Assembly: GCA_023313575.1 (NCBI GenBank)
Contig: JAJTTP010000005.1
Span: 124,001-188,000, forward strand
Reading direction: 5' to 3'
DNA: 64,000 bases
DNA from: Eutypella sp. D-1
Taxonomy: Eukaryota; Ascomycota; Sordariomycetes; Xylariales; Diatrypaceae
In this document: piece after piece, positions 1-64,000 of the stretch
Layout: every line of letters begins with the position of its first letter
How positions within the stretch are numbered: position 1 is the first letter of the stretch
Notes under the pieces: generated by a model
Database searches by the model: none
Told to the model about the DNA's origin: nothing
Seen by the model: only the letters and a program-made list of their open reading frames with translations
Translations under genes and position numbers: made by a program

Positions 1-19
1 TATTCTCATGTATTTTCAG

Positions 20-283
20 TCTTGGCGTTTGAGCGACAGAGTCCTTCGGAGAAGAGGACATGACTCAATTCTAGAATTCCGGCGTTGTATGATACCCTAT
101 CTGTGTTTGTTCAATGCGCTGTTATACGAGGGTTACTTTATAGAGGAAAAGACTCGCGAGCGAAAGTACTACTGCGTCATCATTTGGGACGACGTGTTGC
201 AGTCGAGGCGGGATCGGCGACAATGCTATAACGCTCTCGCACAGGAACTCGTCTTGTGGGAGTCTGCCGACACACGAATTTAA
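20..283 (+). CDS. Last exon of an unidentified gene cut by the window edge
   Basis: A pyrimidine-rich stretch ending TATTTTCAG at 11-19 looks like a splice acceptor. It is followed by 87 codons open to a TAA at 281-283. The peptide is rich in basic residues (RRR, RRDRR) with a hydrophobic middle part and ends in LVLWESADTRI. I recognise no domain. The body of the gene would lie left of the window. It could also be a chance open frame, since the opposite strand is open over part of it as well. Confidence 0.35.
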   Translation, partial: SWRLSDRVLRRRGHDSILEFRRCMIPYLCLFNALLYEGYFIEEKTRERKYYCVIIWDDVLQSRRDRRQCYNALAQELVLWESADTRI

Positions 284-1079
284 GACTCTGGAGAAGTTAC
301 TTTGAGGGGAGCTTGGCACTTTGGCTGTGTCTTGAAGTAGATACAGCTTTAGACTGAGCAGTGGCTATGTAGCTACTCATGCCCCTTATTAGGAGGATAG
401 AGAATCACTTTCCAACTTCGATGCTCTAGACGGGAGATGGTATCAACATACAGGACATGAACTCCCCTGTTGCTTGCTTCCGTTTACTACCTAAGTAGGT
501 AGCTAATAATACACGTTACTACATACAGCTCTACCTAGTACTCAAGAATAAAAAGGGGCATATAAGAAACAGGGCTGGGCTTTGCATTCTACAGAATTTA
601 ATGAGAGAGGAGACCGCTGGTAACCCAGTCTAAGCCTGGCCATTATGCCACGATCCGAATTGCCCGATGCCCGGCAAGCCAGTCAGTCATAGGATAACTG
701 CCACATGTAGAAGCTGCGCGGGAACTTTCCATGTGCGTAACAAGCTGGCGCATTCCGAAGCCCCTAAGGACAACGCATGAGCAAGCCCTTTGGGGTAAGC
801 GAGCGACTGGTTCTAAATTGATCTACTCCTTTGAGTCCTTGCCCCGCCCCGCCCCGCCCCCTATTCAGTATGCCCCACTCTCAGGTGCTAAATTGGACAC
901 GACGCGTTACCATGCCTTGATCTCCTAACCTATACAGTACCTACTTAGGTAGGTAGCTTCAGCTTCCATTCCCCTATATTTATCTCGGCGATAAAAGCTA
1001 GCAATAGAAAGATTTGATTTAAGAGACACCTTCATAATTGGGCGATATTCTGCAATCTCACTAAGTGAAGGAGAACGTC
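284..1079. other. Intergenic, no gene seen
   Basis: No reading frame here has coding character. It holds several TACCTA/TAGGTA-type short palindromes (near 483-505 and 938-958) and a C-rich repeat at 842-861. The 3' ends of the flanking genes face each other here, so it is probably shared downstream sequence. Confidence 0.6.
842..861 (-). repeat. G-quadruplex-prone C4G repeat
   Basis: The plus strand reads CCCCGCCCC repeated, so the minus strand carries four consecutive runs of at least four G separated by single C. This matches the simple G-quadruplex pattern. Whether it forms in vivo is unknown. Confidence 0.6.
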
Positions 1080-1707
1080 TTAGCAATAGTCTGCAGGCTT
1101 GTTGCTAGGGAAAATTGCCTTGGTACCGCACTTCCCAGTCTTCGAATTCCAAAGAGGAGTTTCTATATCGGCGTGAGAAAGATTCACCAAGGGAAAATTC
1201 TTCGTGTGAACTTACGGTCAACGTCCAGATCACTCGGGGGATTCTTGATAATCGCTTGACGTGCATCGGGCGTGAGGGCGAATTCACAATCATTTTGGTT
1301 TCGGCCGCCGCCATTCTCATCACCAGTCCAAACATCTAAGAGCTTTGATTCGCCTTTACATAACTCATTAGTCTATAGAAAGGGTTCAGTTTCAAGGAGG
1401 CCTCACCGCATATACTGCCGGCACAGAAGTCCTGCGCCACCAGGTATTTCTTCAAGTAAGGCAAGTAGACAACATCACATGTAGTGAACTCGCCCTCTAT
1501 GCCTGCAAAAGTCAAGGGATCTTTGTAGGTACCCTTTCCACCCGCCACATAGCCTCGGCCGCAGTTATACGCGGTGTCAGTGGAGTTGGGCGGGTCATTG
1601 TCTGGGCTTCCGTAGAAGGTGATACGGTAGTCTTTGCCAATCGAGCAGGCAGAATAGACAAGGTTGCCACTAGCTATAACAAGGAAGAGAGGGAATGTGA
1701 GCTGCAT
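1080..1707 (-). CDS. Small secreted cysteine-containing protein (fungal family of unknown function)
   Basis: Three exons: 1707-1407, 1335-1216 and 1162-1080. The introns are 71 nt (GTGAGG donor, GACTAATG branch, TTAG acceptor) and 53 nt (GTAAGT donor, TATAG acceptor), and the phases match exactly. The product is about 167 aa. The start was placed at MQLTFPLFLV, which begins a clear signal peptide of about 18 residues; an upstream in-frame ATG would only add a poor leader. The mature part carries the pattern of a common Sordariomycete secreted family: TFYG, DPPNS, YNCGRG, GTYKDPLTFA, PYLKKYLVAQDFC, then DVWTG, CEFALTP, and VDQTPLW followed by GKCG and a terminal Cys. Eight Cys after the signal peptide suggest disulfides. 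The family's function is unknown to me; an extracellular or host-surface role is only inferred. Confidence 0.85.
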
Positions 1708-4105
1708 TGCTGGAAAAGCTTCGGCGTAGGCTAGCAGGAGAGGGGGGGGTTTTAGGCGAAGCAACAGAATATTGAGTCAAGGCTCGAAGTTTAGAATGGA
1801 TGTGATCTCTCTAAAGATCTTTGAAATCCCATGAGCTGGCTACTTGAGAGGACTAAATACTTTCGAGGTTGATTTCCGATGCAGAAGGATCAGTCTTTGC
1901 TAGAGCCACTGCAGGTGGCCTCCCTCACAGGGTAGGAGCTTGGATAGAGCACAGAAAGATAACCAAATATCCTGTTTTTGCTTTTCTGCTTCTGCTGGTA
2001 TTAATGTTTCCCAAAATAAAGTCCACGTATTAAGTCGTCAGCGTAGGATCACATAGCCCCCCTCCTTTTAGGACTTCTCGTCCAAAGAATGCAAGGCTCG
2101 GCCTATTAAGGTGAGAAATCATATGCCCAAAAGAAATACTACGTTCAGATGCTTATGCCTTATACTATCCTACTAATTCAATATGATAATGGCGGCAATC
2201 CTTCTGGCTGAACTCACCCATATTTATGCCTCTGGTCAGAAAATACGACTATAACTAACATTTCTACCAATGAATAGATGCAGACACTATTCGTGGCATA
2301 ATTTGGTGACCTCGGCCTGATACCAGGTCTGTTCGTTTCAGGTCATGAATGGTTGGTTGAAATATATGCTGGGCCAAGAAAAGCTGAAATAAACACAGGA
2401 GTGTGGTTTGCGTATCACTACGAAGGACTATCTTATGCAGGCCATACACCACTAGGACGTCTCTAATAATCTGCTTATGGTAGCCGATAGGCAGATAGAT
2501 GGGTTGGTTGTATGCCGCTGACTGCTCTTATATTAGTGTGATAACAGATATAGATTGAGGTAAAGAACAAGTACGCCGTGTTCCATATCTGGAAACGTCA
2601 TTGGTTCCATGCAACATCAAGATGATGAAAGGCGATGGGACGACTGAGAGAGACCCGACCCAAAGTTTGGATACAATTCCGAGCTGAGACACTTCATCTG
2701 GCACATTAGAACAAATGTGGCAGTAAGCCGACGAATGTAACCCAATAAAGCAGATTCAGCAACTTTAGTTGGGGCCAGTGGCTTCCAATTTGAATCCGCC
2801 CTTAGAGGTGAGACGGGGCAAATGATAGGTGTTTGGTTAAATAGGTGCATGAACGTAACTTGGCTTTATTCGAGCTACCAGTATGAGTGGGAAAACCACT
2901 TTACTTATTTAAGCATGGCATTTAATAGCCGCGGCGTACTATGCTATGCTTCGTCTTGAAGGCGTTAAGTTCTCAATTTTGACATTGCTTTCGTTATTAT
3001 GAAGCGGTTAATCAAGAGATATACGCTTACCAAGATGTTCTTGATCTCGGCCGTATCGGCATGTAAAAGATCGAAACTCACTAGGCTTCGGCTTCGATTC
3101 GGGCTTAGACTAGTACATTCATTCATATTGGTTTAGGCAGTCTGCTGAAGGGTAGCAACCAACTCAATATAGTGTCTCCGACACGGCGGGAATGTAACCC
3201 AAGGTTATTACGCCCCGCATACTTGTGTTAGAAACTTCATGTACTTTATAGGAGGTTAATGGAGTGTCCCGTCTAGGCGAGAGGCCTCAGGAAATTATGA
3301 GTATCTGGACGCGATAAACATCGCTACGTGGCTATCTTGCCGCAAATACTAGGAGCTGAAATCCAAACGGCGTTTAATTTACTGATATGCTTGTGAGATT
3401 CTTCTCGTCCACATCCTTCCCAGGTATAACTGTTCGTATCGCTGTGGTGTAGCATATGAGGCTACCATAGCGCCACTCTGCAGTGTCCCATCGTGTTTCA
3501 TTGCATACAGTTCCACTTACTCCCCTATCACGTGCAGCTTTCGTGACCGGCAACTTCCGTAGAGATTCATATCTGGTTGCGCTCGGCAAATATATCATTG
3601 GCTCATAGTACTTGAAAATGCGCTGACCATTGGTTCCTGCGGATAGTAGAGTTTCAGCAACGGCCCGGCCGTTGATCAATTCATGAAAGCAACGGTAAGT
3701 GGAGATAGTATGACATAAGATCAGGGTATGATGTTCAGGCGTCCAGGGGCTTGTTCAGCCTTATGTCAAAAGCTACACGTCAAAAATGGTGCTTTCGCCA
3801 GCCTCTGCGGGCCCATCCATACGGTCTAGGATGCATAGCAGGAACAGCTACCAATGAAAATATAGAGAGCTTATTGAGAAAGAAGAAAGGCTTGCCGCAA
3901 CACATACACGTTCACGTTCGGTGAGCACTTTAGTATTCACTACCGTGGGAGGTCATTGCTATCATATGTACCGACGATGTCATGACCTGAATATTTCTTA
4001 TTTGACATGACTATGGGCGGTGTGCTATGTAGACGGCCTTATAAGACTCCTAACCTTTTGATATTGCTCACTCATCCATGATAAGGTAAAATAACGACAC
4101 TAACT
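1708..4105. other. Gene-poor stretch, nothing recognised
   Basis: Only short open frames occur, none with a recognisable domain. The longest, 3374-3679 on the minus strand (101 codons), has no signal peptide, family pattern or flanking splice logic. Promoters of the two divergent flanking genes must lie at its ends. Confidence 0.55.
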
Positions 4106-6214
4106 ATGTTTTCTAAGCTTTCCCGGCGGAAGCCTGCTGATAACCCGCATGCCATGCCATACGAGTCGAAGGGCATACCAAGCATCCAATCGCGACCAGA
4201 GAATCCTACAAGCTCATACTCCAAAAATGGATTCTTCTATCAACTACGATATTCTACCTTGCCCAAGTGTCAAGAACGAGTTGGGATGCAGATGCTCATG
4301 ATTGCTCTCGCCTTTTTCGGATCCCTTGGCGCTCTAGCACATCATGTGTACTATCAAAGCCTCCACGGAAAGCAAGTGGAAGATCCTCAATGGCCTACCA
4401 GGGGAGGTATTGCGCTTTCCTTCTTCGTTAAGATTGCTCTAGTAGCTTCCGTTGAGATCGCGTACAAGCAGCAAGCATGGGTGAGCTAGACAATAAGTCG
4501 AGACGAGCATGCGTTGGCCTCGCGGGCTAATACCTATTACTATAGGTTATTTTACAAAGACATGATTTGAAAGTCTCCACCATCAACTCAATATTTACTG
4601 TAAGTCCAGCTGAGCTTACACTAATTGCTTGAAAGTTCTAGTAAGCAGTCAGCTATAACCAGTGATTACTAACGTGTCTAGGTCTGCAACAACCCGCTAG
4701 GTTTTATTGATGTTGAGATGGTTCAGAAGGCATTTCTCGCCGCTACTATGGCAGCCCTTGTCTGGTCAGTCATAAAAATGATCTTTTGTGTATATGCGGC
4801 TAACATGAACCCAGGACACTGCCCCTCTGTGCCATTGCTTCTCCTTCCACACTTACATTACGAGACGCCGATGTATCGCTCAAGAAGACCTGCGACAATG
4901 TCCCTACGTTTAACCTGACTCGTGAGAATAGATACGGGATACATACAGAGGATGACGACGGCCGAGCTGGCATGTCTTATTGGGACTTTCGGGACGATGG
5001 ACTATACTCTTACCAAGAGGCTAGCCAAGAACTTAAACGCATATTCAGACTGGCCATGCTATCCATCACTGGTCCACTTAAACCTCCCACCCCATGCCCA
5101 TCAAGCCGAGCATGCACATACTCTCTTAGCCTGGATGCGCCCACATATCGTTGCGAGGACCGCCAAGAATTCGGGGGCAAAAACCCTCAACAGTACAAGC
5201 AATTGCAGCTCGCACCCAACGGTCCACTTTATTATGCCAGCTATTCATCTTTCGAGGAAGGAGAAGACGGAAAAGCTCTAACATGGACCAATATGTCGCT
5301 ATCAGCACCAGAAAAGGGCGTCTTCTCAGAGATTCCATCGTTATGGGTCGGCTGGGTTACTGACTTCGACGCTGAATTCCATGGGCATATGTCTCATATC
5401 GCAGAATGCTTCTTGTACGATGCCACGCTCACATACGAGTTCACGTTTTCGGGAGACAATATGACGATAAACCAAGAAAGTGCTGAGATAAAGCATTTGC
5501 TACTGCCTTCTGGTGGCTCAAAGGCGCCCCGGGACGAAGACTACCAACAATTTGCGTAAGACAGCCTTTTAGTTGTCTAATTGCTCAAATACGTGTATAC
5601 TAACTGTTAGAAGTGGGAAACATGCTGCAGGATATCTCTTCCGTCAGTTCTTGTCTGGGAATATAACCTATGACCACAACGAAGACGTCTTCATTAATAC
5701 AGGGGAGGTCCTGCAGTCCAATTTATTAGGGGGTGCCGTACCACAGCCTATATCGGACGACCTTGGACGTGCGCTCGAAAAGCGATTCGACGATCTATTT
5801 CTATCAATTATCAGCGACACGCAATTGCATTCCCAAATCCATGTTCCTATGGATTGCTCGGTTGCAGAAACCGTCTTGGTCTGGAACTATGAACCGTTTT
5901 GGCTGGCTCTCTCATACATCATAGCTGTGTCTTTGACCATCGTTGCGATTGCTATAGGTGGCTATAGCTTCTACATAAACGGCTATTCCGTCGACACTAA
6001 GTTCAGCAGCATCGTGGCTACGACAAGAAACCCGGACTTAGACAAGCTGACAGAGGGTCATTGCTTGGGAGAATGGCCGATGAGTAAAGACGTTCTGGAC
6101 TCAAGGTTGAGGTTCGGAGAGTTGTCGGGTACATCAACGGGAGGCCGAGCACACGCTGCCTTTGGGTTTCCATGGCGCGTGCAGAAAATCCAGCCTGGAA
6201 AGGAGTATTTCTAA
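4106..6214 (+). CDS. Multi-pass membrane protein, 'formylmethionine deformylase-like' family
   Basis: Five exons: 4106-4480, 4546-4599, 4682-4764, 4815-5555 and 5611-6214, all phases consistent, giving about 618 aa. Branch points TACTAAC are visible before the exon 3 and exon 5 acceptors. Hydrophobic segments lie near residues 60-82, 98-118 and 155-185, with one near the C-terminus at about 512-540; a large polar, probably extracytoplasmic, domain lies between them. The C-terminal signature of this fungal family is present: ATTRNPDLD, GHCLG, LRFG and HAAFG, ending near GKEYF. Database names for the family often say formylmethionine deformylase-like, but I see no deformylase metal site (no HEXXH), so that name should not be read as an activity. 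The true function is unknown. The next gene downstream is on the same strand. Confidence 0.85.
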
Positions 6215-7579
6215 TGAAGACAGGATGGTTCCTGTGTTTTTGATGCGATGTTTCTAGCTCTGTGCTATCATTCATTATGGTTCGCAAACAGCCTGCTGGG
6301 CAGACTTTCATACTTCGAACATTGGACTTCATTGAGTCTGTGGCTTCAATATATGTATTATTTATCTACTAGGCTATTTCCTTCTGGTTATGGATAAATT
6401 AGAACGGCTTCTCACGATGTGGTACTGAATTCGGAGCTCATAATTAGCAAGGCCCGGAAAAATTGTTTACATTACAGTAGCCGGGGCAACGATGCTTCTA
6501 AGAGAAAGAAGGCGAGGAGACGAGGTATGAAGAACTCCAATCCGTCTGTCCATTTTATTCAAGTTCTTTAGTAGTTGCCCTGAGCGGCTGGGGCTGGGCC
6601 TTGGCTACGAGAGACATGAAATCAGCGACACCGTTACGGCTAACACAACCACCACAGCGTTAGAATGTGAAGCGCGCTGCTGTGCCTTTAGCAACAGGGC
6701 TAGTACATTCAGGGAACGAAACTCTAACTTCTATTACTTAATTAATGTATTATTGAGCTGGGTTCATACTATTCGCAGTTCATAGTCATCTTAATCTATT
6801 TGAGTACTCGGATGGATTCAGTGCTCAGGGCTGCCCTGCGAACCTTTTAGGGCTCAGGGCGGAACACTCGTCTTACTGCTAGCTCCGTACGGTAGGCGGG
6901 ATGGGCTGGACAAAAAAGGGGGAGGCGGTGCCGGCGCGTATTTAGCTTGCTCGGCCTGGGGCCTCTCGCGTCCCATTCGTCCGTGGACACTCACCTCCCA
7001 TAATAGGTACTAACGATGAAAGTCCTAGCGATAGACCAAGGGCGCATTGTGCTGCCTGTGGAGGTAGCCTCATGTCTTGTCTAATACACATTTTACAAGG
7101 CTACACTCGAGCAACTTGTCGACATGGATTATGGTAAGGCATACTGATGTGCTCAGGTAGCATTGATGCTCCGGAGTGTCAAACCGTGTTTTCAGCTGCA
7201 TATCGATGTGACATAACCCACCCCAACAGCTAAAAATGACGCTCCGTCAGCAGGATTACATGAAGGCTGGATGCCGTAGCGACTAATGGCCGAGAGAATA
7301 CGACGTAGTGATTACCCTTCAATCTAAGATGGCGCACCAGCAAGAAGTAGTAGTGGCTGTGAGGTTGCATCAATGTCATTCCGTGACAGAACACACGAAA
7401 TACCTACCATCAATTCGTTGATCCGTAGAGCCTGTCTATTTTGATCTTACCCCCATGGTTGGGCACTTAGGAAGAGTATTTAGCACAAGCCACTACCCTC
7501 TATTCCCAGAGAGCAGAAACACTGTCAACCATATGCACATCCCCACATACCATTACATGTACGTATTCCGACAATCAAC
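6215..7579. other. Intergenic, no gene seen
   Basis: The 1.36 kb between two plus-strand genes has no open frame with coding character. The last few hundred bases should hold the promoter of the glycosidase gene; I see no clear TATA box close to its start. Confidence 0.6.
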
Positions 7580-8694
7580 ATGATGATCCGGCTTCTACCC
7601 ATCTGCCTAGCTGCAGCCACACTATATCGTTCCGTGAGGTCTCAAGATCACCCTCCATGTTTCGGTGTTGGGTCAACAACGCTGCCGAAAGACTTTTCGC
7701 CGCCCGACGTCCCACTTGAGGACTGGTGGTGCGAACCATCGATGGAATACGGTTTCATGGGGTTCTCGTACCCTCTCGAGGATAGCGACTGTTCCGCTTA
7801 CGTCAATAGCTTTGAGTCAATGAATGCCGATTTCGCTCGAATGAAGCAGGATTTCGGTGCATCCATAGTGCGCATGTACTATCCCATGTGTCTTGAGTCC
7901 TCTGTCTTTGAAAACGCCCTGAAGGCTGGAGTGGCGAACGATATGGCTATCATTTTCCAGGTTTGGACGGACTTTGGGAACAGCGTAAGCTACACTGATC
8001 TCCGAAGGTGATTCGTGGCGACGAGGTATGTCTTCTAATACCGCCATAGGACCAGTGGAAGCAATCGCAGCAAGCTATATATGACGTACTGGAATCGTCA
8101 GAATATGGTCCAATTGCGCCCTACGTTGTGCATTCAGCCGACTTCGGGTCCGAACCCGTCTATGATGGCATGGATGGCGGTGGCGATCAGTTTATCGCGG
8201 ATCTGGCTTTGTTCAGGAAGAAACTGAACAGTTACGGCATTCGAGCTGGTATCAGTGAGATCTGGGACCTTCCCGGTACTATGAGCGGCGAGGATGGCTC
8301 GGGTCTCGCAGAAATAGGCGCCGGGGTGAAAGCCAACAGCGATTATTGCCATGCCCACATAATGCCATACTATGACACCTCAGTCTCCGTCTCCGAGGCC
8401 TGGCCGTACATTCTGAAGCAGATCAAATGGCTTGATCAAACCGTGCAACTGCCAACTATGATCACCGAGACGCAGTGGGCGTGGGCACACAATGAAGGAC
8501 ACGCTGTTAACCGACCTGACCTTAGTGTGGCACAATATGCTCAGTATTGGGATAAACTTGACGCTGAGTGCGCGACTTTCAAGAAATACAAAGTCGGCTG
8601 GTTTCTCCACACTTGGCGGGGTGAGGGGACATTCGACATCATGTACGAAAATGGGACGTATGTGATTCCTGCTCGACACTTCCAAAAGTGCTAA
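7580..8694 (+). CDS. Secreted glycoside hydrolase, GH17-like (clan GH-A)
   Basis: Two exons, 7580-7984 and 8050-8694, joined in phase 0 by a 65-nt intron (GTAAGC donor, CCATAG acceptor); about 349 aa. Residues 1-21 form a signal peptide, giving a mature N-terminus near QDHPP. The body matches a fungal extracellular family related to GH17 beta-1,3-glucanases: SYPLED, then MNADFARMKQDFGASIVRMY, then QWKQSQQAIYDV, then APYVVHSADFGSEP. A Glu in ITETQWAW (about E275) is the likely nucleophile. The Glu of GSEP (about E171) sits where GH17 usually has an Asn-Glu acid/base pair, so the Asn is replaced. Probable role: beta-glucan hydrolysis in the fungal wall or plant material. Substrate is inferred. 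There is no GPI-type hydrophobic tail; the protein ends ARHFQKC. Confidence 0.75.
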
Positions 8695-9024
8695 GGGAAT
8701 GCCAACGTACGGGGTTGGGAGTCGTTTACATATCCTATTCATGAAGTGATGATGAATTAATGCGGCCTAACCTACTAGATTGGTGAACAGACAGGAGAGC
8801 GTGAAAGCGGGAAGGCCTTGAGTGTTAGACTCGTTGGAATACTCGACAGGACCAAATGCAACCAAGATAATTTATCTATCAAACCTCTCAGACTTCATTA
8901 TGTATAGAAGAACAGCTAATAAGAATCGGCAATGTAAGGTTTACACCTTGTTGATGTCCACATTAACATGCTATAGAATAGTGATCAAGTTACCTAAGTA
9001 CTTAGGCACATATACGTTCAGCCT

Positions 9025-9064
9025 CTACCTACATACCTAGGTACCTAGCTAGGTATGTAGGTAG
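9025..9064. repeat. Perfect 16-bp inverted repeat with 8-nt spacer
   Basis: Arms CTACCTACATACCTAG and CTAGGTATGTAGGTAG are exact reverse complements, separated by GTACCTAG. The core belongs to the TACCTAGGTA-type palindromes scattered through this window. It could fold as a hairpin. It lies about 395 bp upstream of the next gene. Confidence 0.85.
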
Positions 9065-9397
9065 CGACCGGCCCAAGTTAGGGCGCGAGTAAATATGGTG
9101 CGCGGGAGCGCTAACGCCAAATAATACCGCTTACGCTCTCCAAGCTTGGCAGCGGGAACTGCTATGCCGGACTTGTTAGAGGGGTGATGGAGGGGGGTGT
9201 TAGGAGGAAATTTTGAACAATCGAATGTACACCGAAGTGTTCCTTATCATCGACCCAAACGACGAGAATGCATTAGTCGGGTTTTTTCTCATCGTGTTTT
9301 CTTCGACTTATTTGGTAATATCCTTTCGCTCTTCATCCCTAGTTTCTCGGACATCCGACTTGCTCGTGTTTGAAAATTGACGCCTCCGTGACTACAT

Positions 9398-9405
9398 TAT
9401 AAAAA
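9398..9405 (+). promoter_or_regulatory. TATA-like box
   Basis: TATAAAAA lies 54-61 nt upstream of the ATG at 9459. Distance and sequence fit a fungal TATA element; not proven. Confidence 0.4.
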
Positions 9406-9458
9406 TCTATCATTCCTCGCAAGGGTTTGCCGCAAACGCCAATTGATAACATCGGAAA

Positions 9459-10939
9459 ATGTATAGTTTCAGGAGCCCCGTGGCTTCAAAGAAAGAACTA
9501 TGCCAATTCTACTGCGGCAAGGATGTCTCCCAGGTTCCTAAGCCGGCCGTTGTGTTAGATGTTGCGAAAGCTCGACGCCATTGCGCATCGATGCTTCGGG
9601 CTGTGAAGACCTTAGGTGTCGACTTCCGGGCTCATGTCAAAACCCACAAGGTCAGTGATGACTATGTTTTACATCTATGTTGATTTCCTTACTAGGATAA
9701 AAGCTACAGGACTGAGTAAATACTTACACCTATTTTTCGATATAGACAGTGGAATTGGCTCTCCTGCAAGTTGGGCAAGAATCCAAGGAGGTCAAAATCG
9801 TAGTATCAACAATTGCCGAGATTGAGCATTTGTGCTCTACTCTTTGCGACCTGAAAAGTAGGGGCTTATCCATCGATGTGTTATATGGGGTGCCCCTCCC
9901 TCCATCACAGGTCCGTCGACTTGCAGAACTCAGCCGTTTATTGGGATCAGGCACCATCACCTTACTCCTGGATCACCCCTCACAACTTGATGCCGTGGAG
10001 CAGCTCCATCACCTAGCACAGTCTCCATGCCCTGTTTTCCTCAAGATTGATACCGGATATCACCGGGCCGGACTCCCACCCAATGCTCTCAACAAGGCGG
10101 GCTTGCTCGACAGAGTGGCGCAGCTAGAAGCAAATGGGGTCGTCACATTCAAAGGCCTTTACTCGCATACCAGTTTAAGCTATGCCGGAACGACTCCCGC
10201 ACAAGCTATGGATTTTCTGGCCTCCGAAATCAATGGCTGTGTGCACGCCTTCGAGCAGAATCGCCAGTATCTGTCCAGAAATCCTGAGCTTGTAATCAGC
10301 GTTGGTGCTTCGCCTCAGGTGACATCCATTCAGAATTTAGCAGACTCCCAGGATGCGGCGGATATTGAAGCTACCAAACTCAGGAAAGCTCTTCAAGACG
10401 TTTCGTCTCTGGCGTCTGCTGGTTTCCAAGCCAAGCTTGAACTCCACGCCGGTGTCTACTCGGTGATGGATATGCAGCAACTAGCGACTCAATCAAGACC
10501 GTCAATTGGGAAGGAGGAAGATGAAATAGCTATCTTCGTGATGGCCGAAGTCATCAGCGTATATAACAGTGGTGAGCGTCAGGTGCCCGAGGCGCTCCTT
10601 GCCGTCGGGACCTTAGGTCTTGGACGAGAGCCTTGCCCCTCGTACTCCGGATGGGCAACTGTCGGTTCTTTGCCCAATCCTTCTGAGAGCGCTTCCCAGC
10701 GCCGCTTGATAGTCAGTAGGATCAGCCAGGAACACTCGATTATCTCGTGGGAAACTACTACAGAAGACGCCGTCGCAGACCTGCCGGATATCCCCGTTCA
10801 GGTGGGTAAGTCGCTCCGCCTTTATCCGAACCACGCCTGCGTTACTGGTGCTATGTACGACTGGTTCCTTGTGGTCGATTCCACCGCAGCCAATCCGAAT
10901 GAGATTTCAGATGTTTGGGTTCGAGCGTCAGGATGGTGA
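9459..10939 (+). CDS. D-serine dehydratase-like PLP/zinc enzyme (alanine racemase-type fold)
   Basis: Two exons, 9459-9650 and 9746-10939, joined in phase 0 by a 95-nt intron (GTCAGT donor, TATAG acceptor); 461 aa. The N-terminal motif RAHVKTHK (about residues 57-64), split by the intron just before the following Thr, holds the Schiff-base lysine region of the fold-type III D-serine dehydratase/D-threonine aldolase family. FLKIDTGYHRAG is the next conserved strand. LYPNHAC near residues 423-429 supplies the His and Cys that bind catalytic zinc in eukaryotic D-serine dehydratase. Expected reaction: D-serine to pyruvate and ammonia, in the cytosol (no signal peptide). D-threonine aldolase-type activity is the main alternative. 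About 460 aa is somewhat longer than yeast Dsd1. Confidence 0.88.
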
Positions 10940-13900
10940 TGGCAGGACCGACAGCCCCCAATCCTGACATCAACACTGAATCATATTCTACGTCAGTCAG
11001 CGCTTGGAGGCAATTGTCCAAGCTAAGCACAGCTTGGCTAATTAGCAGGAAATTAGATAGAATGATGTTCGTTACTTAGAAGACAGTACTTAGCCCCTAA
11101 ACTAGAGGCGAACTTAGCCCGTCATGTCCGGATTCGAACTTGGCGGTAGACACCTCTGCCCACCCAGCGCCAGTTCGATAGATGTGTCCTGGCATTGCTA
11201 ATGGCTCCTCACGGAACCAACTTCTTGAATAGTCCGCTCGGCATCATCGTTTGCTGGTTGTTAGTGGTCACTGGAATGGACCCACATACCAGTAAGAAGT
11301 ACCTATGTACCTATCTCCCGTTTATATAAGGATTATAGGTTTCCCTATAATCCTTTGCAGATAGATAGATAGACCTTAGACAGAATCACCACACCAGTCT
11401 CACCCCTTTCGTTATTTGCTATTGTTATCTGTTTCCTTTACGTACGTACCTACCAACATCGTTGATACCGCTAATGCTCTTTTCCACCTGCTGTTTCGGT
11501 CGGGAATGGCCTAGAAGGAAGAATCCCGATCATGGTCCAATGGCCTGGAATATTATTATATACAGGATCCCAGACACCAGTCACTTTCCCATGTGTTCTA
11601 CGGTTCGGTCGTACGCAAAGTGACCCGACAGGAGTGCAGCGACTACCAAGATACTGCCTCTGTCGTCTTGACAGTGTTGGGCCTCTTTTCTTATTTGGAA
11701 TCGATGGAGGAGATCTTCCAGTATTTCGATCCATATGCACGTGGAGTGCAAAATCTGCTCACATGTCTATGAGAGGGTTGGACTGCATTGAACGACAAGA
11801 GAGCAATGCTTCTAGCAGCTTGGGTATATATTAGGATGTATAATTGGCGCCTCAGAATTCACTTTAATACTCTCCATTTCCATGAATCTCTCTCTCATCT
11901 TCTTAAATCTTACTTTGTGCCTATGAGGGATGGTCTGATGTCGGGGGGGGGGGGGGGGGGGGTATATCGCTCAAGGTAGAGAAGACGAACATTTGTGGCG
12001 GCACTAATAGGGAGCAAGTCATACATATGCGTCTATGCCTAGCGACTATGAAGTTACCATGCATCCAAAGGGTTGGATTTAATGTTCAGGCTTGATGTTT
12101 ACCCTGCAATTGGGGAAGAAGATATCTCGCAGCCGACAGATGGATTGGAACCCTTTAAAGTGGGGCAATCAATAGGGGTCGGCGTTAGTGGAGGATATCA
12201 ACCTATCTCCGAGGATCCATGATTTGAATAAGCATTAAGGTTTTTCTCCCTCCATTGTAATACTCCTGCCACGTGCAGAAGTTTCCATTCTAGGCGATCT
12301 GTAAGAACCCTCTAATGAAAGAGAAAAGGAAGGAATAAGTACTCAACTATCTGGCTGTGAGCCCAAGTTAGAGGCTGTAAAGAGCGCCACGTGTGGCGCA
12401 GTAGCCCAGCCCCAAGAAGGGGGTATCGGGTCCATATCCCGACAGTGACAACTCCTTTGCTCAAGCTAGGCAGCAATCAATTCTCATATACCTGTGACCC
12501 TGTCCATGACTTTCAGCTAAACATGATCGATATAAACAAGTCAAAGAGGTGGAGCATTAACAGGAGCACAGCCTCTGTATCCAGGCTGCCGCTATTACTG
12601 AATAAGCAGGAGTCGTATATCTTCTCTGAATTTAACAGTCGAAGCAACGCACTTCAATGAACACTCGCCTTATCATTTGATAAGATATCATAGGCCGGTA
12701 AGTATATCCAACCAGCGACTCCATGTTCGGAGAACATTCACTACTGGTATACGTGAAACATTACAAAATTCCTTTCAAGAGGAGACTCACCCGAGTTTTC
12801 ACACAGCAAGGGTATTCCTTTGCCTTCCTTTCCAATGGAGACACTCTAGGAAGCTACAACGAATTCTGGCTAAATTCTTTTAGGTAACCGCACATAGTGT
12901 TTGGGATGTCTGGGAGTGGATCTTTGAAGGGATAGGTCAGAGGACAGAAAACGGCAGACGGTAGTGTTCATTTTCTTGACACTTAGAAATATTAGAATTT
13001 ACTACAGTTGGCCGTCACATAGTAACTCGCTCTAACCCGGGCCTGTTGTAGGCAAGTATATTAGTTGATATATATAGATTTATCTAGTTATTCGTATATC
13101 CTTTTTCTAGCATTCCAGCAATGATTGCGAGTTGTGGTAGCGGTGATGGATATATGTAGCATTGTTGATACATACCCAATGATTCCCAATAATGTCATGG
13201 CTGAGAACGTCCGTGTTTAGCACTGTTGTTATCTCTATACTGACCCTTTTCAGTCTCTCGAAACATGAATTCAGCGCTACGCACCACTTGATTATAGTTT
13301 CTGAATTGATTTAACCTAGCCATGTCCTAGATGGTCTTAGCCAGATGTCTCTGGCGAAGATAGGCAACGCAGATGGGCTTTGTGGGGGGTACATGCTACC
13401 TTCAGTGATTTTCTACCTCTTTTCCAGAATCTTTCTGGAAGGAATTCCAAACCATTGTCTGACACCTTGCAGGCGACTTCTGGAATAGGACGGTGCCGGG
13501 GTTGTCTGAGTCGATTCAGACTCGAAAGGCCATGCAGCTGCAGGACTCGGAATTGTGCCTCCATGATTCATACCTGCGAGAAGAGGCTCCGGGTTCTGGC
13601 CTGAGGCCCGGGGCAGGATTAAGGCCATGCTTTCAGCAAGCAAGTAATAGAAGGGTCCGGAGCCTTACGGATCATTCTGCTACCAAGGGCAGAAAACCTA
13701 CCAAAAGGCTTCCTACTACTGCTATAACCCAGTGAGATCCCTAGTTTCCATACATACAACTGAGGAAGGCAGTTGCATCTCCCCCCACTCAACAGCTGGT
13801 TTCTCAGACAACCATCACGAAGGTAACAAGTCTGGCAGCCTGAGCTTGCAAAAGTTTTCAACACAACTAGGACTGCTTGAACCCAGGACTGAGTTTCCGA

Positions 13901-14117
13901 ATCTCGATCTTCCTTAGCACCATCATCATCATCATCATCCTCATCGCGTAAGCATCTCGCCGACAAATCATTTTCCCTTGCGCGAACCCGAAAAATAATC
14001 CCAGTAACCCATAGCCTACTAATCACTGGATTGGCTGTGTGTCTGACGGTCCAACGCGGTTAAGGCGAACGGATAAGTACTCACAAGCTTCTCACTGCCT
14101 AGACCAACTCGCCTATC
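10940..14117. other. 3.2 kb gene-poor stretch
   Basis: Several short frames overlap on both strands (for example around 13337-13735) but none shows a domain, signal peptide or plausible exon joining. A 20-base G run lies at 11943-11962. Sequence near 11125-11150 looks like a tRNA T-loop but does not fold. The right end must contain the promoter of the zinc-finger gene. Confidence 0.55.
11943..11962 (+). repeat. Poly-G run of about 20
   Basis: An uninterrupted run of G. The exact length is uncertain in any assembly. Confidence 0.8.
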
Positions 14118-16922
14118 ATGTCGAGCTACGAACAGGAAGAGTGGGAGAGAGACATGATGAGCGGTCTCCACCCAATGCACCCAATGTTACTCGATCAGGC
14201 ACCAGACTTCCCCCACTACCAAGAAGATCAGGTTGACCCTCTCGATCAAATGGATTGGTGGCCAAGAGATGACGATTTCCAGATGGGATTCGATCCAGTG
14301 GGTGTTGCCGGTCCTGCTGAGCCCGCGGCTACACCGGCATACCAGCTATACCACGACCCCCCACTCATGCAACCAACAGAGGACAACATCGTGGCGCGTG
14401 ACTACGGCATGTATGACTATGGCGCGGGTAGTGAGGATGGATGGAGAGAAGAATCCGGTGAGTCAAGGCTGCCTGATAGGCACCCTCAGGGAAGAAGGCG
14501 AACCATCTACAACCCAGGCCTCACCACCTGGAGTGGCTCAGGATTGCTGATATAAATTTACAGTGGCCCCCCAACCAGACCAACCGTCCTATATGTTCCC
14601 ACAGCAGCCCCAGGAAGCCCCCCGACCGATAACAGAGATTGGCGATCGATCATCGTGGACTTACGCAGTTGAAGTCAAGCCAGCTTGCGACTTCGTGATA
14701 GGTGAGTATCTTTTTTTTTTCTTTTTTTGGGCGCGTATGTTACGCTGTTACAGTGGTTTCGTATCTTTTTCAGGTTGAGTTCCCACTTCCCCCCTTCCTA
14801 TGATACCCCCACCATACCATTACCCAGATGCGGAAAAAGAGGGAAGAAAAAAACCGGGGAAGAGAGAAGAGAGAAAGAAGGTAGTAAAATTGTACCGGTG
14901 TGACTCCTTCACCTTCACTTCTTTATGCTCTTTCTAAAGGGCCCGATGCGTCATGCGGTATAACATGATAATCGGCTGCCTGAACTAAGTCATATTGGGT
15001 ATTGGTTGTTCCCCACTGCTACCTAAAATGGTTTCACGTTCCGGATTATCCCTGCCGTCTCAGCCACATCTGCGGAGTATGATTCACAAATTTCGATGAG
15101 AAGTGGCAGGAGCCCTCCAGCCCTTGAGTGGCGGGCGAGCCAAGTGGCTAGGTAACCACATATTTAAACACCTGTCAACCCGTTCATCCCTCGGCCGACG
15201 ATACATATAGTTACCTGGTTACAGGTATTCTAGAAGGCAATCAAGGCTGGTCAAGGCTATATCGGCCCCCACCCCATCTCTACAACCCCTCTATACCCCC
15301 CTCTATACCCTCCCCCATGCACCCCATGATTCTACAAAGAGTCACAAACCCCATGCAGCCCTGTCCTTCTCTGCCCACTCCTCCCCAATTTTCTTTTTAG
15401 GTCATGATAAAATCCACTGTTACCCATGTACCCGTTATAACTTAATAACTTATAACTTATAACCGGGGCATCCATTCATTCCTTTGCGTTTTCATCTTCA
15501 TCATCAATAAATAATCTAAAATTGACCGGGTATTTTTTTTCTAACTCACCCCACCTATTTTTTCTCCTTCACAGGCGACAACCAAGTTCTACAAAACATC
15601 ATCGCTATCCAAGACGCCTTCATAAAGAAGGGCATCGACTACCACTTCTGTCTGGCGGCTTCTGGCGGAAACTCGCGAGACCTCTGTCGGTGTTATATTC
15701 TTCCACACTGTAATCGCGACAACGAGCGCATTCGACTCGACTTCCTTCAGATCTTCAATGCCAACCGCTCTTACAACCTCGCCCTTCCAGACTACCACTT
15801 CAAGATGAGTGTTGTGGGGGGCGGTTATGATCCCAAGAGCTTTCAGATCAACCCCGATTATCACGATGTCGTGCCCAATCATCCTCACAATCATCCCCAC
15901 AATCATCCTCACAGCGACCGTACTTCCATTGAAGCCGAAGCCGAAGTAGAACCCGAAGTCGATGTCGATGTCGAAGCCGAAGCCGAAGCCGGAAGATTCT
16001 CTCCGACTGCGTTGAACGCCTTGATCGATGAAGTCCAGGGAGCCCAACGAGTCCAACGATACGGTGCAAGACCCCAATCCGCTACCTTATCCTCCTCTCC
16101 TGCTACCGTACCGACTCTACTCTCGCCTATCACTCCCGATGCGCAGCCGTCTCCGCCAGCGAGCGTCCATCATGCGAAGATTCGGTTCGACTCGGATGAG
16201 CCTCGTTTTAACAAGCCTATTCCTAAACCCGAACGCCAGGTCTACAAGAACGCCGAAGGTAAATTCGAGTGCACGTTTCCTAACTGCACCGAGGAGGTCA
16301 AGGTCTTCAGTCGCAAATGCGAGTGGAGGTAAGTACCGATCGAGAACGATATACACCTAGAAAATTCCCTGCTAATTACTGTCGCAGTAAACACATGGAC
16401 AAACATGACAGACCCTACCGATGCAAACTCGAGGGTTGCGAGAAGCTTCCGGGATTCACTTATGGAGGCGGACTTCTTCGCCACCAGCGCGAGGTCCACG
16501 GTCAACACGGCGGCCCACGTAATCCCCTGAATTGCCCTCATACCAGCTGCAAGCGCCACACCGGCAAGGGCTTCTCTCGCCTCGAGAACCTCAACGAGCA
16601 CCTCCGCCGAGTACACACCGGTGAGGCCGTTTCATCCATGCCGACTGGAGAGGAATCCAGCGATGGTGCGAGAGCGAGCGCCTCAGTCCCTGTCGAAAGA
16701 ATTGGCGAGAAGCGCAAGGCCGCCGACGACAACGTCTACGAAGAGGTCAAGCGCCTGAAGCTCCGGAACGACTTCCTAGAGACTCAGATGGAGGCCCATA
16801 AGCGCCATCATATCGCCATGATGGAGAAGATTAGGCACATGGAGAGCATCATCAACGCCAACGCGGGCCCACCGCCGATGCCCCAGTACGAAGGCTCCGT
16901 GACCCACCCGAGCCCTTACTAA
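14118..16922 (+). CDS. C2H2 zinc-finger protein, probable transcription factor
   Basis: Four exons: 14118-14457, 14564-14701, 15575-16328 and 16388-16922. All phases agree, giving about 588 aa. The introns are 106, 873 and 59 nt; the middle one is very long for a filamentous fungus but is bounded by GTGAGT and CTTCACAG and keeps the frame (VI/GDNQ). The N-terminal third is acidic and Pro/Gln-rich. Near residues 261-275 is a His-rich repeat (HPHN units), followed by alternating EAEAEV/DVDVEAEA. From about residue 390, CTFPNC and KHMDKHDRPYRC, then C, H and HTGKGF, LNEHLRRVH mark C2H2-type fingers, at least one irregular (GGGLLRHQREVH). A basic, helical tail (EKRKAADD, then VKRLKLRNDF) suggests a nuclear signal and a short coiled coil. 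A nuclear DNA-binding role is inferred; targets are unknown. Confidence 0.82.
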
Positions 16923-19184
16923 AGCCCTACTCTACTCGTACGCCACGCTACGGTTTGCCCTACCCTCCATACTGACCCCCATTTTATATCGCTTTCATTC
17001 ATCAACTTCATCCCTTGTCACATATTTCCTATGTCGAGTCCCGCGACCAGATCACGGGCAGGTGGTGCATATGGCTTTCTGGCATATCTTTTTCTAGTCT
17101 TTTCGCATTTGATTAAGGATACCCACGATCATGTGGTAGGAAGGTGTTTGTTGGTTCAGGTCTGGCAGCAGGTGTTTTTTTGCAGTTTCTATACACTCAT
17201 ATGACAGCAAGGTTGTGTGTCATGGCTCTTGGAGTCTTTGGACGTCTGCAGGGAATTTGATGATGATGCATTGAGGATTTGTCTCTTCGGCATAATTTCT
17301 TTTTTCTTTTTTTATCGGATTGGCGTTTGGACATTTTCTCTGGCTATTACGAGTAGATGGTTTTCCTTTACGTCGGTCCACAATGTTATGATACCCCATT
17401 TCGCTATTAGCATATTTGCTTTTTTCTTTTTCTTATTCTTTTTTCCTTTCTTCATCCTGTCCTCCGGGAATTGGCCCTGCATACTTGAGAAATATGGTCC
17501 TGATCACCAGGTTTCGCTGGATACGCTAGGAAGAGTGTTGTATTTAAGTGCACTGGCTACTGCGCGAGGAGGGGGCGCCACATCAAATTGTACATGTAGG
17601 AAACTTCTAGGCCCTATGCCTCACGAGCATTTTGCTCGGAAGAATCTTTGGCTCTGCGTCTGGCTCAGCTGGCATGGATTCGCATACGGTCTCGACAATG
17701 CTACCTTTTTTTGGTCAGTCTTCGACTGAAATACCCTGAAATCACCAGACAATCTTGAAAAAGTGCTAGTCACCGCGCCACATTGGATCAGAGTAGGTCG
17801 TATTAAGAATGAGCCCCGGACATCTCCTAGATCTATTCTTGAAGTCCAAGCCAATGCGGCCCATGCCTTGCATTCTCATTTCCGTTTACATCACCGTGCC
17901 TGCATCCCGGCCTCGTTATGTCGCAAAACCCAAAATATTTGCCTAGATATTGTAGATACCTAGACGTATTCATCATAGGTAGACTCATCGCTCCGTCTTG
18001 GTTCATCGGTAATATCGGAGCGAAGTGGGGAAATGGCGTTCGGGACGATCCGGCGCCGCCGAAGACCGAAGCGGATTGCCCTTGGGACCGACCAGCCAAT
18101 CAGACCGCCTCTTCCCGTCCAAAAACGGCATGTGCCTGTTTTTCTTTCGCCCGAGTGACAGCATCTACCCATCTGCACACGCACCCCCGTCTAATACCAC
18201 GCATGTGGATCCCGTTACAACCACCATACCCCGGAGCTAGGAGTTGTTTTTAAATCCGCTATATAGTTACTAGCCTCGAGACTACATACCGAGTTTAGGT
18301 AGCACCGTTGTTGCATCATTCGTTTACTGCCTGGCCGATCGATCGGTGGGCGCTGATGCTTACTCCTCTTGCCGATGAGACCGCGCAGGGACTCTCTCAT
18401 GTGTAAATCGCCCCCCCCCCCCCAAAGACAAAATCTCGGAGGAGAGGGGAAACCTCAAAGTTCTGACTCACCCGACTCGGTATCAGCTAGGCGAAGTCGA
18501 TATGTGAGTCACCCGGATCCACGTGGCTGTCTCAAGATTTTCCCGTGTCAGACTTTTGAAAGGCTAATTGTGATTGGCCATGAATTATTGGTAATCGAAA
18601 GGGTTATGTATATTATTGTTACTATTAGGGGGTTGTGAAGTCCTATCGGGACCCGGAGGGCGAAGTGTGGCTGAAATCCTCCAGTAGGCTTAACTATTAT
18701 GTAGATATCTACCTATCTAATCGGTGGTCGCATGACCCATCATCGAACTGCTGTGCGTGGTGCGGGTGAATGTAGGCAATGACCCACAATACCTCCAAGG
18801 TTATAGACGCGCCGTTTAGTTGCGTTGGCTATGTCCCAGTCCTACGACAACCTATAGCTTCGGGTGCTTCCACCCGCCATCTTCTAAACCCCAAGAGTCG
18901 GCCAGGACTGCTCCTGTCCACAGCCCTAGCCGCGTGGAGATGTCAACATGCCAAGGGAAATGCCCCCCTTAAACCCCCACGCATTAATGTATCCACTAAA
19001 GGAGAATCCCTCTTGGCTCCCCATCATTCGGGTATGGCCTTTTCCTGGTGGTGTAGTACACTGCGTCTATCTTTGTTGGATAGGCATCGGCGGCCGATTG
19101 GGAAGGAAGTTCATAAGAATTTCCGTTTTGGCTTAAGGCTTGTCGGAGGCCAGCCTTGGCTGTACCTGCAAGGCAGAAGGACAC
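16923..19184. other. Intergenic, no gene seen
   Basis: The first 500 bases are probably 3' UTR and downstream sequence of the zinc-finger gene: T-rich, with an accidental 170-codon frame at 17217-17729 full of Phe from T runs. The rest has no recognisable gene. A poly-C run lies near 18410. Confidence 0.55.
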
Positions 19185-20035
19185 TTTAACGGTAGCATCA
19201 AGGTACGGAATGCTCGCGTCGAGGATCTCCGTACGATGAAGGGAGGGAGCTCTGGTCCGGGAAATGCGGCCTGCAGTTCCCATCGGAGGGTGTGCTGGGC
19301 TTCTGTATAGGTACCCATGAACATGAGAAACCAAGAAGGCGAGATGGAAGTAGAATCGTAAGCCTAAGTATGCAACACAATGTTTAGACGCACTCGCGAA
19401 TCAAAGTTTATGTCGCCTAGCTATAAGGTTGGGTCACCCAGCGGCACACCCATCTTCTTAGCCGCAAAAAAGTCTTTGTCTCAAGACCAAGTCCATAGCA
19501 CATGCGTCGACATCATCCATGCCCTCCAAGGCATCGGCTCTAAGCTTTTCGAATCTGCTCACAGCGTTGCGCGTAGCTGCACTAATCTGAGTCTCAACCA
19601 TCCGTCTAAATCTGAGATGCCATAGTGTAAGCTTCTCCAGCTGTTTGCAGAAACCACGCAATAGTATCCGACATGTACTTCATGAAATGCATCACGAACT
19701 CCCCTCGGGGTTGCGAGGCTTCGTGAGCTTGCCTGGAATTGGCTTCCAGGAGTTTCTGGGTCCGATTCAATCAAGCCCGAGGATGCGCCCGTAACGACTG
19801 CCTAGACGGTATCGAGCGCCGTGTTGGTCATATCATCGTGGATATCAAACAGCTTATCCTTGTACGCGGTGGTCCCCTTCAACTTCCACAGCTCTATTGG
19901 AGCGACATACCTATTCCAGAGCCGGGGAAGTTTGGCCGGGCATGGGTGGTTCGGAAACTGGTGGTCGAACAAAGTGGAAATGTCGAACTTTATCATATTC
20001 AGTCGGATACGACAGAATGCGTTGGGTACTAATAG
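19185..20035 (-). pseudogene. Cytochrome P450 pseudogene (broken)
   Basis: On the minus strand, consecutive but frame-shifted pieces match the order of a fungal P450. First comes IELWKLKG and LFDIHDDMTNTALDTV, then an in-frame TAG where this family usually has Trp or similar before the A-x-x-x-G of the helix. It continues with GLIESDPETPGSQFQ, then LWHLRFRRMVETQI, CAMDLVLRQR, FAAKKMGV, LRWELQAAFPGPELPPF and EILDASIPYLDAT. At least one stop and several frameshifts separate them, and I find no I-helix AGxDTT or haem-Cys motif, so it cannot make a working enzyme. Family assignment rests on pattern memory; precise limits are uncertain. It lies beside other metabolic genes and relics. Confidence 0.6.
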
Positions 20036-20748
20036 TTCGCAGGGGTTGTCACAGCAAATTGGAATACAGAAGGCCTAGAGCCGCGGGGGGGTGACGCTGC
20101 GGTGCTGCTAATCCTGTGTTGGCCACGTGCTTCATTATTCAACGCATCTGACAACCTGAATCAGTGGCGCATACTGTGGCATGTCGCACGCAATATGCGA
20201 TAGTGATACAAATGATCTTGGCAAGTTTGCCTGGGAATATGTAGAACGGCCCTGCGCCGGAGGCTTTCAAGTATGACGATTTGTAAGCCTACCTAGACGG
20301 AAAGGTCTCCAGCGCGGCAGAATATATTGACCGAGGGCGGTTGGAATGTAACCAATTAGTAGATAATCCTACCAGACTGCCACAAGAAAGCATTTGGCGG
20401 AGGCTATCCCGGGACGCGAATGGCGAATCTATGTATGAAAGGGCCGTGCTGGGGAATCCTTCTGGCTTATTTACATCTAGCTAGCCAATGAACAAAGGCC
20501 TGACTCGGGACGCGAGCAACCTGCTTATGTGATTATCTCTCCGAACTATCCGTACGCCCAGTCTCCCATTCTTGATTTATTTACCGGGCTTTCTACTTGA
20601 ATATAGATATATGGAGTCTCAACTGCAGCAATAGCGTTGGTACTAGTTCTATTATTCTATTTCCCAAAGGTCGGCCGCCGTCTTCTCGCTATTTCACAGT
20701 ATATATCTGAATCTAACTTCGATCTAAGGCTTTATTGTGTAATCGACT
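20036..20748. other. Intergenic; may hide the 5' end of the P450 relic
   Basis: No open frame of interest. The N-terminal part of the minus-strand P450 should lie here but I could not recognise it, so it is either too decayed or lost. The right end should hold the promoter of the dehydrogenase. Confidence 0.45.
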
Positions 20749-21870
20749 ATGGGTCACCCACACATCCCCCCAACGCGAAAGGGAATCAACCTCACCGGCA
20801 AAACAGTCATAATAACTGGAGGGAATTCTGGACTGGGGCTGGAAGCTGCCAGACAGTTCCTTACACTAGGTGCATCTCGGGTGATTATAGCATGTCGATC
20901 CCAGTCCCGAGGCCAAGAGGCCGTGGCCGCACTACGGGCCGATCCAACTGTCCAGGAGGCCAACCCCAAAGCCGTAATTGAAGTGTTCGGGCTTGACCTT
21001 TCCGACTACCAATCTGGGTTGCGCTTTGCAGACAAGGTCAAGAAGGAGGTGAAGGAGCTCGACATACTTCTTAATAACGGGGGCCAGGTAGTAATGAAAT
21101 TCGAGAAAGCTAAAAGCGGGCATGAGAGGAACTTCCAAGGTATAAATTCCTAGCACGATATTAGCATTATTATTTTGAATACCAGGAAGTGCTGACCGAA
21201 GGAAGTAAATTGTTATACCCATTTACTCATCTGTCTCGAGCTGCTCCCTCTGCTCAAAGCCACGGCTGCTTTACGAGGGACCCCGACGCGAATCACATAT
21301 ACAGGGTCCGCCACACATATTAGCCAAAACACTCTTTCCAAGAAGCCCATTTTACCTACCGAGACAGTTTTGGGCCATTTCGACGATGAAGCGAACTTCA
21401 ACAAGTATTTTCGCTATGCCGACACGAAGCTTGCTGTAAATGCATATGTTCGGCGCTTAGCGATGCTCGCACCGTCTGAAGTTATCGTCAACAACGTGTG
21501 TCCCGGCCTTGTACACACTGGAGGCCTGGACAGGAACCTCCCCACAATCCTGCGACTTATCATGACTGCAGTCCGGAAGATTGTGGGGCGTTCCGTTGAG
21601 GAGGGTTCTCGGACTCTGATCTATGCTAGTGCTGTCGCGGGCACCGAGTCGAACGGCAAATTCCTGCAAAATAACAAAATTGATCCGTACGTGAAAACAG
21701 GTCGCGCCAGATCAAGCAATGGCATGCTAACTATCTTGAGTAGAGGTGCTGAGTTTCTCAATGGATCCGAAGGTCAAAAATTCATTGACAATCTATGGAA
21801 GGAGACTGTGGAAGATGTCGTTCAGGTAGACTCCACACTCTCCTGGGCGCTTTCTGGAACCCCGCCATGA
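20749..21870 (+). CDS. Short-chain dehydrogenase/reductase (SDR)
   Basis: Two exons, 20749-21139 and 21206-21870, joined at CAAG/GTATAA and GGAAG with a 66-nt intron; 351 aa. The classical Rossmann NAD(P) motif TGGNSGLG is at residues 23-30. The NNAG equivalent reads NNGG. The catalytic Ser is about 165 (TGSATH), with Tyr201 and Lys205 in YADTK. The order and length match the fungal retinol-dehydrogenase-like/WW-oxidoreductase-like SDRs common in secondary-metabolite clusters. No signal peptide. It oxidises or reduces an unknown carbonyl/alcohol substrate. Neighbours are a P450 pseudogene upstream and an acyltransferase pseudogene and P450 fragment downstream, so this may be an intact remnant of a broken pathway. 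Confidence 0.9.
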
Positions 21871-22189
21871 TCCACTAGCAGGCATGTTCCTGTCTCATCC
21901 CCACGACCTCTCGACCGTTCTCGGCCGAGAGACGATTGCGTGAGAAGCGGGAACGCCAACTCCGGCACAATGCTGGCTGTATGCTGCCTTAGAACTGAAG
22001 TCAGTATGCATATTAGTTATAAGGCTATGGCAAGGGTTCGCGATACTCACTGAGGAGGGTACACGGCCATTCGGATGCCGTAACGAAGGGAATGTGTGTA
22101 TGATCAGCTCCCCAGGTGCGTTGGTGGTTTATCAAGGTTAGAAAAAGCTAAGAGCCACTTACCCTCCGTAGCATAGAATGCCAAAACTT

Positions 22190-22765
22190 TTTGCGTACCT
22201 GTCAGTCATCGTGTCCGTAATGATCAAAGGATTGGGGCACCATAACCCTGACAACGTCGCAATGGATAAGACTCGCTGATATCGTCAAGCATGGCCGGCC
22301 AGAGTTTCAGATCCCGCCAACTACCCAAGAGTTCTCCAGGAACGCCACATGTCCGTAGACAACCGTGAGCCATCCAACAGTGATGAATAGCCGAAGAAAC
22401 AGGGGATGTCGTATGAGCCAGCCTTTCTATGCCGGCGCTCCTACATCATACTCCGCGAGAATCGCCGAAGCGAAAACGGATACCAAGTGAATTAATAAAA
22501 AAGCGATAAACGACTTGAACAGCCAGTTCTAAGGAAAACGCCATCTCTTGGCAAAACCAAGTGTTGGTACGCCGGGGGCCATCCAGTTCCAGCCGGCCCC
22601 TCTCTGAGAACTGATCATCTGCGCGCCCCACCAGAATTTGCGCCAGATACCGTAGGTCTCCGGGCCATGACCGGGCTTGCCATCAGTGTCTGCGAAGATA
22701 CTCATTTTCCGGATGTGCATGTACATGCGGTCGATAATTCTTGCATTTGGCCCTGCGATCAACAG
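22190..22765 (-). pseudogene. Wax-synthase-like membrane acyltransferase pseudogene
   Basis: On the minus strand a continuous frame contains the pattern of fungal wax-synthase-domain (MBOAT_2-like, TRI7-type) acyltransferases: ISSQRGAGWNW followed by APGVP, preceded by a PETYGIWRKFWWG stretch. After WRFP the frame meets a TAG, then hydrophobic transmembrane-like sequence (FIAFLLIHLVSVFASAILAE), a second TAG before KGW, another membrane segment, and a TGA. The next family segment, WRDLKLWPAML, continues in a shifted frame and then meets more stops. At least three stops and one frameshift make it non-functional. TAG in place of CAG or TGG would fit C-to-T type mutation, but this was not measured. 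Confidence 0.6.
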
Positions 22766-23192
22766 TCTGGCATAATATCGATCAGTCTGGGGTGCATCTC
22801 GTGGTAATGGAGTAAGTAAGGTATAGAGTATTAGGTAGAATTACAAGGGCTAGCAAGCTCTCCGGGCGATCGAAGACCGTAGCAAGAGAATAAGGTGTGT
22901 TGCAAGATAGGCGAGGGGGATGTACTTGGGAGCGAGAAGCCCTGTTGACGAGGCATGCTCTCGAAATTATCGGTTGAATTCTCGGAAATTTCCATTTGGC
23001 TACCGTGTTCTTGACTATTGGTTATAGGATGTGGATTCCGAGTTTGGTTCTATAATTGCACTGTTTCTAGGATTTTCAAAAAAGCCACTGATGGCAGCAA
23101 GCTGGGGCTGTGGTCCCTGGGGCTTTCGGCGGACATTAGAGGGTACCTACGGGGGCTGACGGCGACTCGTCCGGATGCAGCACCGTCAGCAT

Positions 23193-23683
23193 GTCTATTC
23201 GACATACCAGGACAACGCCTCCCGCTTTTCCGATCGTTAGGACTATAACTCAGAGCCTGCCACTTTGGCTGGCAAGGATGGCATCAAGAACCGTTGCTCG
23301 GGGCCTAGAGCTGGAGACGGTGAGTTGCCTCTGTCATTGATATCGATTCAATCAGGAAAAAAATCACTTAAAACATTAGACATGTAAATTCGATCTAGCT
23401 GTTTCGAAGTCGGGTCGATACGCCTGTGGCTGCGCACGAAGGCAGATCCAAGCCGGATTTTCCTACGCTCATGGAGCGAAAGCTCACGGCCAGCCCGAAG
23501 AACGTTTCGGGCCTACAGTGGTCCCGTGAGTACCTTCGCGACGAGGCTATCCTAATGACATCCGCGGGCACTGATACCACAGGGATAACCACTATGGTTG
23601 ACCTCTTCAACTGTCCAATAGTAATGGTGCATGCCATTATCACGATAGAAAATCTTGACGCGATGGCGAGTGGTGGCCGATAA
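23193..23683 (+). pseudogene. Second cytochrome P450 fragment (truncated)
   Basis: The plus strand reads PPAFPIVRTITQSLPLWLAR, then MASRTVARGLELET, which is the typical F-to-G helix region of fungal P450s. An intron-like gap follows (GTGAGT donor near 23320, CTAG acceptor near 23398). Next come HEGRSKPDFPTLMERKL and, near 23555-23580, the I-helix oxygen-binding motif AGTDTT preceded by LRDEAILMTS. After that the frame loses family resemblance and ends at 23683. No ExxR, PERF or haem-Cys segment is found downstream, nor an N-terminal anchor upstream, so only the middle third survives. Confidence 0.6.
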
Positions 23684-25232
23684 GTGCGCATCGCCCAGCC
23701 TAATGCATTCATCGATGTTTTGGGTCTGCGTAATATGGGTACAGCTGGTCTTCCACGCAGCCACGTCAAGCGCGACCCGGGAGCTTGGGTCGGAAGCTAT
23801 TGCGGCGTGGCGTAACGCGCCATGACCTCGGCCGTGAACACCGACCCGCCGATCCCATCGACCGGCCTTGCAACGGCCATGCGAGCACACTATTCATTAT
23901 CACCTGTCAAGTCTCCGGGAGATGAATTGACGTTGTTGGGTGATTGTGGGCGAAACTCGAGGTTTTCCTTTCCCGCCCAGACTAGGAAACAACCATATGT
24001 CGTACCCAACAACTCCGAGTACCGAATCCTAGGCGTAAAGGAAATGAGTTCAAGCGCACAGCCTACTAACTATTGTATAACGACACGCTCAGTGGATTAT
24101 ATATGGGCTCATATAAGAGTTACATTGCACAAGTCAAAGATACGACACTACTACAGTAGTTATAACTAAGTATGTAAGTAATCACTGCAAGCGCGGGAAG
24201 ATTCAGGATTTCTGCATCAACTAGCGCACAGAGCCATACCTAAAATAAACCACAGGATATGATAAAGGAACGCCCTACGCCTCGTTGGGCAAGACTTGGC
24301 CGGGCCCAGGATTCACGGACGGATTCCATGCGCCCATATAACTCCGTAATACGCGTGCGGTGATTGGTTCTGCGGCGGGCGCAATGCCGAAAGAGCTCCA
24401 CGGCGCATGGCTCGTGTCCGGGAGACTAATGTTAGACGCAACCGTACAATTTTGGGGGGAGCAATTTCGTAATTGGGCGGCGGCCCGTGTTCCTAGCTCG
24501 ATATAGAAGGAGGGTCCTTATAAGGATTAGCGGGTTCGATGATATTCATGCTCAAAGGATTCTCTTGTTATAGCATTGGGCTTCTTCCTGGCTATTATGT
24601 ATAGGTTTCTCACGATATGTTGGTGGCCGACTCCTCGCCTACAGCCAACGAGAGGCACAGCCGAGGTATAAAAATAAAGATGATCAAGGAAGGAAGGGAC
24701 TAAAAGGCTGTTCAAGAAATGGATGGCTTGCATCACACATTTTCTTATTGGCTTGGGCATCCGATATAACCATGTCTGCCATGTTTACAGGGGATCTAGC
24801 CCCGGCCACGTTGGACAATGTCCAGCATTCGAACTTGCCCCCCTGGCCCCCAATCCTTCTCAATGCGACCTTAACCGTGATGGGTATGCATTGTGCCGTC
24901 GCAAAAAGGCGCCAGCTAGATGCCCAGGAACCCACTAGCCAACACAGTTAGGTATAGCTGCGCGGGATGGGTATGGGGAAGCGTTTCGGCATCCACGAGA
25001 TGATGCTGGGGGTCTGACTCCGTGGTCTACAAATGGAGCAGTACATATAGGCGATATGTTCCGACCGAGACATTCGGTTTACGAGTTTCCCCCTCTTCGT
25101 ACTTAACCAAGCTATTCATCGATCTTCGCTTCTATTTCCTCGCACCAAGTGGGCACGTACCCCGGGTAATACATCCTGCTTTCCATCTTCTCCCACGTCT
25201 CACGGCCGGTAAATCTCGAGGTGAAACCCAAG
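23684..25232. other. Intergenic, no gene seen
   Basis: Overlapping short frames on both strands around 24684-24951 show no domain. The missing 3' half of the P450 fragment was looked for here and not found. Confidence 0.5.
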
Positions 25233-26080
25233 ATGCAGATCTCCGTAATATTTCTGTCGCTCGTCGCGACCGGGTCCGCGATGCCCCAGTTTCTGGCAGC
25301 CGCAGCCCGCTCCGTCCAGCCCTGGGTCGCGCCTGGCCCCTCCGACTCCCGTAGTCCCTGCCCGATGCTCAACACGCTGGCGAACCACGGCTACTTGTGA
25401 GTTAATCCATCCATCTACATTCTAATCCAGACCAAAAAGACAGAGTAAACTGACCGCGTCGCGATGAGAAAAAAAGGCCACACAGCGGGAAGAACCTGAC
25501 GGTGCAGGACATAGCAGAGGCATGCCAGACGGCGCTGAACTTCGACGTGGGGTTCGGGCTGCAGCTGGGTGCGGCGGCGTTCCAGCTGCTGGGGGGCAAG
25601 GAGACGATCGACCTGGAGGACCTGAACACGGCAGGCGCGACAGAGCACCGGGCATCGCTGACTCGGGACGACGCCGGCGAGGGTCGCGACAGCCTACACC
25701 TGAACCCGGACCGTCTGCGCGCTATGCTCGACGACAGCGACGACCCGGACTACCTGACCGTGGCGTCGCTGGCGAAGACGAGAGTCCGCGTCCAGGCGGC
25801 CTCGGGTCCGCCGCCCCTCGAGGGTACCGGCCTCACCATGGCCCTCGGCGAGTCCGGCCTGCTACTGCTCTCCATGGCGGAGGGTCCCGTATCCGACCCC
25901 GTCGACATCGCCGCCCTTCGCGCCCCGAAGAACCGCGTCTCCGCTTGGTTACTTACTGAGGAGCTCCCCGTCGAGTTTGGCTGGCAGCCGGCCTCGCGCG
26001 CGCTGACTATCGCCGACGTCGCGACCCTGAGCCGGGCCGTCGTCGCCGCGGAGATAGAAATTGCTGGATTGATAAGTTGA
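25233..26080 (+). CDS. Chloroperoxidase-like haem-thiolate peroxidase
   Basis: Two exons, 25233-25396 and 25486-26080, joined in phase 2 by an 89-nt intron; 252 aa. A short N-terminal hydrophobic segment (ISVIFLSLVATGSA) is a probable signal peptide, implying secretion. SPCPMLNTLANHGYF (Cys43) is the proximal haem-thiolate PCP motif of the chloroperoxidase/peroxygenase family (Peroxidase_2). GKNLTVQDI, LEDLNTAGATEH, LNPDRL, DYLTVASLAKTR and ALGESGLLL follow in family order; Glu177 in GESG fits the distal catalytic Glu. The usual Glu-His-Asp reads Glu-His-Arg (108-110). Likely reaction: H2O2-dependent halogenation or oxygenation of organic substrates. It is very GC-rich compared with the DNA to its left. 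It sits at the end of a run of metabolic gene relics and may have belonged to the same pathway. Confidence 0.87.
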
Positions 26081-26889
26081 GGAGGATGAAAAGGAACCGG
26101 TTCCCTGCGGTTGGATGGATTCTTGCTTCCACATGTATGCGTATCTCCATAAAATAATGACATAATACCCAGCGCGAAAAAATATAAAAAGATAAACGAA
26201 AAAAAGCGTTGCCCATATACGTACATTGACGTGCCGTAGTCCTTTGATTCACGCTGGAAACCGAGGCAACTGAATAGACTTATTGCGTACGTAAGCTAAA
26301 CCTTCGCTGCCGATGTCTGATACCAGATTCGCTTCTCCCTACAAAATGTGAAAAAGTAGTCCCAACAGGAGACGGCCTGCTGTGACAAAGTGAGGTGCTT
26401 ATATATAGCCTACGAGACACCATCGGGTGGGAAATAACCCAACCGCGCTGGTAAAAGAAATGCGTACCGAGTGTAGCTAGTCAATGGATAATGTATACGG
26501 CTTGTGGACTTGTACATATAAATATATCGTGACTGTGTCCAAATCACCTACGGTGCCTATCACCCTCGAGTTCCTGAATAGCTAACGCCCCGGCATGCTT
26601 CTTCGGCGTCCTGCTTTGCTCAGATACATGTACGAAGGGCTTGTAAGTGCTAGCTCTATAATATGATGAGATAAAACATGTATTTCGTATAACCCCCCCG
26701 AAAGACGCCTTCCTAGACATCTACTATCACATGCAACTACTTAGGCAGATAGCTCATAAACTCATCATCAGGTAAACCTACATACCTACGCTATTTGCTT
26801 AGTGATCTAGTCAACCCTTCGACTAAAAGACCTGCCGGTAAACCCGCATGCTATCCACATATCCATCCCCCTTTTCTCCCCCAGTCGTC
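26081..26889. other. Shared 3' intergenic region
   Basis: The 0.8 kb between two convergent genes has no coding frame. It should hold both 3' ends and poly(A) signals. Confidence 0.6.
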
Positions 26890-28880
26890 TCAGACCTCGA
26901 ACACCTCACCAACGCCGTATCCGGCGAGGCGACGGCTCTCGACGAGGTCAAGGCGCCAGCCCTCCCAGTTCTTGAGGCCGCGCTTGAGGTCCCGGATGCG
27001 CTCGAGGCGACGACGCGCGTCCTCCTCCTGGGCGCGGCGGAACGCGTCCTCGTCGAACTCGAAGTCCTCGTCGTCGAGGAAGCCCGTGTCGTCGGCGGCC
27101 CCCGAAGCGGCTCTCGGCCTCTCCTTACTACCGCCGAAACTACTGCGGTGGTGGTGGTCGTCGCCCGCGCCGGTGAGCGCGTTGATGCCGCTTGCGAAGA
27201 AGTCGCCGAAGCCCCTGGATCGGGCGGCGGAGGCGGGTGAGGCCAGGCCGCCGGCGCTGCCGAGGTCGATGTTGGTGAAGCCCGGACTCGTGGGGTCGAC
27301 CCGGAGGCCCTTGCCCTTGCCCTGAGCGTCGTCGGCGTCGCCGCCGCCAAACTCCATGTCCTTGCGACGCTGGTGCCAGATGCCACGGCGCAGGTCGTAG
27401 ACCTCGGCCTCGAGGTCGCGGATCTTCTTGCTCATGCGCTCGCGCTCCTCGTCCTCGAGCTCGTCGACCCCGTCGTCATCGCCCCCGCCCTCCGCGGCGT
27501 CGCGCTTGCGGAGACGGGCGTTCTCGGCCTCGAGGCGGTCGGCGGCGGACCGGGCGTCGCGGGCCTCCTTCTCGGCGCGCTCCTTCTCCTTGCGCAGGGC
27601 CTGCGTGCGGCTGTCGTGCTCCTTGTGCAGGGTGCCGAGGGCAGCGACCTTCTTGTCGAGGGCGTCGGCGCGGCGCTCGAGCTCGGCCTTCTCGGCGCGC
27701 AGGGACTCGGCCTCGCGCTCCAGTGTGTGCGCCTTGGTCTCCGCCGAGGAGCGCGCGCTGCCCTCCTTGACGGCCCGCTCCGTCGCCCGCTCCAGGTTGC
27801 GCTTCAGATCATCGCGCTCCCGCTGCGCCTTCATCGCCGCCTGCTCGGCCCGCGCCAGCTTCCCCTCCAGCGCCACGATCTGCTCCTTGTCGGTGCCGCC
27901 GGCTGACGCCTGGCGCTCGGCCTGCGCGCGCAGCCGCGAGATCTCGAGCTCCATCGTCTCGATCGTCGCGGACTTGGATTCGAGCTGTGCTTGCAGCTCC
28001 CCCGCAGGGGGGGAGTTCATAGCGATCGATGGCGAGGAGCCGTGGCGCCTACTGGCGGCCGACTGAAGCTGGGCATTCTGGCGCTGTAGGGCGGCAATCT
28101 CGGATTTCTGTGTTGGGTTCAAGCGTGTTAGTCTTACGTTGTCTTGTAGGTTAGGGCGGGTAAAGTGGTGTGCCATTTGTGTGCCATTTTAACATACCAG
28201 CTTCTCAACTTCGCTATCGGACGCACCGTCCTTCTTTCCATCGCCATCAGCCTCCCGGAGCTCAGCAAGCTCCTCCTCGGCCTTCCTCCATTGCTTCTCG
28301 GAGTCTGCGGCCTCCTTGGCAAGACGCTTGTTCTCCTTTTCGAGGTCCTCGATGCGCGCGACTTGCTTGCGGTAAATCTCGGGGGCGGTATCGCCATCGG
28401 AGTTCGGGGCAAATCCGGTGGGCGAGAGGGGGCCCTGACGGAAGGAGGAAGAGCGAAGCTTGGACTGTTTGGACAGCGAAGGCGGGGATGCGGCGGTAGG
28501 GGATGGCGGGTTCTCTGTCGGTGTCTCCGCGACGGTCTTGGATTCTTCCTTTTCCTTTTCCTGTTTCTCTTCCTCTTCTGCCGGAGCTTCTCCTGCCGGC
28601 GCTTCTTCTTTTTCCTCTTCTTTCTCTTCGGGCGCGGGTTCTTCTGCGGCGGCTGCACTGCTTGAGGCCTCTGCTTCTGATTTCGCGGGTTCCGTGGGCT
28701 CCTCCTTGGCTCCCTTCTTGCCGCCCTTTTTATTTTTCTTCTTCAATTGTTCTACCTAAGGACGAACGGGATCAGCGCTGGACTAGAATTGGGAGATGGA
28801 AAGCTCGGGTATCGGATTGAGCGCACTCTCTTCTTGGCGGCCGCCAGCTTCTCGGCCTTCGCCTTCTCCTCATCGGCCAT
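26890..28880 (-). CDS. Long coiled-coil protein with acidic N-terminus
   Basis: Three exons: 28880-28827, 28755-28198 and 28107-26890. The introns are 71 and 90 nt (the second has an AGACTAACAC branch), both phase 0; about 609 aa. The start MADEEKAKAEKLAAAKKR is followed by a Lys-rich stretch, a Glu/Ala/Pro low-complexity segment, and then a nearly continuous coiled coil from about residue 125 to 440 with heptad-like Leu, Glu and Lys/Arg. After it come a linker with DFFASGINALTGAG, a His run (HHHH) and an acidic patch, ending WRLDLVESRRLAGYGVGEVFEV. Fungal databases often call such proteins M-protein-repeat-like. A structural or Golgi/vesicle-tether role is possible but there is no GRIP-type tail. 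Several long antisense frames here result from GC-rich codon bias. Confidence 0.85.
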
Positions 28881-29564
28881 GATCGAAGCGGGCTTTTCCG
28901 GTAAAATGTGAAGTTGGCTTTTTGCTGCTGAGACAACTAGATCCAGCTTGGTGTTGTTTTGTTTGTTTGTGAGTTATGCACAGTGAGTATGTACTCAGGT
29001 GGTGCGGTGGTAGTGATGGTGGTGATGGTGGTGGTGGTGGTAGTGGTGCTGTACTGGGCTGGGGATGACAGTTTGTCACTTCCAGATTCAAGGTTGTCTG
29101 GAAACCTTAGTGGGCATCAAATCAGTCTTTACATCCTACCTACGAGAACCTAGGTACCTAGCTTAGGCAGGTAGCTACAGTAGGCACTTGCAGCTTCTCG
29201 GGAGGAGCTCCCGCAGCCAGCGGCAGCGGCACGCAGGGAGGGCACTTACGCTAGGAAAACCATAAATAGCGCTGTACATCGTACCTAGGCACTACGCAGA
29301 CATGTGGGCCTTTATCAAGTTTCCAGTACAACACACTTTGCCCCTCACCTCGATTTACTGTACCTAGCTTGAGCTCTAGTAGTCTCCGGGTACTTAGTAC
29401 GTATTCATCTCTGTGTACCGTAATCAGGGAACTATCACATGTCGATTTCACCAGTTGCGAAACCCAGAAGTTGAAGGGATCTCCAAACATATCAGCGCTG
29501 TTGGTGTAAAGCCGGCCATACCATTTTTTATTCGGCGTAATTGTCTCTGTCTCGTCCTCTCTTG
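28881..29564. promoter_or_regulatory. Divergent promoter region with GGT repeats and palindromes
   Basis: A 0.68 kb stretch between divergent starts. It contains a GGT/GAT trinucleotide-like repeat at 28998-29048 and ACCTAGGTACCTAGCT at 29148-29163. Both genes may be controlled from here; no specific factor site is assigned. Confidence 0.45.
28998..29048 (+). repeat. Imperfect GGT-rich microsatellite
   Basis: Repeated GGT units interrupted by GAT and AGT, about 50 nt, in the leader or promoter of the minus-strand coiled-coil gene. Confidence 0.7.
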
Positions 29565-30712
29565 ATGCGCCGATTTCTCTCCACCATGACTCGAGCTACC
29601 ACCCGGAGGCGGTTTGCTCCCCTGAAGGAGTCATCAGTAGGGGGAGTTGGGGATAGCGAATTACCCAAATTACGGGGGATAGTGTTCGATGTGGACGGTA
29701 CGCTCTGGTGAGTCTTGATGCTCTTCCCCGTCTCTTTTTTTTTCTTCGCAATTTTATCTCTCATCTGTGCACGTTCGGAAATTTTGGAGGGTTACCACCT
29801 CTCTCACATGATGCCCCGGAACCAAGCTCCGCGCCTGCATGGAGGGGCTGTCATGCTTGAACCCCCCCGGCCCCCTTTCCAGCCAAATATCCAATTTTCG
29901 AGTTGAAAAAGCAAGACATGTGTAACCAGCCAACAAAAAAGAAGACTACCTCGCTAACAAGCCACCACCTCAGCGAGCCACAAAACCACATGTTCGCAGA
30001 GATGCGGGCGGCACTAGGCGGGATCCCGAAGACGACGGACATCCTGGAGCACGTGTACGGGTTAGCGACGGAAGCGGAGCGGGAGGCGGGGATGGAGGCG
30101 GTGCGGGCGGTCGAGCGGCGGAGCATGGCGGAGCAGCGGGCGCAGCCCGGCCTGGGCGAGCTGATGGCGCACCTCGAGGACGTCCGCCGTCTGCCCAAGG
30201 CCATCTGCACCCGCAACTTCGACGCCCCCGTCGACCACCTGCTCTCTACCTTCCTGCCCGGCCGCCGCTTCCACCCCGTCGTCACCCGCGCCTTTCGCCC
30301 CCCGAAACCCGATCCCGCGGGTATTCTGTTCATCGCGCGCTCCTGGGGTCTCGTGAGGCCGGTTGGCGGCGCCGGGGAGGGAAAGGTGGAGAAGAAGACG
30401 CAGCAGCTCGTGCAAGCGGCGCATGAGGGCTCCGAGGCCGAGACTCGCGGGGCGCTGGGCGAGCGAGAGGGGGAGGAGGAGGAAGTCGGCGATGCGAGCG
30501 GGCTGATCATGGTGGGCGACTCGCTAGACGACATGACGGCGGGGCGGCGGGCCGGCGCCGCCACCGTGTTGCTGGTCAACGACGAGAACCGCCACCTCGC
30601 CGACCACGCGCACACCGACCTCGTCATCTCCCGCCTCGACGAGCTCATCCGCGTCCTCGACGACGGGTTTGTCGGCAGAGAGATCCATCCCGCCCCGCCG
30701 TCTGAGGAATAG
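29565..30712 (+). CDS. HAD-superfamily hydrolase (subfamily IA-like phosphatase)
   Basis: Two exons, 29565-29707 and 29974-30712, joined in phase 2 by a 266-nt intron with branch CGCTAACAAG; 293 aa. Motif I is FDVDGTLC (about residues 43-50), with both Asp of DxD; the Cys comes from the splice junction and continues EPQNHMFAEMR as in the family. CTRNF is the motif II region, FRPPKPDP supplies the motif III Lys, and MVGDSLDDM gives the motif IV acidic residues. An insertion of low-complexity Glu/Gly sequence precedes motif IV. The first 20 residues (MRRFLSTMTRATTRRRFAPL) are basic with no acidic residue, which fits a mitochondrial presequence. Substrate is unknown; phosphoglycolate-phosphatase-like is the nearest general label. 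Confidence 0.88.
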
Positions 30713-31757
30713 AGGTCTTTATTTGAGTGCGAGGGCTACAGAAGAAGAAAAGCAAAGAAGGAAGGGGGGAAGGAGGGACGGAAAGTTCCCGTTACTGTGA
30801 ATAGATAGTTGGGCCGGTGGGGGTGATCGCATTCTGCGTTGTCTCCCTCCACCTTCCTACGCGGAATGAGCGTCTGCATGATCGACGCTCGCTATATAGA
30901 CGCGATAGAGTACTGTAGAAGGGGAGGTAAATCCTGGCCTCTGGGTGTGATCTAAAATTCGTACACATATATACATATATGCTTTATACCATAGTTGGCT
31001 TTACAACGACAAGAGTTTATGGAGAAGTGTCGATTTAAGATCTGCTTCATGTATATAAGGAACAAAAAATCAGTAGCAATCTACGTAAGGAACAGATTTG
31101 CGGCAAGACATGACTTAGGGCTTGAAAGGCGTGGGTGTTACATGAATTTTTAAGTCTACTTCATAACCGGGATGCCCATTATTACCAGGGGGAGGGGGGG
31201 GGGGGGAAGATTCACCACAGCACACATACATCATGAGCAGGTAAGTTATGTCCGGAGCAACCAAAGGTCTACTGAGCCTGCTATTTGTCGACCTAGTCTA
31301 CTCGTTCATTCCTACCTGCCTGGACGGATTTGCCCACCAAACCCCCGATAGCTCCTGTTACACATACACGGACTAGATGGTCAGCTCTATCTAGTTTTTG
31401 TTTGCTTTGTTTTCCTTGTGGAGATGTTCTCCCCCCGGCCGCGACCGCCCCCCTCCCTCCCGGTTATCTTTTCCGCCGCAATATCTACAGGAACCACATC
31501 CATCCGATTCCGGCACACCACCAGTAGCTACCGGAATTAGACCAAATAGTGTGGGTTAGCCCCAGCTGCTCTATGAAGATTCGTGTACATTTCTTTTTTT
31601 TTTTGCCGAGGCCCTGCTGTTGGATCTCTAGCACCTAGATGTGAGCCGTCTTACTCGAGCAGTTCTCGAACTCCTCCCAGCAACCCATCTAGACCGAGAT
31701 GATGGCTGAAGACAGAGGGTGGGGGGCGGTGCTAAATGAAGAAGGAAAGCGGTGCCG
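30713..31757. other. Shared 3' intergenic region
   Basis: Between convergent genes; no coding frame. A G-rich run occurs at 31188-31206. Confidence 0.6.
31188..31206 (+). repeat. G-rich run
   Basis: A GGGGG-A-G run of 19 bases. Confidence 0.75.
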
Positions 31758-33553
31758 CTATCGAGGTTGAGAATATCCATAGCTACCGTTCGACGGCAGG
31801 AAAGCCTGTCGTCGGTTCTCTCTCCGTGGGTCGTCGGGGGTGGATTTCCTCGGGGGAGCGGGGGGCAACGGGCCGCCGGGAGGAGCGGGCCGGACAGGCA
31901 AGGTGAAAGTTGTACCGGAAGACCCCGAAGGATGCGAAAGGTCAGGCGTGACAGACGCTTTCGGGATGGAACCTGCTGTGACAGCCCTCTGGCCCATTCC
32001 AGGATGCGCGCTGGATCCGGCCACACGGCTGCTGCTGCCATGGCCGCCATTGCGCGTGGGGGAGCGGTTCTGCGAATGTGTGTGGTCCCTCGGTGAAGCA
32101 ATGGCGCCGGCGATGGGGATCTCGCCGGAAGTGGGTGTGTAGGCGTTGTTGCCGTCGTTCTGGTAGCTCGGGGAGTCACTCGATCTCAGAAGTTCCTGGG
32201 TCGAAGGTGAAAGTTGTGGCGCGAGGTGTGATTTGCGGTTGTCCCGCTCCATGAGACCAACAGCCCACGCTCGAAGATCCACCGGTGTGCGCTTGGCTGC
32301 TTGTACGAAAGCATCGTGGTCCTGACAAGAAACAAGTCTATTAGTAAATTAATTCTCTTAGGGTGATTGATTAGGTTCTGTCTTACAAAGAGCTCTTGGG
32401 GCGTTGGCCGCTCATCGGGAACCTTGGATAAGCACTTCTGGATCATGTCCTCTAGGATCGACGGGAACGCGTCACTCTTGGGCAACTTAGGCGCCGGTTC
32501 GTGCACGATCTGCTGCAGAAGATCAAGGATACCGGCGGGTGCGCCATCGCCGTCGGATAACTGCTCGCTCGCGGCGAAAGGGAACTTGCCAATAGCCAGT
32601 TCCATTATCGAAAGACCGAAACTCCACACATCCGACTTGACCGTGTACTTCTCGCCCTGAATACGCTCCGGCGCCATGTAAGTCGATGTACCGACGAACG
32701 TGTCGGCGATCGAGTTGACAAGTTCTCCTGATACTCCGAAATCGCAAAGCTTAATATGGCCTTTCGAGTTCGTCAGGATGTTGGAAGGCTTGATATCGCG
32801 GTGCATTATATGCAACTTGGAGTACAGGTAGGTGAGGCCGCCGAGAGTGGCTTCGGCGATCTTGCCTAGTACGTCGACACGGATAGGTCCGAACACTCGG
32901 GAGACTCTGTCAAGTGATCTATAGCCGTCTTGTTAGGTTGTGGTTGACATCTTGGATCGGCCGGGGATTATCACTCACCCAACGTCCATGTACTCCATAC
33001 ACATTATCACGTCATTATGCTCGTTCAGGAAGGCACCGTAGAAGGTGACGATATAATCGGAATGGCACCCATGCATAATTTGGAGCTCACGCACGATTCT
33101 TCTTCGCAGTTCCTTTTTGGCTTCGACGTGTATGACCTGGGCAGGGCCGATGTTAGCGTGTCTACTTCAATACTTCACGAATAAAAGAGTCGACTGCGAG
33201 AGAGACTTCGAGGAGACTTCGAGAGAAGACACAAAGAGGAAAACAAAACCTACCTTCCGGGCCATGGTGGTACCTGTAGGCAAGTGTTTAACTTTGCTGA
33301 CAGTTCCTCCATTTCCGGACCCCAACTCCTTCACGATCTCGATGTCCTCGGGCTTGAGGTCAAGATTGAACTCTATTCCAATCTCGAGTTGAGCCTCCTG
33401 TCCGGCTTCTTCAGCCCTCGAACCACCAGCACCCCAACCGGGCTTCTGATCGCTGCTGCCGCTATTCGAGGAGGCTTTCGGGGCGGCAGGGGTAAGGGCG
33501 AGACCCTTGACGTTCTTGCGCTTCATGGAGCGCGGGGCGAATGAGTCAGTCAT
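31758..33553 (-). CDS. MAP kinase kinase, Ste7/MST7 type
   Basis: Four exons: 33553-33254, 33136-32979, 32918-32387 and 32321-31758. The introns are 117, 60 and 65 nt, with phases 0, 2, 0; 517 aa. The N-terminus carries [10 protein letters not shown], the basic-hydrophobic MAPK-docking motif seen in fungal Ste7-type kinases. Kinase features: Gly-rich loop GSGNGG (78-83), Lys100 in MARKVIHVE, catalytic HRDIKPSN (about 192), DFG (about 212), activation-loop SIADT with phosphorylatable Ser and Thr (about 222 and 226), and [13 protein letters not shown]. The C-terminal 150 residues are Ser/Pro-rich and probably disordered. It should phosphorylate the Fus3/Kss1/PMK1-type MAPK that controls mating, hyphal fusion and, in pathogens, infection structures. 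PBS2 or MKK1/2 assignment is less likely because of the S-I-A-D-T loop. Confidence 0.92.
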
Positions 33554-36546
33554 GATGGGCGGCGTCTGTTCGGGCGAGGGAGGGTCGGGTTATGAGTAGT
33601 GGTGCTAGAACAGAACGGATGCAGGAACGGGTGCTGGATGATATAACTATGGTCTCTCAATCACTAACTAACTGCGGGAGGGTCACAGCAGTCTTAAGTG
33701 TAGACGACCAAAGGTTGCATTCCCACCGCACAGACGTATGTTTGGGGGGGGGGGATTTGGGGGTGGTGGTTTGGGGGTGGTTTGGGCGTTTGTGCGTTTG
33801 GGCGCAGTCGAGAGATGAAATCAAGGAGAGAAGAATCCCTAATCCCAATGAATGATCCTGGTGGTGGTGGTAAGCAAATAGGATACCGACCCGGTTTGCC
33901 TTATAATCGAGATCCAGAGAGATCCAGTGGCAAAAGGGCCCCTTTAACGTTGTTGTCCTGCTTTGCCTGCATGCAACTACAAAAAAGACAAAACCGCGTC
34001 GTGGGTGGGGGGTGAGACCTGGAAAATCTGACGACCTGAAGATCTGATGAAGACCTGGAGAGACCTGGGAGACCTTGAATGTGAGACCTTGCAGCGTTGC
34101 TGCTGTGGCACACTAACCTAAGCTCCCAAGAAAAAGGAACCTTGAAAAGGTTCGTTTGTTATCACGAGAAAGCGGTACCAACAAAACCAAGGTGGAGATC
34201 GTTCGTTCTAGGCTTACAAGTCGAGTTCTGTAAGGAGAGAATGTTGTGACTCGCGAGTTTGTGCGAGAGGAGGATTGGGGGAGATGAAGGGAGTTGGGAA
34301 TTAAAGGTAAGTATGGAAAGGTGAGGTAGTAGAGATAGTAGAGGTAGTAGTAAGTATTCCAGGTTGGAAGTGGGTGATGGTGGTGGTAGTAAATGGGGTG
34401 AATGAATGGATGGGGATGGATAATGGATGGAGGAGATGGGCCGGTACAGTCTAGCTTTAGATGTACTGGTACCACTCTGTTACTTATTTACGTACGCTTC
34501 AGAGGTACACAATTATGTAGCGAGAAGTATCTAAGGTAGCCATGTTTGACGACGGGCCTCGGGGGGGTTATGGTGGGACGACAAGCCTAACTAGAGCCCT
34601 CTATGTACTGAGCTTCAAGTACCTAAGTAGTAAGCCTGACAGGACAGGAGGCTCAGTTCCTGGATGATTTAATTTGTATGTGCAGCTGAGTTACTTAGGT
34701 ATTCTTTGTTTATCTAGCCAGGATAGTTATTTACTTAGGTAGTTGATTGCATTCTTGGAAACACCAAGTAGTCCTTTATTATAGCGGTACTCAGATATGT
34801 CCATATAGGCTTGGTAGGTAGGACTTAGGCAGTGGATGCTGCAGACAGTCTTTCAGGTATCAATCAGTAGCTCCCAAATATACCTAAATGCTTAGTGGTC
34901 CCCACTACCAGTACCTTCCGGCCTCGCAGTATGCAGGTAAGTATATTGAGAGAAGAACGAGATTATTGATACAACTGCCTTCTCTTTTCTTTCTTGCCAG
35001 TCGAGCAGAAAGTTTAATTGCCGAGGATTCGAGACTGACGACAAGAGGAATAACCTCAAAGGACACGGGGATCGACTTCGAATGTCAGGGTGAATGTGGG
35101 GCTTCGAAGTGAGGTTATATAACCCAGGGTAAAAGGCACAAACACAGACAAAGCAGTTGGTAGTAAGAAAGGGGCCAGAGGGTGATAACGGAGGTCTATT
35201 GTAACGAGGTAGGATTCAAAATCCAATAGTACCTACATAGGCATATGTAGCAGAGTAGCAGTGCTGGAAGTAGTACCTAAGTATGATGTAGTAGGAGGAG
35301 GTATGGAGCAGGTAAAGGCGACCTGCAGTAGCTAAATCATCATCCCATCATATAACAATGTACGTGCAGCCTCCTGATACTCCTCCTAGACATATGCATG
35401 TGTACATAGAATCATCACGTAACTGCTAAGATATAGATAATAATCACACGGAACGGCGGCCTAGGCCGGCCACTACTTAATATGGCCGACTCTACTCCTC
35501 CGTACATTTAGGTACGCATAGCATAGCAATATTCCGGTCCACTCGCTTGAGCACGAAAATGGCGTTAGCGAATAACAATACAACAAGGGCGAACGAAAAG
35601 ACGCATAGTCAACAACTTCTAACGTGGTTTCGGCATGAACATTGTTTGGAAAGTGGACAACATCTGAGACGTTTCTATTCTCACAATTCGTAGAAGCGTT
35701 TAAAGCTGTGATATGACTGGATGCCTGTCAACCAGTTAGCTTCCCCCCCTGACTCCTTTTTTCCTTCAATTTTGACCTTGCACCATTCTAAGCGTTCCCG
35801 CTAATGACAGAGCGGGGAGGGCAACCCTTTTATGAGCTAAACCCTCTGTAAAAAAACATAGATGTGCCAAAAAGGGGTAAGATCTTCCTCATACACAGTT
35901 AGACGTTCCAGCTCTACTATACCCATAACTGTATCATCCTCCCCTAATCCGATCTATGTGTGAGCTTGCGCTATGGTAAACTTTTGTTTGGTGCTGAGGA
36001 ATTGGTCATTGACATGTTCTTTCGATGTTGGTGGACCGGAATGTGGCACTCCAAACCCGGGGGTTGGTCCATAAAAGACAATACACACTAGAACGCTCTC
36101 TCTACTTTACTTGAATACCTAGGTAGAGAGTATCTTGAGCGGCTTGACGTGTATCGAGTAGCTGGGAAATACTACACATATTTTCGCAATGCTTGAAGGT
36201 ATGGTGATATCTTAAAGCTGAAGGCGATGCTTTAGTGGGTGCTGCTCTGAGAAAAGCTATACCTATGGTAGTCATGCCCGCGCGAAGACTACTATGTACT
36301 GCGACCGAACTTCCACATTCTCGTTCCTACGTATTGCACATCGTATATATGTCGTTTATCGTATGTATCAAAAGCGCGAACAAGTAAAACAGGACGATAT
36401 GAACTGAGATTAATGCCTTAGAAGGGCTGGTTTATCATGTCCAATAGGATGATCTATGAAAAGTGACTGTTTTTTTTTTGGTCTACATCTCTAAGCTGTT
36501 CAGTGGTTTATGGCCTTACTTCTCGATCTCCTTACCTGCCTACATT

Positions 36547-36572
<26 letters not shown>
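36547..36572. repeat. (TA)n microsatellite
   Basis: Thirteen TA units in an uninterrupted row. Confidence 0.9.
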
Positions 36573-36577
<5 letters not shown>

Positions 36578-36989
36578 TGCCCAGGTGTACCTACTTCGGT
36601 AGGTAGGTAGGCAAGGGTATATGTATGTAGATAAGGAGCAAGTGCCCCGCACTATCACCCGGAACGGAAGCCCCACCTTGATCCCGATCTCCGAGAAAGA
36701 CCTATCGAAAAGCCCGGGACTGAATCCTGGTTCAGCCACAACATTTTTCAATATGTGGCTGGTTGTTTGCTGCACGGGTTGAAGCAAGTGGCTTTGCCCA
36801 GCAAACGAAACGCGACGGGACCTACCTATTCTGCCTTTAGAGCTCTTTTTTTACCTTATCTTAGGTACTTACTTCTATCTACCCTACCCGTGCGCTGCCT
36901 ACATACCGCGGACCTGTCTATACTTAAGGTTAAGGTTATTTACTGCGTGTTTGTAGTGGTTGAGAGATAACTTTGAAGAATACGTACAA

Positions 36990-37062
36990 ACGCCGCCTCT
37001 TCTTTCCCTCCCTCTCTCTCTCTTCTCGCTTTCTTTCCTCTCTTTTTTTTTTCTTCCATCTA
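36990..37062 (+). promoter_or_regulatory. Pyrimidine-rich promoter tract of SPT6
   Basis: Long CT/T-rich tract (CTCTCTCTC, then T10) about 260-330 nt upstream of the SPT6 ATG. Such tracts often precede transcription starts in filamentous fungi. Confidence 0.4.
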
Positions 37063-37226
37063 AACACCCAGTCGAAACATAATCGCCCTCGTAAAGCCCA
37101 TAAACTCGAGAAACGCAGATGTCGCGCTTTATTTAATTGTCCTTTTTCCGGGTATCTAATTTTTCCCCTTCGTTCTATTACTTGAGAACATTTTACCTTA
37201 AGACGCGCGCGTGCAACTCGTCCTAT

Positions 37227-37266
37227 TACCATCAATACAATCAATACCATCAATACCATCAACAAA
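37227..37266 (+). repeat. AATACCATC tandem repeat in SPT6 leader
   Basis: Four imperfect copies of a 9-nt CATCAATAC unit, 58-97 nt before the start codon, probably in the 5' UTR. Confidence 0.7.
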
Positions 37267-37323
37267 GATCATACAATTCAAGCCGAATCGCGATTTTGAT
37301 TTGCGACTACCAAAAACGCCAAT

Positions 37324-40300
37324 ATGAGCACTTCTATGAAAGATCTCATCGACAATACGGCGGAGCTGGATGATGGTGATGAAGATGAAGATGGATCTAT
37401 CGATGAGGAGACCGGTGAGCCTCGCGAAAAACATCGCAATCGCAAAAGGCAAGAGTTGGACGATTCCAGTGAGGAGGATGAAGACGATGAGGACGAGGAA
37501 GAATATCGAAAGGTACGCACTCCACCGCCAATCCATTCTGAGAAAGTAATTCAAGGAAGCGAAACAAGGCTGACCGCTGTCTATGCTGTGTAGATCCGCG
37601 AAGGCTTCATAAATGATGACGACGAAGAGGAAGACGATGACGACCAAGAACTTACGAGGCGGAAAAAGAAGCGCAAGAGGCGCCAGGAACGTGAAGAAGA
37701 CCAGGAGCTAGACGAAGAAGATCTTGACTTGATTGGTGAAACCATTGAAAGCACGCAGCCTACCAAGGTGCGAAGACTCCCTCCCAATGTGCATCCTATC
37801 AGCATTAAGTAGTTATGCTAACTAAATGGCGTAGTCGAAGTATAAGCGCCTTAGGATCGGGCACCGCGACGATGAAGCTGTCGGAAACGAGCGTCGTGGC
37901 CTGGACGACATGTTCGCGGACGAAGACGAAGAGCTCGCCGACGAAAGACCCTACGGACGCGCGAACCACCGTGGAGGCGACGACATGGATGATTTCATCG
38001 AGGAAGATTATGCCGAAGATGAGGATGAACGCCTTCGCCAACTTGAGGATCTGGAGGTTGCCAGACCTCGTGAGAAAGGTTCCGGGGGTCGCCTCGCCGA
38101 TCCTACTGGTCTCGATAAAGACGCTCAAGATGACATGGAAGCAATTTTCGGCAACGGCGAGGATTATCAATGGGCACTAGATGTTGAAGAGGAAGAGGAA
38201 GAGAAGGAGCGAGACGAGCAGAACATCGAGCTTAAACACGTTTTCGAGCCATCCCAACTCGCCGAGAAGCTCTTAACGGAAGAGGACAACGAAATTCGCT
38301 TCACCGACGAGCCCGAGCGATTCCAGTTGGATCGCAAGCAGTTCAAGCACGTACAAATCACGGCGGACGAGTTCAAGGAGGAGGGCCAATGGATCGCAGA
38401 TCTCATATGGCCCAAGAAGGGGCTCTCCCTCGACTTGAAAACTCCCTTCCAGAAGGCCATTGGCAAAGTCCTCGAATATTTTGTCGTAGAAGGTCTCGAG
38501 GTGCCTTACGTGTTTCAGCATCGCAAGGACTATCTTATCCATGCTCGCAAGACTCGGAACTCGGAACATGACGATGATCCAGAGGCTCCCGAATATATCG
38601 TCAACGCAGAGAAGTTGCTGACCCAGGATGATCTGTGGCGCATACTTGAGCTGGATATCCAATTCCGCTCTCTCATCGAGAAGCGGACATCCATTCAAAA
38701 GATCAGTGACAACTTAAAAGAGGTGGCTGGGATCCAAGACGAGACCCTCGCAGACATGATACCCCAGGCACTTACGATGGGCGACCTCCAGGATCTCCAG
38801 GACTACGTCAACTTCCAATACGCATCCCAATTGAGAGATTTGGCTGCCATGAACGGCGTTGTCAAGGAAACGAAACGGCCCGGAGCAAAGTCATCAATAT
38901 TCGAGCGTATTAGGAAGAGTGGGATCTATCAGCTCGTCAGGGCCTACGGCATCACACCGGATCGTCTTGCCCAGAATGCTTTGCGCGAAGGGGAAAAAGT
39001 CATATCCGACGACGAACAAAGGCTACCTATTGACCTCGCGGACACCCTTACGGATAGCGAGTTCCCGACCGGCGATCAGGTACTTCACCAGGCCCGCCAG
39101 ATGTATATTGAGGAGATATTCATGAGCCCAAGGATACGCAAACATTTCAAGAGGAACTTCTACAGATATGGCGAATTCAGCTGCCATCGAACTGAGAAGG
39201 GCCTTCGACGGATCGACGAGTCGCACCCGTTCTACGAGATCAAGTACTTGATCAATCAGACCATTCCTGATCTTGCGCGACGGCCCGAACTATTCTTGAA
39301 GATGATCAAGGCCGAGGAAGAGGGCTTAGTCGAGGTTAAGCTTCGACTACAAAACGAACGTGAATTCAAGCGCAATCTCCATGATGATTTGAAGTCGGAG
39401 AACATCAGTGAGCTCGCCGACGCTTGGAACGAGGAGCGTCGGAAGGTACTCGACATTGCTTTCGAGAAACTCCAGAGAATCACAACGAAGGGGGTCAAGG
39501 ACACATTACGCACCGCTTGCCAGGAAGAGATGCTGAGATACTGCCGGGAGGAGTATTCCAAGCGCCTCGACCAGGCGCCGTACAAGCCAAAGGGCATGGT
39601 CTTAGGTACCACCCCTAGAGTCCTTGCTCTCTCTAACGGTATGGGCGACCCTGCCCGGGATCCAGTCTCTTGGGTCTGGGTTGAGGAAGATGGACGAGTC
39701 GTGGAGCAGGGCAAGTTTGGCAATCTAGCCCGCGACGAAACCCAGCGCGAAGCGTTCGTCGAGGTTGTTGAACGCAGAAAGCCTGACGTCATTGCTGTCA
39801 GCGGTTTTTCTGCCGACACGCATCGCCTCATTCGTGACCTAGAGGTTCTCATTAACGAGAAGCGCCTAATGGGCCCCGAGTTCGCCGATCCCGACTCGGA
39901 TGAGTACCGCAGTGATCTGCTTGAGGTTGTGGTCGTCAACGACGAGGTCGCTAGACTTTATAAGGATAGCCCCCGGGGCGTAAAAGAGCACCCCACACTG
40001 AACTCGATCACTCGCTACTGCGTCGGTTTGGCGAAATACCTCCAGAATCCCATGAAAGAGTATGCCGCCCTGGAGAAGGATGTCACATCGTTATTGCTCC
40101 ACCCAAGCCAACATCTCCTACCTCAGGATAAACTGCTGAAGTGCCTCGAAACGTCCATGGTGGATATGGTTAATCTTTGCGGCGTCGACATCAATGAAGC
40201 TGTGGTCGACCCGTACACGGCCAACCTACTTCCATACGTGGCTGGCCTAGGTCCTCGAAAGGCCTCGCATGTCATCAAGGCTATCAATACCAATGGAGGC

Positions 40301-41802
40301 GTTGTAAACTCGAGAGACGAACTTGTCGGCGATCCAGATAACAACAAGCTACAAGTTGTCGGCCCTCGAGTTTGGAACAACTGTGCGAGTTTCTTGTTCA
40401 TTGAATACGATGCCTCGAATCCTGCGTCGGAACCGCTGGACAACACTCGTGTCCACCCTGAGGACTATGAGCTAGGTCGCAAAATGGCTGCAGACGCCCT
40501 GGATCTAGACGAAGAAGATGTCAAGGCCGAGACGGACGAGAACGGTGCAGGTGCCATCGTGCGGAAACTCTTCAAAGAGGATGAGCAAGAGAAGGTCAAC
40601 GAATTGATCCTGGAGGAGTACGCCGAGCAGCTGGAGCGCAATTACAGCCAGAAGAAACGCGCCACCTTGGAGACCATCAGAGCCGAACTACAAGCGCCAT
40701 ACGAAGAGCTCCGTCGCAATTTCTCTGTCCTTACTCCCGATCAAATCTTTGTCATGTTTACTGGAGAGACGAAGGAGTCATTGGCGGAGGGCATGACTGT
40801 TTCCGTGAACATACGAGTTGTCAAGGATGACTTCGCCATTGGAAAGCTTGACTGCGGAGTCGAGGGGCGCATCGAGTCACACGAGATTACTTATCGCGGT
40901 AGTTCATCCGTCAAGGATATGCTCCATGTTGGTCAAACGGTGCAGACCAAGATTCTGGATATTAACCGCAAAGATTTCACGACAAGACTATCTATGCGTG
41001 AGGATGAGCTTCGCCGAAAGTACAAGAGACACAACGAACACGACCAAAGCACTTGGAATTTCCGACTTGAAGCTGACGATAAGGACGCTCTGCGGGAGAA
41101 GGATAAGATGACGGGCCGTACCCAGCGGGTCATCAAGCACCCACTGTTCAAGCCGTTCAACTCGACTCAAGCGGAGCAGTATCTCGGCTCTCAGGCCGCC
41201 GGTGATGTGGTGATTAGGCCGTCTTCCAAGGGTAATGATCATCTCACGATCACATGGAAGGTCGCGGACAATGTTTACCAGCACATCGATGTACTTGAAC
41301 TACACAAGGACAACGAGTTCTCGGTAGGCAAAACGTTGCGCATCGGGGGCAAATACACGTACTCGGATCTGGACGAGCTTATCGTGGACCACGTCAAGGC
41401 GATGGCCAAGAAGGTGTTTGAGCTGATGGAGCACGACAAATTCAAGAAGGGTAGCGTGGCAGACCTTGGTAAGCAGACCCCCGCGATCACTACCTCTCGT
41501 CTATGCAATTCTAGTAGAGGCAGCGCTAACATACACGCACAGAGAAATGGCTGACGTCGTACTCGGACGCCAATCCGACCCGTTCGATCTACCTGTTCTG
41601 CATCAACCCGAAGCACCCCGGCTACTTCAACCTATGCTTCAAGGCGAGCAAGAACTCGCCGATAGGCACGTGGCACGTCAAGGTGGTACCGCACGCGTTC
41701 GAGATGATGAAGCACCAGTACCCGGACATGCGGGCCCTGTGCAACGGCTTCAAGCTGCGGTTCAGCAGCGAGATGAACAAGATGCAGCAGATGAGGAGAT
41801 GA
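37324..41802 (+). CDS. SPT6: Transcription elongation factor / histone chaperone SPT6
   Basis: Four exons: 37324-37512, 37594-37767, 37835-41468 and 41543-41802, all in phase; 1418 aa, the usual Spt6 length. The first ~270 residues are highly acidic (Asp/Glu runs with KKKRKRR patches), the histone and Spn1-binding tail. Then come a helix-turn-helix region (from about 289), the long core, a YqgF RNase H-like domain (from about 715, VLALSNGMGDP), helix-hairpin-helix (about 922, VAGLGPRKASHVI), an S1 domain (about 1107-1180, GMTVSVNIRVVKDDFAIG) and a tandem SH2 at the C-terminus (HPLFKPFNS, GDVVIRPSSKG, then GTWHVKVVPHAFEMMKH). It acts in the nucleus with RNA polymerase II, binding its phosphorylated linker and reassembling nucleosomes. 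The last exon begins at E-K-W-L-T and completes the second SH2. Confidence 0.97.
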
Positions 41803-44223
41803 GACCCCAGGGGGGGGGGGGCACAAGATGTATGGGACTTGGGACTTGGTTCGAGCGCGTGAGGTGGAATGTCTTGTCTAACTATCTAGAGAGTGGTACA
41901 TTGCTTATTGACCTCACTGCATATCTCCCCCTTTTTCCCGAGGACATTGGGGGCTGTTCCTTAGCAGGCACTACCGTATCTGAGAGCTCAGGCCCAACTA
42001 GTTCGAGTGCCTAGGTAGACACGGTGTGGCTGATGGTCCGGCCGTCTCCCTTACCATGTCCATACCTCTATCGGTTGGATTGGGTTGGGCAGTCCAACGT
42101 AATTTGCAGTTTGTGGTTACAAATAGAGACCGGGAGTGCCTAGGTATGGCTGTCGCGAAGCAAAGCAAAAAAGGAAGAGAGGCTGATTTTTTTTTTCTTT
42201 GCTTGCGTACGTAGTATCATGAATGAATATAACGGTGATCAACCTGTCTCGACGTATCTATCGTATCATCATATCTGGCTCTTAGAAAGTCAACCCGTTC
42301 CCCTCACGCCCCCTTTTCTTTCTAGAAGGGTCTCTCCCTCCTGCTCTTATGTACTAGTTAGTTAAGCTTACTTCCGTGCGCGAGCAACTATTGAATTGGT
42401 GTTCGGGCCCGGGCTTTTTCTTTCGTGTGTATGTATGTATCCAAGGGTTAGGTCTACATACATAGCATGCAAACTTGCGGTGACGTATGGGGTAGATAGA
42501 TGGATGGATGGGGGTATGGGAAAAAACCCCTGTCCCCCACGCACGCCGATGCCGACCCCAAAAGAAGCACAGAATCCTTTGTATGTAGGCAACAGGAAGA
42601 CTAGGGGGTGTAATTGTTGAGGAATATACGGGTTTTTGCTTCTACATAATGCAAAGCGAGCTGCCTCATTTGGGGATTTCCTGTCTCTCGTCTCTCTCGT
42701 AAACGCTTAGAAGAGCATGTGGCGGGTGCTTAGAATAACGTGAATATCTGGTGGAAGTTGGATGCACCTAGGTACCTAGGTAAGTGGGTACAAGCTAGCT
42801 AGCCCTAGTGCTTGCAGGTACCAAGTGGTATAGTGTGGCAGTTGTGGTTAGGCTAACAACTCCCAAGCCCCGTGCTATCTGGCCGTCTGGCTGCCTGTAG
42901 TAGTAGCAGTACCCAGCTTTTTGCCAGCCACGCCAACCCCCTCGTAAATCGTATTTAGCATAGTTATACTTATAGCTGTACAATGGCTGATTGGATAGAA
43001 AAGGAGGACATGGAAGTGCTGTAACTTCCTATGCAGGTAGGAATAGCCCGTTCAGGGTCAGCCTAATAAGAGGCTGAGGTTGTGTCCACCTCTTATAGCT
43101 GCCTAGCTGCAAGCGTTCAGGGATCGAGTAAGTACTGCCACGCTGTGAGACGGGCTGCAGAGGTACTGATGGGGGTACATACACTTCAGATTGCCAAGCC
43201 CGCGATTCAACCAGGGTTGCTTAGTCGAATTTATTGCCGGCGGCCGATCAAGAGATAATAGTGAAGTTTAGTACCTTACCTAAACCAGCCCCTCCCGCCA
43301 GCCCCCACCATCTCATCACTTTTTTTGACACATGTACAAGTGTATAAGGCAAGATGGATTGGCCTGATGGGTGCTGTCTTGACGGTGTGTAGCTGCCTAC
43401 TTAGGTACATTTATTTGTACGTAGGTATTGTCGAGGTTGCACCGCCAATTTATGAAGAAAAAAGAGAGGTCTCATCTCAACCTTACTTACATGGACAGAC
43501 GCGTTTAACCTACTTCCTTCCTTTTTTTTGTTTCCCGCCTTTCAACGGGGTATTGTGTATGACCGGAACAGACACATCAAAAAAAGCTTCACTTACTTCT
43601 TATATACTTTGGGGGGAGGATCTATCTTAACTGCTTAGTAAAAAAGGCAGAACCAGATTTATAAAAAGCTAGAAACTTCCAAACCAAAGCCCGAAGCCCT
43701 AAATTAAAAGAAAAGAAAAGAAAGGGAAAAAAGTCCCCCAGAAGCTCGTTCGGCCCCCATCCGGCGATCGCGGAACCACGAGAAAGTCAAAAGACCCCGA
43801 ACCCGTGACCTCCGTCTACTCCGTCGATCCCGTACTTTGATTTGGTTCCTATTTGAGGGAAGGGGGGGAGGTCCTTCCCGAGGTCTTTTGGTTCGCCCTC
43901 TACTTCTAATTACTTTGCCGTACCAGCCGGGCCGGCCTATAAGCTAATTGTTAGATAAAAACTTAATTCGCCTTTTACCGTCATTTTTATAGCCCGATTT
44001 CCCCTTGCTTACCTCACTTCGCTCGCTACCTAGGTACTATCACCGAGATCTCGAACCTGCCACGAGCCTTTTATTTTATTTCATTTTATTCCTCCTACTT
44101 GCTTATAGCAGACACACCAAACACTAAACGCAACACGACACGACACAACTAAACTGGACATAAAACGATAGAGAGAACGAGAAGACATTCCCCATTGCCA
44201 GAACCCTCAGGGGAACGTCAAAG
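41803..44223. other. 2.4 kb intergenic region
   Basis: No gene seen between SPT6 and OSH3. It includes the perfect palindrome at 42766-42781, purine-rich blocks near 43700, and the leader of OSH3, with another CTACCTAGGTA near 44028. Confidence 0.55.
42766..42781. repeat. Perfect 16-bp palindrome
   Basis: ACCTAGGTACCTAGGT is its own reverse complement. It is one of the TACCTAGGTA-family elements found across the window. Confidence 0.85.
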
Positions 44224-47200
44224 ATGGCGGGAATAGAGCAGTTAGAGATTCACAGCAAGGTAAGTTATAAACAGACTGGGTGATAGAGTACATCCCATCT
44301 TCCTCAGACATCACCAGATTTGTTGGAATGAGAATAGAATCAGAATAGCTGCTTACGTGTCTGTCTACTCGTTCCAATAAAAATAGTCGTATATCATGCG
44401 ATGGGTAAAGGTCGACGAAGGCCATACCATATCATGGAGTGTCCAGCCTCACAAGAAGTCCATGTAAGTTGAATTATTACTCCTACTCCTATTTCGTTAC
44501 TTCCATTCACTTTCCTCGCTTTCCTTGCTTCCCTGTTTTCTGTATATCACGTCTAATTTTGCCCCCAATCTAGTAACTTTGGCATTGTCAAGCATCCTGG
44601 CTCCGGCTCAAGCAGCTCCGGCGCCGATGACCTCCCCTCCTCCACCTTCGACCACGGTGACAGCAATAGTACCCATAATACGAAAAGTAGCCGATTCGCC
44701 CGAAGAGACGCGAGCACTGCACAGGATCAGCTGAGTGCCAAGGGCTTCATACATATAAAATGGATCGGGAAGTGTGAGGCAGATAAGGTGTCTATGGGCA
44801 CTTTCGACGTGACTGCGGGACACGGCGGCATGTTCGGCTTGGTATTCGACAATACCTTTTCCAAACAAACCTCAAAGACCGCCACCTTCGTTCTCCTTAC
44901 TTATCCGACCGGTGCGCCTCCCCAGGGCGCCCATCACCTACCTAACCTCGGTGGACCTCGTGGGAATGCGAGCAGGACGAGCTTGGGGAAGTTGAATCAG
45001 CCGGTGCCCGGCACCGATTCGACCGAAAGCCTCCATGGCCACGAAACAGAGTCTAAGAGTCGTGCCTTATCCACGGCTGGTCATAGTGACGTCGGGTCGA
45101 CCGGCACCACGCACCACACGGGGAATTTGCTCAAGAGGAGGAGGAAGAAGGGGCAGGGATATGCGAACCGATTCTTCTCCCTCGATTACACTACGTGCAC
45201 ACTTTCTTACTATCACAACCGGAAAACCTCTGCGTTGCGGGGCGCTATACCTCTCAGCCTGGCTGCCATCTCCGCGGATGAGCGAAGGAGGGAGATTAGC
45301 ATCGACTCGGGCGCCGAAGTCTGGCATCTGAAGGCACACAACGCGGAGGAGTTCGGTGACTGGGCTAAGGCTTTGGAGAAAGCTAGTAGGATTGCAAGGG
45401 GTCTCGAGGGAGGAGGAAAGCAGTCCTCTTCTCCCAGGCTTACCATTACTGCTTCCGGTCTCACCCCGCCAAATACGCAGGAGGAAGACCGCGAGTGGCA
45501 TGAGGTTGAAAGCCTGGTCAGCCGTGTCGTTGGTACGAGGGATGCTCTGCGTCGCCTAGTCAAGGACATGGCGACACATGGTCCAAGTCAGGGTCAAGGC
45601 CAACGGCCTCCGAGCTCTCACCTTACCCCGAATGAGACGCCAGGTTCGCCCGAGGAGAAGGACGGCTATTTCCCTACCGGACAGGGGGGGGATAGGCGGT
45701 CCTTTTGGAAACGAAAACAGGGCTCCTCTCCAGCTGCCACCGGTGCTGTTGCTGGTGCTGCCGCGGGGCCCGCCCTAGCTGTTCCTAGCCCGGCCTCAGC
45801 CGCGACAGTCACGCCCAACGGGGCTCCGGCGGCACAGGACGAGCGGGCCACATATGAGCACTGCAACGCGCTCTTGACAGACCTGGATTCTGTCGTAGCC
45901 GAATTCACAAATCTCATCTCCAACAGCAAGCGGCGTCGTATTCCTCCCAGCTCAGCGAAATCGGCGACCGCTCGGTTGAGTCTAGAATCTACCGCTTCCA
46001 CGGATGAATTCTTCGACGCCGAAGGTGGGGAGGTGGAAGACACACCGCAGGTCATGATGATTGAGCGGCGGGAGAACGAGGAGGATTCCCAGGAATCAGA
46101 AGACGCAGACGAGGCATCCATCCACGATTCGTCGTCCGCCTCGTCTGTCGCTGAAGAGGAGGATACTTCCAGCGGCCCCGTTACTCTCTTCCCGGCCAGA
46201 CCTAAATCTTTGAATCCCTTACCTGTTGACATCGCGGTAGAGCGTCGTACTACTATACCCCCAGCGACGTGTGCTCCGCCGAGCCTGATCGCATTTGTGC
46301 GCAAAAACGTGGGCAAGGATCTCAGCACCATTAGCATACACGTCTCGGCCAACGAGCCGACCTCCCTGCTCCAACGTTCGGCCGAGCAGCTCGAATACGC
46401 GCAGCTCCTAAACCAGGCAGCGCAGCAGAAGACGCCGAACGAGCGTCTGCTCTACGTGACAGCGTTCGCCATCTCGCAGTACAGCGTCAACCGTGTGAAC
46501 GAGCGGGCGATCAGGAAGCCATTCAACCCGCTGCTGGGCGAGACGTTCGAGCTCCTGCGCACGGAGAGCGAGGTGCCGGGCGGGTTCAGGCTCATCGCGG
46601 AGAAGGTGACGCACCGGCCGGTGCGGCTCGCCATGCACGCGGACTCGGCGCTCTGGTCCTTCACGCAGAGCCCGGCGCCATCGCAGAAGTTCTGGGGCAA
46701 GAGCGCGGAGCTGGCAACGGAGGGGCGCGTCCGCATCGCGCTGCGCCTGCCCGACGGCACCGACGAGCACTACTCATGGAACCTCGCCAACATGATCCTC
46801 CACAACGTGGTCATGGGCGAGAAGTACGTGGACCCGACGGGCTCGATGACGGTGGCGAACGAGACGACGGGCGCGCGCGCCAACATCGAGTTCGTCAAGC
46901 CCAAGGGCATGTGGGGCGGGCGCGGCGAGGAGGTGTCCGTGACGATCGCCGGCCCCAACGGCGCGCAAACCGGCCTCGGCCTGCAGGGGACGTGGAACCA
47001 GTCGCTGCGGACGCTGGGCAGCGGGAAGGGAGGGGCGGGCGGCACGGAGATCTGGCACGCCGGGGACCTGGTGCCGAACCCGGCGACGACGTACGGGATG
47101 ACGCGGTTCGCGGCGACGCTGAACGAGATCACGGAGGTGGAGAAGAATCGGCTGCCGCCGACGGACTGCCGGCTGCGCCCGGACCAGCGGCTCTACGAGG

Positions 47201-47433
47201 AGGGCGACCTCGACGAGGCCGAGAACTGGAAGAACCGCCTCGAGGAGGCCCAGCGCGCCCGCCGCCGCGACCTCGAGGCCCGCGGCCAGGAGCACCGCCC
47301 CCGCTGGTTCGTCCGCGTCGACGAGGCCCCCGAGGGCGAGGAGCTCTGGCGCCTCAAGACCGGCCGCGACGGCTACTGGGAAGAGCGCGCCCGCGGCGAG
47401 TGGGCCGGCGTCGAGAAGATCTTCGAGGTGTAA
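44224..47433 (+). CDS. OSH3: Oxysterol-binding protein homologue, OSH3 type
   Basis: Three exons: 44224-44259, 44387-44463 and 44574-47433; the phases agree (KS/INFGI junction), giving 990 aa. Domain order is that of yeast Osh3: an N-terminal GOLD-like beta-rich domain (about 15-140), a PH domain (about 220-310; GNLLKRRRKKGQGYANRFF, then EFGDWAKALEKA), a low-complexity Ser/Ala region, a FFAT motif (EFFDAEG, about 515) that binds VAP/Scs2 at the ER, and the lipid-binding ORD (about 607-985). The ORD fingerprint EQVSHHPP is changed to EKVTHRPV. Role: lipid/PI4P transfer and signalling at ER-plasma membrane contacts. Codons become strongly GC-ending in the 3' half. Confidence 0.95.
46006..46023 (+). 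other. FFAT motif coding segment
   Basis: Encodes EFFDAE followed by Gly, in an acidic setting downstream of the PH domain. It nearly matches the consensus EFFDAxE and predicts binding to the ER protein VAP/Scs2. Confidence 0.75.
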
Positions 47434-49141
47434 GGGTGTTGCTGATTTTTGTTTTATTTTTTTGTTTTATGAAGAACCTGATGAATTGAATTGTCATGTC
47501 GTTGACGGGGCCGAGTTGAAACTCGAATTCATAAGTTTGGGAACGTCATCGGGGAGGGGATTAAGATGAAGAGGAAGAAAAAAAAAACTGCATCACGGTT
47601 AGAGGAGTGAGTGGTTTAGATAGTAGTGGACGCGTCTCTTCATTTTCATTTTTTTTTTTTTTCCAGCGCGCGCCGTTGGTTGTCACGTCTAGCATTCGGG
47701 CGGACCGGACCGTCCGATCCATCTTATCTATATCGAGGTGTTCTATGTTTTAGAGCAAAAGCCTTTTTCTTTTTCTTCTCCTTCCCATTATATAAATCAT
47801 ATCACGTCTTGATTCTGCATATCCTACCTCCAAGGTACCCCCAAACTGAGATGTAATATTTCCAACATTTCGATATCTGATGTTTCTTCTTTTTCCAGTG
47901 AAACATCTTGTTGGTGATTAGGTGACCCGTGCTTTTTTCGCATTCTCACGCGTTTTAAGCATTATCATGGCCAGCCATCCAGGGGTCAATGGATAGGGCT
48001 CTCGTACAAGTTTAATTTCTATACGGGTTCAACCTCCATTTATTTTAGTTCTGAAATTCGGTTTTTCTTTCCGTGACACTTCCTTGCAGCACATGGTCCC
48101 AGCGGCAACGTGTACATCATGCGGCGTGCTTTAATGCTACGTAATGCATAACTCAACTATCATATGGTTACCGGGTCATTCAGGGTCCACGGTCACATGA
48201 TCGTCCCCCACATAGCCTTGTCGGGCATTCGAGCCCGTGAGTATGAATATTACCGCCATCAATGGATTACGAAATACGTATACTATCATGAAGTACCTGT
48301 GCGATGCACAGCGAAGCAATAAAGTCCCCAGACGGCGTGTTGCATCGTTGTACGAAATATATGTTTTTAGTCCGCTTCGTCAGCTCCCTTCGTGCGGCGC
48401 CAATGCAACGTCTTATTTTTTCCGTGCCCAGTTTCCGGCGTGGGGTACATAGGATCCTCATGATTGGGCAGTCGGCCGTGGGCCAGGCTTAAACCCCCCC
48501 TTTTCCAGCCTGGTGAGATCGACTTAGATCGATCTCCCGGTTTACCATAGTACATACATATTATGTAGTAGCAGACAGCCAGCCAGGGGGCGGGCCAAGC
48601 CCTTCGTGTTTCTTCCAAGGTTCTGTTTTGGCGCCGGTTTCTCGGCGGTGGATACGTAGGGGAGGGTTGTCCCGTGACATCGGCGACGACTTCCTAGGCT
48701 GGAACAGGCAACCTGCGTACCATTTAGCCGGCAACCGATATCCCAATGCGGAGCACGGGCACCGCTTGGGGCGGGCGCAGGAAACGGAATAGCAGGGAGA
48801 CCAAAACCACCCCCTCCCTCCCTCAAAAGGACAGAATCGAGAACCTCGTGAACTAGGGGTTATATCTCCCGTCGAGGCTATTAGTCAACTATGCTTCGCG
48901 GCACAATAACACGATGCGCCCCGGGCCAACCCGGATAATAAATGCGCCAATAACGGTGCGTGATCAAGGGGATGAGGGAGGATAGGGTGTTGTATAAGAG
49001 GCGGCCGTGGGTGAATATATAGGAGAGACAGGATGGACGAGAGCCACACAGCTACGGGAAGCAACGCTTAGGACCTTTCGCCGCCATAATCTCTTAACAG
49101 CCAAACCCGTCGTTCAGTCCTCCCCCCTCCCCTCTTTCGAG
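47434..49141. other. 1.7 kb intergenic region
   Basis: No gene recognised. The first 400 bases are T-rich 3' flank of OSH3. The right end holds the promoter of the esterase gene. Confidence 0.55.
48993..49000 (+). promoter_or_regulatory. TATA-like box of the esterase gene
   Basis: TATAAGAG lies about 142-149 nt before the ATG at 49142, a plausible distance with a C-rich leader after it. Confidence 0.4.
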
Positions 49142-50034
49142 ATGAGATTCACATCGCTCACCTTACTGGCTACGGCCGCCCTTGAGGCCGTCTCCTCGCC
49201 CGTCGAGGTCGCCAGACGGGCGGAGCCCACCATCTACCTTGCCGGAGATAGTACCATGGCGAAGAGCGGGGCTAATGATGGCTACACTGATGGTGAGTGA
49301 AGTCTACGGCTTACTTAACCACCTATTTCTTGCTCCGTAGGCAGCGCTTTCAGGCCACGGGAGGCACGGCTAATGTGGCGGGACTACCAGGCTGGGGACA
49401 GTACCTCAACAAGTACGTGACGATCCCGGTAGTGAATAAGGCGATCGGCGGGCGGTCGGCCCGTAGCTACACGAACGAGGGCCGGTTCGAGGAGATCGAG
49501 GGGCTGGTGGCGGAGGGCGACATCGTGGTGATCGAGTTCGGGCACAACGACGGCGGGTCGCCGAACGGGTCCAACGACAACGGGCGCAGCGACTGCCCCG
49601 GAACGGGCGACGAGAAGTGCACGTCGGGCAAGACGGGCGAGACGGTATACACCTTCAACAAATACGTCGAGGACGCCGCGCGCGCGTACCTGGCCCGCGG
49701 TGCCGGCGTTGTCATCAGCAGCCAGACTCCGAATAACATGTGGGAGACCGGCACGTTCAACCCGGCGCCGTCTCGCTTCGTCGAGTACGCCCGCCTCGCC
49801 GGTGAGCGGGTCGCCGACGCCGGCTTCGTCGACCATTTCGGTGCTGTCGGAAACGCCTACCTCGCCGCCGGCCGCGACGCCGTCAACGCTTTCTATCCCC
49901 GCGACCACACCCACACCAGCCCCGAAGGTGCCGATCTCTCCGCCCAGGCCTTCGTCCAGGCCGTTGCCACCGACATGAACGGCACCACCGTCCTGAAGCA
50001 GTATCTCAAGGAGGGCAACCCGACCGTCTGGTAG
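49142..50034 (+). CDS. Rhamnogalacturonan acetylesterase (CE12, SGNH hydrolase)
   Basis: Two exons, 49142-49292 and 49391-50034, joined in phase 1 by a 98-nt intron (GTGAGT donor, CCAG acceptor); 264 aa, close to the roughly 250 aa of the Aspergillus aculeatus enzyme. Signal peptide about residues 1-19, then a possible Kex2 site at Arg25-Arg26. The mature chain begins near EPTIYLAGDSTM, block I with nucleophile Ser37. NKAIGGRSARSY is block II (oxyanion Gly), FGHND block III (oxyanion Asn), and DHTH (Asp222, His225) the DxxH of block V. It removes acetyl groups from the rhamnogalacturonan I backbone of pectin outside the cell, pointing to growth on plant tissue. No other pectin gene is adjacent. 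Confidence 0.94.
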
Positions 50035-50491
50035 GAAAAGGGGTACATGTGATCGACTCGTTTTCAGGGACTTGTCCCCGTCCCCTGTTTGCCACGATTC
50101 TGATATGCTAGGCGGAAGTTTATCATCGAATATTCGAAGCCGCATCTATGTACATAGCTAGGGAAATAAGTACATTGTTATTATGACGACTGCCGGGCCT
50201 TGACGAGTATTCCCATTGCTTTACCCAATTCCAACAAAGGTGCATCGCGAATTTCAGGGATTGGATAATGCGGCATGGCGATAACCAAAGGAATAGATTA
50301 GGAAAGAAACCTGCGATCTTGAAGCATCACCAATGTCTGGCTTTCTCCTATCCTATTCACCCAGCCACCACGTCCCCATCTGCAGCTCATTTCAGAGACA
50401 GTCGTTTCTGAAGTCGGCCCGTGCCTGTCCCTGGACAGCTTAGGATCATGCCTACTATATGCTATCTATGAGCAAGGGGAAGCTAGTCTTC

Positions 50492-50514
50492 TTTTTTTTT
50501 TTTTTTTTTTTTTT
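50492..50514 (+). repeat. Poly-T run
   Basis: Twenty-three T in a row. Confidence 0.85.
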
Positions 50515-50662
50515 CACGTAGTAGTGGACCCCGGAACCCACAGGTGTTTCTACCTGTCCAGCACGGCGGCCGACGCATGGGGAAGTTGACTCGGGCCGAG
50601 ATCAGATGAAATTCGATCATCGTACGGCGTATACGGGGTACATCGATTGACAAGATCTCCAT

Positions 50663-50678
50663 CCCCCCCCCCCCCCCC
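50663..50678 (+). repeat. Poly-C run
   Basis: Sixteen C in a row, 150 bases from the poly-T run. Confidence 0.85.
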
Positions 50679-52030
50679 AAAATTGAGGACCAATAGACGC
50701 CGCAAGATGTTCAGACGATCTATGGGCTGACTGGGCATCCTTGTCACTAAGCTGCAAGATGGCCAGTCCTCTTAAACTTTAAATCCCTCCCCGCTGCATA
50801 AAATGTGCTGTATTGAACCCCGGACAGATGCAGTGTTCAACCGCTCTCCTGAATGATATATACCAGAGACCATGACTTTGAAGAACAGCATTAAAATACT
50901 CGAGATATAGGCACGTCCGTCCGTGCTATTGATATAACTTAGTAGGAAGCCTCTAGCAACGAGCTAGACGGATCAGCAAGAGTATATAATATAGTGGCTA
51001 AGTTGATAGATACGCTCGACGCTGCTCCCTACACGGTAGTCATTCCCACCGCGACGTTGAGACTTCAAGTCAGAGCGCTTCTGATGGCGCTAGAATTCCT
51101 TGTATTTAGCCTTCTGTCCTATCCTATAGAACTATAGCCATTGAAGCAAGCCGGTGTATCTATGGTGGACGTAACAACCAACGGATAAGGCGGGCTCAGC
51201 CATAAAAGTAGTATGCTGACAGTTAGCCGTCATCACTACCACCTCAGTAATCTACGTGTGATGGGCTAGCTCCGAAATTACTGCGAGGCGCTATAGTGCC
51301 AACGTCTGGGGTATTGGGTGGTCAACGGAGCCGGCAGCAAGGACTATATTTTCAAGACTCCTGCATGACCTTCCGCAGTCCGTTCTATACTAGTACTTGT
51401 GATCTACATCTATCATAGATCGTGGACACCGTATCCAATACCCATCCCGAATGACGCGGTGCAGAATTAGTCTATTGTATGGGTCTATGGTTGTTAGTAA
51501 TGTTAAAGGTTTCGCTAGGGCATCTTAGACTTCACCGATAGATGGATAAGTGCTGCCGCTGGCACTCTCGGCCGATATCTTCACTCCGTGGACGGTTCCA
51601 CGACGTTATCACCGGCAGGGACTGTATGACCTGTGGCGCCGCCGCGAGACCCCCAGGTTTCTTGAGCTGGTGGGCGTGGCTGCATTACGTTCTCGCCATT
51701 GTGTATCCTCGAACGACAAGCGTAGGTGTTAAGAAATGGGTGGACCGGAACGTCGCGGGGATATTCTCTGAGAGATATCGCAGGAGGTGGGATGAATAGA
51801 ACGTTGTACGTATTTCATAGCCCTGACTTAGGGCGTCACATCGCGCCTAGATACATATACCCTAAGATACAGTGTGCTCGATACAGCCAGTGCTTCACCT
51901 TCATATAAACGCCACTGCACTCCTTGAACTTATAAACCCTGACTAGCTTTGTGTCACTTTCGTAGAGATTCAAAGGAGTTGATAACCAGATGCGCCAATT
52001 CACCCTTTGGCTCATGATTCATTATTCATT

Positions 52031-53300
52031 TCAAGCTCCCAGGACGGTGTCCAGGGGTATATCCCACAGCCAACCTGCGACAGCCATGGCGCCAGTGCTC
52101 ATGATGAAGGCCATCAGAAAGTTGACCTCATTGTTATCCAGCAAATCGAGTCCGCTCTCCACCACCCTCGATGCGCGGTGCTTGTCCTTCGGATCGTAAG
52201 TGTTCTCTACCGCCTTCTTCCCTTCTCCACTTAGAGCCTTAGCCTTGACGTCGGCGGTCTTCGCCACGTGTTCAGAGGATCGCGAGTTCGGCTCCGAGGA
52301 GACCAGGACACGGTGGCCGCCGTCGCCCTCAACGATCTTGCCGGACCTGGCATCTGTCACGCTTCGCTGTAGCCAGCCTCCTAAGAAGCTGTCTAGCAGA
52401 CTACCCAGGGCTCCCCAGAGTGTTAAGCCCCACGCAAACGTAGCCTTTTCGCGGACAGTCCAGGCACCGCCGTTCTGCTCATTGCAAAGCGGAAGGAAGA
52501 AGAAGGAGGTAGTGACGATGATCATGGAGCCGAGAAACCCGGCGACCAGCCCCCAGGCCGTCACGCCGCCATTCGTGCCGCGGGGCACTTTGCGTAGCGT
52601 TAGAGACGTAATAAGCCTGGGCTCACTACGAGCAAGAATGCCGAGCTCTGAGGAGAACGTGTCGGCAGTCACTGCTGCATAGTTGGCGATGATGCCGACA
52701 ACGAGGAGATCGCCGCCCCAGCCGTAGCAGAATTGCCCCTCGGGGACCGCGCCGGCTACAACGGCGTCCTGTCTCTTACGCAGCTGGTAGGCGTGCATAA
52801 GGGTTAGGATGGACGACATCAGGGAGTTTGCGAGAACCTGCACGTGAGTTCTCGGGCCCTCGCCGCCGGAGCTACCCGTCGAGCTAACCGTCAGACCTGC
52901 TTTCACATCTTTTTTGATGTGGGTGGCACGTGTTCCGGCAAGGAAAAAGACAACGAGCAGCACGAAAGGGAGATTCCATGGGTGTACCGCACTGCGCCGT
53001 GTTAGCGTACCATGTCGAGAAGCCAAAGCCCGCCATATCCCGGTCTTGGGCTATCATAAGACTAAAGGGGAGTGGGGTTCAAGGGAGGTATGCAACATAC
53101 TGCAGCCAAAGTTAGCTTCTGACAACTCGAGCCGAGGATTAAAAGAGGGCAGAAAACACTGTAAATTGCACATTCTATGCACATACCTGAGCAGTAGCCG
53201 TCAGTGCGGCAGCCACAATGCCGAGTGGAGTGAGAGACTTTCGAGAATAAGCCCGGTAGACCAACAGAAGGGTCACCGGAACGGCGATGATTGGTCTCAT
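52031..53300 (-). CDS. DUF92 / TMEM19-like membrane protein
   Basis: Exon 1 is 53300-53187 (38 codons: MRPIIAVPVTLLLVYRAYSR, then KSLTPLGIVAAALTATAQ). Exon 2 is most likely 52991-52031, after a CGCTAACACGGCGCAG branch/acceptor. Together about 358 aa with several membrane helices. The family core is AVTADTFSSELGILAR and KVPRGTNGGVTAWG, characteristic of DUF92 (TMEM19; the plant relative VTE6 is a phytyl-phosphate kinase). A polar loop (about residues 250-310) holds GKIVEGDGGHRVLVSS. The fungal function is unknown; an integral membrane location is certain from sequence. Oddity: with the obvious CAG/GTATGT donor and this acceptor the two exons are one base out of phase, so the splice or the base call needs checking. 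Confidence 0.82.
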
Positions 53301-56300
53301 ATTGGAAGAAGGGGTCTGGCCAGGATGACCAGTATTGCGCTCGCAAACTCTACCGATAAAGGTGACGGCAGGTTATGATGCACACGAGGTCCACGGATCG
53401 TATGGGTACTAAGAGGTAGGTACTAAGTCGATGTCTCAGCGAGCCAATAAGCTGCGTTAATTCAAGCCGTGACGTGACGAATTGAGTTTGGACCTGAGTT
53501 CATCATTCAGTTGAGTTCATCTGAACATATCCGAACAGATAAAGTTAAATGAACCTTGGGTTCCTTGAATAACTCTTGGATCTGACCGTCTGGTACAACA
53601 GAAGGTGGTTGTTTGAAATCAGATGGAGGATGCCACGATGCAGGCTGCTGACAAGACAAGAACGATCTGTCAGCCTGCTGTCTCATAGTAAAAGGAGGCG
53701 CCTATCTATGTACTAGGTCAGTTGGTACTAGGTAGTATTTGGCCGTGTGGATACTTCCTGCGATTAGTTAACTGTCCAGATGATGTCAGCGCCTAGGTCC
53801 ACTGCTGGCTGTCTAGGTGCTTATCCACAGGTGGCAACACATGGCAAGACCTGGAGTGGAGGTAAAATGCCCCACACAGAACATCCCCTGGCTAGGTACA
53901 TATACTTAACTAAGTAGTTGCAGCAGTGTCGGTAGATGCCGACTTAGCCTTTTCCAGGATTGGTTAGCGTTGTTCCCTCGCAACCTCCCCTGCCATTGTC
54001 CAAACATTCACTCTTCTTCACCCTTTCCGTTCACCTCTCCTCTCTCAACTATCCCCCCCCCCCGGGTCCGTACATACTCGCATTACATCATCTCTTTAAT
54101 CTCGCCTCTATTGCCTGTCTAGCTATCGTATATGCTTTTACAAGAATAATGTGGAATTGGTACTTCCTTCGCCAGGATATCACCGGTGATAATCGTACGT
54201 GGTACGCCGCCCTCAATCTACATAAACCATGTCACGCAGTGGGCAGATGATAATGCTTGTTGCCGCTAGTTTTCGTCTCTCTTCTGACCGATTTCGTGTA
54301 TCCGTGTTGTGTACCCATCCCACGCCCCGATCCCCGCCTTGAGGCTTGTGAAGACAAGATAGACGCCATAGCTCACAATAACCAAGACAAGCCACCAGCA
54401 TTGTCCTCGGACCCCTTTGGCATCGAGCTTACTTGTAATGCCAGCAATTCCGATTATAGCTAGTTAGGGCCCAAGTGTTCTGAAGTGTTCAAGATCTTGT
54501 CATCAACGGATGACCCTTCAACAGCCTCAGATGCTCTCATCCATTCCTGGACTTCAGGTGATATGTCCGCAGTCTAGCTGTCTCGGTCCAGTTCTTGTTC
54601 CACAACGCCTACTTGTTGCCCGGGTTGACCACACCATTCACCGTGGTCATTTGATAGGCCTATTCCCGGATAAGCTATGCGGCCTTGGGTCATCTTCAGC
54701 CTGTCTTTTACAGCGTCCAATTACTTTCACCACTCGCCTAGACTAGCAGCAATACGCCTCTAGAGGTGCATCCCCATGTAGATTAGCTGCAGGGTTGCGT
54801 TGAACGCCGATCATGCTAGGGTGGATTCTAGCCTGCAGCTAACCTGGCAGCCGAACATCTTCCTACGCCACTCGTAAATGTGGCTTCTCGAACATTTCGT
54901 ATTGATAACTTTACATATCTCGCATCTGAAAGCTACGACTAGTTACCTACAGCTAGTATCATTGCCTGATTCTCAAGCTCCCACTGGCCAACAATAGCTA
55001 AGAAAATCTCCAAAGTCGCTTGGGTAGGCCGAAAGGTCATAAAGGTCCTAAGCTTAGTATACATGGTGCAGACCTCGGTACCCAGTGTGTGTGTTCGAGA
55101 ATTCACAACTCATACTTATATACTCGATCCCAATGCTGACTTACTAATAAAGTCAATAGCGGTGAATCCTTTGCCTTCTAGGTCTATTAGTATGTTAATA
55201 CTCTGTCATGTGGACGACTAACTACGCTATTAGATGCCCGTTCAAAATGAACACCTGCATGTAATAGTGTTATTGGGGCTTGTTTAACACAAGCAACTGG
55301 TTGTTCGCTATTGGAACTCGATCGATAATCTCCTGTGCCCGTGATTGGCGAATCGGTTATTCAGCCCTGCGGTGCAACCACGTCTGCGTGTCGATCAGCT
55401 GCTCCCCAGCTTCCCACAGTATGGTATGCCTCTTAGCGTTGATACACGGCTCCGGCTGTGACCTCGAGCAGCTAATCTGCATGCTACGGTAGCCATGCTC
55501 CACGATAGCCCTACGCTACTTGTTATCCAGAAATAACTTCGTGACAACCTAGAGATACGACCCGAAGAAGCACCCCACCATTAAGGAAAACAAGCTTCAC
55601 TATCGATGTCACCTGTCACTTCCCACATCACCTACTCTAAGCCCACGGCTTCGACCGATAGACTAACACAGAGGCATGGACCATTATGCAAGTCTACCTA
55701 GGCAACGAACAGCCACCAAGTAATACTACCTAGATATCTTCTTCTTAGGTATCCATAGCCGGTGTCACGACTTCACCCCACTGCGATAAGAAGTATCACC
55801 CATCCAATTACATCCTCAGTTAGTCTGCCTGCATCTAGGGTAACCGGAAACGACGGGCACCTCCAGATCGACAGGAATCTGAACAACCCGGGCGAGTCTC
55901 GCAGCTCCCTACCATACCATAGTAGGGTACGCCACATCAGGCTGACTCGCAGAAATCCAGCTGATTTTTGACATCACGCGAGGCTTCTCCGAGGTTCATA
56001 CTCCATAGGCCTGATCGCAGATATGCGGCGCTCGAAGGCTTGGCTTAAAATCCTGATTTCTGGGGTAAGTACCAGCTTGAACCAGGATATGTGCCAGTTT
56101 AAACTTTAGGGGATCAGCCCGTGCCATCCTGATGGTGTACTTTGCGGCATTGTAAGACCCTAGATACATAGTGCAGCTAGGTGTTCCACATAAATGTGCG
56201 GGCTCGCAAGGCCGCAGGCAAGGATTCATCACCAAAACAGTGTCAGGCCGTTACCTGAAGTTTGCCGTAATCTGGATTTTCCTTGATCGCATCATTTCAT

Positions 56301-56859
56301 GCGCAGGCATCTCAAAATGGCCACCCGGCTTTCGGTCGAGACCGCCAACCAATAGATTAGCTGACTGGATCGCGATGTATGGTAACCATCGGAGGAGGAG
56401 GATGTATGGTAACCTCCCATAGCCCCGTCATATCTTTCACTATGCAACCAGTTGTCACGAGCTACCGATATTTAATACCATCCCATCACTGTATAACGGA
56501 CTTCCGAGGTTTTTAGTCTGAGCACAGCCGTTTTTTAAGGCATAGAACCCAGCTCGCTGTACCTTGCAGCCTGGGGTTCATGCCAAACACGAGTTAAATG
56601 GAGGCAGCACATTCTCCACGTAGGTTTAAAGTTACAAATATCCGATTTGGGTGCTAAAGGTACTTCCCCAATCCCTGCGTGGGAGCCTCGTTCGATGTTT
56701 AGCCGTCATAGCTATAAACCCTGCAGTATCCCGCACTCGCATGGCCTTTAAAGTTACCATATTATTCCTATTCTATCATCTTATGCATCGTCACATCTTC
56801 GTTGAATACATAGTGGAAAGCTCATACATATATATTCAAGGTGTCTTGTCGGGGGCAAA
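53301..56859. other. 3.6 kb gene-poor stretch
   Basis: Many short frames on both strands, all broken, none with a recognised domain. I looked for reverse transcriptase and transposase patterns on both strands and did not find one I can defend. TACCTAGG-type elements occur near 53700-53900 and 55690-55750. The last 300 bases should hold the multicopper oxidase promoter. Confidence 0.5.
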
Positions 56860-58911
56860 ATGCCTATAAGGCGTCTATCTTTCCTTATTGCATTATGTCA
56901 GGCGTTGTTGTCCTTGGCTGAGATACTAACATATAACTGGGATGTGACCTGGGTCCACGGGTCTCCTGATGGTTATGGGCGACCAATAATAGGGGTCAAT
57001 GGTAGATGGCCCTGTCCACTCATCGAAGCAAATGTAGGCGATACGGTGGTGTTGCGGTTGACGAATCTGCTTGGAAACGAAACCTCCGGTGTTCACTTCC
57101 ATGGTATCAACCAAGTTGACTCGCCAGAGATGGACGGATCTAGCGGTGTTGCACAGTGTCCATGCCCACCAAACAACACCATTACCTATAGTTTCCTCGT
57201 GAGTCTAGATCTACACCTCGTAACACAAAAGCCCATAGAACCTACCTGACTGACAGGACACCTTATAGGCTGATGAACCGGGGACGTATTGGTGTAAGTT
57301 CTGGCCTAGACACCTCAAGCTCTTAGAAGTTTGAAACTGGAGACTCTAACAGAAGACCACAGGGCATTCCCATAATCTAGGACAATACCCGGACGGTCTC
57401 CGGGGTCCACTTCTTGTTCATGATCTTAAAGATCCATATCTTGATGCATACGACGAAGACATTGTACTTACTGTGTCTGATTGGTGCGTCATGTCATTTT
57501 TGAAGAAGAAGCCAATATAGCGATTCTAACGAGCTCGACAGGTACCATTTGCAGAGCCCGCAGATTGTTTCGACCATGATTCATCCCAATAATACCCAAT
57601 TCACACCCCCGAGACCCGATTCCATCATCGTCAATGAAGGTGGAGACGGTCATATCCCTGTGGTGGCGGGCAAGACCTACCGCTTCCGTGTGATCAATTT
57701 CTCGGCACTCACCGGCATCTTCCTCAATTTCAAGTCGCTAGACATGAATATAATCATGGCAGACGGCACATACGTGAAGAAGCAGACCACCCCCATTCTC
57801 CGATTATCGCCCGCCGAGCGGTATGACTTCCTCCTTACGATCGACAAGCGGAGAAAGGACAACATCCCGTTCATATTCTCCCTCGATACGAACCCGGACT
57901 ATTCGGCTTCTAACGTCTCCTTCAACGCCAATTTCACTGGGCAGCTAGTCCTAGATCCTTCCAAAGACCTTACACAGAAGAATACAGTGACGGATTTCAC
58001 ACCGCTGGACGAAACGGAGCTCCAACCGTACGATGATATGGAGGTCTGGGGCCCTGTCACCAAACTGTGGGTGCTGGACTTTGACTTCTGCAAAGACAGC
58101 AACGGCTACCCCCGGTCCTGCTTCAACTCCACCACGTACATCCCCCAACGGGTGCCCACGCTATACTCGGCGGTGTCGCTGGGTGAGGACAACGTGAACC
58201 CCGGGGCGTACGGGCAAGTGAACCCGTTCATCGTGGAATATGGCGATGTAGTGGAGATCGTGATTAACAATCACGACGCGGCGCTACACCCGTTCCATCT
58301 TCACGGGCACAAGTTCCAGGTAGTGGAACGGGGGGTGAGCAACGCGGGGAGCTGGTCGGCGGCAGTCGACAAGAACATCATCGCGGTCCCGCCGCGCAAG
58401 GACACAATCTCCGTCAAGCCCAAATCTTATGCCGTGTTGCGCATCGTCGCCAATAACCCGGGCGTCTGGCTCTTCCACTGCCACATCGAATGGCACGTCG
58501 AGATGGGCCTTACCGCCACCCTCATTGAGGCGCCCGACCGCCTCGCTGAGTTCATCATACCCCAGGACCACCTCGACATCTGCTACGCCATGGGCATCCC
58601 CACCTCCGGTAACGCCGCTGGCAACGCTGGCTGGGACAACACCAACGGTTTCGTGACCCAACCCCCGACTGAGTACATAGGGTAAGTTCCATACAATTCC
58701 ACAGTAAGGGAGGGGAGAAGGAATTTACGTTAGGTGAATGAAGGTACGCGAATACTAACTGTTTCTTTCCTTCCACAGTGCGGTGTGGCCTGCGCCCGGA
58801 ACTAGTAGCAGTAACGGTGACCCGGTGAAGCGCGAAATTAGCAAGAAGCAGCGATGGTTGCGGAGAAGGTCCGGTCCTAACCAGGTATTCAACATCCTCC
58901 CTGTTAGCTAA
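56860..58911 (+). CDS. Secreted multicopper oxidase, FET3/laccase-like
   Basis: Five exons: 56860-57198, 57269-57293 (only 25 nt), 57363-57483, 57542-58681 and 58779-58911, all in phase; 585 aa. Signal peptide about residues 1-20. All four copper-binding segments are present: [18 protein letters not shown] and HCHIEWH, the last including the Cys ligand of type-1 copper, with Leu at the axial position (HVEMGL). The HCHIEWH form and overall order resemble Fet3-type ferroxidases rather than classical laccases. However, the C-terminus (basic RWLRRRS, then FNILPVS) has no transmembrane anchor as yeast Fet3 does, and no iron permease gene is nearby. It may therefore be a soluble phenol or metal oxidase. 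Many Asn-x-Ser/Thr sites suggest glycosylation. Confidence 0.92.
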
Positions 58912-61900
58912 GGGTATGGGTGTGGATAGGGGATGACAGCGCGACGGTATATCATATCAGCATTAGGTTTCATTTCATGTGTTTTCTGCATTTCATTTTG
59001 GGGTTTGGACGCATATAGCTCGGCACTTCAGTCTTTGGCATAACTAATGTATATCGCATCATATAATGGATGAGCAAGAGGAGGAGACATGAGCGATGAA
59101 AGAGAGAAGGTTGATGACGATATGATGTGAGCTAGTATCACTTCGAAGAATATTCAATGTAAATAAGACCAAAGCATTAACATACACAATTAACTAGTTA
59201 TATGAAGAACGTTAGGCGTGCGGATGGCTAGCTCACTTGTCTTATATCTATCGAATTTGTTGTTAGCTGATCCTCGCTGCCGTTGTGGCTGTTTCACCAG
59301 GACGCCTTGACTCTACGCCTGTCCTTTGGTCTACTCCTGCCAGGGGCGAAAGGGGCGACATTGGCCACGCAGACCTTCTTTCCCACCGCTCATCTTGTCA
59401 GAAGTAGATGCTGCAATAAGCATTCAGACATATTCACAGGCCTTATTCTCCTATCGGTCTTAATCTCCACTCTCTAGCCCCTTTTCCTTTTTGGGGCAGA
59501 TCGTCGTCGTGACACATGTTCGCCACATTGACCGACGGCATAGCTGGACGATTATAATGATGACGACGACGATGGTAATAATAATGATTACGGGTTTATT
59601 TATCTAATCGTCCTTGTAAATTGGGGATTGAATACTATACCCAGATCCCGACAGCCTGGAGAATGTCTTGGACTGTCCGGACGGGGGCTGGCCTGGGCTC
59701 TCCAGCTCGTTGCTGCATGCTCCTCGGGTGACATATCCCGACGACGCCATCTCGGATCAATATAACTCACCGTCGGGCGCTTTCCCTTTTGCTTCCTATC
59801 ACTATACAGTTGAATTGTCCGGCCCTTACTCCGTCTACCCTGCTCACCTCAGCCGCAACGGACTCTGGGCAACCGGCTGCCCCGCGCGGAATAACACCTA
59901 TCAAGGTGCCATCATGGTCGTGTGCCCTGGGGTGCCGAGGTAGTGTTTGGGGGTGGCGGGGTGTAGCTACACCATCTACAGCGCGTGTTACACAGACAAA
60001 CGCTCTCTTCACGCCAAGACGACGCTGGTTATCCATAGGGAGCGAGAGGAGCACGATGTACGGCGTCCCGAAAGAAGCTATGAGCAAGCCATTCCAGGAC
60101 GTTTCCGTTTTTAGCGGCAAAGGTACACACATGTACTACCGGTGTATGTAGGGGCCTTCTACGTGTCAGACGCGACGGGCTATGGCGGGGCCCAGAATCT
60201 TACCACGTAGATATGCGACTTTCGGCACACGGAGAAGGTGGGTGGTGTGGCAGAGATCGAGACGTCGCGCCTCATTTACAACCGCCGAGGACAAGGCTTG
60301 GTATGCTCTGTAATTGGCAAGACGCGCCGGCCCTTCACGTGTAGGTCAAGAGGGGGCTGGTCGGCGCGCAAGTTCTCGCTCCCACTTTGGACGAGATGAT
60401 CAGCATAAAGGATACGATAGGGTCAAGAATGGGTGTGAGGAGGGCATGAGACTTTTTCACACGTGTCAAAGTTAGGACTACTTGAGTTATGATAAACCTT
60501 CAATGCCTTACTAGAGACACGGGACGTCATGATGGCCGTGAGCGATTGGGCTTGAGGTGCACGCGTTCCCGTAACGAGCCTTTCAACTAACCAGGCCTCG
60601 TTGCGATTATGGGCCTAGTTCTCGATCATGATGAACTCATAGGAAAACCAGTGGATGCCTCTTCTTTGACCTGACCCGGGTGATGCATAGCCATCGATGA
60701 AGAAGAGGACAAGGAAGGTGTCCATCAATCCAGTAGCCTGGGACGTGGCTGAGATGACAAATATCATGCCATGATTTCACGACTCTACAGGAGTCCACGG
60801 AGTTGTCAGCCCCATAGGTGATGCGCCAGTTCTCCGGCTACACAATAAACGGAGTGTTGCTGAAATGAGATTAGAGATACTATATACGGCTCGTAGCTGG
60901 AAGCGTGGGTGCAACACGCATGAATGATTCTGCTTGTCTCGCCCATTAGTCACTCACAAGCGCTAGCTTGGCATATACGAGCTGTACGGGCCTGGCTAGT
61001 AGACTAGGCGCATGCAAGTCGTTCGTAGCTTGGGCCTCTTGACATATTAGGGGCCCTGGTATCATCGGTTCGCAGCAGTAAGGTCGACATAGTTACATCT
61101 CATTGACGTTACTAGCATCATGGCCACACATCAGACTCCTCTTTCTTTACAGGAACGTAAGTGAGGCCATAGAAAGGAAATGGTGAGACGGAGTAACGGG
61201 CATTTATTCGAGAACCAACGATAACGGAGCTCCGGCATCGTCTTTTCTGTATCGATGACGGGCATCCTGTACCACCGGTCCTTCTGCATGGTTACGGCAG
61301 ACATCTCATCAAAGGCGTGAGCAAACCGGCCCAGATGATGCGCCACCATGACAATGGTTACACAAGTTCGGTCCTGGGATTGTTTGGACAACCGGGGAGG
61401 AGGGATGCTTGAGTAGCCTGCAGCAGCCACCTTTCGGAATTAAGAATAGCGACGGGATCTCATGTGGGGATCCTAAGTCGAGAAGCAGGGACAGGTGCTG
61501 TAGTTAGGAGGGCCCCGAGTGTGACTCTCCCTCCTGCACCAGATATATCGACAGTATGGTCGGCCTGCGACCGGGGTTATTATCTGAGAGCCCTAGGGGG
61601 TGCACCGAGTGGCTAGGCGAGAAGTCCTACAGCTGAGGCTTATCCGCCAACCCCGCAACTCAGCTGATAAGATATCGTGGGAATCCGGGTGGCCGTGTAA
61701 CGCTCGAGTAACATGACTAAAGCCATGCGCGGAGGTCGCAGGGGACGGGGGGAAGAGGGATGAACCCACAACGTTCACCCCAGTTTCCGTCCGTATAAAA
61801 TGTTAGGGGTTGTAGGTATCAACATCAGACCACACCTAGTAGACTGCATCTAGATAACTTTAACATCGTCATAACTTACAGATAATGATGGGCTAATTAT

Positions 61901-62524
61901 ATCTAGTACAAAGTAGCACTGGGGAAACAGATAGGCAGGGCTGATGTACTTAGCCAACATAATTATGGTGTGGTGGCATATCCGAAGCGGCGATGGCTGA
62001 GGGGAGATGTTGGCGTTGTAGGACTTCCCACCGATATAACGGCTGACATGATGATTGTTTACCTGATGGGAACAATTAGAGCCAATATGTTGCCTACAGT
62101 GATTCTCAGCTTGCGAGGATCGGAATCATCGGATCAAGGGATGATAGGCCAAGAAAGAAGTTGAGTTAATTTACAGAATTCCATATAGTGATCATTGTAC
62201 GGTGTAAGTGTTACATAGTAGGCGGTATTCCATCGAAGAAAGAAAGTATATACTGTTAAAGAATTCGTAAAAATAAAGTTCAACTGAACCTTGGAAAAGA
62301 CCCTGCCCTACTAAGTAGTCTACATAAGTGGATATGATATAGCTAGATGAGGTCTACGCTGGATATGGGGCCCTGGATATGTACGGTAAAATAAAGTTAT
62401 GAACTAGGCCACATTTTTCTTGGGTTTGCCGTCTGTACTAAATAAAAGCCTTTAACCCAAGGGGTAAAGGACTAGAGCTCGGGAGCTTGAAATAGCCAGG
62501 TACCTATGTATTAGTGGATCTATC
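58912..62524. other. Gene-poor right flank, first part; possible relic at 59.7-60.2 kb
   Basis: No confident gene. A frame at 59668-59943 (with FPFASYHYTVELSGPYSVYP) and following out-of-frame pieces to about 60200 read like decayed protein-coding DNA, but I cannot assign a family. Other frames are short and without domains. Confidence 0.45.
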
Positions 62525-62558
62525 AGGGGCGGGAGCAGGGGAAGGGGCAGGGGAAGGG
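62525..62558 (+). repeat. G-quadruplex-prone GGGG(A/C) repeat
   Basis: GGGGCGGGAGCAGGGGAAGG continues with two more GGGG runs and a GGG, so at least five G runs lie within 34 bases, in gene-poor DNA. Confidence 0.65.
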
Positions 62559-64000
62559 TCCATTATTCCGATTTGGGTGACGGGATGCTGAGGGGTCTGG
62601 GGGTACCTTCCAGGGCAACAAGGTTAGGGCCGCTTTTTTCTGTCAGTCCCGAATGGCCTAGTAAAGTTTTGGTTTAGCCGCATTTCCTCACAGTGAAGTA
62701 TTACCGTATTTTGTATACCTGTTTGCCTACTCTGAAGGTCGCTATTCACTCCGTACCCATACCTACAGATACATCGATCGTGTAGACATACCCGGCTTTA
62801 TTTCGTTGTAACAACTTTCTCCTTCCAGAGGTCGAAAGATTCAGTCGGGCTAGGGCGAGCAATCTATGCAATAATGGGGGCGCGAGGTTTTTTATCACAT
62901 CATACCGTTTTCATCCTCCTTCATAATTATCTTGACGATAATGCCGTCATGGATAACATGTTATATGCTTTTTCTAAGTCGTTCTGGTCGCAATCCGGTC
63001 CATCCTTAAGCCCAAATACCCCAATCAATGGAACCCAGGGCAAATAGCGCCCTGTAGGAGAATATCGAATATGCGCGTCAATGAGACATTGTGTTCATCT
63101 CCGCTTCGTTGTTGACTAAAGAAGCACATGGCGCAGCCATTACCAAGACACGGCCACCACAATGGGAAATAGCCGAACTTGCCAGCCCGAGTAGACTGGG
63201 TAGAGAGCAGAAAAGACGCTGTGCTTATGCCCGTCTTTAGGCACCTATCAACTCCTATAGTATCATGGTCCTTTTGCCTCCACCCCCTCCGAGCGTTGGT
63301 GATAAAGTAACTTGGTAAGCGAGGCACTGAGCGTTGGCGCATGGGGCAAATCCGTCGTCCGTCGTCCGCCATCCGCTGCACGAGGCGACAGTTATAACGG
63401 AAGTACCTGAGATGTGATCAATAAGTACCTCAAACAACGTTACCTTCTCTGCGGAATGGCGTGAGGGTTCCGACGGGGTCAATCCGGATAGAGCTGGCGA
63501 TTCTGATGGACTCCCGTCCATTCCGAGAAAGCATGCCCATGAGGCGTCGTCTCTCATCGAATCGGCCACACGCTGACCTTCCAGGGGCAGGACATATCGG
63601 CATGGAGCCATACGCTACATTCCACCATTTATTTCAGTCATGTATACTTGAAATGAGTGGTGGATAGTGTTGTGTCTGGGCTGGTAATGGCCATCGACGC
63701 TCAATGATCTGAATCTGATCGGCAGCATGTATGCCTTATCATCGAGTCATCTACATCCCGTGTTGACGGGAAGAGGAGTTACATAATTAATATTCTTCCA
63801 ATATATGTGAGGAAAGGGATACTGTATGCTGATAATAGTGGTGTAGCTATACCCTGTTGTTCGTGTTGTGGCGCCAACTTTATGTTAGCGGACATCCCCA
63901 ACGGCCCGTGAGTTTGTGACCCACCTGCTTGCCTATCTCACTGCGATTATACAGGGTCATCTCAACAAGGAATTCTTTTCGTGTGCTCTATTATCGCTGT
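62559..64000. other. Gene-poor right end of window
   Basis: Overlapping antisense frames at 63025-63667 show no domain, signal peptide or clear splice structure. Nothing else seen. Confidence 0.5.

What the first reader, a model, noticed from the sequence alone, without database searches (positions are those of the whole stretch)
19185..26080. Probable dead secondary-metabolite cluster
Within 7 kb there are pieces of two different P450s, a wax-synthase-like acyltransferase and an intact SDR, ending with an intact chloroperoxidase-like gene. Tailoring enzymes of this kind cluster in fungal natural-product loci. Three of five are broken while two keep full frames and active sites, suggesting recent or selective pathway loss. 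No backbone enzyme (PKS, NRPS, terpene synthase) is visible here, so it may have been deleted or lie elsewhere.
Basis: partly seen in the sequence, partly recalled or inferred. Interest (0 to 1): 0.75.

Follow-up and report, generated by a model that had tools for sequence, protein, structure and literature searches.

The report
Dead tailoring genes around live reductase
In a fungal genome, a long-dead P450 gene and a long-dead acyltransferase gene flank a still intact reductase gene, with an apparently unrelated intact peroxidase gene next door; it looks like an ordinary leftover of a lost pathway, not a newly dying one.

Summary
The sequence claims hold in the main. A P450 relic lies on the minus strand (strong pieces 19134-19936, weak in-order pieces from 18892 to 20661). 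Its pieces, scored apart, chain to 190 bits against intact paralogue L106; 300 shuffles reach at most 58.7. A wax-synthase-like acyltransferase relic (minus, 22254-22661) chains to 56.4 bits against own locus L017; 500 shuffles reach at most 43.0. The second P450 rests on one I-helix motif (23522-23590) and is unproven. The SDR is intact: 332 aa, two introns, 65 of 68 family-invariant columns kept. The chloroperoxidase-like gene is intact.

The five-gene cluster reading is only partly supported. The peroxidase's closest named relatives are in Monosporascus and Diatrype; it looks like an independent secreted peroxygenase. The SDR is a widespread fungal family with an ordinary branch length. Both relics look too decayed for a recent loss. 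No ketosynthase, condensation or terpene synthase match lies near; the nearest is a non-reducing PKS about 40 kb away beyond housekeeping genes. Synteny in relatives could not be tested. This is an ordinary gene-cluster remnant of modest interest.

The parts
19134..19936 (-). P450 relic A, strong pieces: collinear with intact own-genome paralogues L105 and L106; strong pieces in two frames, a weaker one in the third, one in-frame stop
   Evidence: (whole chains 190.1 and 185.5 bits; 300-shuffle maxima 58.7 and 53.3)
19937..20661 (-). possible N-terminal part of P450 relic A; faint, pieces of 12-15 bits each
   Evidence: weak pieces in the chains, not significant alone
18892..19133 (-). possible C-terminal part of P450 relic A with the heme-loop position; pieces of 11-21 bits each
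   Evidence: weak pieces in the chains, not significant alone
20749..21870 (+). intact SDR gene, 332 aa, exons 20749-21139, 21206-21686, 21744-21870
21140..21205 (+). SDR intron 1, 66 nt, GT..AG
21687..21743 (+). SDR intron 2, 57 nt, GTACGT..GCTAAC..TAG; in frame and without a stop in that frame, so it looks like coding
   Evidence: (insert absent from 17 of 17 homologues)
22254..22661 (-). wax-synthase-like acyltransferase relic: separate pieces collinear with L017, including the RGxGWxW stretch; one frame holds 1 TGA and 2 TAG
   Evidence: 56.4 bits; 500-shuffle maximum 43.0; same locus, E 0.415; stops
23522..23590 (+). P450 I-helix-like stretch, possible relic B; unproven
   Evidence: (24.5 bits; 1 of 500 shuffles reach it; chain 91 of 500)
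25233..26080 (+). intact chloroperoxidase/short-UPO-like gene with signal-peptide-like N-terminus (by eye); intron 25397-25476 (80 nt); probably not part of the relic locus

Best explanation
The stretch 18.9 to 22.7 kb is the old remnant of a small accessory tailoring locus. A P450 and a wax-synthase-like acyltransferase, both on the minus strand, have long been pseudogenes. The SDR between them is alive and kept for its own NAD(P)-dependent reductase function, whether or not it once served the same pathway. The peroxidase at 25.2 kb is an independent secreted heme-thiolate peroxygenase. Shown: the two relics, the two intact genes, substantial decay, no RIP signature, no KS, condensation or terpene synthase match nearby. 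Inferred: that the P450 and the acyltransferase once worked in one pathway, that the backbone enzyme is gone, and what the SDR and the peroxidase do now.
For: Relic A: one search finds two intact paralogues (E 1.4e-5 and 3.0e-5); their second exons hit Pfam p450; the chain of separate pieces reaches 190 bits against a shuffle maximum of 58.7. Acyltransferase relic: with weak agreement. SDR intact and constrained: (end branch 0.15, equal to the median). Peroxidase's named relatives closest in Monosporascus and Diatrype; active-site EHR shared with them. DNA of 19100-20700 and of 22100-25200 finds only itself in the genome. No RIP: index -0.34 to -0.65 in the relic segments. With 114 P450 match rows and 261 candidates in 48.5 Mb, a P450 within 4 kb either side of a given gene is expected in roughly 2-4% of cases (my arithmetic), so the pairing is unlikely to be chance.
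Against: No relative with an intact block could be examined, so co-function is inferred from adjacency alone. The two in-genome P450 paralogues (on C20 and C12) lie on contigs with none of the 9 wax-synthase matches. P450 B is unproven. The name of the acyltransferase relic rests on L017, whose own PF13813 match is just under the cut-off (22.8 against 25 bits), and the genome search with the relic gave only E 0.415. Only three backbone families were searched.
Confidence: 0.55

Rival explanations
1. Independent pseudogenes: the P450 and the acyltransferase died separately in a gene-poor stretch and never shared a pathway.
For: P450s are many in this genome (114 match rows; 92 of 261 candidates scored); own paralogues of the two relics are on different contigs; no KS, condensation or terpene synthase match nearby.
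Against: Chance closeness of a P450 to a given gene is about 2-4% (my arithmetic); both relics lie on the same strand 2-3 kb apart and both are much decayed.
Confidence: 0.28
2. One reading: a five-gene secondary-metabolite cluster, SDR and peroxidase included, recently or selectively lost.
For: All five kinds occur as tailoring enzymes in fungal clusters (recalled); some peroxidase hits carry an stcC-like name (P0147, P0148 and P0179); four of the five genes are real.
Against: Decay is substantial, not recent. SDR and peroxidase homologues lie on contigs of different length in 7 of 7 species compared, certain for 2. Five Monosporascus/Diatrype rows hold the peroxidase, but none is among the 120 SDR rows listed out of 269.
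Confidence: 0.1
3. The relics belonged to the non-reducing PKS locus now just beyond the window end, split off by rearrangement.
For: A synthase with SAT, KS, AT, PS-DH-like, ACP and TE matches lies at C45:189.3-194.9 kb, with a laccase-like gene at window 56806-58682.
Against: About 40 kb and housekeeping genes (Spt6, oxysterol-binding protein, DUF92, kinase) lie between. Such a PKS with a laccase is usual for pigment pathways, which need no wax-synthase-like acyltransferase (recalled).
Confidence: 0.04

Closest known systems
Degenerate fungal biosynthetic clusters, e.g. partial zearalenone and trichothecene loci in the Fusarium incarnatum-equiseti complex (PMC6480918, passages seen)
   Same: Pathway genes left as pseudogenes or fragments, some beside intact genes.
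   Different: There the intact cluster is known in sister species and its product is known; here neither could be examined.
Fungal P450 family of own paralogues L105 and L106 (C20:448.8 kb, C12:941 kb)
   Same: Relic A pieces are collinear with both over most of their length.
   Different: The relic is broken by frame changes and a stop; the piece at the heme-loop position (18946-18978, weak) does not keep the ligand cysteine.
Fungal wax-synthase-like MBOAT acyltransferases (own L017, C15:40 kb; L014, C72:579 kb)
   Same: RGxGWxW stretch and WPxxLD stretch in the order of L017; L014, over the PF13813 cut-off, has a similar RGxGF stretch upstream of its family match.
   Different: Pseudogene. 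Neither the relic pieces nor L017's 319-aa first piece reaches a Pfam model; L017 was found through a PF13813 match in a neighbouring open frame, just under the cut-off.
Short unspecific peroxygenases / stcC-like peroxidases (PF01328; Marasmius rotula UPO 7zbp, E 8.1e-30)
   Same: PCP heme-ligand motif, conserved His and Glu, 255 aa.
   Different: EHR instead of the usual EHD, shared by its closest relatives.

Membership tests
Fungal biosynthetic gene cluster (BGC) | Backbone enzyme gene (PKS, NRPS, terpene synthase) in the block | tested here: not met
   No PF00109, PF00668 or PF19086 match on C45 near 143-150 kb; nearest KS at 189.8 kb. Decayed backbones and other backbone classes could be missed.
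Fungal biosynthetic gene cluster (BGC) | Several adjacent tailoring genes | tested here: inconclusive
   One P450 relic, one acyltransferase relic and an SDR confirmed; the second P450 unproven.
Fungal biosynthetic gene cluster (BGC) | Block conserved or co-regulated in relatives | not testable with these tools
   No fungal relatives or expression data held. Indirect: SDR and peroxidase homologues on contigs of different length in 7 of 7 species compared; same strain certain for 2.
Cytochrome P450 (relic A) | Collinear P450 regions over most of the protein | tested here: met
   190.1 bits to L106 and 185.5 to L105, 0 of 300 shuffles reach either.
Cytochrome P450 (relic A) | Heme-ligand cysteine | tested here: inconclusive
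   the piece 18946-18978 lacks it, but the piece is weak alone (15.5 bits) and occurs only in the L105 chain.
Cytochrome P450 (relic B) | More than one P450 region in order | tested here: not met
   chain reached by 91 of 500 shuffles; not above 12 shuffles with 74 references.
Wax-synthase-like MBOAT acyltransferase (relic) | Collinear match to an intact locus of the family | tested here: met
   56.4 bits to L017, 0 of 500 shuffles reach it; nine other window stretches give at most 28.1. L017's own family match is sub-threshold.
Wax-synthase-like MBOAT acyltransferase (relic) | Match to the Pfam model | tested here: not met
   no family for the relic pieces.
Short-chain dehydrogenase/reductase | TGxxxGxG cofactor motif and YxxxK | tested here: met
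   TGGNSGLG and YADTK in the translation; T23, G24, G28, G30, Y201 and K205 invariant in 18 of 18 rows; Pfam adh_short.
Heme-thiolate peroxidase (PF01328) | PCP cysteine motif, conserved His and Glu | tested here: met
   PCP in the query and in the other rows except P0121 and P0122, which lack or differ in the N-terminus; H112 and E180 invariant in 16 of 16 rows. E180 aligns with Glu157 of M. rotula UPO by my count in the alignment (catalytic role recalled).

The most novel reading that the evidence does not exclude
The SDR is the last living enzyme of a dead pathway, retained because it took on a new role, for instance reducing a shared or toxic carbonyl metabolite, making this a natural example of exaptation out of a decayed cluster.
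Probability: 0.12. Interest if true: 0.4.

Novelty: new member of a known kind. Interest (0 to 1): 0.22.

Why it matters
Cluster decay is one way fungal chemistry diverges between species. This locus is a remnant with intact in-genome relatives for both dead genes, so its pathway could be traced in sister species. It also shows that a reading based on neighbouring tailoring-type genes can sweep in intact neighbours with other histories: the peroxidase, and possibly the SDR.

Tried and rejected
Pfam on six frames of the relic region, X at stops: only the SDR seen; on single pieces: p450 at E 0.1 for one piece. Large protein search with one frame of relic A: 260 candidates, none at E up to 10. 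PDB search of two pieces: no P450. First BLAST panel without low-complexity filter was swamped by wrong-frame matches and dropped; a cleaner panel gave 29.3 bits for the relic A I-helix against 27.7 at most in 30 shuffles. A first chain scoring with too low a link cost gave meaningless chains and was replaced. RIP as the killer of the relics: rejected, indices negative. A repeated or multi-copy element: the two relic stretches find only themselves. NNGG and VNCYTH in the SDR looked like decay but are family-conserved; EHR in the peroxidase likewise is shared by its closest relatives. Transfer of the SDR from Trichoderma (its closest named hits, 64-72%): the query groups with a metagenome protein (SH-aLRT 96) and then with Grosmannia, Emericellopsis and one unnamed row (92), beside Trichoderma in a set of 22 (97), so no clear case. 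Paper search for wax synthase with P450, gene cluster, SDR and terpene terms: 0 papers. Paper searches were seen as listings only, apart from PMC6480918 and PMC11376284, of which I saw passages.

Full report
The window lies at C45:124001-188000 of a 48.5 Mb genome in 72 contigs; its genes are fungal. The peroxidase's closest named relatives are Monosporascus and Diatrype (57-60% identity), which I recall as Diatrypaceae, Xylariales; two unnamed metagenome entries are closer (98% and 88%).

P450 relic A. Pfam barely sees it (E 0.1 for one piece), and a large protein search with one frame gave nothing. A search of the own genome with one frame, X at the stop, found two other loci at E 1.4e-5 and 3.0e-5 (L105, L106). 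Their second exons hit Pfam p450 at about 1e-20; their first exons hit no family. Scoring separate frame pieces and summing collinear ones gave 190.1 bits to L106 and 185.5 to L105; 300 dinucleotide shuffles each reached at most 58.7 and 53.3. The strong pieces run in order on the minus strand from 19936 down to 19134; weaker ones continue the order to 18892 and back to 20661. The strong pieces lie in two frames, a weaker one in the third. Two of the frame changes (between 19805 and 19652, and between 19244 and 19229) fall where the paralogues have one open exon, so they are not introns, and one frame holds a TAG. The piece at the heme loop (18946-18978) lacks the ligand cysteine but is weak alone. 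An earlier test with a profile of 27 own P450s agreed: chain 46.1, 0 of 500 shuffles; nine other window stretches gave at most 35.1. Identity to the paralogues in five pieces is 77 of 171 (L106) and 73 of 171 (L105), while L105 and L106 share 51% and 59% in their two exons. The relic is therefore well decayed, not freshly broken.

Acyltransferase relic. A chain against the 319-aa first piece of own locus L017 gives 56.4 bits on the minus strand; 500 shuffles reach at most 43.0, and nine other window stretches at most 28.1. The main pieces are 22535-22630 (36.0 bits, RGxGWxW region) and 22254-22301 (18.0 bits). One further piece in that chain (22722-22781) does not fit in distance, and I leave it out of the parts. 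L017 was found with PF13813 (MBOAT_2) through a match in a neighbouring open frame that is just under the cut-off (22.8 against 25 bits). L014, which is over the cut-off, carries a similar RGxGF stretch upstream of its family match. A genome search with one frame of the relic picks the L017 locus as the only other match, weakly (E 0.415), and that frame holds 1 TGA and 2 TAG.

P450 B. One stretch, 23522-23590 plus, resembles a P450 I-helix (24.5 bits; 1 of 500 shuffles reaches it), but the chain is reached by 91 of 500 shuffles. With 74 own P450 references the best chain is 39.6, and 12 shuffles give 35.9-44.8. Pfam and PDB searches of the piece give no P450, and a genome search finds only itself. 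It stays unproven.

SDR. Exons 20749-21139, 21206-21686 and 21744-21870 give 332 aa without a stop. The second intron is in frame and was seen because 17 of 17 aligned homologues lack it (17 taken of 120 listed of 269 found). Of 68 columns invariant in those 17, the query keeps 65. In a tree of 70 rows (query and 69 of the 120 listed) its end branch is 0.15, equal to the median. The listed hits come from Sordariomycetes, Leotiomycetes, Eurotiomycetes and others (names; classes recalled), so the family is widespread. In its own genome the next match to its exon-2 stretch by score is 33% identical. Relic A shows at least three lesions in about 0.8 kb; at that rate an SDR decaying for as long would stay free of lesions over 996 coding bases in only about 2-3% of cases (my estimate).

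Peroxidase. 255 aa, one intron, Peroxidase_2, best PDB match Marasmius rotula UPO (7zbp, E 8.1e-30). His 112 and Glu 180 are invariant in 16 of 16 rows (15 of 108 hits plus the query). The EHR motif is shared with Monosporascus and Diatrype. Nine species are named in both the SDR and the peroxidase lists. I compared the seven whose entries are single-contig and not from evidently different strains (T. arundinaceum, T. viride, T. ceciliae, T. chlorosporum, T. compactum, T. barbatum, Apodospora peruviana): the contigs differ in length in 7 of 7. T. harzianum and T. atroviride were dropped because their entries come from different strains. Locus tags prove the same strain for only two of the seven (TARUN, ACHAQJ); for the other five different assemblies could also explain it. 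The peroxidase homologues there are distant (31-46%), so orthology is not shown. Five Monosporascus/Diatrype rows occur in the peroxidase list and none in the 120 listed SDR rows; 149 SDR rows were not listed.

Surroundings. Ketosynthase, condensation and terpene synthase searches of the genome show no match near the block. The nearest is a PKS with SAT (C-terminal end only), KS, AT, PS-DH-like, ACP and TE matches at C45:189.3-194.9 kb, a non-reducing type by my reading, beyond Spt6, oxysterol-binding protein, DUF92 and kinase genes. The relic stretches are single copy, and RIP indices are negative there.

Reading. Two long-dead tailoring-type genes around a living SDR fit an old remnant of a small accessory locus. 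The peroxidase is best left out. Precedent for pseudogene remnants of fungal clusters is in PMC6480918 (passages seen). A review of Diatrypaceae metabolites (PMC11376284, abstract start and passages seen) says that 254 natural products are known from the family; the 12 passages shown describe no such locus.

Noticed in passing
L103 (G000:C45:188900-194900), just right of the window; laccase-like gene at window 56806-58682: The open frame of a non-reducing-type PKS (SAT end, KS, AT, PS-DH-like, ACP, TE) starts about 1.3 kb beyond the window end, with a multicopper oxidase 5-7 kb inside it; looks like a live pigment-type locus.
   Followed up: partly
G000:C67:1048129-1050773: A wax-synthase match lies about 2 kb from a terpene synthase match, a possible live terpenoid locus with an acyltransferase.
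   Followed up: no
L105 and L106, first exons: First exons of two intact P450s (374 and 377 aa) give no Pfam match at E up to 0.01 although the second exons hit p450; counts of P450s by Pfam exon can miss parts of this family.
   Followed up: partly
L002 (C34:2850805) and L003 (C19:313229): Two almost equal P450 matches of 471 aa on different contigs, also with a similar flanking frame: a recent duplication or an assembly duplicate.
   Followed up: no
window 34001-37000 and 42001-44500, among others: Stretches with RIP-like dinucleotide indices (TA/AT about 1.1-1.4, composite index about 0.1-0.46) between housekeeping genes.
   Followed up: no
window 9746-10936: Open frame with D-serine dehydratase-like and alanine-racemase-N matches upstream of the block.
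   Followed up: no
window 20749-21870 (SDR): The SDR's closest named hits are Trichoderma although the peroxidase points to Diatrypaceae; an unnamed JGI protein is nearer (79% over 248 columns). Patchy distribution, not resolved.
   Followed up: partly
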